This document shows, in pieces, positions 1-29,895 of a stretch of 29,895 nucleotides of DNA. The stretch is from IMG/VR virus record IMGVR_UViG_3300022839_000006, positions 1 to 29,895 of that record, one strand, 5' to 3'. The notes under the pieces are model-generated. The model was not told where the DNA came from, made no database searches, and saw only the letters and a program-made list of their open reading frames with translations. The translations under genes and the position numbers were made by a program. The stretch comes from a virus. Within the stretch, counting starts at the first letter, position 1; the number at the start of each line of letters is the position of its first letter.

Positions 1-46
1 ACCCTGTTGCAACTTATTGCCGACGCACCAGTCGTGGGGTGGCAGC

Positions 47-289
47 ATGAACTGGCATGACAGCGGTGGGGCCGCGTTCCCGATCCCTCACTCTAACGAG
101 CCGCACGCCCCTTGTGCAGAGCACGGCATGACGCTGCGCGACTGGTTTGCTGGTAAGGTGCTGGTTGGCGTCATTGATGCCTGCAAGGCCGACACGCGCG
201 AGCCGGGAGAAACCGCCGCCCAGATGTTCGCGCGAAAGTCTTTCGCCGTTGCCGACGCGATGCTTGCCTGCCGCGAGGTGAAGCCATGA
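47..289 (+). CDS. Small phage protein, possibly cut by the left edge
   Basis: About 80 residues from the ATG at 47. The frame stays open to the left edge, so an upstream start (TTG at 17) or a longer truncated gene cannot be excluded. It carries the pattern GMTLRDWFAGKVLVG followed later by FAVADAMLACRE. I recognise this pattern from short accessory proteins common in tailed phages and prophages, whose function is unknown. The stop overlaps the ATG of the next ORF (ATGATGA), suggesting coupling. Base composition is GC-rich, clearly unlike the phage genes from 716 on. No function assigned. Confidence 0.6.
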   Translation: MNWHDSGGAAFPIPHSNEPHAPCAEHGMTLRDWFAGKVLVGVIDACKADTREPGETAAQMFARKSFAVADAMLACREVKP

Positions 290-405
290 TGACCCCCAAG
301 GAATACAACGCCGAAGTTTACACCGCTGTCATAGATGGCGCGCTGTGCATCATGGGCTGCATCGTTGTGTTTGCGCTTGCCATAGCCGCCACGGTGCTGT
401 TGTGA
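286..405 (+). CDS. Very small single-span membrane protein (hypothetical)
   Basis: A 39-residue ORF starting MMTPKEYN. The second half is one hydrophobic segment (ALCIMGCIVVFALAIAATVLL), consistent with a single transmembrane helix ending at the C-terminus. Its start overlaps the stop of the preceding gene. GC-rich codon use matches the flanking small ORFs and not the rest of the window. Function unknown; a holin-like or other small membrane role is possible but nothing shows it. Confidence 0.45.
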   Translation: MMTPKEYNAEVYTAVIDGALCIMGCIVVFALAIAATVLL

Positions 406-427
406 GCGGCCCGCCCGACGTCGAGGT

Positions 428-640
428 GTGGCAGATTACAGAAGCGGGGAGAGCACCACGAGACAGCACAACCACCCGTATGACAGCGCGATCGGATACG
501 CCACCATCGTGCTCCTGTGCGGCCTGTTCTGGTACTTCTTCACGGTCGGCGTGGCTGTGACCTACGACAAGGCACAGTGCAACCTCGCGAATATCGGCGA
601 GACCTGCGTCGTCATGGCGCGACCAGAGCCGCTGTTATAA
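428..640 (+). CDS. Small membrane protein (hypothetical)
   Basis: A 70-residue ORF with a GTG start just after GAGGT. Residues about 26-46 (YATIVLLCGLFWYFFTVGVA) form a clear membrane span; the short C-terminal part has two cysteines. A competing frame over 345-560 gives a low-complexity product rich in Ser, Thr, Arg and Cys and looks like a shadow. Third and last ORF of the GC-rich left end. Function unknown. Confidence 0.45.
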   Translation: MADYRSGESTTRQHNHPYDSAIGYATIVLLCGLFWYFFTVGVAVTYDKAQCNLANIGETCVVMARPEPLL

Positions 641-715
641 GGCGACACGGAGCAGCCCTTTAAAAAGATAGAACAGACCAAACCATAAAAACGGCCATGT
701 TCTAGGGAGTATAAT

Positions 716-1351
716 ATGAACGACGACGACAGTAAAGCATATCGTGAACATCCCAACCTCGTACACTTATTCAATAAGCTGTGGCTTGCAGAGAATCTCA
801 ATTACCATTGCGGACCTGGTGGTGTAGGACCTGAAACGCCAGGATGGTTTGTTTCGAGGCCCATCATGAACTTGCGTGGAATGGGGATAGGTGCAGAGAA
901 AATCTGGATGGACAAGGACGAGTTGTGCAAAGTGCCACCAGGTCACTTCTGGTGCGAATGGTTTGAAGGACCACATTGTTCTGTTTCATATGCTGTGAAT
1001 GGTGGTGTTGTAGTTCAGACATCGTGCTATCAAGGGTTCAATAGCCCGACAGATCTGTCCACGTTCACGTCCTGGAAAAAGATCGAACGTGACAATTTTG
1101 AGATACCGTCGTTTCTGTATAACGACTTGGTAAAGGTTCCTTCGTTCAATGTGGAGTTTATAGGCGACAAAATAATTGAAGTTCACCTTCGTGACAGTCC
1201 TGATCCTCAATATAATTTTTTAATCCCTCTGTGGGAAAAGAACGAAGAAGTTGTTGATATACTACAGAAAAACGGGTATACTTATATCAATGCCCCCGAC
1301 GATGCAGATGGTTTCTTGTTGAAACCAAGGATTGGATTCTTCGTTAAATGA
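716..1351 (+). CDS. Conserved hypothetical T4-like phage protein
   Basis: A 211-residue soluble protein with a good RBS (AGGGAG) before the ATG. It has a Gly/Pro-rich early section (residues about 33-45), then SRPIMNLRGMGIGAEKIWM and PGHFWCEWFEGPHCSVSY. I associate these patterns with conserved hypothetical proteins of marine T4-like phages. The spacing of glycine-rich and acidic/aromatic blocks is faintly like ATP-grasp enzymes, but I cannot point to a complete active site, so no function is assigned. It is the first gene with the composition of the main phage body. Confidence 0.75.
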   Translation: MNDDDSKAYREHPNLVHLFNKLWLAENLNYHCGPGGVGPETPGWFVSRPIMNLRGMGIGAEKIWMDKDELCKVPPGHFWCEWFEGPHCSVSYAVNGGVVVQTSCYQGFNSPTDLSTFTSWKKIERDNFEIPSFLYNDLVKVPSFNVEFIGDKIIEVHLRDSPDPQYNFLIPLWEKNEEVVDILQKNGYTYINAPDDADGFLLKPRIGFFVK

Positions 1352-1462
1352 AGATGTACAGTCGTATCCTGAACATCGACCATCTCGGTGTAAGATGTCC
1401 TTGATCTAGTTTCACGTAACACAGTTCAGTATAAGCTGAGCGACAGGAAGGAAAAACTTTTT
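1352..1462. other. Intergenic leader, no clear feature
   Basis: 111 bases without a convincing ORF. A weak inverted repeat (GTTCAG/CTGAGC with one wobble, about 1424-1441) and a strong RBS (AGGAAGGAA) ahead of the ATG at 1463 are all I see. There is no TATAAATA-type octamer. Confidence 0.4.
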
Positions 1463-1666
1463 ATGGCAATTGTAAAGACGCACATGAAAGAAGCAGATAA
1501 TGTGTCCTTCGAGGCACAGATACACCATACCGACACAATGTTTTCTATAAAATACTTTGTCAACGGCAATCAAGTCAACAGCGAAGATTACCCTGATAAG
1601 ACTGCGAAATTTGTGGAAAGCGCAGCAGCGAGTTGGTTAGCAGCGATTAACGTGTTGAATGGTTGA
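1463..1666 (+). CDS. Small conserved phage protein (hypothetical)
   Basis: 67 residues, strong RBS (AGGAAGGAA) about 10 nt before the ATG. Predicted soluble alpha/beta: alternating strands around QIHHTDTMFSIKYFVNG, then a C-terminal helix (KFVESAAASWLAAINVLNG). No motif identifies a function. The stop overlaps the next ORF start by 8 nt, so the two are likely translated together, in front of the gp33-gp59-gp32 block. Confidence 0.65.
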   Translation: MAIVKTHMKEADNVSFEAQIHHTDTMFSIKYFVNGNQVNSEDYPDKTAKFVESAAASWLAAINVLNG

Positions 1667-1868
1667 AAAATATGGCAACTATGAAGTAGATTTTACAGAA
1701 TTGTTTGTCCGTCTAAAGTTGAGTGAAGGTCATTATGAATATGTCATATTTGCAGACATGTATTCTTCAAGACAAGATGCGAGCCGTGCATGCAGGGCAT
1801 TTCAAATTGGTTTTACAGGCGCACAGGAACATACGTGCAGAAAGTTGCAAAATTTATTATGGACATGA
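1659..1868 (+). CDS. Small hypothetical protein, translationally coupled
   Basis: 69 residues, starting 8 nt inside the end of the previous ORF. Its TGA shares an ATGA with the probable gp33 start at 1865. This chain of overlaps is the main argument that it is real; competing ORFs in this stretch (starts at 1723 and 1790) would overlap it heavily. Mixed charged/aromatic sequence with three cysteines, no recognisable domain. Confidence 0.5.
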   Translation: MVEKYGNYEVDFTELFVRLKLSEGHYEYVIFADMYSSRQDASRACRAFQIGFTGAQEHTCRKLQNLLWT

Positions 1869-2107
1869 CAACCTTAGATACTCAAACACCCGAACGCATT
1901 CACCTCGCGATTGAAAAGCGATTGGCGATTGGAGCGTCCTACATAGACGCTTTGGTGGAATATGCTGAGGAGCACAACCTCGAAATAGAAGCTGTGGCTG
2001 ATATCATCAAGAAGTCACCTACCATCAAGGAAAAGATCAGGGTTGAGGCAAAGAATAGGAGACTACTAAAGAACAATGATACTACTTCAACACACTTCTT
2101 TGAATGA
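1865..2107 (+). CDS. 33: gp33-like late transcription accessory protein
   Basis: 80 residues from the ATG at 1865, chosen because it forms an ATGA overlap with the preceding stop (an in-frame ATG lies at 1859; the frame opens further to 1790). The central block IEKRLAIGASYIDALVEYAEEHNL, continuing to a charged helix near KSPTIKEKIRVEA, matches the conserved core of T4-like gp33. In T4, gp33 bridges RNA polymerase carrying the late sigma factor gp55 to the sliding clamp gp45 for late transcription. Position fits: T4 also has 33 and 59 adjacent and near 32. TATAAATA octamers in this window fit a gp33/gp55 system. The family is short and divergent, hence moderate confidence. Confidence 0.65.
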   Translation: MTTLDTQTPERIHLAIEKRLAIGASYIDALVEYAEEHNLEIEAVADIIKKSPTIKEKIRVEAKNRRLLKNNDTTSTHFFE

Positions 2108-2678
2108 AACAGGCTTCAAAGCATACACAACTTATCTTGCTCTGAAGCGACACTTTACTACTCCATCTTACGACTATCACAAGTACAACGGAAAAGTCAA
2201 TGCATCTTTTGAAAGTTTTGTCCACAGAAAAGACGCCTTTACATTTCAACGGATGGGCAAACAAAAAGATTACGAAGGTTTGATCTTATCAAATGTCATA
2301 CTCAATCCCAAGATCTGGGCAGGTCAATTGTTAGACGAATCAGCACGTGCGGTTCATACAGATTGGGCCAAAAAACAAAGCGCAATCACTCACCACGTAA
2401 AAGAAGGATTGAGCGATCTGGACGACGATCTGCAATCAAACTTCAAAGTGGACAACGGACAATATCCACACATAGTCAATCTTTATCTTCAAAAGCGGAT
2501 CACACTTGAACTACTTACGATAATTACAAAGATGACTAACAGCCAAACATATTGGAACAAGACAGTAACGGACAAAGTTCTGTTTCCTGATATAACACTG
2601 AAGATCGACAAGTATCACCCATTTCTTGTATACTCAAAAGAAAAAGTAACAAAAGTGATAAAAGATCGATTCTTCTAA
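2076..2678 (+). CDS. 59: gp59 loader of the gp41 replicative helicase
   Basis: 200 residues, overlapping the end of the gp33-like gene by 32 nt. The N-terminal pattern GFKAYTTYLALKRHF followed by YDYHKYNGKV and FQRMGKQK resembles T4 gp59 (YKLYLMIKQHM, then YDVIKYN, then FFQKLSEKY). The length is close to T4 gp59 (217). gp59 binds fork DNA and gp32 and loads the hexameric helicase gp41. Both partners are encoded downstream here (2777 and 6571). Like its T4 counterpart it appears all-helical with many basic residues. No frameshift seen. Confidence 0.85.
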   Translation: MILLQHTSLNETGFKAYTTYLALKRHFTTPSYDYHKYNGKVNASFESFVHRKDAFTFQRMGKQKDYEGLILSNVILNPKIWAGQLLDESARAVHTDWAKKQSAITHHVKEGLSDLDDDLQSNFKVDNGQYPHIVNLYLQKRITLELLTIITKMTNSQTYWNKTVTDKVLFPDITLKIDKYHPFLVYSKEKVTKVIKDRFF

Positions 2679-2697
2679 CTAAACTCTCCAAAAACCA

Positions 2698-2705
2698 CAT
2701 AAATA
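2698..2705 (+). promoter_or_regulatory. Probable late promoter octamer (CATAAATA) before gp32
   Basis: Seven of eight bases match the T4 late promoter TATAAATA. It lies in the 98-nt gap between gp59 and gp32, about 70 nt before the gp32 start. Confidence 0.4.
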
Positions 2706-2776
2706 CATTCGTAGCTGCAGAAGGTTACGCAAAACTGTCATATCAAATTCATACATCGCAAAACAAGGAGATATTA

Positions 2777-3700
2777 ATGTCTTTTGCAAATTTAAAGAAG
2801 AACCGTTCAAGCTCACTGGACAAACTTTCGTCACAGCTTGACAAGATGGCCTCAAAAGGCTTCGCAGATCCCCTCAAAGAAAAATACTGGACCCCTACTC
2901 GCGACACTGCAGGTAATGGATTCGCAATCATTCGCTTTCTGCCTGCTGCAGAGGGTGATGACGTTCCTTTCGTTCGTGTGTGGGATCACGCATTTAAGAG
3001 TACAGGTGGATGGTACATCGAGAAGTCTTTGTCCACTATTGGACAAGATGATCCGTTGGGCAAATTCAACGCAAAGCTGTGGAATACAGGGAACGAAGCT
3101 GACAAAGAGCAAGCTCGCAAGCAGAAGCGTCGTCTGAAGTACCATTCAAACATTCTCGTCGTCAAAGATTCAGCTGAACCTGAAAACGAAGGCAAGGTCT
3201 TTCTTTACGCGTACGGTAAAAAGATCTTTGACAAGCTGAACGACATGATGAAGCCACAGTTCGAAGACGAAACGCCAATCAACCCATTCGACTTCTGGGA
3301 AGGTGCTAACTTCAAACTGAAGATTCGTCAATATGAAGGCTATCCAAACTATGATCGTTCAGAGTGGGAAGAAGCGTCTCAACTGTACGATGGTGACGAA
3401 GTCAAGCTTGAAGAGACGTACAAGCAGCTGAATTCTCTTGCAGAATTGATTGCACCTTCACAGTTCAAAACATACGATGATCTGCAGGCACGTCTCCACA
3501 AAGTGCTTGGCGTTTCAGGCAACCTCGGTGAAAGTAGCAATACAACTGCAGAGAATATGGTTGACGAGGACCTCGACATGAGTAAACTCAGCAACGTTTC
3601 AGAAGAACCTGAAAAGAAGAGCTCTACTTCTGACACGTCCCCGTCCGCTGATACAGACGACGACGATTTGGCATTCTTCCGCAATCTCGCCGACAATTAA
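2777..3700 (+). CDS. 32: gp32 single-stranded DNA-binding protein
   Basis: 307 residues (T4 gp32 has 301), RBS AAGGAG before the ATG. It binds ssDNA cooperatively at the fork and in recombination. Visible hallmarks: basic N-terminal segment (SFANLKKNRSSS, self-interaction); core blocks AGNGFAIIRFLP, GGWYIE, SNILVVKD, PENEGKVFLYAYGKKI and FWEGANFKLKI, matching T4 almost word for word; and an acidic, Ser-rich tail ending DTDDDDLAFFRNLADN, the protein-interaction domain. The T4 zinc site is lost: H71 (T4 H64) remains, but the region of C77, C87 and C90 reads SLSTIGQDDPLGKF, and I see no cysteine in the whole protein. A strong hairpin follows the gene. Confidence 0.96.
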   Translation: MSFANLKKNRSSSLDKLSSQLDKMASKGFADPLKEKYWTPTRDTAGNGFAIIRFLPAAEGDDVPFVRVWDHAFKSTGGWYIEKSLSTIGQDDPLGKFNAKLWNTGNEADKEQARKQKRRLKYHSNILVVKDSAEPENEGKVFLYAYGKKIFDKLNDMMKPQFEDETPINPFDFWEGANFKLKIRQYEGYPNYDRSEWEEASQLYDGDEVKLEETYKQLNSLAELIAPSQFKTYDDLQARLHKVLGVSGNLGESSNTTAENMVDEDLDMSKLSNVSEEPEKKSSTSDTSPSADTDDDDLAFFRNLADN

Positions 3701-3707
3701 GATGTAG

Positions 3708-3743
3708 AGGCGAGGCTGCTGTTTCGAAACAGCAGCCTCGCCT
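3708..3743 (+). terminator. Hairpin terminator after gp32
   Basis: Perfect 17-bp inverted repeat (arms 3708-3724 and 3727-3743, AGGCGAGGCTGCTGTTT and its complement); the tip will open to a TCGA or TTCGAA loop. It sits 7 nt after the gp32 stop. The T-tract is weak (attatcattt), so it may act as a terminator, an mRNA 3' stabiliser, or both. Confidence 0.8.
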
Positions 3744-3767
3744 ATTATCATTTAGAAAAATCACATT

Positions 3768-4046
3768 ATGACAAAAAAGACAGACTCAGATGTTGAGTTT
3801 GACTTCGGATTTTCGTTCGTTGACGAGAATGTTGAAGCCAAACTCAAAGAACATTCATCACACAAAGAAGAGATGGAAGAATTGCAATCACGTGTAGATC
3901 TTCTATATGATACCATCACTCCGTTTCTTGACAACTTATGCAGAAACCCAAGCAGGTCTACTATTCTTTGGCCTGATAGAGTGGAAAAGATTACTGAATT
4001 TAAGACACGTTTGAAAATGATCACAGAAGGGAAACATAAAAAATGA
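3768..4046 (+). CDS. Small conserved protein between gp32 and uvsX
   Basis: 92 residues. The acidic/aromatic start (SDVEFDFGFSFVDE) is followed by a helical, probably coiled-coil part (AKLKEHSSHKEEMEELQSRV) and the block ILWPDRVEKITEFKTRL. I recall this last block from a small conserved gene at the same place in cyanophage-type T4-like genomes. Function unknown; its place between gp32 and uvsX suggests replication or recombination. Its stop overlaps the uvsX start (ATGA at 4043-4046). Confidence 0.75.
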   Translation: MTKKTDSDVEFDFGFSFVDENVEAKLKEHSSHKEEMEELQSRVDLLYDTITPFLDNLCRNPSRSTILWPDRVEKITEFKTRLKMITEGKHKK

Positions 4047-4951
4047 GTACACTACTTGAAAAGATGCTAAGCACGGGGAGTACCAAATCTTCTGCTGTTC
4101 TATCCTCATCGCCCTTTTTCAATGCAAAGGAAGCAATTCCTACCGACCTCCCAATTCTCAACATTGCATTTAGTGGATCTATTGATGGTGGGCTTCTACC
4201 AGGATTGACTGTTGTTGCAGGTGTATCAAAGAGCTTCAAAACTCTACTGAGCCTCTACTGCATGAAGGCATATTTGGACAAGTACCCTGAGGGCATTGCG
4301 CTACTATATGATTCTGAGTTTGGTATTACACCAGAGTACATTGAGAGCATCGACATCGACATCGATCGCGTTGTTCACATTCCCGTTAAGGATGTGGAGG
4401 AGCTCAAGTTCGATATGGTTCAAAAGTTAGATGCGATTGGCAAAAAAGACAAAGTGTTTATCATGATTGACTCGGTCGGCAACCTTGCATCTAAGAAAGA
4501 GCTAGAAGATGCACAAAACGAAAAGTCTGTCGCGGACATGTCACGTGCCAAGAGCTTGAAGTCGTTGTTTCGTATCATCACGCCATACCTGACAACTAAA
4601 GGAATTCCGTGCCTTGCAGTGAATCACGTATATTCAGAAATCGGCCTATATCCGAAGGCTATTGTTAGTGGTGGGTGTGTAACTGCAGGTACTAATATTC
4701 AGACCCCAACTGGTCTCAAGTCAATCGAGGATTTCAATGTTGGAGAAAGAGTCATTACGCAGTACGGAGACATGGAAGTATCGCATGTCTGGAATCCTGA
4801 TACACTTGATGATGGCAACCCTGAATGTTTTGAAATTGAATTTGAGGATGGTTACATTGTCACGTGTTCTGATGAACATAGGTTCATTGTTGATGGAGAA
4901 TGGGTCGCAGCTAAAGACCTTAAACTTGGTGCCGAATGTCAAGTCGTTTAA
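4043..4951 (+). CDS. uvsX: UvsX recombinase, N-terminal half fused to N-intein
   Basis: 302 residues: UvsX residues 1-211, then a 91-residue N-terminal split intein. UvsX is the RecA-like strand-exchange protein of T4-like phages. The Walker A is the UvsX form AGVSKSFKT (residues 59-67; T4 has GPSKSFKS). YDSEFGITPEYI and the Walker B strand KVFIMIDSVGNLASKKE (about 137-153) match T4 closely. The extein stops at IVSGG, where T4 UvsX continues MGGGTGPMYSA (L2 DNA-binding loop region). From Cys212 the sequence is intein: C1, then a beta-rich segment and the block B motif CSDEHRF. A stop follows, so the product is only functional after trans-splicing with the half at 5927. Confidence 0.93.
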   Translation: MSTLLEKMLSTGSTKSSAVLSSSPFFNAKEAIPTDLPILNIAFSGSIDGGLLPGLTVVAGVSKSFKTLLSLYCMKAYLDKYPEGIALLYDSEFGITPEYIESIDIDIDRVVHIPVKDVEELKFDMVQKLDAIGKKDKVFIMIDSVGNLASKKELEDAQNEKSVADMSRAKSLKSLFRIITPYLTTKGIPCLAVNHVYSEIGLYPKAIVSGGCVTAGTNIQTPTGLKSIEDFNVGERVITQYGDMEVSHVWNPDTLDDGNPECFEIEFEDGYIVTCSDEHRFIVDGEWVAAKDLKLGAECQVV

Positions 4952-4970
4952 AATAATGTTATGAGCAGAG

Positions 4971-5026
4971 TAAGAGAGTCCTTAGTTATTATAAATGATG
5001 ATGACAACAATCAAAGGACTCTCTTA
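4971..5026 (+). promoter_or_regulatory. RNA hairpin masking the endonuclease RBS and start
   Basis: A 13-bp perfect inverted repeat: 4971-4983 (TAAGAGAGTCCTT) pairs with 5014-5026 (AAGGACTCTCTTA), with a 30-nt loop. The 3' arm contains the Shine-Dalgarno (AAGGA, 5014-5018) and the A of the AUG at 5026. Read-through mRNA from uvsX would therefore hide the ribosome site. The loop holds TATAAATG (4990-4997), a near-match to the T4 late promoter. Confidence 0.75.
4990..4997 (+). promoter_or_regulatory. Possible late promoter inside the hairpin loop (TATAAATG)
   Basis: Seven of eight bases match TATAAATA. Transcripts starting a few bases downstream (around 5003) would keep the endonuclease RBS and ATG but lose the 5' arm of the masking hairpin. 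Confidence 0.45.
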
Positions 5027-5895
5027 TGAACATCATTTACAAGATCACATTTCAACACCGTCTGGCTCAGAACATTCAGCCTTATTATTACATAGGATCA
5101 AAAACTAATTGTACTGTAGTCGAAGGTGTTATATTAAACTCTAAAGGTAAACCATATTACGGCAGTTCAACATGGAAAAACTATTATGATATAGTAGAAT
5201 CTGACACTTGCACAGTAGAAATATTACAAGAAGGATTCACGGACCACAAAGAATTGTTAACGGCTGAATGTGCTGTACAGGAAGAGTTAGAGGTAGTAGT
5301 ATCACCAGAATATTTTAATAGATCATTAGCATCAGTCAGCAATTTCAATAACCCTCTATATGCTTCATATAAGCATGCAACGACTGGCAAAATGGTTAGA
5401 TTAGAAAGGACTCACGAAAAGGTTCTTGACGGAACTTATGTGGGTGTATCTAAAGGTGTAAAGTTTACTGAAGAACAACGTAATAGTCGTGGCAGATCAG
5501 GCAAAGAAAACAAGTTTTACGGAAAAACCCACACTGATGAAACCAAAGCTAAAATATCTGCTGCTAATACCGGAAAGGTACGTACTGAAGAGTTTAAGCA
5601 AGCTGTTTCGGACCGTTGTAAGGGTGTACCAAAATCTCCTGAACATCGAGCAAAGATTGGACGCCCTGGTTTGATTATGCTTAAAAATATCAATACTTTA
5701 CAAACAATTAGAATATCAATAGATGATGCTCTATTACTAGATAATACTACGTGGCTTAACCCACAAAAGGTTAATACAAAAGTTAAAAAGCCTTGTAAAT
5801 ATTGTGGTCGTCTGTTCACAAAAGGAAATATGAACAGATGGCATGGTGAAAAATGCAAAAGTAAGAGTTTACATCCAGATGATAGTTTATTATAA
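5026..5895 (+). CDS. GIY-YIG homing endonuclease with NUMOD3 repeats
   Basis: 289 residues. The N-terminal GIY-YIG domain shows IIYKITF then YYYIGSKTN, with a candidate catalytic Glu in ELLTAECAVQEE and the usual later Asn (EYFNRS). NUMOD3-type DNA-binding modules lie at about 162-212 (KENKFYGKTHTDETKAKIS; GKVRTEEFKQAVSD; GVPKSPEHRAKIG). A C-terminal zinc-finger-like CKYCGRLF...NRWHGEKC is seen in other phage nucleases. It probably cleaves intein-less uvsX alleles and drives spread of the split intein. It lies free-standing between the halves; the surrounding DNA is more A+T-rich than uvsX. Translation is probably gated by the hairpin at 4971-5026. Confidence 0.88.
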   Translation: MNIIYKITFQHRLAQNIQPYYYIGSKTNCTVVEGVILNSKGKPYYGSSTWKNYYDIVESDTCTVEILQEGFTDHKELLTAECAVQEELEVVVSPEYFNRSLASVSNFNNPLYASYKHATTGKMVRLERTHEKVLDGTYVGVSKGVKFTEEQRNSRGRSGKENKFYGKTHTDETKAKISAANTGKVRTEEFKQAVSDRCKGVPKSPEHRAKIGRPGLIMLKNINTLQTIRISIDDALLLDNTTWLNPQKVNTKVKKPCKYCGRLFTKGNMNRWHGEKCKSKSLHPDDSLL

Positions 5896-5926
5896 TTGAC
5901 CAATCCAACACACAAAAGGAAACAAT

Positions 5927-6499
5927 ATGAAAATACGCTCTATTAGATCAGTAGGTAAGTTACCTGTATATGATCTATCAGTAAACAGTGACAATTATGA
6001 TGAGCAGCAATATGTGCTGGAAAATGGTGTAGTTACTCACAATACGGGAATCATGTATTCAGCAAATACTGTGTTCATCATCAGCAAGTCACAAGAGAAA
6101 GACGGAACTGAGCTTGCAGGATGGAAGTTCACAATCAACATCGAGAAGTCACGGTACGTCAAAGAGAAATCTAAACTACCATTCACTGTAATGTATGAGG
6201 ATGGTATACAAAAGTGGACTGCAATCTTCGACATTGCGATGGAATCTGGCTTCATCACGAAACCGAAGGTTGGTTGGTACAATCTTGTTGATCCTGAGAC
6301 AGGCGAAGTAGACGAGAAGAACTATCGTCAGGCAGATGTGGTTACTAACAATGCTTTTTTTGAAAAACTTGTTAAAAACGTGGATTTCAAAGAGTTTGTA
6401 GAGCGCAAGTTCAAACTGTCTGCAACTCAAAAGAAGTCGGACGACAGCCACGGAGAAGATGATGCAGATGTGGAAATGGACATGGACACATACGAATAA
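5927..6499 (+). CDS. uvsX: UvsX recombinase, C-intein plus C-terminal half
   Basis: 190 residues, RBS AAAGGAAA 7 nt before the ATG. Residues 1-39 are the C-intein ending VVTHN; residues 40-190 are the UvsX C-half starting TGIMYSANTVFIISKS. It continues DGTELAGWKFTINIEKSRYVKEKSKLPF, matching T4 UvsX (TGPMYSADTVFIIGKR ... NVEKSRTVKEKSKF). The acidic tail (DDSHGEDDADVEMDMDTYE) is typical of UvsX. It needs the N-half at 4043 for any recombinase activity; the +1 Thr at 6044 is the splice acceptor. A hairpin terminator follows. Confidence 0.93.
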   Translation: MKIRSIRSVGKLPVYDLSVNSDNYDEQQYVLENGVVTHNTGIMYSANTVFIISKSQEKDGTELAGWKFTINIEKSRYVKEKSKLPFTVMYEDGIQKWTAIFDIAMESGFITKPKVGWYNLVDPETGEVDEKNYRQADVVTNNAFFEKLVKNVDFKEFVERKFKLSATQKKSDDSHGEDDADVEMDMDTYE

Positions 6500-6516
6500 A
6501 CAGTGTACAATTGAAT

Positions 6517-6543
6517 GATGGGCAGAGTGATACTCTGCCCATC
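6517..6543 (+). terminator. Hairpin after the uvsX C-half
   Basis: Perfect 12-bp stem GATGGGCAGAGT / ACTCTGCCCATC with a 3-nt loop, 18 nt after the uvsX stop and before the gp41 start at 6571. No long T-run, so it is a terminator or mRNA end stabiliser. Confidence 0.7.
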
Positions 6544-6570
6544 CCATTTCCATTATAACAAGAGGTCCTG

Positions 6571-7956
6571 ATGATAGAGCAAACTATTCTTGCTAATCTA
6601 CTTTACAATGGGGAGTTTTGTCGCAAAGTCATCCCATACATCAAAGAAGAGTATTTTGATGATGTTGCTACCAAAAAGATATTTGCATCTTTCTCTGAAT
6701 ATGTCAGTACATACAAAGAACCACCTTCAATTGAGGCTCTCAAGATTACGCTGGAGGCGCGTAAAGATCTCAACGAGGATTTGTTTAAAGCTGTTAATAC
6801 AGCCGTCGACGAGTTGAAGATTGATGCAGCAACTAATCAAGATTGGCTTTTAGGCGAGACAGAGAAGTTCTGCCAAGACAAGGATCTGTTCAATTCAATT
6901 AGAAAAGCAATTTTGATTCTTGATGGGCAAGACAAAGAGTTTGACAAGGGTGCTATTCCTAAGCTGTTGTCTGATTCGCTTGGAATCAACTTTGATAGTC
7001 ACATTGGGCATGATTATATTGAAGATGCAGACAGTCGTTATGATTTCTATCATCGCACAGAAGAGCGAATTCCTTTTGACATTGATCTGTTGAACCAAAT
7101 CACTAAGGGTGGACTGCCCCGCAAATCCTTGACGTTGATTTTAGCGACCACAGGTGGTGGCAAAAGTTTGATGAAATGTCACATGGCTGCAGCTTCTCTT
7201 ATGCATGCCAAGAACGTCCTCTACATAACAGCTGAGATGGCTGAGGAGAGAATTGCAGAACGCATTGATGCTAATCTATTAGACGTCACAATTGATCAGC
7301 TACGAGAAATGCCCAGAGAAATGTTCAATACAAGAATTGCCAAGGTTAAAAGCAGAACGCCCGGAAAACTTGTAGTCAAAGAATACCCTACAGGGTCTGC
7401 TCACGCAGGACACTTTAGACATCTTCTCAATGAGCTGAAACTAAAGAAGGGGTTTGTTCCTGATATTATCTTCATTGATTATCTCAACATCTGTGCATCT
7501 TCTCGTGTGAAGGGTGCAGCAGCCGCAAACTCATACACACTGGTCAAGTCAATCGCTGAGGAAATACGTGGTTTAGCAATGGAGTTTGATTGTCCTATTG
7601 TATCGTCAAGTCAGTACAACCGCGGAGCATACGATTCGAGCGACGTTGACCTCACAAACACGTCTGAATGTATCTACGTTAAAGAAACAGTTACCATGAG
7701 TGACGGAACGTCGAGATGCATATCTGACCTGAAACCAGGCGACAAAATTAAAAGCGAAGACAGTACAAAGCTAGTCACGATGGTCCACCATCCTAAGATG
7801 AAGGATTGTGTCAAGATTAAAATGAACAGCGGCAAGTCAATCACTGTCAGTAAGGATCACGTATTTCCATCTATGTCAAACGACGGTGTTGTGTCGCGAC
7901 TATCTGTCAGTCAGGGACTAAATGTAGGTTACAGTCTTAATGTGGTAGAGGATTAA
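6571..7956 (+). CDS. 41: gp41 replicative helicase, N-terminal part fused to N-intein
   Basis: 461 residues: gp41 residues 1-366 plus a 95-residue N-intein. gp41 is the DnaB-type hexameric 5'-3' fork helicase. The N-terminal helical domain is about residues 1-140; then FDIDLLNQITKGGLPRKSLTLILATTGGGKSL contains Walker A (about 193-200). VLYITAEMAEERIAERI, DIIFIDYLNIC (Walker B) and IVSSSQYNRGAYDSSDVDLTNTSE follow. T4 gp41 continues TSES at this point, but here E366 is followed by Cys1 of an intein (CIYVKETVTMSDGTSRC...), with block B VSKDHVFP and then a stop. The rest is encoded from 7960, only 3 nt later. Activity requires trans-splicing. Confidence 0.93.
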   Translation: MIEQTILANLLYNGEFCRKVIPYIKEEYFDDVATKKIFASFSEYVSTYKEPPSIEALKITLEARKDLNEDLFKAVNTAVDELKIDAATNQDWLLGETEKFCQDKDLFNSIRKAILILDGQDKEFDKGAIPKLLSDSLGINFDSHIGHDYIEDADSRYDFYHRTEERIPFDIDLLNQITKGGLPRKSLTLILATTGGGKSLMKCHMAAASLMHAKNVLYITAEMAEERIAERIDANLLDVTIDQLREMPREMFNTRIAKVKSRTPGKLVVKEYPTGSAHAGHFRHLLNELKLKKGFVPDIIFIDYLNICASSRVKGAAAANSYTLVKSIAEEIRGLAMEFDCPIVSSSQYNRGAYDSSDVDLTNTSECIYVKETVTMSDGTSRCISDLKPGDKIKSEDSTKLVTMVHHPKMKDCVKIKMNSGKSITVSKDHVFPSMSNDGVVSRLSVSQGLNVGYSLNVVED

Positions 7957-8238
7957 CATATGAATGACAGCCAAATGGAAAAGATGCAGAACGATTGTTT
8001 TGTTAAAGCTCATCATATGATCGCCAATAACATGACCAAAGAGATGGACTTGTTTGACCTGACAGATCTGCTGATAAGCATGGAGATGGAGAAGGAGGAG
8101 AAGCAACAGGTTGAAGACAGTAAAATTGATTATAATGATACCATTGTAGAAATTGAGAATGTCGGCATGGTGGAAACGGTAGATATATCTGTAACAGGTA
8201 GTCAATTGTTCTACTGCAACAACATCTTGACAAAAAAC
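7669..8238 (+). mobile_element. Split intein in gp41 helicase, no endonuclease
   Basis: N-intein 7669-7953 (95 aa, Cys1, block B SKDH) and C-intein 7960-8238 (93 aa, ending LFYCNNILTKN), +1 Ser. The last part (VETVDISVTGSQLFYCNNIL) strongly resembles the known gp41 split inteins, whose C-ends read like LFYANDILTHN. Two oddities: the penultimate His is Lys here, and about 55 residues precede the usual start of the C-intein. The halves are separated by only 3 nt, with no nuclease gene. Confidence 0.87.
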
Positions 8239-8574
8239 AGCATGGGGATTGCTCACACTGCAGATTGTATCCTCGGCTTGATCTCTTCAGAAGAATTGGA
8301 GGCGATGGGCCAAATCATGATCAAGCAGTTAAAAAACAGATGGGGCGATCTTGGATTCTATAGACGGTTTGTTGTTGGAATAGACAGATCAAAAATGAAG
8401 CTGTATGACTTGGAAGAAGGTGCGCAGAGCGATGTTCAAAACGAGACAAGGAAAAAACAACAACCACGAGAGGATGAGGATAAGCCTACGTTCGATACCT
8501 CTAACTTCGGACAAGAGGAATCATTTAGAATGAAACCTTCTTGGAAGAAAACTAAGGCAGACGGATTCATATGA
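7960..8574 (+). CDS. 41: gp41 replicative helicase, C-intein plus C-terminal part
   Basis: 204 residues; RBS AGAGGA lies inside the end of the upstream ORF. Residues 1-93 are intein: a Met/Glu-rich helical extension (1 to about 55), then the canonical C-intein ending TKN. Residues 94-204 are the helicase C-end: SMGIAHTADCILGLISSEELEAMGQ, then KNRWGDLGFYRRFVVGIDRSKMKLYDLEE, matching the conserved end of gp41 (TSES.G....AD...KNR). The tail (QPREDEDKPTFDTSNF...) is hydrophilic. Joined extein length 366+111 = 477, against 475 in T4 gp41. An alternative start at M41 or M43 would give a normal-size C-intein. Confidence 0.91.
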   Translation: MNDSQMEKMQNDCFVKAHHMIANNMTKEMDLFDLTDLLISMEMEKEEKQQVEDSKIDYNDTIVEIENVGMVETVDISVTGSQLFYCNNILTKNSMGIAHTADCILGLISSEELEAMGQIMIKQLKNRWGDLGFYRRFVVGIDRSKMKLYDLEEGAQSDVQNETRKKQQPREDEDKPTFDTSNFGQEESFRMKPSWKKTKADGFI

Positions 8575-8669
8575 TAAGATAGTTGCCTTTTGTGTAGAGG
8601 CGCGCTATGATTAGGTAACAGCTCAACGCGTTGAGTTATAAATACAAACACAGCCGAAAGGAAATGAAG
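8575..8669. promoter_or_regulatory. Intergenic control region with palindrome and late promoter
   Basis: Contains a perfect 14-bp palindrome CTCAACGCGTTGAG at 8622-8635, immediately followed by a perfect TATAAATA at 8637-8644 and an AAAGGA RBS. The palindrome could be an operator for a dimeric regulator of the late promoter, or a small hairpin end for the gp41 transcript; the sequence does not decide. Confidence 0.55.
8637..8644 (+). promoter_or_regulatory. Late promoter octamer (TATAAATA)
   Basis: Perfect match to the T4 late promoter, 25 nt before the ATG at 8670. Confidence 0.6.
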
Positions 8670-9197
8670 ATGATTGACTATGATGTACTGAAGAAGCAGA
8701 TTGACGCGATCAAAGGAACCACGTTTGCTGGTCTGACTACAAAGACCTCTGTCAAGCTCAAGGGTGGCAAGAAGAACCTGCAGCAAGGTCGTGTTACCAA
8801 AACTACAGAGAAGGCAAACATCATGTTGTTTTCCAACTCGTCTGTTAATGGATATGAAGGCATGGTCAAGCGTCGTATGGTTGCAGAAGGCAAAGATCCA
8901 GAGACATTTGTACTCAAGCCAAGGCCATGGGGCAAGCGTATTGACAATAGCCCGTTCATTGAACACAACGGTAAGTATTACCTCGAGTGTTTTTTCATTA
9001 ATGCAGGGACATCTTCATACTTCCTTGACGATGAGCCTATTGACAGGAAAGACGTTGAAGGTTTGGACGATCCGAAAGAGAAGACCGAAACACAAGTGGA
9101 ATCTCAGGGTGGAATTGACGACAAGGTTATACTGAGAACATTTGCTCTCGAGTCTATCCTTTCTATTAAAATCAAGAGTGAGGAGTACACAGCGTAA
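8670..9197 (+). CDS. Conserved phage protein of unknown function
   Basis: 175 residues from the ATG at 8670, chosen over the ATG at 8664 because AAAGGA sits 7 nt before it. The N-terminal part is basic (SVKLKGGKKNLQQGRVTKTTEKANIMLF). The middle has KRRMVAEGKDPETFVLKPRPWGKRI and PFIEHNGKYYLECFF, patterns I associate with a conserved hypothetical found in many large phages. Nucleic-acid contact is possible from the Lys/Arg content, but no catalytic motif is visible. Its stop overlaps the start of the phosphoesterase gene (TAATG), so the two are probably one unit under the late promoter at 8637. Confidence 0.75.
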   Translation: MIDYDVLKKQIDAIKGTTFAGLTTKTSVKLKGGKKNLQQGRVTKTTEKANIMLFSNSSVNGYEGMVKRRMVAEGKDPETFVLKPRPWGKRIDNSPFIEHNGKYYLECFFINAGTSSYFLDDEPIDRKDVEGLDDPKEKTETQVESQGGIDDKVILRTFALESILSIKIKSEEYTA

Positions 9198-10765
9198 TGG
9201 ATACAGATGAGAACCTTGTTGGGTTATATTTGAAAATTGTTGAGACAAAGAAAGATCTCCCTGTCTACAACGATTTTCTTGCACTTGATGTTTCGAGAAG
9301 TACTATCAGACACCACTTTGGTGGCATCGAAAATCTACACGCACAGATGAGAGAAACACACGAAGAGGAGCTCAAGGTGCACTTCTCTACAGTGGAAAGC
9401 ATTTTTGATCCTAATCGATCAATTGACGTATCAACCACCAAGTTTGTGATTACGACAGCAGTTGCTGACTCACCTGCCGATAAAAATTTCCTTGCTGCTT
9501 TAAAGCTATATTGCGATACGAACAGTGCACAGCTCGTAATCATGCCTTGCGAAAGTGTTACCAACAGTTTCGAGAAAAAGACTGCAACATTTGATCCAAT
9601 CTTCAACGAAGCACACTTTAGAGTTGTCAATAGCGATGTTCAGCTCAACAGCAATTTTTCTTTGTGTAGCATTCAGGTATCTGCAAAACAGATCAAATCA
9701 ATCACAGGCCTTTCACGTCTTGGAAATCGTGAAGGTTCGTATGTGTTCGCAAGCCCAAAACAGTTCCTTGAGTATGTTCCATCAGGTAACAACCGTGGTA
9801 AGAACTATGCTATCATGACGCCCGGTGCGTGTACAAAATCATCATACTATACAGACACGTTTGTATCAAAGCGTCTTTCATATATTGCAGAATCAGACCA
9901 CACAATCGGTGCAATCATTGTTGATATTGAAAACGAAACCAAGTTTGATTTTAGACAGATTCAAGCTGCATCAGACGGATCCTTTATTGATGTGGGGACA
10001 CAATACAACTCTGATGGTACTATGTTGCAAGTTCCTGTCAACGTCATTCTTGGCGATCTACACTCGACGTTTATTGATAAGGAGGCTCTTGATTATTTCA
10101 TAGAAAAATTCAAGAGCCTGAAGGTTGATTGCATTTTTCTCCATGATGTCTTTGACGCATATTCAATAAATCATCACGTTAAAGACATTGCCGAGAAGGC
10201 TGCTAGATCAAATAAAGGGGCAGATTCACTAGAAGAAGAGGTGCTTTTGACATTTGACACAGTCAAGTACGTTGCGGACAAATTAAATCCAACGACCGTG
10301 AACATCGTCAAATCAAACCACGATGAGTTTCTCGATCGTTATCTTGCAGCAGGCACGTATGTTGAGGATCCTAAGAACCATCTATTCAGCTTGAGAATAG
10401 CACCGACGCTTTTTGACGAGGGTGAAGATGTGCTAAAGGCTGCTATGAATCTCGTTGAGACTGTTCCTAACAACTGGAGATTTCTTTCACGTGAAGATTC
10501 TCTGAGGATTGGCGGTGTCGAATGCGCCGCGCACGGTGATCTTGGCATGAACGGAGCCAAGTGTTCTCTGAACTCGTTGGAGAAGATTTACGGTGATAGT
10601 GTCACGGGACATACACACTCTGCAGCAATACAAAGATCAATCTTTAGAGTCGGAACCCTTTCTGATCTTAACATGAGATACAACAGAGGTCCGTCTTCAT
10701 GGACCCAGACTTGTTGTTTACTATACAACAACGGTCAGAAACAACTGATCAATTTCATACGCTAA
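9197..10765 (+). CDS. Calcineurin-like metallophosphoesterase with N-terminal HTH-like segment
   Basis: 522 residues. The C-terminal half has the metallophosphoesterase metal motifs in order: LGDLHSTF (about 284), a FLHDVFDAYSINHH block (about 315, family GD.x.D), VKSNHDEF (about 373, family GNHD), AAHGDLG (about 444) and VTGHTHSA (about 470). The N-terminal part includes DVSRSTIRHHFGGIENLHAQ (about 31-50), which reads like a helix-turn-helix. The middle 200 residues are unassigned. Family members hydrolyse phosphodiesters or phosphomonoesters with two metal ions; the substrate is unknown. Tight coupling to the preceding gene suggests a shared role, possibly in DNA or RNA handling. Confidence 0.8.
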   Translation: MDTDENLVGLYLKIVETKKDLPVYNDFLALDVSRSTIRHHFGGIENLHAQMRETHEEELKVHFSTVESIFDPNRSIDVSTTKFVITTAVADSPADKNFLAALKLYCDTNSAQLVIMPCESVTNSFEKKTATFDPIFNEAHFRVVNSDVQLNSNFSLCSIQVSAKQIKSITGLSRLGNREGSYVFASPKQFLEYVPSGNNRGKNYAIMTPGACTKSSYYTDTFVSKRLSYIAESDHTIGAIIVDIENETKFDFRQIQAASDGSFIDVGTQYNSDGTMLQVPVNVILGDLHSTFIDKEALDYFIEKFKSLKVDCIFLHDVFDAYSINHHVKDIAEKAARSNKGADSLEEEVLLTFDTVKYVADKLNPTTVNIVKSNHDEFLDRYLAAGTYVEDPKNHLFSLRIAPTLFDEGEDVLKAAMNLVETVPNNWRFLSREDSLRIGGVECAAHGDLGMNGAKCSLNSLEKIYGDSVTGHTHSAAIQRSIFRVGTLSDLNMRYNRGPSSWTQTCCLLYNNGQKQLINFIR

Positions 10766-10772
10766 AAACAAG

Positions 10773-10794
10773 GGAGCTGTAATGGCTCCTTCAC
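10773..10794 (+). terminator. Weak hairpin after the phosphoesterase gene
   Basis: GGAGC (tgtaatg) GCTCC, extendable by a G-T and an A-T pair, just after the stop at 10765. There is no T-run beyond TT. A possible terminator. Confidence 0.35.
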
Positions 10795-10941
10795 ATGCAA
10801 AAGTGGGTGAAGTATCATGTTCAACAAAACGATCAGAAAAATCCATCTGATCTTAAACCGACTCCAGCTTATTATTATTATACATCTGATGGAGAGATAC
10901 GACACCTCGAGCAGGGCATTAGACAGCGACACAAATCCTGA
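10795..10941 (+). CDS. Possible very small ORF (48 aa)
   Basis: MQKWVKYHVQQNDQ... with PTPAYYYYTSDGEIRHLEQ. It has a soluble composition that looks protein-like, but it conflicts with the overlapping ORF at 10817-11026 in another frame. One of the two is probably a shadow, or the pair reflects a frameshift. No family recognised. Confidence 0.3.
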   Translation: MQKWVKYHVQQNDQKNPSDLKPTPAYYYYTSDGEIRHLEQGIRQRHKS

Positions 10942-11026
10942 CTCTGTTTGGCAAGGTGTGCAGAGTTCAGAAGACGTTTCTATTAAACAAGCACACAGAA
11001 TATTTAAAAGACGCTTAGGCAAATAG
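10817..11026 (+). CDS. Possible small ORF (69 aa)
   Basis: Starts MFNKTIRKI, with a short hydrophobic stretch (LNRLQLIIIIHLM), then a hydrophilic part ending SIKQAHRIFKRRLGK. The N-terminus resembles MFKTIRDY of the DUF1127 ORF at 11132, but the rest does not match that family. The RBS is weak (GGGTGA). It competes with the ORF at 10795. No function assigned. Confidence 0.4.
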   Translation: MFNKTIRKIHLILNRLQLIIIIHLMERYDTSSRALDSDTNPDSVWQGVQSSEDVSIKQAHRIFKRRLGK

Positions 11027-11131
11027 GAAAGAGTCACCCCTGTAGGGTATGGCTGATGTTCCTATAAAGCCTAGGCTTTTTCCGTTTCTCTGGAATAAAT
11101 ATCGCCATACACGTGCAAAAGGGAAACGACG
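11027..11131. promoter_or_regulatory. Intergenic region with palindrome and late-promoter-like octamer
   Basis: Perfect palindrome AAAGCCTAGGCTTT at 11066-11079 followed by TTCC (short terminator-like stem AAAGC/GCTTT), then AATAAATA at 11094-11101 (seven of eight to TATAAATA) and an AAAGGGA RBS before the ATG at 11132. It may separate the upstream genes from the DUF1127-hemA group. Confidence 0.45.
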
Positions 11132-11290
11132 ATGTTCAAAACGATACGCGATTACTTTACATACTTACGAGTGGTTCAAGATCTGTCACAAATGACAGAC
11201 AACCAGTTGAAGGACATAGGAATCACACGAGGCGATATAAGAAATGTAGCAATGTCGTGTCCGCCTTTATCTGGTCAAGAATCGCGATGA
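11132..11290 (+). CDS. DUF1127 small protein
   Basis: 52 residues: MFKTIRDYFTYLRVV, then QDLSQMTDNQLKDIGITRGD, the signature of DUF1127 (general pattern L..LSD.EL.DIGI.R.DI). DUF1127 proteins are short, Arg-rich, and abundant in Alphaproteobacteria. One member, CcaF1 of Rhodobacter sphaeroides, has been described as an RNA-binding protein affecting sRNA maturation and RNA turnover. Here the gene has a good RBS (AAAGGGA) and overlaps the next tiny gene (ATGA). A phage copy could be a host-derived modulator of RNA metabolism; that role is inference. Confidence 0.78.
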   Translation: MFKTIRDYFTYLRVVQDLSQMTDNQLKDIGITRGDIRNVAMSCPPLSGQESR

Positions 11291-11427
11291 AGTACATAAA
11301 AAACTTCTTTGTATCATACGTTAAAGCAAGAGAACGGAGTGTTGCGCGTCAGCTGTTAACACATTATAACCACCTTCTGGATGATGAAGTCAGAAGAAAC
11401 ATTCAAGAACAGCTTAGGGATAAATAG
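11287..11427 (+). CDS. Tiny basic protein coupled to DUF1127 gene
   Basis: 46 residues: [46 protein letters not shown]. The start overlaps the DUF1127 stop (ATGA at 11287-11290). It has an amphipathic, Arg/Lys-rich helical pattern, similar in size and flavour to alphaproteobacterial DUF1127-like peptides but lacking the DIGI signature. It probably works with, or derives from duplication of, its neighbour; not proven. Confidence 0.6.
11419..11426 (+). promoter_or_regulatory. Late-promoter-like octamer (GATAAATA) before hemA
   Basis: Seven of eight bases match TATAAATA; 40 nt before the hemA ATG, overlapping the stop of the tiny upstream gene. Confidence 0.4.
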
Positions 11428-11465
11428 TCGCGTCCGAATGGCCACTGTATTCTTGGAGAGTGAAC

Positions 11466-12677
11466 ATGAACTACGAATCGGGACTTGATGTTGCCTTGAA
11501 CCTTCTACGTTCAGAGGGACGTTACAGGACGTTTGTTGATATTGAGCGCAAAAGGGGTGCATATCCTACCGCTACGTGGTACGATATAGATGGAGAACGT
11601 CGAGACATTGTTGTGTGGTGTGGCAACGATTATCTCGGCATGGGTCAACATCCTGTAGTTTTAGAGGCAATGGCTGTTGCACTTGAGGCAACAGGAGCGG
11701 GTTCAGGCGGCACGAGAAACATATCAGGAACCACAGTATACCACGGCAGACTTGAAGCGGAACTGTCTGATTTGCATCAGACAGAGGCTGCTCTTGTATT
11801 CACCTCAGCATACAATGCCAACGATGCTACATTGTCAACGTTGCCCAAGCTCTTTCCAGGCCTCATCATATATTCCGATGCGCTGAATCACGCTTCGATG
11901 ATTGAGGGCATGAGACGTAATGGTGGCGCAAAGCGTATCTTTAGGCACAACGATGTTGACCATCTACGTGATCTACTTGCTGCTGACGATCCATCTGCTC
12001 CAAAGTTAATTGCATTCGAATCTATATACTCGATGGATGGTGATTTTGCACCGATAGAAAGAATATGTGATCTTGCGGATGAATTTAACGCTCTTACGTA
12101 CATTGACGAGGTACATGCTGTCGGCATGTACGGGCCACGTGGAGCAGGCGTATGTGAGCGTGACGGTCTGATGGGTAGAATTGATATTATCAACGGTACA
12201 TTGGCCAAAGCCTACGGCGTGGCAGGTGGCTACATCGCTGGATCAGCCAAGATGTGCGACGCAATACGATCTTATGCGCCAGGATTTATATTTACGTCCT
12301 CTATGCCTCCTGCCGTTGCTGCTGGGGCAGCAGCATCAGTACGTTATTTGAAAACCGCGCAACATATGCGCGACACGCACCTACTTCGTGTCAACATGTT
12401 GAAAGGACACTTTAAAAGGATTGGACTACCTTTGATTGATAACGGCAGTCACATTGTTCCTGTACATGTAGGCAACCCCATCCACTGTAAGGCATTGTCT
12501 GACATGTTACTAGAACAACATGGAATTTATGTGCAGCCTATCAACTTTCCTACGGTCCCACGTGGAACTGAGAGACTTCGGTTCACGCCTTCTCCTGTTC
12601 ACAGCATTGGCCAAATAGACCATTTGGTTCAGGCGATGGACGAACTTTGGCATAGGTGCACACTCGGCCGCTCTTAG
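11466..12677 (+). CDS. hemA: 5-aminolevulinate synthase (ALAS)
   Basis: 403 residues from the ATG at 11466 (GGAGA 6 nt upstream; a GTG lies at 11460). ALAS condenses glycine and succinyl-CoA to 5-aminolevulinate using PLP, the first step of tetrapyrrole synthesis by the C4 pathway. Alpha-oxoamine synthase hallmarks: WCGNDYLGM (51-59), [12 protein letters not shown] (79-90), [17 protein letters not shown] (212-228) and GTLAKAYG with PLP lysine K248, the number known for Rhodobacter capsulatus ALAS. The C-terminus is complete ([13 protein letters not shown]). The glycine/ALAS motifs distinguish it from KBL and BioF relatives, though those are the alternative. The C4 pathway implies an alphaproteobacterial host. 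Likely an auxiliary metabolic gene boosting haem or other tetrapyrroles. Confidence 0.92.
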
Positions 12678-13009
12678 AAGCTATCGTTGTTATTGGAGCC
12701 TTTTCGTATGCTCATATATGCTTCTTTGCCATAGAACGCAGCCACAATACCTGCCACAGATATAAAATACAAGTCGGCCATCGATGCTAAAATAGAAGCG
12801 TCGAAACTCGTCACAGTCAAACCTATCACAAGCAGCGGATAGGTAACCATCCCGCCAATAGCAACCCACGCCATCTTCCGCTGAGCATCCTCCTTTTTGT
12901 CTGCATTTTCGATTGATGTGAGCTTTTCCATGTTTTTTATTTCTTCGCTATCAATGTTTCCATCACCGTTTGCATCGTGTTCAGAGTTTGTACCTGTGCG
13001 CTTCGACAT
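12674..13009 (-). CDS. EF-hand-like membrane protein
   Basis: 111 residues from the ATG at 13009 (minus strand), which has GGAAG 7 nt upstream; a longer start exists at 13036. Residues about 12-23 ([12 protein letters not shown]) form a complete EF-hand loop with acidic or Asn residues at 1, 3, 5, 7, 9 and Glu at 12. A charged helix ([21 protein letters not shown]) and two membrane spans follow ([19 protein letters not shown] and [21 protein letters not shown]). It is the only minus-strand gene; its stop overlaps hemA's stop (TTAG). Two-span topology allows a holin-like role, with calcium binding in or near the membrane, but that is speculative. Confidence 0.75.
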
Positions 13010-13057
13010 GTTAATACTTCCTATTAAAATTGCCATAACAAAAGATCATCCATAACT

Positions 13058-13065
13058 TATTTATA
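13058..13065 (-). promoter_or_regulatory. Late promoter octamer, minus strand (TATAAATA)
   Basis: Perfect octamer on the minus strand, 48 nt before the start of the EF-hand gene; diverges from the + strand octamer at 13098. Confidence 0.55.
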
Positions 13066-13097
13066 CTAACAATCTATTACACACGAGTCTAATTTTA

Positions 13098-13105
13098 TAT
13101 AAATA
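13098..13105 (+). promoter_or_regulatory. Late promoter octamer (TATAAATA)
   Basis: Perfect octamer 34 nt before the GTG start at 13140, in the divergent intergenic region. Confidence 0.6.
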
Positions 13106-13139
13106 CCTTCAGAACCCATTATTTACTCGAGGATTTGCT

Positions 13140-14696
13140 GTGACAAAAGAACCTGTCGATGTTATTAACAAGGCTGTAGAGAAGATCGACGACGTCGACA
13201 AGGCCGTAAAGAAGAGAAAAACAGACAATTCAAAATTTGTAGAATTGGACCCAACCACAGCTGATGGCGGCGATCCTATTACAGAAGTGTCAATTCTTGA
13301 CGAGAGAGCCCCACTGTCTATCCAACAGCGACGTGCACGTGGAAGGACGATGAGACGGTATAAAGGGCGCATTGCAATGGCACGTAAACGCGCTGCAAAG
13401 CGTAAGGCTTCACCTGAAAAGTTAAAGACACGTGCACGTAAAAAAGCAAGAGAGATTATTAAGAATAGACTTGCAGCGGGAAAGAAATACTCAGAGATGT
13501 CCTCGTCCGAAAAAATACAACTCGATAAGAGACTTCTTAGAATATCACCCACAGCAATTAATCGGATTGCCACAAGGCAGTTGCCAACCGTTCGAAAAGC
13601 GGAAATGGAGAGACTGGCAAGGGTCCGCAGTACCGACGCATCGCCAACCACAAAAGAGAGCATTGATACGCAGTTTGACAATTTCATAAACGAAATGCGT
13701 GAGTGTCCCCCAAAGGTACATCACCGTGCATTCACTAAAGAGGGTCGGGTCAAATTTGACAGAAGATTTAAAATGTACCGTAGCAAAGAAGATAAATTGG
13801 ACGAACTGTTTGCTCAAAATTTTATTGAAGATGCTGCAGATCTGATGAACATCACAGAGAGCAAGTTGCAAAAAGACAAAGACGATCCTTGCTGGGATGG
13901 CCATGTTCAGCTTGGCACTAAAATGAAAAACGGCAAGGAGGTCCCCAACTGCGTCCCGACCGAATCTACTGATCCATATGACCGCGAACAAGGAACTGAT
14001 AGCCTTGTCAGAATATATAAGGGCGATACACCAGGTCAAAACGAAAACTATTACCAAACAGATCTCGGCTCAGATTTCACAAACCTTACAAGAGGCGATC
14101 GTGTAAGGTTTACACAACATACAATGGACGTAGTGACAGATGGTGAAAAACAGGGAACAGTTGTTGGAAGTACTGTAGAACACCTACGCGTACGCGATTC
14201 GGAAGGATTTCTATACCTTGTGCGTCACCGCGACGCACAATTAATTGAGGATTTGAATTCCATTTTTGAATCGCGTTTTAATGAGAATGTGGTAGAATAC
14301 ACCCTAATGGAAGACGATGAAGTATGTGGTGTATTTACTCAGAGCCAGATGGCCTCTTTCGAAAAGGTTGTCGACAAACTTTTTGCAAAATTTGGGATAA
14401 ACTTTGACTTTACACGACACTTCCGCGACCGGATGTCTGATATAAGAAACAACCCCTGTATCAACGTCAAAGAGCTCGCACTGATGATTAACAAAATTTA
14501 CAAAAAGAAGGTTGCAGGGGTTGACCTGTTGTCTAAACATGTGAATACTGAAGTGGTAATTAAAGACATGCAGACGGATCTTAATATGCCAATAGCAATT
14601 GAATATGATAGGTCGAGAGATGAATTGCGTGTAGTTTCAAAAACAATCATGCGCAAAAAGAACTTCCGTACACCAAATCCTGAGGTCAAAGTGTGA
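13140..14696 (+). CDS. Large basic phage protein, probably virion-associated
   Basis: 518 residues, GTG start with GAGGA upstream. Residues about 57-165 are very rich in Arg/Lys (RAPLSIQQRRARGRTMRRYKGRIAM..., then KRAAKRKASPEKLKTRARKKA), suggesting nucleic-acid binding. The middle holds DPCWDGHVQLGTKMKNGKEVPNCVP (about 250-274), a short motif seen in many hypothetical proteins of large phages. The C-terminal part has TRHFRDRMSDIRNNPCINVKELALMINKIYKK, a block I recall from marine T4-like phages. Function unknown. Late promoter and place before the leader-peptide genes suggest a structural or packaged protein. The stop overlaps the next start (GTGA). Confidence 0.7.
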   Translation: MTKEPVDVINKAVEKIDDVDKAVKKRKTDNSKFVELDPTTADGGDPITEVSILDERAPLSIQQRRARGRTMRRYKGRIAMARKRAAKRKASPEKLKTRARKKAREIIKNRLAAGKKYSEMSSSEKIQLDKRLLRISPTAINRIATRQLPTVRKAEMERLARVRSTDASPTTKESIDTQFDNFINEMRECPPKVHHRAFTKEGRVKFDRRFKMYRSKEDKLDELFAQNFIEDAADLMNITESKLQKDKDDPCWDGHVQLGTKMKNGKEVPNCVPTESTDPYDREQGTDSLVRIYKGDTPGQNENYYQTDLGSDFTNLTRGDRVRFTQHTMDVVTDGEKQGTVVGSTVEHLRVRDSEGFLYLVRHRDAQLIEDLNSIFESRFNENVVEYTLMEDDEVCGVFTQSQMASFEKVVDKLFAKFGINFDFTRHFRDRMSDIRNNPCINVKELALMINKIYKKKVAGVDLLSKHVNTEVVIKDMQTDLNMPIAIEYDRSRDELRVVSKTIMRKKNFRTPNPEVKV

Positions 14697-15748
14697 TACG
14701 TTTCAAACAATATCTTTCTGAGAGCGCTCAAGCAGCTTCTACATTTAAAGATGCGCGAAGTATTGTATCTTATATCAAGAGCGAAAGGACCAAACAAAAT
14801 TATATTGACGCTCTGGCAGCTCTTGAAATGGCAGCAGAGCAAAAAGAGATATACAACGCAAGGTTCTCTGATCACAAATCGGCCATAACACGTGGAATAG
14901 AATATGCGTACAGGACGTTGTTCGACGAAATAAAGGCTGATGTAATCAGATCAGGCCAAGAAACACATGACCTTTGGAGCATGACATCTGCAGGCGACAT
15001 CAAGAGAATAACGAAGATATTTAATAGCATGTCCCCAAAGATTTCTACAGCAGTTGCGTTCACAGATGCTGTTTCAGGAATACACGATGGTTTCAAGATC
15101 TTAAAGGGCTACGTCAAATCGGGGAAGCCACCTGCTCAGCCGAAACCAGGACAGTTCTACAAGCCTATAGCTTCTGTAGACGCAACAAAATTAGCGTTGA
15201 AGTTTATGAGAGAAGCCTCAGGCTCGTTTTCAAAAGAGTTGAAAGTAAGTGTCACTAATCAAATGATGGGCGCGTATGAAAAAATTCTTACCATTACCGA
15301 TCCAAAAAACTTGCCAAAAGATCCTAACACTCAACAAGTTGCTAATACAATCTTTATTGTAAGAGGTACTCGTAGAGATGCTACACTAGAGCTAATAGAC
15401 GGGCACAAGGCAAGAGTAACAAAATTAATTGATGATAGTGTTGCAATGGTCGTTGATAGATTCGTTGCTAAAAACTCTTCGAAGCTTGCGCTCATACTTC
15501 AGAAAAAAGACACGCCAAAGACACACAAAATTATAAAGACAAATATAAACAACGGCATGGTAGAAAATACTATGGTGTTTGAATTTAATGACGGCAGCAG
15601 TTTTGTCATTACGAGCAGTGTGTTGTTCAAGCGGAGTACAAACGGAAAGCTCTTTTTTCAATATCCAACACGTTTCCGAGACGTGAAGATGGCTGATGGA
15701 TCAGCAATGAAAGGCCCATCTGAAGAAAAAATGATTAAAGAATTTTAG
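14693..15748 (+). CDS. Hypothetical protein with capsid-targeting-like N-terminus
   Basis: 351 residues, GTG start overlapping the upstream stop. It opens MIRFKQYLSESAQA, resembling the T4 internal-protein leader MKTYQEFIAEA, which targets proteins to the prohead and is removed after Glu by the gp21 protease. The remainder is mixed alpha/beta with a Lys-rich C-terminal part (PKTHKIIKTNINNG... then FNDGSSFVITSSVLFKR) and no catalytic motif that I recognise. It could be an internal head protein or another virion component. Confidence 0.65.
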   Translation: MIRFKQYLSESAQAASTFKDARSIVSYIKSERTKQNYIDALAALEMAAEQKEIYNARFSDHKSAITRGIEYAYRTLFDEIKADVIRSGQETHDLWSMTSAGDIKRITKIFNSMSPKISTAVAFTDAVSGIHDGFKILKGYVKSGKPPAQPKPGQFYKPIASVDATKLALKFMREASGSFSKELKVSVTNQMMGAYEKILTITDPKNLPKDPNTQQVANTIFIVRGTRRDATLELIDGHKARVTKLIDDSVAMVVDRFVAKNSSKLALILQKKDTPKTHKIIKTNINNGMVENTMVFEFNDGSSFVITSSVLFKRSTNGKLFFQYPTRFRDVKMADGSAMKGPSEEKMIKEF

Positions 15749-15772
15749 AAATACATAAAAAGGACAATCCTG

Positions 15773-16306
15773 ATGATTAGATATAAGGCATACACACAAA
15801 GAACAGTTACAGATCCAACGTCCCAGTGGAAAAATACAGCTCCTGTGAAATATGCCAGACATCTCAGTATGTTTTTTGGACAACCTGAAGAATTGACCGA
15901 AAAAAGAGCTGTGTGGTACAACAAAGACGGTTTCATAAGAATAGAAGTGTTGGACGAGTTTGTTCTACACGCCTCACCAACCCCACACCACGATTATGTG
16001 TATTGCTATGTCAATTTAAAAATTCCACACGAAATGGCTGATGACCTAGCAATGAGCAGTGAAAGCATTCTTATCGACAATCTCAAGAGTGAGCTTGGTG
16101 CACGGTGTTCAAGTCTGAGCGCAAATGCAACAACAATACAATACGTAATGGATGTCGTCGAAAAAAGAGTCGTTCCATCCAAAGCAGAGTATGAAAAAAG
16201 AATTAAGTCTATGAGTAAAATGTTCGTGGATGGTGTAAAGTTCGAACTTGATTGGTGGCCCGATAAATCAGGCGACACTGATCCTGATAACCCATATTAT
16301 AAATAA
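15773..16306 (+). CDS. Hypothetical protein with short aromatic/basic N-terminus
   Basis: 177 residues, RBS AAGGACA. It starts MIRYKAYTQRTV, a looser version of the MKxFKxY leader of its neighbours, without the expected Glu. The body has FFGQPEELTEKRAVWYNKDGFIRIEVLDEFVLHASPTPHHDYVYCYVNL (a beta-rich run; first and last parts only matter) and a C-terminal acidic/Trp end (FELDWWPDKSGDTDPDNPYYK). No recognisable family. A TATAAATA octamer overlaps its stop codon. Confidence 0.65.
   Translation: MIRYKAYTQRTVTDPTSQWKNTAPVKYARHLSMFFGQPEELTEKRAVWYNKDGFIRIEVLDEFVLHASPTPHHDYVYCYVNLKIPHEMADDLAMSSESILIDNLKSELGARCSSLSANATTIQYVMDVVEKRVVPSKAEYEKRIKSMSKMFVDGVKFELDWWPDKSGDTDPDNPYYK
16298..16305 (+). promoter_or_regulatory. 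Late promoter octamer (TATAAATA)
   Basis: Perfect octamer overlapping the stop of the preceding gene and 31 nt before the ATG at 16337. Confidence 0.6.
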
Positions 16307-16336
16307 CCACAAACAACATTTAAAAAGAGGACTACA

Positions 16337-17089
16337 ATGAAAAGTTTCAAGGAATTCAACGTTACAGAGGGTCACGATCGTTACCCTGGCGATGACATGA
16401 CGCAAAAAGAACTTCGGATTGCTATTAACTCTGCAAGCAACATACTTGAAATGATCGACAACGGTGCCACAATCATGCGGTGGCAGATCAGCGCAATTGT
16501 AAAGGCATCAGACGAACTCGCATCTGTTTACACATCAATGAGTGCTGACATGGGTGATTATGACATGGGTGACGACTCTGACGAGATGGAATATGAGTAC
16601 TCCACCATGTATGGCGAAGGGTACGAGGAAGATGACATTGCGCTCGGTGGAACTATAATATACAAGCAAAACGGAATGTACAACCTTGCAAAGGCGACGA
16701 GGAAAGGTCGTGGCGTGGTTCACACGTCAACAAAAGATACAGTGCCCCTACATAACATTGTATCAACAGACCTGTCAGATTGGAATTCCTTTAAGAACAA
16801 GCCGATCAAAGAATCTACAAACGAGGCAAATAGCCCATACAGAAAAGCTGCCACTGCTTTGTGGAATGCAGCACAACCTTTTAAAGGTAGAGACCGTGAG
16901 GATCTTATGATGCATCATAAGCTTCTGCGTAGTGTAGATCCTGCCGATCACAAATCTTCTTCTGAATTCCTAAGGAATCTTGACACAGCAATGGGGGATA
17001 TTGTTAGCGACGCTGTTCATAGAAATAGCAGCAAAGCAAATTCCTTGAAATGGCACAAGGCTGCAAAAACGACGCGCATCAAGGACTGA
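16337..17089 (+). CDS. Phage protein with leader-like N-terminus and acidic middle
   Basis: 250 residues, RBS AGAGGA. The N-terminus MKSFKEFNVTEG fits the T4 capsid-targeting leader form (MKTYQEFIAEA). Residues about 24-70 (ELRIAINSASNILEMIDNGATIMRWQISAIVKASDEL) match a helical pattern recurring in proteins of marine T4-like phages. The middle (about 71-100) is Asp/Glu/Tyr/Met-rich low complexity (MGDYDMGDDSDEMEYEYST). The C-terminal part is basic. Probably virion- or prohead-associated, which is inference. The stop lies just before the start of the next gene. Confidence 0.65.
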   Translation: MKSFKEFNVTEGHDRYPGDDMTQKELRIAINSASNILEMIDNGATIMRWQISAIVKASDELASVYTSMSADMGDYDMGDDSDEMEYEYSTMYGEGYEEDDIALGGTIIYKQNGMYNLAKATRKGRGVVHTSTKDTVPLHNIVSTDLSDWNSFKNKPIKESTNEANSPYRKAATALWNAAQPFKGRDREDLMMHHKLLRSVDPADHKSSSEFLRNLDTAMGDIVSDAVHRNSSKANSLKWHKAAKTTRIKD

Positions 17090-17090
17090 T

Positions 17091-17810
17091 GTGCAACAAA
17101 TGAAGAAGTTCAGCGAATTTCAAAAAGAATGTAAATATGGCCTCTATTTAGAGGCCATATTTCTACACGAAAAAGGTACACTGGACGAGTTTGAAATTGT
17201 AGGGAGACTAAAAAGGTACTACAATTTTATCAAAGACTTTGCCCAATACGCAAAGGTGAGCATCAAGGACGTTGCTGAACTATTAAAAAACAAGAAGGTG
17301 TTTGATTTTTTCAGCAAGATTAAATTCTCTGTGGGCAATATATTCAAGAGGGTTCAATCAGGATTCAAACACTTTCAGGATCTTAAAAAAGCAATCGCAG
17401 ATTATCTCGCATCAACGAAGGTAGTAAAGTGGACCGAAGAAAAACTCAAAGATCTTGACACATTTCTGTCTAAGCATCCTAAAACGAAAAGAATGGCAGG
17501 CATCGCAGTTGGCGCAATTCTACTATACATCTGGCTGAATATGAGTTTCACAGGCGACTTTGATTATGACTTCGATCAGTCAGCATTGCTAGATGCATTG
17601 TTAGGCAAGTTTACGTTAAGTTCTATTTTTGCAGGTCCTGAAGGTGTTAAGCTGATTTCGCTATTCGTAACAGGTACGTTGTTTAGTTTTCCGTGGCCTG
17701 GTCCACAAGCTGCACTGTTCGTAATTTCCTTGTTGTACGGCCTCGCAAAAACATACAAAGTAAGAGATGTTATGGCCAAACTACAAGTAGCGAGACGAAA
17801 CGTAGTATAA
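17091..17810 (+). CDS. Membrane protein with leader-like N-terminus
   Basis: 239 residues from a GTG with AAGGA 5 nt upstream; an ATG three codons later gives MKKFSEFQKE, again like the phage leader form. Residues about 60-135 are basic and helical. Three hydrophobic segments follow: about 139-153 (MAGIAVGAILLYIWL), about 184-200 (VKLISLFVTGTLFSFPW) and about 204-217 (QAALFVISLLYGLA). It is therefore a multi-span membrane protein, perhaps acting during DNA delivery or lysis. A perfect 13-bp hairpin lies inside its first 25 codons (17133-17162). Confidence 0.65.
   Translation: MQQMKKFSEFQKECKYGLYLEAIFLHEKGTLDEFEIVGRLKRYYNFIKDFAQYAKVSIKDVAELLKNKKVFDFFSKIKFSVGNIFKRVQSGFKHFQDLKKAIADYLASTKVVKWTEEKLKDLDTFLSKHPKTKRMAGIAVGAILLYIWLNMSFTGDFDYDFDQSALLDALLGKFTLSSIFAGPEGVKLISLFVTGTLFSFPWPGPQAALFVISLLYGLAKTYKVRDVMAKLQVARRNVV
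17133..17162 (+). repeat. Perfect hairpin within a coding region
   Basis: AAATATGGCCTCT (17133-17145), loop ATTT, AGAGGCCATATTT (17150-17162). Located about 43 nt after the start codon of the membrane-protein gene at 17091. It could slow ribosomes, be an RNase site, or be an attenuator. Confidence 0.75.
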
Positions 17811-17839
17811 CAATCCTCGAAATGCGAACTAATATTTGT

Positions 17840-17847
17840 GATAAATA
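17840..17847 (+). promoter_or_regulatory. Late-promoter-like octamer (GATAAATA)
   Basis: Seven of eight bases to TATAAATA; 36 nt before the ATG at 17884. Confidence 0.4.
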
Positions 17848-17883
17848 GTGGTAACGCATACACAATAACAGAGAAGGTTACAC

Positions 17884-18018
17884 ATGTCCTACAAGAATTT
17901 TAAGATTAGGCAGGAGCGGAAAAAGAGTTCTGTTATTGAAGCGGTTGAGCCTATTATTGAAGCGGTTGAGCCTATTATTGAAGCCAAAAAAAATAAAAAA
18001 ACAAAGGGAGTAGAATAA
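17884..18018 (+). CDS. Tiny repeat-containing protein (hypothetical)
   Basis: 44 residues: basic start (MSYKNFKIRQERKKS), then a heptad repeat IEAVEPI twice plus IEA, and a Lys-rich end. The DNA shows a 21-bp direct repeat (attgaagcggttgagcctatt) in tandem at about 17936-17977, so repeat number probably varies between relatives. RBS AGAAGG. Function unknown. Confidence 0.55.
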   Translation: MSYKNFKIRQERKKSSVIEAVEPIIEAVEPIIEAKKNKKTKGVE

Positions 18019-18019
18019 T

Positions 18020-18433
18020 ATGGCTAGTTGGAGTAGAGTTGACGGTCTTGCACTTACAGGTACAGGTTCCATAACAGTAGACACAAACATCGTAACGGGT
18101 ACAGGCACAGCATTCTTAACAGAAGTTGAGCTGAATAGCCTTATTACACTTGACACAAGCGTTTTCATGGTTAAAGCAATCAACAGCGACGTTGAAATAG
18201 AAGTTCTTCCTATTGCTGAAGTCGGCCTTGCGGCACAAGCTGTACTGCTTTCACAGGCACCAAAGTACTTGCCAGTGACACAGATTGACAATGTACTGTA
18301 CGTTGAAGTGGATGAGATTAGTGCTCTCACGCGTGCCGATGGCATTAAGACACCTGGTTGGACGTTGTATGAGGAATATGGAGACGGACGCAAACGCGTT
18401 GAAACTCTAGTTGCGATGAAGTCGACCACGTAA
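18020..18433 (+). CDS. Probable phage structural protein
   Basis: 137 residues, RBS GGGAG. The N-terminal block GTGSITVDTNIVTGTGTAFLTEV is the Gly/Thr-rich beta pattern (v.GtGT.F.te) seen in many virion structural proteins of large phages. The end DGIKTPGWTLYEEYGDGRKRVETLVAMKS matches a conserved ending I recall from T4-like marine phages. Beta-rich, no enzyme motif. Probably a head, neck or baseplate part; I cannot say which. Confidence 0.65.
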   Translation: MASWSRVDGLALTGTGSITVDTNIVTGTGTAFLTEVELNSLITLDTSVFMVKAINSDVEIEVLPIAEVGLAAQAVLLSQAPKYLPVTQIDNVLYVEVDEISALTRADGIKTPGWTLYEEYGDGRKRVETLVAMKSTT

Positions 18434-18439
18434 TACAAC

Positions 18440-18814
18440 ATGATCTTAAATGATGGAACCTTTCTAATATACGCAATGAACTGTTATGACAATCCTTCGT
18501 GTCATGACATAGCTGAGTTTGAAGAAGACCTGAAACGCTTTCAGTACCTTCGCAAGTTATTTAATCGCTACAAACAATTTGGCGAGTTGCGTGAAAGGCT
18601 TATCCTAAACCACTTGATCGTTTTGTATAACGTGTTTGGTCCAAAGACTACGGATATGTTGTTCATGAAACTCGAAGGATATCATGAACATTTAAACCCT
18701 TTTGTTGATTACTTGAACTACACCACACATCAAGTAGTATACAACGGCAAAGTAATAGACATAGAGAAGATTGAAAACAATCTTCTAATTGAAAACACGT
18801 TGCGGAGAATATAA
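18440..18814 (+). CDS. Conserved small phage protein
   Basis: 124 residues, beginning MILNDGTFLIYAMNCYDNPSC, then EEDLKRFQYLRKLFNRY and GELRERLILNHLIVLYNVFGP. I recognise this arrangement as a conserved hypothetical in many T4-like and other large marine phages. All-helical after the first strand. It sits in a tight string with the 40-aa ORF (18817) and the 193-aa protein (18939), a neighbourhood that probably belongs to morphogenesis. Function unknown. Confidence 0.7.
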   Translation: MILNDGTFLIYAMNCYDNPSCHDIAEFEEDLKRFQYLRKLFNRYKQFGELRERLILNHLIVLYNVFGPKTTDMLFMKLEGYHEHLNPFVDYLNYTTHQVVYNGKVIDIEKIENNLLIENTLRRI

Positions 18815-18816
18815 AA

Positions 18817-18939
18817 ATGGACATTAAGAGACAGATAGAAAACGCCCTTGACAAAAAACTGAACGACCAAATCTTTCAATTTCAAAAACAGATCACAAGA
18901 TTTGGTCGTTCAAAATTCGTCCTAGATTGTAATATCTGA
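18817..18939 (+). CDS. Tiny conserved-looking ORF (40 aa)
   Basis: MDIKRQIENALDKKLNDQIF..., helical and charged, ending KFVLDCNI. It begins 2 nt after the previous stop and its TGA overlaps the next ATG (TGATG), filling the gap between two real genes exactly. This coupling is the main evidence. No function recognised. Confidence 0.55.
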   Translation: MDIKRQIENALDKKLNDQIFQFQKQITRFGRSKFVLDCNI

Positions 18940-19520
18940 TGGTTGATCTTTTCCTTGTATATTCATTTATTCGTAGACTGTCCACACCTTTTGATGAGTG
19001 GACAGCATATGACCTTGGCATAATAGACGCTGATGGCAAAGTATTAATCAAACGAAAAGATCTCAGGCGACAAGAAGAGCGCAACGCTTTTGGCGTGTTT
19101 GATCTTATGGTTTTAAACTTGAAAAAGCTCCTGGAAAAGGTTCCAGGAGGTAAGACACGTCTTGCATCTTACGCTGCAGCTTTGTTTCTACTTCGCGAAT
19201 GGAACCACTTCACAAAAAATTCGCTCCTAAACGAATCTGTATCAGACGCACAACTGCTAAAGTCCTTAGACTTCTTCATTCTAGAGCATAACTCTATTAT
19301 CCACATGCTCGACAACGATGACAACAGCATAAATGAGGATCTGAACACTTTTTTTGAGCAAAGATTCAAAGAAGAGGGAATGACTGCAGGATCAGGTGCG
19401 ATCGCAGGAATAGGTGTGGGTGCTCAAGGGGAACCAGGATTAACAAAGGCACAACAAACACACTACAAGAGCGGAAACAAAAAAAAGAAAAATCTTAGAG
19501 ACATTATAGGTATCACATGA
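18939..19520 (+). CDS. Conserved phage protein, helical
   Basis: 193 residues. The N-terminal block FLVYSFIRRLSTPFDEWTAYDLGIIDADGKVL is followed by FGVFDLMVLNLKKLLEKVPGGKTRLASYAAALFLLREWNHF, a pattern I recall as conserved in many marine tailed phages. The C-terminal part has a Gly-rich linker (GSGAIAGIGVGAQGEPGL) and a basic end (GNKKKKNLRDIIGIT). No enzymatic motif. The stop overlaps the endolysin ATG (ATGA). Confidence 0.7.
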   Translation: MVDLFLVYSFIRRLSTPFDEWTAYDLGIIDADGKVLIKRKDLRRQEERNAFGVFDLMVLNLKKLLEKVPGGKTRLASYAAALFLLREWNHFTKNSLLNESVSDAQLLKSLDFFILEHNSIIHMLDNDDNSINEDLNTFFEQRFKEEGMTAGSGAIAGIGVGAQGEPGLTKAQQTHYKSGNKKKKNLRDIIGIT

Positions 19521-20365
19521 TAACATTGCAACAATTCAAAAAAACCATTCCAACCAACAAAGAACCAGAGTTGTGGTTCCCTATAGTGGTTGATTTTTTT
19601 AATAGGTACGATATTAACACTCCTAACAGGATTGCCGGATTCATGGCACAATGTGGTCACGAATCATGTGATTTTACAGCACTTGAAGAAAATCTTAATT
19701 ATTCAACAGGTGCTCTCAACCGTGTGTTTGGTAGATACTTTGGGGCGGGCAAGCGGAATGCTTCTGAATATGCACGCAACCCTGAAAAAATTGCAAACTA
19801 TGTTTACATGGACGAATTTAGAACTACAAGAGGAGCTCTTGGAAACACACGGCCAGGCGATGGATGGAGATTTCGTGGTGGTGGGATCAAACAACTGACA
19901 GGCAGAAGTAACTATTCTGTTTTTGCTAAAGATGTAGGAATGTCTCCTGAAGAGGCTGCTGATTACGTTAGAACAAAACAAGGCGCTCTTGAATCGGCGT
20001 GTTGGTTCTGGAAGAAAAACAACATTGCACGGTTTGCTGATAGAGATGATATTGATGGAATGAGCAAAGCGATTAATGGCGGATCGATAGGTATTGATGA
20101 TCGTCGTAAGCGTTATGCACGTGCTAAATTGACCATGGAATCCAATTCACAACCGTCTACAACGACAAGTGATTCCACAACGATTTCCAAAGGATCAAAG
20201 GGAGATCTTGTAAGGAGTATTCAGGCAGCCTTGAAAATTGGTGCTGATGGGGATTTCGGACCACAGACAGTACGTGCTGTTGAGTCCTGGCAACGTATAA
20301 ATAGATACACATCAAATGGTATTTTGAACCAAAAACAAATCAATCAAATATTAGGGAGAACATAA
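19517..20365 (+). CDS. Endolysin: GH19 domain plus peptidoglycan-binding domain
   Basis: 282 residues. The GH19 (chitinase-19-like) lysozyme domain covers about 1-205: AQCGHES with catalytic Glu49, then ALEENLNYS (second Glu at 57/58), YARNPEKIANYVY, GDGWRFRGGGIKQLTGRSNY and a WFWKKN block. A Ser/Thr linker (about 212-225) leads to a PG_binding_1 domain (about 227-280: KGSKGDLVRSIQAALK, DGDFGPQTVRAVESWQ). It cuts the glycan strand of peptidoglycan at the end of infection. No signal peptide, so it needs a holin or other route. Spanin genes follow at 21012 and 21482, making a lysis group. A TATAAATA octamer lies inside its 3' end. Confidence 0.93.
   Translation: MITLQQFKKTIPTNKEPELWFPIVVDFFNRYDINTPNRIAGFMAQCGHESCDFTALEENLNYSTGALNRVFGRYFGAGKRNASEYARNPEKIANYVYMDEFRTTRGALGNTRPGDGWRFRGGGIKQLTGRSNYSVFAKDVGMSPEEAADYVRTKQGALESACWFWKKNNIARFADRDDIDGMSKAINGGSIGIDDRRKRYARAKLTMESNSQPSTTTSDSTTISKGSKGDLVRSIQAALKIGADGDFGPQTVRAVESWQRINRYTSNGILNQKQINQILGRT
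20296..20303 (+). promoter_or_regulatory. Late promoter octamer inside the endolysin 3' end
   Basis: Perfect TATAAATA, 65 nt before the ATG at 20368. It could give the poly-Asp gene its own late transcript. Confidence 0.45.
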
Positions 20366-20367
20366 TA

Positions 20368-20922
20368 ATGTCAATCAAACAGATAATCAAAGAAGCGATG
20401 GATAGAAATCCCCTTGCTCTTAAAGAAGCACTGGAAGCAGAACTGAACGCACGTGTCGCTGTCGTCATTGAAGCAAAAATGCAGAAAATGGAAGACGATC
20501 ATGATGACGATGATGACGATGATGATGATGATGATGATGATGACGACGATGATGATGACGATGATGATGATGACGATGATGACGACGATGACAGTATGGA
20601 CGAAGCTGTTAAGGTAATGAAGGATCTGGGCGGAAATACCAAAGCTGTTTTTGACACCGATGGCAGCATGACTCTTTTCAGTAAAGATTCGTCCGGAAAG
20701 GACATGGTAATTCTCGAGCCGAAGCAAGTGGAAATGGTACATAGTCAGCTAATGAAAAAAGACAAATCCAAGAAGGTAATAAAGGATCTGGGCGGAAACA
20801 CCAAGGCCGTTTTTGACACTGATGGCAGCATGACTCTTGTCAGCAAAGACTCGTCCGGAAAGGACATGGTAATTCTCGAGCCGAAGCAAGTGGAAATGAT
20901 ACATAGTCAGCTAATGAAATAG
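20368..20922 (+). CDS. Poly-aspartate repeat protein, possibly gp67-like prohead core
   Basis: 184 residues. The N-terminal helix (MSIKQIIKEAMDRNPLALKE... up to VIEAKMQKM) resembles T4 prohead core protein gp67 in pattern and in being followed by a highly acidic run. Residues 46-75 are 30 consecutive Asp, encoded by mixed GAT/GAC (20503-20592). Then come two nearly identical 49-residue repeats (from KVMKDLGG and KVIKDLGG, period 54 residues), each with FDTDGSMTL and ILEPKQVEM. Prohead core proteins are acidic scaffold peptides. The repeats are not part of T4 gp67, so this is a gp67-like N-terminus plus unknown repeat domain. Confidence 0.65.
   Translation: MSIKQIIKEAMDRNPLALKEALEAELNARVAVVIEAKMQKMEDDHDDDDDDDDDDDDDDDDDDDDDDDDDDDDDDSMDEAVKVMKDLGGNTKAVFDTDGSMTLFSKDSSGKDMVILEPKQVEMVHSQLMKKDKSKKVIKDLGGNTKAVFDTDGSMTLVSKDSSGKDMVILEPKQVEMIHSQLMK
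20503..20592 (+). repeat. GAY trinucleotide tract coding 30 Asp
   Basis: 90 bases of uninterrupted GAT/GAC codons. The opposite strand reads as poly-Ser or poly-Ile shadow ORFs. Likely prone to length change. Confidence 0.95.
20611..20919 (+). repeat. Two tandem 147-nt direct repeats, 162-nt period
   Basis: Copy 1 is 20611-20757 and copy 2 is 20773-20919, separated by a 15-nt linker (KDKSK). Differences are few and mostly silent, pointing to recent duplication. Confidence 0.9.
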
Positions 20923-21011
20923 TCCATTAGTCTTGATGAATTTGAGATGGGCGATTCAGAAGTCCTAAACGCTGTTTGCTGCTAATGGTAACTAAAGAAA
21001 GAATAAAGTAA

Positions 21012-21485
21012 ATGAAATTGTGGGTCTTCATAGGACTGCTAGTCGCTTTGATGAGTGGTGCTGTATATTTTTACTACAGCACCACTCAAACTCGTATTGC
21101 AGACCTGACTACTAACAATGCCACGTTAAAAACTAACATTCAGACAATCACAGATGCAAACATCCAAAACGTAAAGGTGGTTGATGAGCTGCAAAACTCA
21201 TACAACACTGTTCAGGACAACTTTTCAGAATTGCAATCGCAATTTCAAATCGCAAGGTTGCAAAACAATGAACTGAAGCAGCGTCTTGGCAGACACGAAT
21301 TAGGTACTTTGGCTGCAGCCAAACCTGTTCTTGTTGAGCGGACTATTAACAACGCATCGGCAAATGTACAGAGGTGTTTCGAACTGATGTCAGGTGCACC
21401 CATTAACAAAAAAGAGCGCGATGCTCAAACTGAGGGTCAGTTCAACTCAGAGTGTCCGTGGATGTGGGAGGAACTGGTCCAATGA
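21012..21485 (+). CDS. Inner-membrane spanin (i-spanin, Rz-like)
   Basis: 157 residues. An N-terminal signal anchor (about 3-22, LWVFIGLLVALMSGAVYFYY) is followed by a long polar helical, coiled-coil-prone region (about 25-95) and a C-terminal part with two cysteines (RCFELMSG, SECPWMW). This is the usual i-spanin layout: anchored in the inner membrane, spanning the periplasm, and fusing inner and outer membranes with its partner at lysis. The partner lipoprotein starts in the overlap ATGA at 21482. Assigned by architecture and context, not by sequence identity. Confidence 0.75.
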   Translation: MKLWVFIGLLVALMSGAVYFYYSTTQTRIADLTTNNATLKTNIQTITDANIQNVKVVDELQNSYNTVQDNFSELQSQFQIARLQNNELKQRLGRHELGTLAAAKPVLVERTINNASANVQRCFELMSGAPINKKERDAQTEGQFNSECPWMWEELVQ

Positions 21486-21826
21486 GAAACTTTTTGCTTG
21501 TAATTGTGATGTTTCTAGTGGGTGCGTGCAGTGTTCCTGAACACGTTGAACAAGCCAGGCCGATTGAAGTTAGAACGGTGCAGATATCCAAGCCTGCACC
21601 GATCGTCCCTCTCGTCGATCAGCTTAGACTCAAACCAGTTACGTGGGTCGTCATAACACCTGAAAACGTCGACGCCAAGTTTGCTGAAATACTATCAGGT
21701 GAGTTGGTACTGTTTGCATTGACGTCAGAGGGATATGAGGCACTTGCGCTGAATCTGTCAGACCTTCAAACCCTAATAAGACAACAAAAAGAAATAATAA
21801 TCGTGTATAAATCAAGCTACAAATGA
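21482..21826 (+). CDS. Outer-membrane lipoprotein spanin (o-spanin, Rz1-like)
   Basis: 114 residues from the ATG at 21482 (ATGA overlap with the i-spanin stop; a longer in-frame start at 21452 would spoil the signal peptide). A signal peptide with lipobox LVGAC places the lipidated Cys at 16. The mature part is Pro-rich (SKPAPIVPLVDQLRLKPVTW) and short. This overlap arrangement with an i-spanin is typical. A generic phage lipoprotein is the alternative. Confidence 0.75.
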   Translation: MRNFLLVIVMFLVGACSVPEHVEQARPIEVRTVQISKPAPIVPLVDQLRLKPVTWVVITPENVDAKFAEILSGELVLFALTSEGYEALALNLSDLQTLIRQQKEIIIVYKSSYK

Positions 21827-21831
21827 AAAGA

Positions 21832-21839
21832 TATAAATA
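21832..21839 (+). promoter_or_regulatory. Late promoter octamer (TATAAATA)
   Basis: Perfect octamer 5 nt after the o-spanin stop and 55 nt before the ATG at 21895. Confidence 0.6.
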
Positions 21840-21894
21840 GACTGTGCAGTTGCTGATTTGGCGTGTATAACATACCAATAGAGGGCCAATTCCA

Positions 21895-22413
21895 ATGGAC
21901 AACAAAGAAGAAGTAGGCGATTTGAAAACAGATATTGCTGTTTTGCGTGTAAATCTACAAAACATTGAGCGTTATTTCAGTTCCATAGAAAAGAACGTGT
22001 TAAAGGTTGAACGCGTGTCTGATCAAATTCTATTGGCCACATCGCGTCTCGATAAAATTCAAGAAGACCTGAAATCTGTAAGAGTTGATGCGGACTTGAG
22101 AAGACGTGAGTCTGAGAATTCTGTTCGCGAGATAAAGCAACAGATGACTTCTATGTCCTCATCCAACGAAAAAGCATTCACAGACAATATTAATTCTGTT
22201 CTCGATGAAGTCAAGATTCTCAAAAATGCTACAGCAATATCTTTTGAAAAGGTATACACAGCAATAGCAAAAAACAGAGACGAATTAGACGATGAGATTC
22301 GAACTCTTGAAAGCAGGGTGTCTAAGTTAGAGCAGTGGAAGTGGTGGGTGATGGGAGCCGGTGCTGTTCTAATCACGTTATCGACGCAGGTCTGGAGCTT
22401 GTTTGTCGGTTGA
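21895..22413 (+). CDS. Coiled-coil protein with C-terminal membrane anchor
   Basis: 172 residues: charged, heptad-rich helical region over about 1-145 (e.g. LKTDIAVLRVNLQNIERYF, TRLDKIQEDL), then one C-terminal membrane span (about 148-170, WWVMGAGAVLITLSTQVWSLF). The topology resembles XhlA-type haemolysin/lysis-associated proteins and some phage holin partners. Position next to the spanins and a late promoter supports a lysis-time role, but this is inference. Confidence 0.65.
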   Translation: MDNKEEVGDLKTDIAVLRVNLQNIERYFSSIEKNVLKVERVSDQILLATSRLDKIQEDLKSVRVDADLRRRESENSVREIKQQMTSMSSSNEKAFTDNINSVLDEVKILKNATAISFEKVYTAIAKNRDELDDEIRTLESRVSKLEQWKWWVMGAGAVLITLSTQVWSLFVG

Positions 22414-22468
22414 CGTCAAGCGTTGTCCGTGTTATGGTGGGCAATATTTACAATGAAAGTGACACGCT

Positions 22469-23491
22469 ATGGCAGATTTTGTCGACGTGCAATATGTCAG
22501 CCTTCTGGCAGGACAGTTGCAAAAATATGTGGTAAAACATCGGAACCCATTCAAGGCAAATTTCAGATGTGTGATATGTGGAGACTCGCAAAAATCTCAA
22601 ACAAAAGCACGTGCATGGATCATCGAGAGTCCCAAGACAGGCGCATTTCAATATCACTGTTTCAATTGTGGTGCAAGTCAAGGATTCGGAAGTTTTCTCA
22701 AAGCGAACTTCCTTCCAATGTATGCAAACTACATTGCAGAAAAATACATCAGCAAAAGTAAGGACAAGCCTTCTACACACTCGATCGACGAGTGTGCAAA
22801 AACACCTAAACCCAAGTTCAATAGAAACCCCTTGTCCTCTATCAAAAAAGTCAGCCAACTGAAGTCTGATCATCCTGTCAAACTATACATTCAAAAGAGA
22901 CAGATACCATCACATCAACATCACAGGCTGTATTACGCTCCCAAGTTTAAAACGTGGATCAACACAATTCTTCCAAACAAATTTGAACACGTTGACAAAG
23001 ACGAGCCGAGATTGGTCATGCCTTTGTTTAGCAAGGAAGGAAAGGTGTTTGGCGTCTCTGCACGTAGTTTTGATCCAAAAAGCAATTTAAGATACATTAC
23101 CATCATGTTTGAAGAAGTGCCAAAGATATTCGGTCTTGATAAGGTGAACTTCAACAAGAATTACTTCATAACTGAAGGAGCTCTTGACTCCATGTTTCTG
23201 ACAAACGCTCTTGCTATGGTAGGTGCAGATACAAACGTGTATGGGCTGGAACAAATAGAGAATGCAACTTTTGTCCACGATGCTGAGCCAAGGAACCTTC
23301 AAATTTGTAACAGAATGGAAAAGCTTTTGACGATGGGTCACAAGGTCTGTATATGGCCATCTTCTGTTCCCGCTAAAGACATTAACGATATGCATCTAAA
23401 TGGTATGCAGGACATTGAAGGTGTGATCAAATCAAACACGTACAGCGGTCTTGAGGGACAGTTGAGATTTCGCACGTGGAAGAAGTGTTGA
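22469..23491 (+). CDS. 61: gp61 DNA primase
   Basis: 340 residues (T4 gp61 has 342). It makes RNA primers with gp41 on the lagging strand. The N-terminal zinc-binding domain has FRCVICGDS (C34, C37) and YHCFNCGAS (C64, C67). The middle block LKSDHPVKLYIQKRQIP parallels T4 LAEDHPIIKYVKARCIP. EPRLVMPLFSKEGKVFGVSARSF precedes a TOPRIM-like core (NYFITEGALDSMFLTNALAMVG). The last blocks DAEPRNLQICNRMEKLLTMGHKV and KDINDMHLNGM match gp61. The RBS is weak; the start is set by alignment with T4. Confidence 0.93.
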   Translation: MADFVDVQYVSLLAGQLQKYVVKHRNPFKANFRCVICGDSQKSQTKARAWIIESPKTGAFQYHCFNCGASQGFGSFLKANFLPMYANYIAEKYISKSKDKPSTHSIDECAKTPKPKFNRNPLSSIKKVSQLKSDHPVKLYIQKRQIPSHQHHRLYYAPKFKTWINTILPNKFEHVDKDEPRLVMPLFSKEGKVFGVSARSFDPKSNLRYITIMFEEVPKIFGLDKVNFNKNYFITEGALDSMFLTNALAMVGADTNVYGLEQIENATFVHDAEPRNLQICNRMEKLLTMGHKVCIWPSSVPAKDINDMHLNGMQDIEGVIKSNTYSGLEGQLRFRTWKKC

Positions 23492-23547
23492 CATCCTGAT
23501 GAAAAGGGCGCATGCTTTCTTTAGAGACGTACACAAAGGTAGATCCG

Positions 23548-24699
23548 ATGAAACTTGCAACTTTTACGATTCCACTTTTCTCCAAAGTACAAATTGAAAA
23601 GCGTCTTCAGAAGCTGGTTAAAAAAGCTTTGAAGTACGGGAACGAGGATATTGTATATTCGTTCGGCAGCGTGACAACAGAAACCGTTAACACAGAAAAC
23701 GGGCCGCGCGAATGTGAATATGTTGAGATTACTGTTTCAGGTGAGGCCCCACAAATAGGCGGCTATAATCTTCTTGCACGGATTGAGCTGCTTGAAGGTG
23801 GTGAGAATCTCGTCCATTGTGTTCCAGGCGTTGATGTTTCCTTAGATACGTCCTTTCGCACACATAACGGTCACTGTGACCACTGCAACACAGATCGTCG
23901 TCGTAACGATGTATATGTTCTTACAGACGGGACACAGCAGATTGCTGTTGGTCGGACATGTCTGCGTGACTTTCTCGGAATTGATGATCCTAAGTCGATC
24001 GTTGAACGTGCTCAGTTCTTTGAGGAAATCCAAAACATCAGAGACGAAGATTTCTCTAATTTGTTTGGTAGTTTTGGCTATGTCGATCTTCGTAGCGTCC
24101 TGGTGATCGCAGCAGGATTGATCCGCACTGTAGGATATGTTTCAAATGCCAAGCAGGCCGAGACGGGTGATGTGGCTACAGGTGAAAGTGTGTTGTTTGT
24201 GATGGATGGTGTACCAGGATTCGATGTAGAGACCACTAACGAGGATACAACATGGACCAACAAAGCCATTGAGCTTTTTCGGTCAACAGACTCATTTGGC
24301 AATGATTATATGGACAATCTTCGCGTGTTGTTTAAGCAAGATTTTATAAAGCGCGGTCACGTAGCGCTGGTTTCAAGTGGCGTTCTGGCTGCTCAAAGGC
24401 GCCTAGCACCAAAAGACAAGACACATGATGTGACAAGCGACTTTGTGGGCGTTGTTAAAGAGCGAATCAGAGGGATGGAATTGGTTTTGGAAAAAATCAT
24501 CTTTCTCGGTTCAGGAGCCTATGGTCCAACTTATCTTCACACAATGAAGGACATTCAAGGCAATGTATTCACATGGGTTACGGGGAACAAAATGGAAGCG
24601 GATGGGGGATCGGTGGTCAAACTTGACGCCTCAATCAAAGAACATAAAGTATACAACGGTGCGAAGCAAACAGTGCTGACACGTGCAAAACTAGTTTAA
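23548..24699 (+). CDS. Conserved phage protein with Cys-rich zinc-binding-like motif
   Basis: 383 residues from the ATG at 23548 (AAAGG about 8 nt upstream); an ATG at 23512 would add 12 residues but has a poor RBS. The centre holds GHCDHCNTDRRRNDVYVL followed by GRTCLRDFLG. This CxxC plus distal Cys arrangement suggests a zinc ribbon and is shared by hypothetical proteins of many phages. The rest is alpha/beta with no catalytic signature. The place between primase and DHFR suggests DNA metabolism, unproven. Confidence 0.75.
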   Translation: MKLATFTIPLFSKVQIEKRLQKLVKKALKYGNEDIVYSFGSVTTETVNTENGPRECEYVEITVSGEAPQIGGYNLLARIELLEGGENLVHCVPGVDVSLDTSFRTHNGHCDHCNTDRRRNDVYVLTDGTQQIAVGRTCLRDFLGIDDPKSIVERAQFFEEIQNIRDEDFSNLFGSFGYVDLRSVLVIAAGLIRTVGYVSNAKQAETGDVATGESVLFVMDGVPGFDVETTNEDTTWTNKAIELFRSTDSFGNDYMDNLRVLFKQDFIKRGHVALVSSGVLAAQRRLAPKDKTHDVTSDFVGVVKERIRGMELVLEKIIFLGSGAYGPTYLHTMKDIQGNVFTWVTGNKMEADGGSVVKLDASIKEHKVYNGAKQTVLTRAKLV

Positions 24700-24721
24700 T
24701 CAAACAGCTTGTATGAAGAAT

Positions 24722-24742
24722 GGGGCCTTCGTGGGCCCCTTT
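24722..24742 (+). terminator. Terminator after the zinc-binding-like gene
   Basis: GGGGCC (TTCGTG) GGCCCC followed by TTT, 22 nt after the stop and 22 nt before the DHFR start. Compact GC-rich stem; the T-run is short. Confidence 0.65.
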
Positions 24743-24763
24743 AACCAATTGTAGAGGGACATT

Positions 24764-25246
24764 ATGAGCATAAAGGCAATATTAGCATGTGATGCACATT
24801 GGGGCATTGGTAAGAACAACACCTTGCCTTGGCCAAAAAACAGCGAAGATTTAGAGTGGTTCAAGCAATGTACTGTCAACGGTACGGTTGTAATGGGTAG
24901 GAAAACATGGGATAGTCTTCCTTTCAAGCCCCTCCGTAAACGCCACAACATCGTTATATCTAACACAATGAAGGCCTCACGCGACGTTGAAGTCATCACA
25001 TCAGAGAACCTTGTAGGAAAGCTGAAATCGATCGAAGATCAAAACGTGTGGATCATCGGAGGTGCGAGTCTTCTCACAAGTTGCATCGACATTGTGGACG
25101 AGCTGTGGCTAAATAACGTTGGAGGAGATTACAAGTGTGACGTCTTTCTTCCAAAGAAAGCAATAACAGCAGGGTTTGAAGCTTCAACCACAGATATCAG
25201 GTCTTTCGGAATCATCACCAAATGGAAAAGGAAAAGTGCTGTATGA
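24764..25246 (+). CDS. frd: Dihydrofolate reductase
   Basis: 160 residues, RBS AGAGGGA. It reduces dihydrofolate with NADPH, regenerating the folate consumed by thymidylate synthase. Family marks: ILACDAHWGIGKNNTLPWP (Met20-loop region), the active-site acid in NSEDLEWFK (D29), NADPH-binding VVMGRKTWDSLPFKPL and the VWIIGGASLL block. The length is normal. Its stop overlaps the thymidylate synthase ATG (ATGA), so the two are co-translated, as their linked chemistry would favour. T4 likewise has frd next to td. Confidence 0.95.
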   Translation: MSIKAILACDAHWGIGKNNTLPWPKNSEDLEWFKQCTVNGTVVMGRKTWDSLPFKPLRKRHNIVISNTMKASRDVEVITSENLVGKLKSIEDQNVWIIGGASLLTSCIDIVDELWLNNVGGDYKCDVFLPKKAITAGFEASTTDIRSFGIITKWKRKSAV

Positions 25247-26133
25247 GGCAATATCATGACTTGTTGGAAGACATTTTAGAGCGTGGGGAAGATGTAAAAA
25301 ACCGTACAGGAATAGATACACGGTCATTGTTTGGCTGTCAAATGAGATTTAACCTTTCTGAAGGGTTTCCTGCTATTACTACAAAAAGGCTTGCGTGGCG
25401 ATCTGTAGTAGGTGAGCTACTTTGGATGCTTGAAGGTAGTACTGATGAAAGGAGACTTGCAGAGCTGACCTATGGGAAACCAAGAACAGATCTTATTGGA
25501 AAAACTACAATATGGACATCAAATGCAGATAACCAAGGTGTTCAACTAGCATACACTAACAATGACACCACAAAAGAACTGGGACCAATTTATGGATCTA
25601 GCTGGAGAGACTTTGGTGGCTTCTTCGATTTGGAGCCTGGGACCGATCAGATAGAATATATCATCGAACAAATCAAAACGGCACCTAACTCTAGAAGAAT
25701 CTTACTGTCTGCATGGAATCCAACATTGCTATCTGAGATGGCTTTACCACCATGTCACTTCGCAGTCCAATTTCGCGTGTATGGTGACAAGCTAAGCTGC
25801 ATGATGACACAAAGATCTGGGGATTTCTTCTTGGGAGTTCCTTTCAACATCGCATCGTATTCTCTACTGACTCATATTATTGCTCGTGAATGTAGCTTGG
25901 AAGTTGGAGATTTTATACATTCTATTGGCGATGCACACGTATATAATGACCACTTCGATCAAGTTAGCGAGCAACTGAGTAGAAAAGAATATCCGCTGCC
26001 TACGCTAATGATTGACGAATCCTTTGATCTGATGGATAGGCTCAAGAACGGCTTCCGGTTGAACGACGTTGACCTGTTTACTTTGGATGGATACCAATAC
26101 CACCCAACTATAAAAGCACCGATGGCAACGTAA
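25243..26133 (+). CDS. td: Thymidylate synthase (ThyA type)
   Basis: 296 residues from the ATG at 25243, inside the DHFR stop (an upstream in-frame start at 25222 is less likely). It methylates dUMP to dTMP using methylene-tetrahydrofolate. Marks: NRTGIDTRSLFG, WRSVVGELLWMLEGSTD, LGPIYGSSWRDFGG, RRILLSAWNP, catalytic MALPPCHFAVQF (C171), QRSGDFFLGVPFNIASYSLL, and GDAHVYNDHFDQ with the folate/dUMP residues. It ends IKAPMAT like bacterial enzymes. No intron or intein is present, unlike T4 td. Confidence 0.96.
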   Translation: MRQYHDLLEDILERGEDVKNRTGIDTRSLFGCQMRFNLSEGFPAITTKRLAWRSVVGELLWMLEGSTDERRLAELTYGKPRTDLIGKTTIWTSNADNQGVQLAYTNNDTTKELGPIYGSSWRDFGGFFDLEPGTDQIEYIIEQIKTAPNSRRILLSAWNPTLLSEMALPPCHFAVQFRVYGDKLSCMMTQRSGDFFLGVPFNIASYSLLTHIIARECSLEVGDFIHSIGDAHVYNDHFDQVSEQLSRKEYPLPTLMIDESFDLMDRLKNGFRLNDVDLFTLDGYQYHPTIKAPMAT

Positions 26134-26182
26134 ATATATTTATTTTTTTGTTTAAACACAAGCTAGTTTAAACACGTTCAAT

Positions 26183-26190
26183 TATAAATA
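26183..26190 (+). promoter_or_regulatory. Late promoter octamer before nrdB (TATAAATA)
   Basis: Perfect octamer in the 161-nt gap upstream of nrdB, just before the hairpin at 26197. Confidence 0.6.
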
Positions 26191-26196
26191 CCGCAC

Positions 26197-26246
26197 TGTG
26201 TCGCAAAAACATTTGTGACACAACGGACATCATATCATTTGTGACA
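26197..26246 (+). promoter_or_regulatory. nrdB leader: hairpin and 11-nt direct repeats
   Basis: 11-bp stem TGTGTCGCAAA / TTTGTGACACA (26197-26207 and 26212-26222, one G-U) with a 4-nt loop, near the expected 5' end of a transcript from the late promoter. CATTTGTGACA occurs at 26210-26220 and again at 26236-26246. Upstream, GTTTAAACAC-type repeats flank 26152-26175. Possible operator or mRNA-level control of nrdB. Confidence 0.5.
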
Positions 26247-26294
26247 GTGGACACCTAGCGTTCAGTTACATCAACAACAACAAGGAAAGACAAG

Positions 26295-27533
26295 ATGCAG
26301 GTAAGAAAAAGAAACGGAACGCTAGAAGAATTCGGTTCCGTTAAAATAGAGAACGCTGTGTCAAAAGCGATGAAATCTATTGGGATAAAGAGTAAGTCTA
26401 TTCCTGTGGAAGTCGCAACAGACGTCACAGATAAAATAATGAAAGAGTATGATGGATTGAGTGTCGAGGTTGATGTTGTTCACCTTGCTGTTGAAAATGT
26501 GTTGATGGATATGGGGCTGCATGACCTTGCACGTGAATATATTCTTTATCGTCACAAAAATATGCCTGACATCTTTCGGAAGCGTACAAATCTAAAACCT
26601 TACGAATATCCACAACTTATAGAATATGTTGATGCAATTCGCCACAGCTATTGGACCCACACAGAATTTAATTTCACGTCTGATATCCAAGACATGAAAG
26701 TTAAGATGACACCATCTGAGGTAGAAATTGTGAAAAGATCTATGCTTGCTATTTCGCAGATTGAGGTACAGGTGAAAACTTTTTGGGCTAAGATTGGTGA
26801 CAAGATGCCAAAGCCGGAAGTTCAAGCTGTTGGCATAACTTTTGGCGAATCAGAAGTTCGACATGCAGATGCGTATTCGAATTTAATTGAAATAATGGGG
26901 CTGAACGAAGAATTTGAAAAAATTGTTGAAGTTCCTGCCATCAGAAAACGCATTGCATATCTTGAACAATCAATACAAGCGCCAATAGACGATAAAGATT
27001 ATTTTTATAAAATAATTCTATTTTCAATGTTTGTGGAAAACGTATCTTTGTTTTCCCAGTTCCTAATTATCATGGCTTTCAACAAACACAAGAACATCTT
27101 GAAGGGTATTTCCAACGCCGTAGAAGCAACGTCGAAAGAAGAAGATGTCCACGCACGATTTGGGTTTGAAATTGTAAACATCATCAAGGCCGAAAACCCA
27201 GAATGGTGGACCAAGGACACGACGACAGAAATTAACCGACTTGCACGTGACGCATTCAAGGCAGAATCTGCAATTGTTGATTGGATATACGGCGACGTAG
27301 ATCTTGATTTCATGCCAAAAGACACTGTAAAAGAGTTTCTCAAGTACAGGTTCAACCAGTCTTTGGTTGCAATTGACATGAAGCCATTGTATGATGTAGA
27401 CGAAGAGAAGGTACGAACAACAGACTGGTTCGTAGAAGAAATTCTTAGCACAAAAAATTCCGACTTTTTTGTTAAAAAATCCACTAGTTATAACAAAAAA
27501 TCTAAATCTTTTTCAGAAGATGACCTGTTCTAG
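26295..27533 (+). CDS. nrdB: Ribonucleotide reductase small subunit with N-terminal ATP-cone
   Basis: 412 residues. Residues 1-88 are an ATP-cone (MQVRKRNGTLEEFGSVKIENAVSKA ... LAREYILYRHKN; shown in part), normally the activity-control domain of the large subunit. The ferritin-like radical domain follows (from about 105). Ligands by alignment: probable Glu157 in place of the usual Asp, E187-x-x-H190 (GESEVRHADAY), Tyr194 as candidate radical tyrosine, E248 (FVENV), and E283-x-x-H286 (KEEDVHARFG). It makes the radical used by NrdA (27628) to turn NDPs into dNDPs. The large subunit here lacks an ATP-cone. A terminator hairpin follows. Confidence 0.92.
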   Translation: MQVRKRNGTLEEFGSVKIENAVSKAMKSIGIKSKSIPVEVATDVTDKIMKEYDGLSVEVDVVHLAVENVLMDMGLHDLAREYILYRHKNMPDIFRKRTNLKPYEYPQLIEYVDAIRHSYWTHTEFNFTSDIQDMKVKMTPSEVEIVKRSMLAISQIEVQVKTFWAKIGDKMPKPEVQAVGITFGESEVRHADAYSNLIEIMGLNEEFEKIVEVPAIRKRIAYLEQSIQAPIDDKDYFYKIILFSMFVENVSLFSQFLIIMAFNKHKNILKGISNAVEATSKEEDVHARFGFEIVNIIKAENPEWWTKDTTTEINRLARDAFKAESAIVDWIYGDVDLDFMPKDTVKEFLKYRFNQSLVAIDMKPLYDVDEEKVRTTDWFVEEILSTKNSDFFVKKSTSYNKKSKSFSEDDLF

Positions 27534-27539
27534 ATCCCA

Positions 27540-27577
27540 AAAGATGTTGGCGAAATTCAGATCTCGCCAACATCTTT
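27540..27577 (+). terminator. Hairpin after nrdB
   Basis: Perfect 14-bp stem AAAGATGTTGGCGA / TCGCCAACATCTTT with a 10-nt loop, 6 nt after the nrdB stop. Probable terminator or transcript-end stabiliser between nrdB and nrdA. Confidence 0.75.
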
Positions 27578-27627
27578 CTACACCCATCATCAACACACAC
27601 CCCAACATTTAAACCAAAGAGGATCCT

Positions 27628-29724
27628 ATGGATAGACGAGAACCATTTTATTGGCTAAACGAAGACTCGCGCAAATTCTTGTCACGAGGATATTTGAGCG
27701 AATCGGAAACACCTGAAAGTCGCATTCGCGACATTGCAAACACTGCAGAAAAATACCTTAACGAACCAGGATTTGCAGATAAATTCTACGAATATATGAG
27801 TCGTGGATATTATTCATTGGCTTCGCCTGTGTGGGCTAACTACGGCAAAGCGCGTGGTTTACCTGTTTCGTGCTTTGGATCATACATTGACGATCACATG
27901 GAATCGATTATGTACGGTGTTGCTGAAAACGGCATGCTAATGAAAAACGGTGGCGGGTGCTCTGGTTACTTCGGTGCAGTACGTCCACGTGGTTCCCATA
28001 TTAAGGATTCAGGCGAGTCCTCAGGATCTGTTCACTTTATGCAGCTATATGATACACTGTCGTCTGTAATATCGCAAGGGTCTGTTCGCAGAGGGTTCTT
28101 CACAGCATATCAAGACATCGATCACAAAGATGCGGACGAGTTCCTTGATATCGGTTCAGAAGGCAATCCGATTCAAGGTCTGACAACAGGAATTGTTGTA
28201 TCGGACGATTTTATTCGTCAGGTCAAGGCAGGTGATGCAGAGAAGCGTCGTCTTTGGGCTAAGGTTCTTCAACGTAGATCAGAGATGGGATATCCATACA
28301 TCCTATTTGGCGATAATGTAAACAATAACAAGCCACAGGTTTATAAAGACAAGGATATGCGTGTTCATGCTAGTAACATGTGCCTTCGTGGGGACAGTGT
28401 TATTACAATACAACTTCCTTCCAACACGCTTCCTGAAGTCGTTGAAATTGAAACATTCTGTAAGTTGTGGGCTATTGGCGGTATCCCATCTGATACAAAG
28501 GTTAAAACAGAACATGGTTTTCAAGTGGTGACTGCTGCTGCTCAAACAGGGTCCACTAAAGATATGATTCGAATCACAGACGATGTTACAGGAAAAGTTG
28601 TTGAGTGTACGCCCAACCACAAGCTATTCACTCAAAATAGAGGTTGGGTCGAGGCTCAAGATCTTACAGAAGAAGATCAATTGCTGATTGATGGTTCGTC
28701 GAGCAAAACAATCAAAACAGAAAGAATTACGTACGAAGAAGAAATCCCTGTGTACGACATCACAGTGCCAGAAACGCAATCATTTTTTGCTAATGATGTA
28801 TTAGTACACAACTGTGCAGAAATTTCCCTACCATCTTCTGTCGATGAGACGTTTACGTGTGTGCTTTCCTCAATTAACGTACTCTTTTGGGACGAACTCG
28901 CTCAAACAGATGCAATTGAAGTGATGACTAAATTTCTTGATACGGTATGCGAAGAATTTATCATCAAGACAGAGGGCCAAGAGTATCTCAAACGTGCACG
29001 AAACTTTGCAATTAATCACCGTGCATTGGGCGTAGGCATTCTTGGTTGGCACTCGTATCTTCAATCAAACATGATTCCTTTTGAATCGAAGGCAGCCTCC
29101 AAAAAGAATCTTGAGATTGCTAAGACGCTTCAGGAAAGATCGCATGCAGCCTCACGCGAGCTCGCTGTGTCGCTGGGCGAGCCTCCACTGCTTGAAGGCT
29201 ATGGAATGCGTAACGCAACTACCATGGCAATTGCGCCGACGCGGTCTAGTTCGTTTATTTTAGGACAAGTCAGCCAGTCCATTGAACCTGAATTCTCCAA
29301 CTGTTACGTCAAAGATCTTGCTAAGATTAAAGTAACAATCAAAAACCCCTACCTTGACAAACTACTTAGTGAAAAAGACAAAAATACGTATGATGTGTGG
29401 GAGTCGATTAAGACAAACGACGGATCAGTACAACACCTTACGTTTTTGACTGATGAAGAGAAGGAAGTGTTCAAGACGTTCTCGGAGATAAATGCATATG
29501 CAGTAATTGATCACGCTGCAATCAGACAACAATACATCGACCAAGGACAGAGCTTGAATCTTATGCTAGATCCTGACATGTCTGTAAAGGAAATCAACGC
29601 ACTGTATCTGTATGCACACGAGATGGGTGTAAAGAGTCTGTATTACAGCTTCTCAATGTCTGCTGCACAAGCGTTGACACGTAAGCGTGTACAATCGATG
29701 GACTGTGCTGCTTGCGAAGCCTAA
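27628..29724 (+). CDS. nrdA: Ribonucleotide reductase large subunit, class I, with mini-intein
   Basis: 698 residues, RBS AGAGGAT; 554 after removal of a 144-residue intein. It reduces ribonucleotides with radical transfer from NrdB. Marks: ASPVWANYGKARGLPVSCFGSYIDD (C82, half of the active-site disulfide), NGGGCSGYFG, RVHASNM, then after the intein C396-A-E398 (the N-x-C-x-E catalytic triad with the thiyl Cys), the TCVLSSINV cysteine, APTRSSSFILGQVSQSIEPEF, SLYYSFSMSAA (Tyr pair for radical transfer) and the C-terminal redox pair C693-AA-C696. There is no ATP-cone at the N-terminus, matching its presence on NrdB. Order is nrdB-nrdA, the reverse of T4. Confidence 0.94.
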   Translation: MDRREPFYWLNEDSRKFLSRGYLSESETPESRIRDIANTAEKYLNEPGFADKFYEYMSRGYYSLASPVWANYGKARGLPVSCFGSYIDDHMESIMYGVAENGMLMKNGGGCSGYFGAVRPRGSHIKDSGESSGSVHFMQLYDTLSSVISQGSVRRGFFTAYQDIDHKDADEFLDIGSEGNPIQGLTTGIVVSDDFIRQVKAGDAEKRRLWAKVLQRRSEMGYPYILFGDNVNNNKPQVYKDKDMRVHASNMCLRGDSVITIQLPSNTLPEVVEIETFCKLWAIGGIPSDTKVKTEHGFQVVTAAAQTGSTKDMIRITDDVTGKVVECTPNHKLFTQNRGWVEAQDLTEEDQLLIDGSSSKTIKTERITYEEEIPVYDITVPETQSFFANDVLVHNCAEISLPSSVDETFTCVLSSINVLFWDELAQTDAIEVMTKFLDTVCEEFIIKTEGQEYLKRARNFAINHRALGVGILGWHSYLQSNMIPFESKAASKKNLEIAKTLQERSHAASRELAVSLGEPPLLEGYGMRNATTMAIAPTRSSSFILGQVSQSIEPEFSNCYVKDLAKIKVTIKNPYLDKLLSEKDKNTYDVWESIKTNDGSVQHLTFLTDEEKEVFKTFSEINAYAVIDHAAIRQQYIDQGQSLNLMLDPDMSVKEINALYLYAHEMGVKSLYYSFSMSAAQALTRKRVQSMDCAACEA
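28381..28812 (+). mobile_element. Mini-intein in NrdA at the catalytic cysteine
   Basis: 144 residues: Cys252 (CLRGDSVI) to Asn395 (VLVHN), +1 Cys396. Block B is ECTPNHKLFT (TxxH), and block F/G is VYDITVPETQSFFANDVLVHN with the penultimate His. There is no endonuclease domain and no split, so it is a cis-splicing mini-intein. It interrupts N-x-C-x-E directly before the thiyl-radical cysteine; without splicing the enzyme should be dead. Confidence 0.93.
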
Positions 29725-29744
29725 AGCGACGGCGAATAAAAATT

Positions 29745-29771
29745 AAAAACGGGCTTCACAGCCCGTTTTTT
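29745..29771 (+). terminator. Rho-independent terminator after nrdA
   Basis: AAAAACGGGC (TTCACA) GCCCGTTTTT(T): GC stem, 6-nt loop and T-run; a textbook intrinsic terminator 20 nt after the nrdA stop. Confidence 0.93.
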
Positions 29772-29772
29772 G

Positions 29773-29801
29773 TTGACACGAGATTGTCTGTTCTGTACAA
29801 T
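29773..29801 (+). promoter_or_regulatory. Sigma70-type promoter
   Basis: TTGACA (29773-29778), 17-nt spacer, TACAAT (29796-29801). A near-consensus host-type promoter directly after the terminator, so probably an early gene start. Confidence 0.75.
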
Positions 29802-29809
29802 AATAAATA
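29802..29809 (+). promoter_or_regulatory. Late-promoter-like octamer (AATAAATA)
   Basis: Seven of eight bases to TATAAATA, directly after the -10 of the sigma70-type promoter. It may be chance, since the region is A+T-rich. Confidence 0.3.
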
Positions 29810-29830
29810 TCAACAAAGGAAGAATGTAAT

Positions 29831-29895
29831 ATGCTTATTGGACTTGTTACAACTGCCGCCAAGATTGTCAATGTGCTTGTTGTTGCAAGCATGGT
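29831..29895 (+). CDS. Start of a small hydrophobic protein (cut by window end)
   Basis: ATG at 29831 with AAAGGA upstream. The visible 21 residues (MLIGLVTTAAKIVNVLVVASM) are hydrophobic, like a membrane segment or signal anchor. It lies under the sigma70-type promoter. The rest is outside the window. Confidence 0.55.
   Translation, partial: MLIGLVTTAAKIVNVLVVASM

What the first reader, a model, noticed from the sequence alone, without database searches (positions are those of the whole stretch)
4971..5026. Hairpin masks the endonuclease RBS and start, with a late-promoter-like octamer in its loop
A 13-bp perfect stem buries AAGGA and the A of the AUG; the 30-nt loop contains TATAAATG. Transcripts reading through from uvsX would be untranslatable for the nuclease, while transcripts starting in the loop would lack the 5' arm and be translated. 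T4 I-TevI is controlled by just such a combination of RBS hairpin and internal late promoter. Finding the same logic in a split intein suggests convergent timing control that protects the host gene's expression from the nuclease.
Basis: partly seen in the sequence, partly recalled or inferred. Interest (0 to 1): 0.75.

Follow-up and report, generated by a model that had tools for sequence, protein, structure and literature searches.

The report
Late-timing RNA switch for intein nuclease
In a T4-like virus of bacteria, a gene for a DNA-cutting enzyme that sits between the two halves of a split recombination gene carries an RNA hairpin that should hide its start signal on early messages, with a late-promoter-like site in the hairpin's loop; the same arrangement recurs across dozens of related viruses, so it looks like a general timing switch for these selfish genes.

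Summary
A 13-bp perfect stem (4971-4983 / 5014-5026, plus a G·U pair) buries the AAGGA and the A of the AUG of a GIY-YIG/NUMOD3 homing endonuclease that lies between the halves of a split UvsX intein; the 30-nt loop holds TATAAATG. Predicted cost of opening the start site falls from 13.8 to 3.1 kcal/mol if transcription starts at 5003. The phage encodes gp33 and gp55 homologues, and TATAAATA is about 28-fold enriched just upstream of its genes. The window's own octamer is one base off consensus and is not conserved in its one close relative. The decisive evidence is comparative: of 44 distinct leaders of nucleases between split UvsX intein halves, 39 are more complementary to their start site than about 95% of shuffles, and 28 carry exact TATAAATA (1.6 expected; 0/32 and 0/37 at the neighbouring uvsX starts). 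Split loci that lost the nuclease lost the octamer. gp41 split inteins with a nuclease show it too, and so do cultured phages (an imperfect octamer in E. coli K-12 phage ELT1). It works like the I-TevI/mobE switch. I found no report of it for split inteins. 'Protects the host gene' is not supported.

The parts
1790..2107 (+). gp33-like late-transcription co-activator (supporting machinery)
   Evidence: Pfam PF16805 'Phage late-transcription coactivator' E 1.4e-15; phrog_254 E 2e-14
4043..4951 (+). UvsX N-terminal half fused to split-intein N fragment (IntN from about 4676)
   Evidence: PF00154 RecA 8.6e-9, Hint domains; 80 IntN relatives
4971..4983 (+). 5' arm of the RBS hairpin
   Evidence: sequence, fold, unchanged in L001
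4990..4997 (+). late-promoter-like octamer TATAAATG, one mismatch (-6) from TATAAATA, in the loop; predicted start about 5003
   Evidence: 36 nt upstream of the AUG; exact TATAAATA in 28/44 related leaders
5014..5026 (+). 3' arm of the RBS hairpin, containing SD AAGGA 5014-5018 and the A of the AUG
5026..5895 (+). GIY-YIG + NUMOD3 homing endonuclease, 289 aa, between the split-intein halves
   Evidence: phrog_7504 7.7e-24 and phrog_314 9.8e-22 'homing endonuclease'; NUMOD3 5.3e-10; profile matches the I-TevI DNA-binding domain 1i3j E 5.8e-5; invariant Y5, YIG 22-24, E81, N98
5927..6499 (+). split-intein C fragment fused to the UvsX C-terminal half, with its own accessible start
   Evidence: PF21134 T4_UVSX_C 8.5e-10; opening cost 0.5 kcal/mol

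Best explanation
The hairpin is a timing switch for the homing endonuclease. Early or middle transcripts that read through uvsX-IntN carry the 5' arm, fold, and hide the SD and AUG, so the nuclease is not made while both UvsX halves are. Late RNA polymerase (gp55, gp33, clamp) starts at a TATAAATA-type octamer inside the loop or 5' arm; that RNA lacks the 5' arm and is translated. Shown here: the structure, its recurrence over diverse nuclease leaders with changed but still complementary stems, the enrichment and placement of the octamer, and the presence of late-transcription genes. Inferred: that the start is used in vivo, that translation changes as predicted, and that the purpose is to confine cutting to late times when repair and recombination are active. 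For this window the hairpin half is very likely; the promoter half rests on a one-mismatch octamer.
For: Hairpin: z -4.75; opening cost 13.8 falling to 3.1 kcal/mol with a start at 5003. Family: 44 distinct leaders, median cost 13.0 against 2.4 (IntC starts) and 4.2 (UvsX-N starts), P about 1e-13 and 1e-14; exact TATAAATA 28/44 against 0/32 and 0/37; all 28 drop by more than 3 kcal/mol when started at +1. Shuffles: 1.56 leaders with TATAAATA expected; 39/44 leaders within about the top 5% for complementarity. Octamer placement relieves at least 60% of the cost in 21/28 against 11.3 expected for uniform placement. Compensatory U-A/C-G with U.G intermediates; G-C/A-U between ELT1 and RPN226. Two nuclease types, GIY-YIG and HNH, and a second host gene, gp41. 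Split loci without a full nuclease: no TATAAATA in any of 17, and the hairpin only in one recent deletion, L044. Phage TATAAATA sites: 15 of 34 lie 22-50 nt before an ORF, 0.54 expected. gp55 homologue, 40% identity, E 4.5e-20; gp33. Known precedent: PMC2988022, PMC3014915.
Against: The window's octamer is TATAAATG; of 6 such sites in the phage only this one precedes an ORF. L001 has TATGAATA, so the octamer is not conserved in the nearest relative, though that nuclease is deleted. The window and L001 stems are identical, so there is no covariation within the lineage itself. Exceptions: Thanatos-1 and VmeM-32 have no leader; in SEA1 the hairpin no longer covers the start; one IMG/VR locus, L066, was excluded because its ORF lies far downstream. 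Leaders are related: 11 nuclease clusters at 50% identity, 27 leaders in one. No RNA data.
Confidence: 0.8

Rival explanations
1. Hairpin without a working promoter: in this phage the ancestral TATAAATA has decayed to TATAAATG, so the hairpin simply keeps the nuclease nearly silent (leaky low translation), or the cassette is starting to decay.
For: The octamer differs from consensus at -6, and L001 differs at another position (-10), as if each had lost an ancestral TATAAATA separately; L001's nuclease is internally deleted. TATAAATG shows no other promoter-like placement in the genome.
Against: The nuclease ORF is intact with conserved catalytic residues. Octamer spacing and the predicted relief are typical. 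T4 itself uses single-deviation late promoters: of 50 listed sites 32 are perfect, 9 have A at -13, and most others deviate at one position (PMC2988020).
Confidence: 0.16
2. The hairpin acts mainly on the transcript: an RNA processing site or attenuator between the uvsX halves that sets the ratio of N and C halves.
For: It lies between the two halves and is very stable.
Against: No U-tract, and it is not picked up as a terminator-like site. The helix systematically covers SD/AUG in diverse leaders. Split loci without a nuclease lack it. No Rfam match.
Confidence: 0.03
3. The inverted repeat is a DNA site (operator for the nuclease, as for I-TevI, or a recombination site) and not an RNA structure.
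For: I-TevI represses its own late promoter through a homing-site look-alike (PMC2988022).
Against: G.U pairs in 26/44 leaders, and U.G forms at pairs of the conserved helix. No homing-site look-alike in the leader: best 14/20, reached in 28/200 shuffles. Stems differ in sequence between loci.
Confidence: 0.02
4. Chance inverted repeat in AT-rich DNA.
For: None beyond the high AT content of the leader.
Against: 0/2000 and 0/200 shuffles; recurrence in the family.
Confidence: 0.005

Closest known systems
T4 I-TevI (td intron) RBS hairpin with internal late promoter; also I-TevII, I-TevIII, segB (PMC2988022, PMC3014915)
   Same: Hairpin on long early/middle transcripts hides SD/AUG; a TATAAATA-type late promoter lies so that late RNA lacks the 5' arm; GIY-YIG + NUMOD3-like nuclease; profile match to the I-TevI DNA-binding domain.
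   Different: The host element is a split intein (protein trans-splicing), not a group I intron, so protection of RNA splicing cannot be the reason. No operator-like homing-site copy found. The window's octamer is imperfect.
Aeh1 mobE in nrdA (Gibb and Edgell 2007, 2009, as summarised in PMC2988022)
   Same: Nuclease gene splits a nucleotide/DNA metabolism gene into two ORFs and has an RBS-sequestering hairpin with an associated promoter.
   Different: nrdA halves are reported to work as separate peptides; here the halves carry IntN and IntC for ligation. The window nuclease is GIY-YIG; the most numerous nucleases in related UvsX loci are HNH, like mobE.
Split-intein 'fractured genes' with a freestanding nuclease (Dassa et al. 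2009; paper not held, cited through PMC10448857 and from own knowledge)
   Same: uvsX and gp41 split intein, nuclease ORF between the halves.
   Different: A regulatory hairpin/late-promoter leader is, as far as I could search, not described for them.
T4 e, soc and 49 late genes with RBS hairpins (PMC3014915)
   Same: Same switch: long transcripts folded, late transcripts open.
   Different: Phage structural, lysis or recombination genes, not mobile nucleases.

Membership tests
I-TevI/mobE-type RBS hairpin with internal late promoter | Stable helix covering SD and/or AUG on read-through transcripts | tested here: met
   13-bp stem, opening cost 13.8 kcal/mol
I-TevI/mobE-type RBS hairpin with internal late promoter | Late promoter placed so that late RNA lacks the 5' arm | tested here: inconclusive
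   Window: TATAAATG, one mismatch, correct place. Family: exact TATAAATA in 28/44
I-TevI/mobE-type RBS hairpin with internal late promoter | Phage has gp55/gp33 late transcription and TATAAATA promoters | tested here: met
   gp55 homologue, gp33 homologue, 15/34 TATAAATA sites upstream of ORFs
I-TevI/mobE-type RBS hairpin with internal late promoter | Mapped late 5' end and timed translation | not testable with these tools
   needs RNA and protein from infected cells
I-TevI/mobE-type RBS hairpin with internal late promoter | Helix kept by compensatory change in relatives | tested here: met
   Two leader groups, small samples: U-A/C-G, 95.7% paired against 27-44% when slid; one compensated pair. 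Window lineage itself invariant
I-TevI operator/autorepression | Homing-site look-alike overlapping the late promoter | tested here: not met
   14/20, 28/200 shuffles as good
GIY-YIG homing endonuclease | GIY-YIG catalytic motif residues | tested here: met
   Y5, YIG 22-24, E81, N98 invariant; phrog_7504/314. Fold match to I-TevI catalytic domain only weak: prob 0.51, E 0.93
Split-intein fractured gene | Host gene split by IntN and IntC ORFs with a nuclease between | tested here: met

The most novel reading that the evidence does not exclude
A hairpin-plus-late-promoter leader is a general, repeatedly rebuilt hallmark of nuclease genes in phage split inteins (uvsX and gp41; GIY-YIG and HNH types). 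Because protein trans-splicing does not depend on RNA folding, its persistence there would show that late timing of homing nucleases is selected for a reason other than protecting intron splicing, such as matching cutting to recombination-dependent replication or limiting early damage.
Probability: 0.7. Interest if true: 0.68.

Novelty: new variant of a known kind. Interest (0 to 1): 0.6.

Why it matters
Why T4-type homing nucleases are held back until late is an open question. The best experimental answer (I-TevI) is protection of intron splicing, which cannot apply to a split intein. Finding the same switch across dozens of split-intein nuclease leaders separates the two ideas. E. coli K-12 phages such as ELT1 carry a version, so the question can be tested with standard phage genetics.

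Tried and rejected
Operator/homing-site look-alike in the leader (as in I-TevI): not found. Terminator or known RNA family: none. The exact stem sequence searched in all viral contigs gave 5 contigs, one of them the known relative; the others were not examined, and I expect them to be chance at that scale. gp41 IntN of the window as a query reached only its close relative and one distant locus, so a published gp41-1 IntN sequence was used. Structure model of the nuclease: low confidence beyond residue 90, Foldseek weak. Covariation within the window lineage: not testable, stems identical. Stem conservation window/L001: 0/28 stem against 5/30 loop changes, suggestive only. Dassa 2009 and Gibb and Edgell 2009 are not held. 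No match in plasmids.

Full report
WHAT IS THERE. The window is the first 29,895 bases of a 208,230-base IMG/VR virus record, a T4-like phage: gp32-like ssDNA-binding protein, helicase loader, gp33-like co-activator, uvsX, gp41. uvsX is split: UvsX-N plus IntN (4043-4951), a 289-aa nuclease ORF (5026-5895), and IntC plus UvsX-C (5927-6499). The nuclease is assigned to homing-endonuclease families (phrog_7504, phrog_314), carries NUMOD3, keeps GIY-YIG catalytic residues in an alignment of seven relatives, and its profile matches the I-TevI DNA-binding domain in the PDB.

THE OBSERVATION. The arms 4971-4983 and 5014-5026 pair perfectly over 13 bp, with a further G·U pair; the 3' arm contains AAGGA and the A of the AUG; the loop is 30 nt and holds TATAAATG at 4990-4997. 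The fold is far better than shuffles (z -4.75), and a 13-bp leader/start helix never arose in 2000 shuffles. Opening the start region costs 13.8 kcal/mol in a 90-nt upstream context (16.8-20.4 for other long transcripts) and 3.1 if the RNA starts at 5003, the +1 predicted from the T4 rule that the octamer occupies -13 to -6 (PMC2988020). Among 223 starts in the phage the nuclease ranks 7th.

IS THE OCTAMER A PROMOTER? In this phage exact TATAAATA occurs 34 times against 12 for the reversed control pattern, and 15 lie 22-50 nt upstream of an ORF against 0.54 expected. gp55 and gp33 homologues are present. So T4-type late transcription is well supported. The window's octamer, however, is TATAAATG; five other copies of that variant in the phage are not upstream of ORFs, and the only close relative (L001, IMGVR 3300022837_000097) has TATGAATA. 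Each is one step from TATAAATA at a different position, compatible with an ancestral consensus. L001's nuclease has an internal deletion, so decay there is expected. In T4, 32 of 50 listed late promoters are perfect, nine have A at -13, and most others have single deviations (PMC2988020), so TATAAATG is plausible but unproven.

RELATIVES. IntN searches of IMG/VR gave 27 and then 80 loci. Sixty-two of the loci examined have a nuclease-size ORF between IntN and IntC, with 38 distinct leaders. One (L066) was excluded because its ORF is far downstream; seven leaders from cultured phages were added, giving 44. Median opening cost is 13.0 kcal/mol, against 2.4 for the IntC starts and 4.2 for the UvsX-N starts of the same loci (P about 1e-13 and 1e-14). 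Exact TATAAATA occurs in 28/44 leaders and in 0/32 and 0/37 of the control leaders. In all 28, starting at +1 lowers the opening cost by more than 3 kcal/mol (median 12.7 to 4.0). Dinucleotide shuffles of the leaders would give TATAAATA in 1.6 of 44, and for 39 of 44 leaders at most 5 of 100 shuffles are as complementary to the start region. TATAAATA is the commonest 8-mer in the leaders. Uniform placement of the octamer would relieve at least 60% of the cost in 11.3 of 28 leaders; observed 21. Counting T4's common A(-13) variant, which occurs in L033, L055, ELT1 and RPN226, 32 of 44 have a known promoter form.

RNA, NOT DNA. Stem sequences differ widely between leaders. In the short-hairpin group one pair switches U-A to C-G in 3 of 7 sequences and another has U·G forms. 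ELT1 and RPN226, two E. coli phages, differ by a G-C/A-U double change. Both samples are small. G·U pairs occur in the start-covering helix of 26 of 44 leaders. Two arrangements are seen: long stems with the octamer in the loop (as here), and short stems where the octamer overlaps the 5' arm, SD sits in the loop and AUG in the stem (L085-L109).

NATURAL LOSS AND GENERALITY. Seventeen split uvsX loci have no nuclease or only remnants of its 3' end. None has TATAAATA between the halves, their IntC starts are accessible (0.3-6.3 kcal/mol), and only L044 (the same contig as L001, a recent internal deletion) keeps the hairpin. So the leader belongs to the nuclease cassette and is not needed by split uvsX. 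A second split-intein family, gp41-1, has GIY-YIG/NUMOD3-type nucleases whose leaders carry exact TATAAATA within an inverted repeat (L140, L150, L179); there the repeat ends before the AUG and is imperfect in some, so that case is weaker. Cultured phages include ELT1 (host E. coli K-12 MG1655), RPN226, Lion_ER11, Pm5461, PspYZU05 and TG1, the last with exact TATAAATA in the loop. Exceptions are Thanatos-1 and VmeM-32 (the nuclease overlaps the end of IntN) and SEA1 (hairpin displaced); EniLVp02 has a strong hairpin upstream that does not cover its start.

INTERPRETATION. The best explanation is the T4 late-gene switch known from I-TevI, I-TevII, I-TevIII, segB and Aeh1 mobE (PMC2988022, PMC3014915): silent on read-through transcripts, translated from late transcripts. 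What is new, as far as the searchable literature shows, is its presence, widely, in split-intein cassettes. For I-TevI, early translation disturbs intron folding; in a split intein splicing is of proteins. The timing rationale in PMC2988022 (cutting when repair, genome copies and recombination-dependent replication are available; limiting ectopic breaks) fits better, and the present set makes that testable.

LIMITS. The leaders are not independent (11 nuclease clusters at 50% identity, 27 leaders in one). Starts were chosen by an SD heuristic. Energies are predictions at 37 C, and the host is unknown. +1 is assumed from T4. No transcript data exist here.

Noticed in passing
window 11460-12677 +: A 405-aa gene that by its sequence looks like a 5-aminolevulinate synthase; Pfam shows only a PLP aminotransferase (PF00155, 5.6e-69). 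Shemin-pathway genes in aquatic phages have been reported (PMC11480375).
   Followed up: partly
window 6571-8574 +: gp41 helicase is also split by an intein, with only 3 nt between the IntN stop and the next start and no nuclease.
   Followed up: partly
window 5868-5896 +: Sigma70-like promoter TTTACA-17-TATAAT (11/12) inside the 3' end of the nuclease gene, just upstream of IntC; it could give the C half its own transcript. Degraded in L001.
   Followed up: no
L010:16546 (-), same phage: 98-aa GIY-YIG-like ORF with AATAAATA 28 nt upstream and a high opening cost (12.9 kcal/mol): a possible second case of the switch in this genome.
   Followed up: no
L130 (Thanatos-1), L133 (VmeM-32): Split uvsX nucleases that overlap the end of IntN and so have no leader; they may depend on translational coupling, opposite to the hairpin type.
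   Followed up: no
L049, L050: UvsX intein that is not split (IntN and IntC in one frame), a candidate for the ancestral or re-fused state.
   Followed up: no
L068 leader: Very long (111 nt) leader with a second internal hairpin GAAGGTCGCGAGACGGCAATCTCCACCTTC between the late octamer and the SD.
   Followed up: no

Follow-up and report, generated by a model that had tools for sequence, protein, structure and literature searches.

Does a run of four neighbouring genes whose products begin like the capsid-targeted internal proteins of T4 encode cargo that is packaged in the phage head and injected with the DNA? The genes lie in a 29,895-nucleotide stretch (the window), which corresponds to bases 1–29895 of a 208,230-base virus record and in which translations and the gene order of phiM12 point to T4-like replication genes. 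The T4 tag itself (CTS), CTS-based spotting of ip genes in T-even phages and anti-restriction roles of Ip1–3 are all described in the accessible text of PMC12373910, and the portion of a T4 review drawn on here puts the CTS forward as a possible general route by which T4-like phages load proteins (PMC9026906).

The block comprises four same-strand genes between a gene 41-like helicase and a gene 61-like primase. Gene 1 (14693..15748, plus strand; 351 aa; N-terminus MIRFKQYLSESA) has a GTG start and the leader MIRFKQYLSE followed by S, with residues 1–10 at 14693–14722. Gene 2 (15773..16306, plus strand; 177 aa; N-terminus MIRYKAYTQRTV) has the leader-like start MIRYKAYTQR (15773–15802), gene 3 (16337..17089, plus strand; 250 aa; N-terminus MKSFKEFNVTEG) the leader MKSFKEFNVTE followed by G (16337–16369), and gene 4 (17100..17810, plus strand; 236 aa; N-terminus MKKFSEFQKEC) the leader MKKFSEFQKE (17100–17129). 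The preceding gene 0 (13140..14696, plus strand; 518 aa) lacks a leader and overlaps gene 1 by 4 bases. A preliminary description of this DNA gave the four N-termini as we find them in the sequence. It ended the block at 17150; gene 4 extends to 17810, and its start is most likely ATG 17100 rather than GTG 17091, because a 93%-identical relative (L012) has that ATG alone.

Synonymous and nonsynonymous codon differences from L012 number 45 and 26 in gene 1, 33 and 8 in gene 2, and 18 and 9 in gene 4 (gene 3 has indels and was left out of the count). Silent changes thus predominate in these three genes, and we take the frames of the block to be real genes. Genes 0–4 show no pairwise similarity at E values up to 1, so the leader is common to otherwise unrelated bodies. 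PHROGs, Pfam and NCBIfam yielded nothing informative on function for genes 1–4, and tblastn against phage records found no match for genes 1, 2 and 3 and a single distant match for gene 4 (Phage NCTB, 34%). Megablast with 10 kb returned no match.

We used the T4 tag as a yardstick for these N-termini. According to the available portion of PMC9026906, leader positions 4 and 7 matter for the targeting of T4 IPIII, and the same portion supplies the L/I-x-E processing site, which we scored at residues 8–10 (10–19 in IPs). The N-termini of all four genes fit M-[KI]-x-[FY]-x-x-[FY], so an aromatic F/Y stands at both positions in 4/4. The processing site is exact in gene 1 only (LSE). Gene 3 has VTE at residues 9–11, one residue off and with V for L/I; gene 4 has no site at residues 8–10 and carries L-D-E at residues 28–30 (17181–17189), invariant in 15 aligned sequences; and gene 2 has no processing Glu near its leader. 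Gene 3 is identical to T4 IPI at 7/10 of residues 1–10, with no similarity beyond. The idea that T4 internal proteins share MKTYQEFIAEA stands for IPII and IPIII, which begin this way in the T4 record, and fails for IPI, which begins MKTFKEFTSTT (MKTFKEFTSTTTPVSTITEA).

Such short N-termini might resemble one another by chance. Scanning the whole record with the regular expression M[KRI]x[FY]xx[FY], we found matches in 5 of 334 called genes – four of them the block – against a mean of 0.84 and a maximum of 5 in 200 residue shuffles. This total is only mildly high and says little, because it falls within the shuffle range, and to that extent a chance likeness is accommodated. Four of the five matches are consecutive (gene ranks 20–23; P about 3e-6), and it is this placing, rather than the count, that is beyond chance. 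Given also that homologues of genes 2 and 4 retain leaders and that database matches exceed controls (both below), coincidence, already disfavoured, is a highly improbable explanation. A further leader-like gene, starting MMSFKQHVNE and preceded by a late promoter, lies at record position 174499.

We looked in the complete record for the gp21 protease that cuts such leaders in T4, and an S77 (gp21-type) protease is present (PF03420, E 2.2e-38, over cut-off). Around it, portal, core gene, protease, gp22 and gp23 follow one another in what looks like the T4 order. At the gp67/gp68 place, the gene at record 86766–87467 also has a leader-like start, MKSFKKLIAEVAQ, and its counterpart in the portal–protease interval of phiM12, gp058, starts MKSFKQLVETVN. 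Across phiM12, a convincing leader was seen on gp058 only, beside the protease, with two or three doubtful others; at the place syntenic to our block, no leader was seen on the neighbours of gp159, the gene 0 homologue. The T4-type late promoter TATAAATA occurs 35 bp upstream of gene 0 (13098..13105, plus strand) and 32 bp upstream of gene 3 (16298..16305, plus strand). Seven such boxes lie in the window versus 0.71 expected, and 23 of the 34 in the whole record are 5–120 bp upstream of an ORF start, including those of genes reading as gp22 and gp19. By these motifs, late transcription is predicted for the block.

Relatives of the block genes vary widely in number. Gene 1 has one (93% identical, leader unchanged), as does gene 3, while gene 2 has 8 and gene 4 has 37 in IMG/VR. 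The leader is present in 4/8 gene 2 relatives; another 3/8 are longer frames without it, and 1/8 is cut by a contig end. One gene 2 homologue (L354) carries a canonical tag, MKTFRQFITE followed by AVDSLLSQWKN, and another (L352) starts MKSFKQF. In L351, L353 and L356 the gene 2 domain sits inside a longer protein, after VAE|S, ISE|S and VSE|S, respectively. The fusions thus show a Glu-Ser junction at the point that in the free protein is occupied by the leader and its Glu, which would be expected if a protease frees the domain either way.

Among the 17 of 37 gene 4 relatives that we read, the leader regular expression matches 14 and misses L390 (MRNSILTY) and L392/L393 (MLSFREF, with both aromatics kept). 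We aligned 15 sequences – 14 relatives and the window's own, with L359, L360 and L393 omitted as duplicates – and found L28 and E30 invariant. Because the N-terminus is otherwise variable, E30 is the likely cut in gene 4. In the gene 4 body, a hydrophobic core, YIWLNMSF, is invariant and a single hydrophobic stretch stands out, which makes a membrane role after ejection conceivable. Its structure model is all helical (pLDDT 61.5) and has no Foldseek match in the PDB at E 0.001 or better; the gene 2 model has a pLDDT of 44, and neither gave a fold that could be used.

Gene 0 may share features with tagged proteins. By eye, and unscored, its C-terminal domain resembles that of a leader-tagged protein (L099), and its CW..NCVP module adjoins the leader in L264. 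We dropped the candidate rule that this module always follows a cleavage site: in an uncontrolled tally of 37 distinct occurrences, one lies directly after a leader and many have Glu two residues upstream.

To gauge how widely the leader occurs, we searched IMG/VR with a nucleotide pattern encoding MK[ST]F[KQ][EQ]F-x-x-E. It matched at least 120 stretches, versus 0 for a permuted control (same codons, other order), and 7 in bacterial and archaeal genomes (257 Gb). Among the matches listed (n=124), 88 fall at the frame's first start, 33 within 25 codons of it and 3 deeper, placing 121/124 at or near an ORF start. A second pattern, MKTFK[EQ]F, fixes residues 1–7 only and also matched at least 120 stretches in IMG/VR. 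Among the matches listed, its 107 distinct frames, which recur by family and are not independent draws, show Glu at residue 9 (44%) and residue 10 (59%), versus 1–9% at other positions from 8 to 25. This Glu peak at 9/10, though not imposed by the pattern, is at the place of gp21 cleavage. We rest the peak on the MKTFK[EQ]F set only, because the larger set of 251 tagged frames includes loci selected by a pattern that required Glu at residue 10 and is biased in this respect.

With the leader removed, these 251 frames (among the matches listed) fall into 115 sequence clusters, some of them spurious frames; we take the tag to be on about 100 clusters, and single-linkage clustering merges some families. 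A Pfam scan of a sample of 30 tagged frames identified ART-PolyVal (L086, 9.7e-24), GNAT (L033), phage lysozyme (L110), a DPBB_1 lytic transglycosylase (L243) and adenylate kinase (L270), with a methyltransferase (L051) and a weak ADP-ribosyltransferase (L128, 4.8e-4) below cut-off. S-AdoMet lyase is found in L252, L261, L023, L310, L277 and P-SSM2 gene 114. The protease is present in 10/20 tagged contigs (9 over cut-off), a set made up of tagged contigs only and mostly of fragments.

These families bear on whether the leader could be a true core-targeting signal carried by head-assembly parts – core or scaffold helpers, or internal structural proteins – that do not act on the host. The similar leader on the gp67/gp68-place gene fits such a role, as do the assembly phenotype of IPIII mentioned in the accessible part of PMC9026906 and the lack of any effector family for genes 1–4 in PHROGs, Pfam and NCBIfam. 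The tagged relatives elsewhere, however, are enzymes (SAM lyase, ART-PolyVal, GNAT, kinase), and a single relative each for genes 1 and 3 would be unusual for core assembly parts. We regard an assembly role as unlikely, though deserving some weight.

Published virion proteomes of T4-like cyanophages include proteins with a leader of this kind. The putative cytidylyltransferase T4-GC190 of S-SM1, reported in virions in the accessible text of PMC3037559, starts MKKFSAFLNEAERSF and is encoded between gp41 and gp61, like the block here. For S-CREM2, Table 3 of PMC10665884 gives 52 virion proteins by presence in particles. Among these we identified leaders on a SAM hydrolase (MKDFDSFLEE; Pfam S-AdoMet lyase, 2.3e-19), a kinase (MKRFDAFLTE), a cytidylyltransferase (MKNFSSFLTEA) and ORF13 (MKDLHSFLTE). 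ORF15 has a leader shifted by one residue (MNFSEFNES), and the Cas9-annotated ORF12 has LRFASFMAEA slightly inside its annotated start. The regular expression M[KRI]x[FY]xx[FY] matches 3/52 virion ORFs versus 0/173 others (p=0.012), which is a fair test because the expression was fixed before S-CREM2 was looked at; a strict version (4/52 versus 0/173, p 0.0026) and a relaxed one (8/52 versus 3/173) were both shaped after viewing the S-CREM2 N-termini. No leader is present on many of the S-CREM2 virion proteins that are not products of tail or head genes (e.g., ORF155, 156 and 160). In the part of the paper available to us, its authors treat such enzymes as possible carry-over (PMC10665884); a shared, putatively head-loading leader argues for real packaging instead. 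In S-SZBM1, the cytidylyltransferase detected in virions, per the accessible text of PMC9146016, starts MRFRQFIIEA, with the motif shifted by one, and the tagged proteins _191 and _192 are absent from the 30-protein virion list as given there.

Since the support for packaging of these marine tagged proteins is their presence in purified particles, the leader could conceivably be some other late-gene signal unrelated to the prohead, such as one that serves attachment to the tail or baseplate, contact with the membrane, or expression. The leaders match both the T4 targeting residues and the protease site, and one sits on the gene beside the protease, which leaves such a signal improbable.

We consider it probable, with room for doubt, that the four genes specify cargo which a T4-like phage targets to its capsid, and that their products are docked, trimmed, ejected and host-acting. 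In this scheme, a leader of about 10 residues, carrying aromatics at positions 4 and 7, would dock the proteins onto the prohead scaffold core in late assembly. A cut after Glu by the S77 (gp21-type) protease would then release the body within the head; the predicted cuts are E10 in gene 1, probably E11 in gene 3 and probably E30 in gene 4, while the gene 2 product would be targeted and then left uncut or cut elsewhere. The freed body would be ejected with the DNA and act early in the host. For all four proteins, we infer packaging, as well as docking, cutting, ejection and host action, from sequence. The leaders, the protease gene, the late promoters, the tag distribution and the tagged virion relatives support the cargo reading, as do the leader on the gene between portal and protease, the invariant L28 and E30 of gene 4, and the canonical tag and Glu-Ser junctions among gene 2 relatives. 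The protease, the promoters, the tag distribution with its Glu peak and the virion relatives also bear out the likeness to T4 capsid-targeting leaders proposed in the preliminary description, whose wider reading, of injected and possibly anti-host proteins, is supported in part. Several observations count against the cargo reading: gene 2 is without a processing Glu and genes 3 and 4 without an exact 8–10 site; the number of matches in the record is no higher than some shuffles reach; S-SZBM1 _191 and _192 went undetected, S-CREM2 has untagged virion proteins and the carry-over caution applies; and the tagged adenylate kinase (L270) is no obvious effector.

Read as cargo, the block resembles T4 IPI, IPII and IPIII in its aromatics at positions 4 and 7, its mutually unrelated bodies, its gp21-type protease and its late promoters. 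In T4, ipII and ipIII adjoin the lysozyme gene e; here, an endolysin gene lies downstream of the block. Unlike in the T4 proteins, to which the bodies have no sequence likeness, the processing site is exact in gene 1 only, and the products are known from genes alone; the host, as far as the relatives tell, would not be an enterobacterium. The S-CREM2, S-SM1 and S-SZBM1 virion enzymes have a similar leader and T4-like genomes, and the S-SM1 gene is also in the gp41–gp61 interval. These tagged cyanophage proteins belong to enzyme families and have been seen in virus particles, whereas genes 1–4 have no informative family match and code for predicted cargo.

Beyond T4-like phages, the ejection proteins of the giant phages SPN3US and phiKZ are likewise head cargo cut after Glu by the prohead protease, although their cleavage motif is A/S-X-E and their propeptides are mostly long (both per the accessible text of PMC5694885). 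Scanning the phiKZ genome with the leader regular expression, we found no convincing leader gene. The injected antirestriction proteins of the P1 Dar system also bear an N-terminal capsid signal, but, in the portion of PMC9024508 available to us, their N-termini have no shared consensus and the signal is longer than nine residues.

The type of tag is already known; its breadth and its link to virion lists may be new. Within the open-access literature (subscription papers and preprints lay outside the search), we found no paper that reports this leader from marine T4-like phages or from other distant ones. The broader possibility, which we hold to be evenly balanced, is that MK-x-F-x-x-F-x-x-E is a portable loading tag across the T4 superfamily, far outside coliphages, and marks injected enzymes – some of them as polyproteins cleaved internally at L/I/V-x-E – with the block as one such cassette. 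The enzymes in question would include SAM lyases, ADP-ribosyltransferases, kinases, acetyltransferases and nucleotidyltransferases of marine and other T4-like phages. The tag would also guide a second look at virion proteomes already in print, in which such enzymes were possible carry-over. If the portable tag is real, the proteins delivered along with phage DNA, which are not known for most T4-like phages, could be predicted from genome or metagenome sequence alone. The tagged families include SAM lyase, an anti-restriction enzyme, suggesting that phages of this kind may counter restriction as soon as infection begins.

Outside the window, the record of this T4-like phage encodes another leader-like gene (174499-175119, + strand), whose product has an N-terminus, MMSFKQHVNE, that resembles the T4 capsid-targeting sequence. 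A T4-type late promoter sequence (late box) lies 31 bp upstream of this gene, and a family search with its product returned nothing below an E-value of 0.01.

We observed similar N-termini in other phages. One IMG/VR contig carries a dense cassette of five leader-tagged frames, most of unassigned family, within 3.5 kb (L074, 5915-9422, - strand). In the T4-like cyanophage S-CREM2, the leader-like sequence LRFASFMAEA lies a short way past the annotated start of a virion protein (7704-10313) labelled as a CRISPR-Cas9 nuclease. A Pfam search with this protein gave no match at an E-value of 0.01, and its Cas9 name is an annotation that deserves a check.

Downstream of the block, a 40-amino acid remnant (18817-18939, + strand) corresponds to a 138-amino acid gene with a similar start in the related contig L012 (8210-8626) – a difference that may reflect gene loss or insertion adjoining the block. 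A gene further downstream (20368-20922, + strand), preceded by a late box, encodes a protein in which two nearly identical repeats of ~40 residues come after an extended poly-Asp stretch.

The window also encodes a 5-aminolevulinate synthase (11460-12677, + strand; NCBIfam TIGR01821, 1e-193) that is present as well in L012. Finally, putative intein-like or homing-endonuclease sequences appear to split the frames for a UvsX-like protein, a gene 41-like helicase, and a ribonucleotide reductase (4043-8574 and 27628-29724, + strand).
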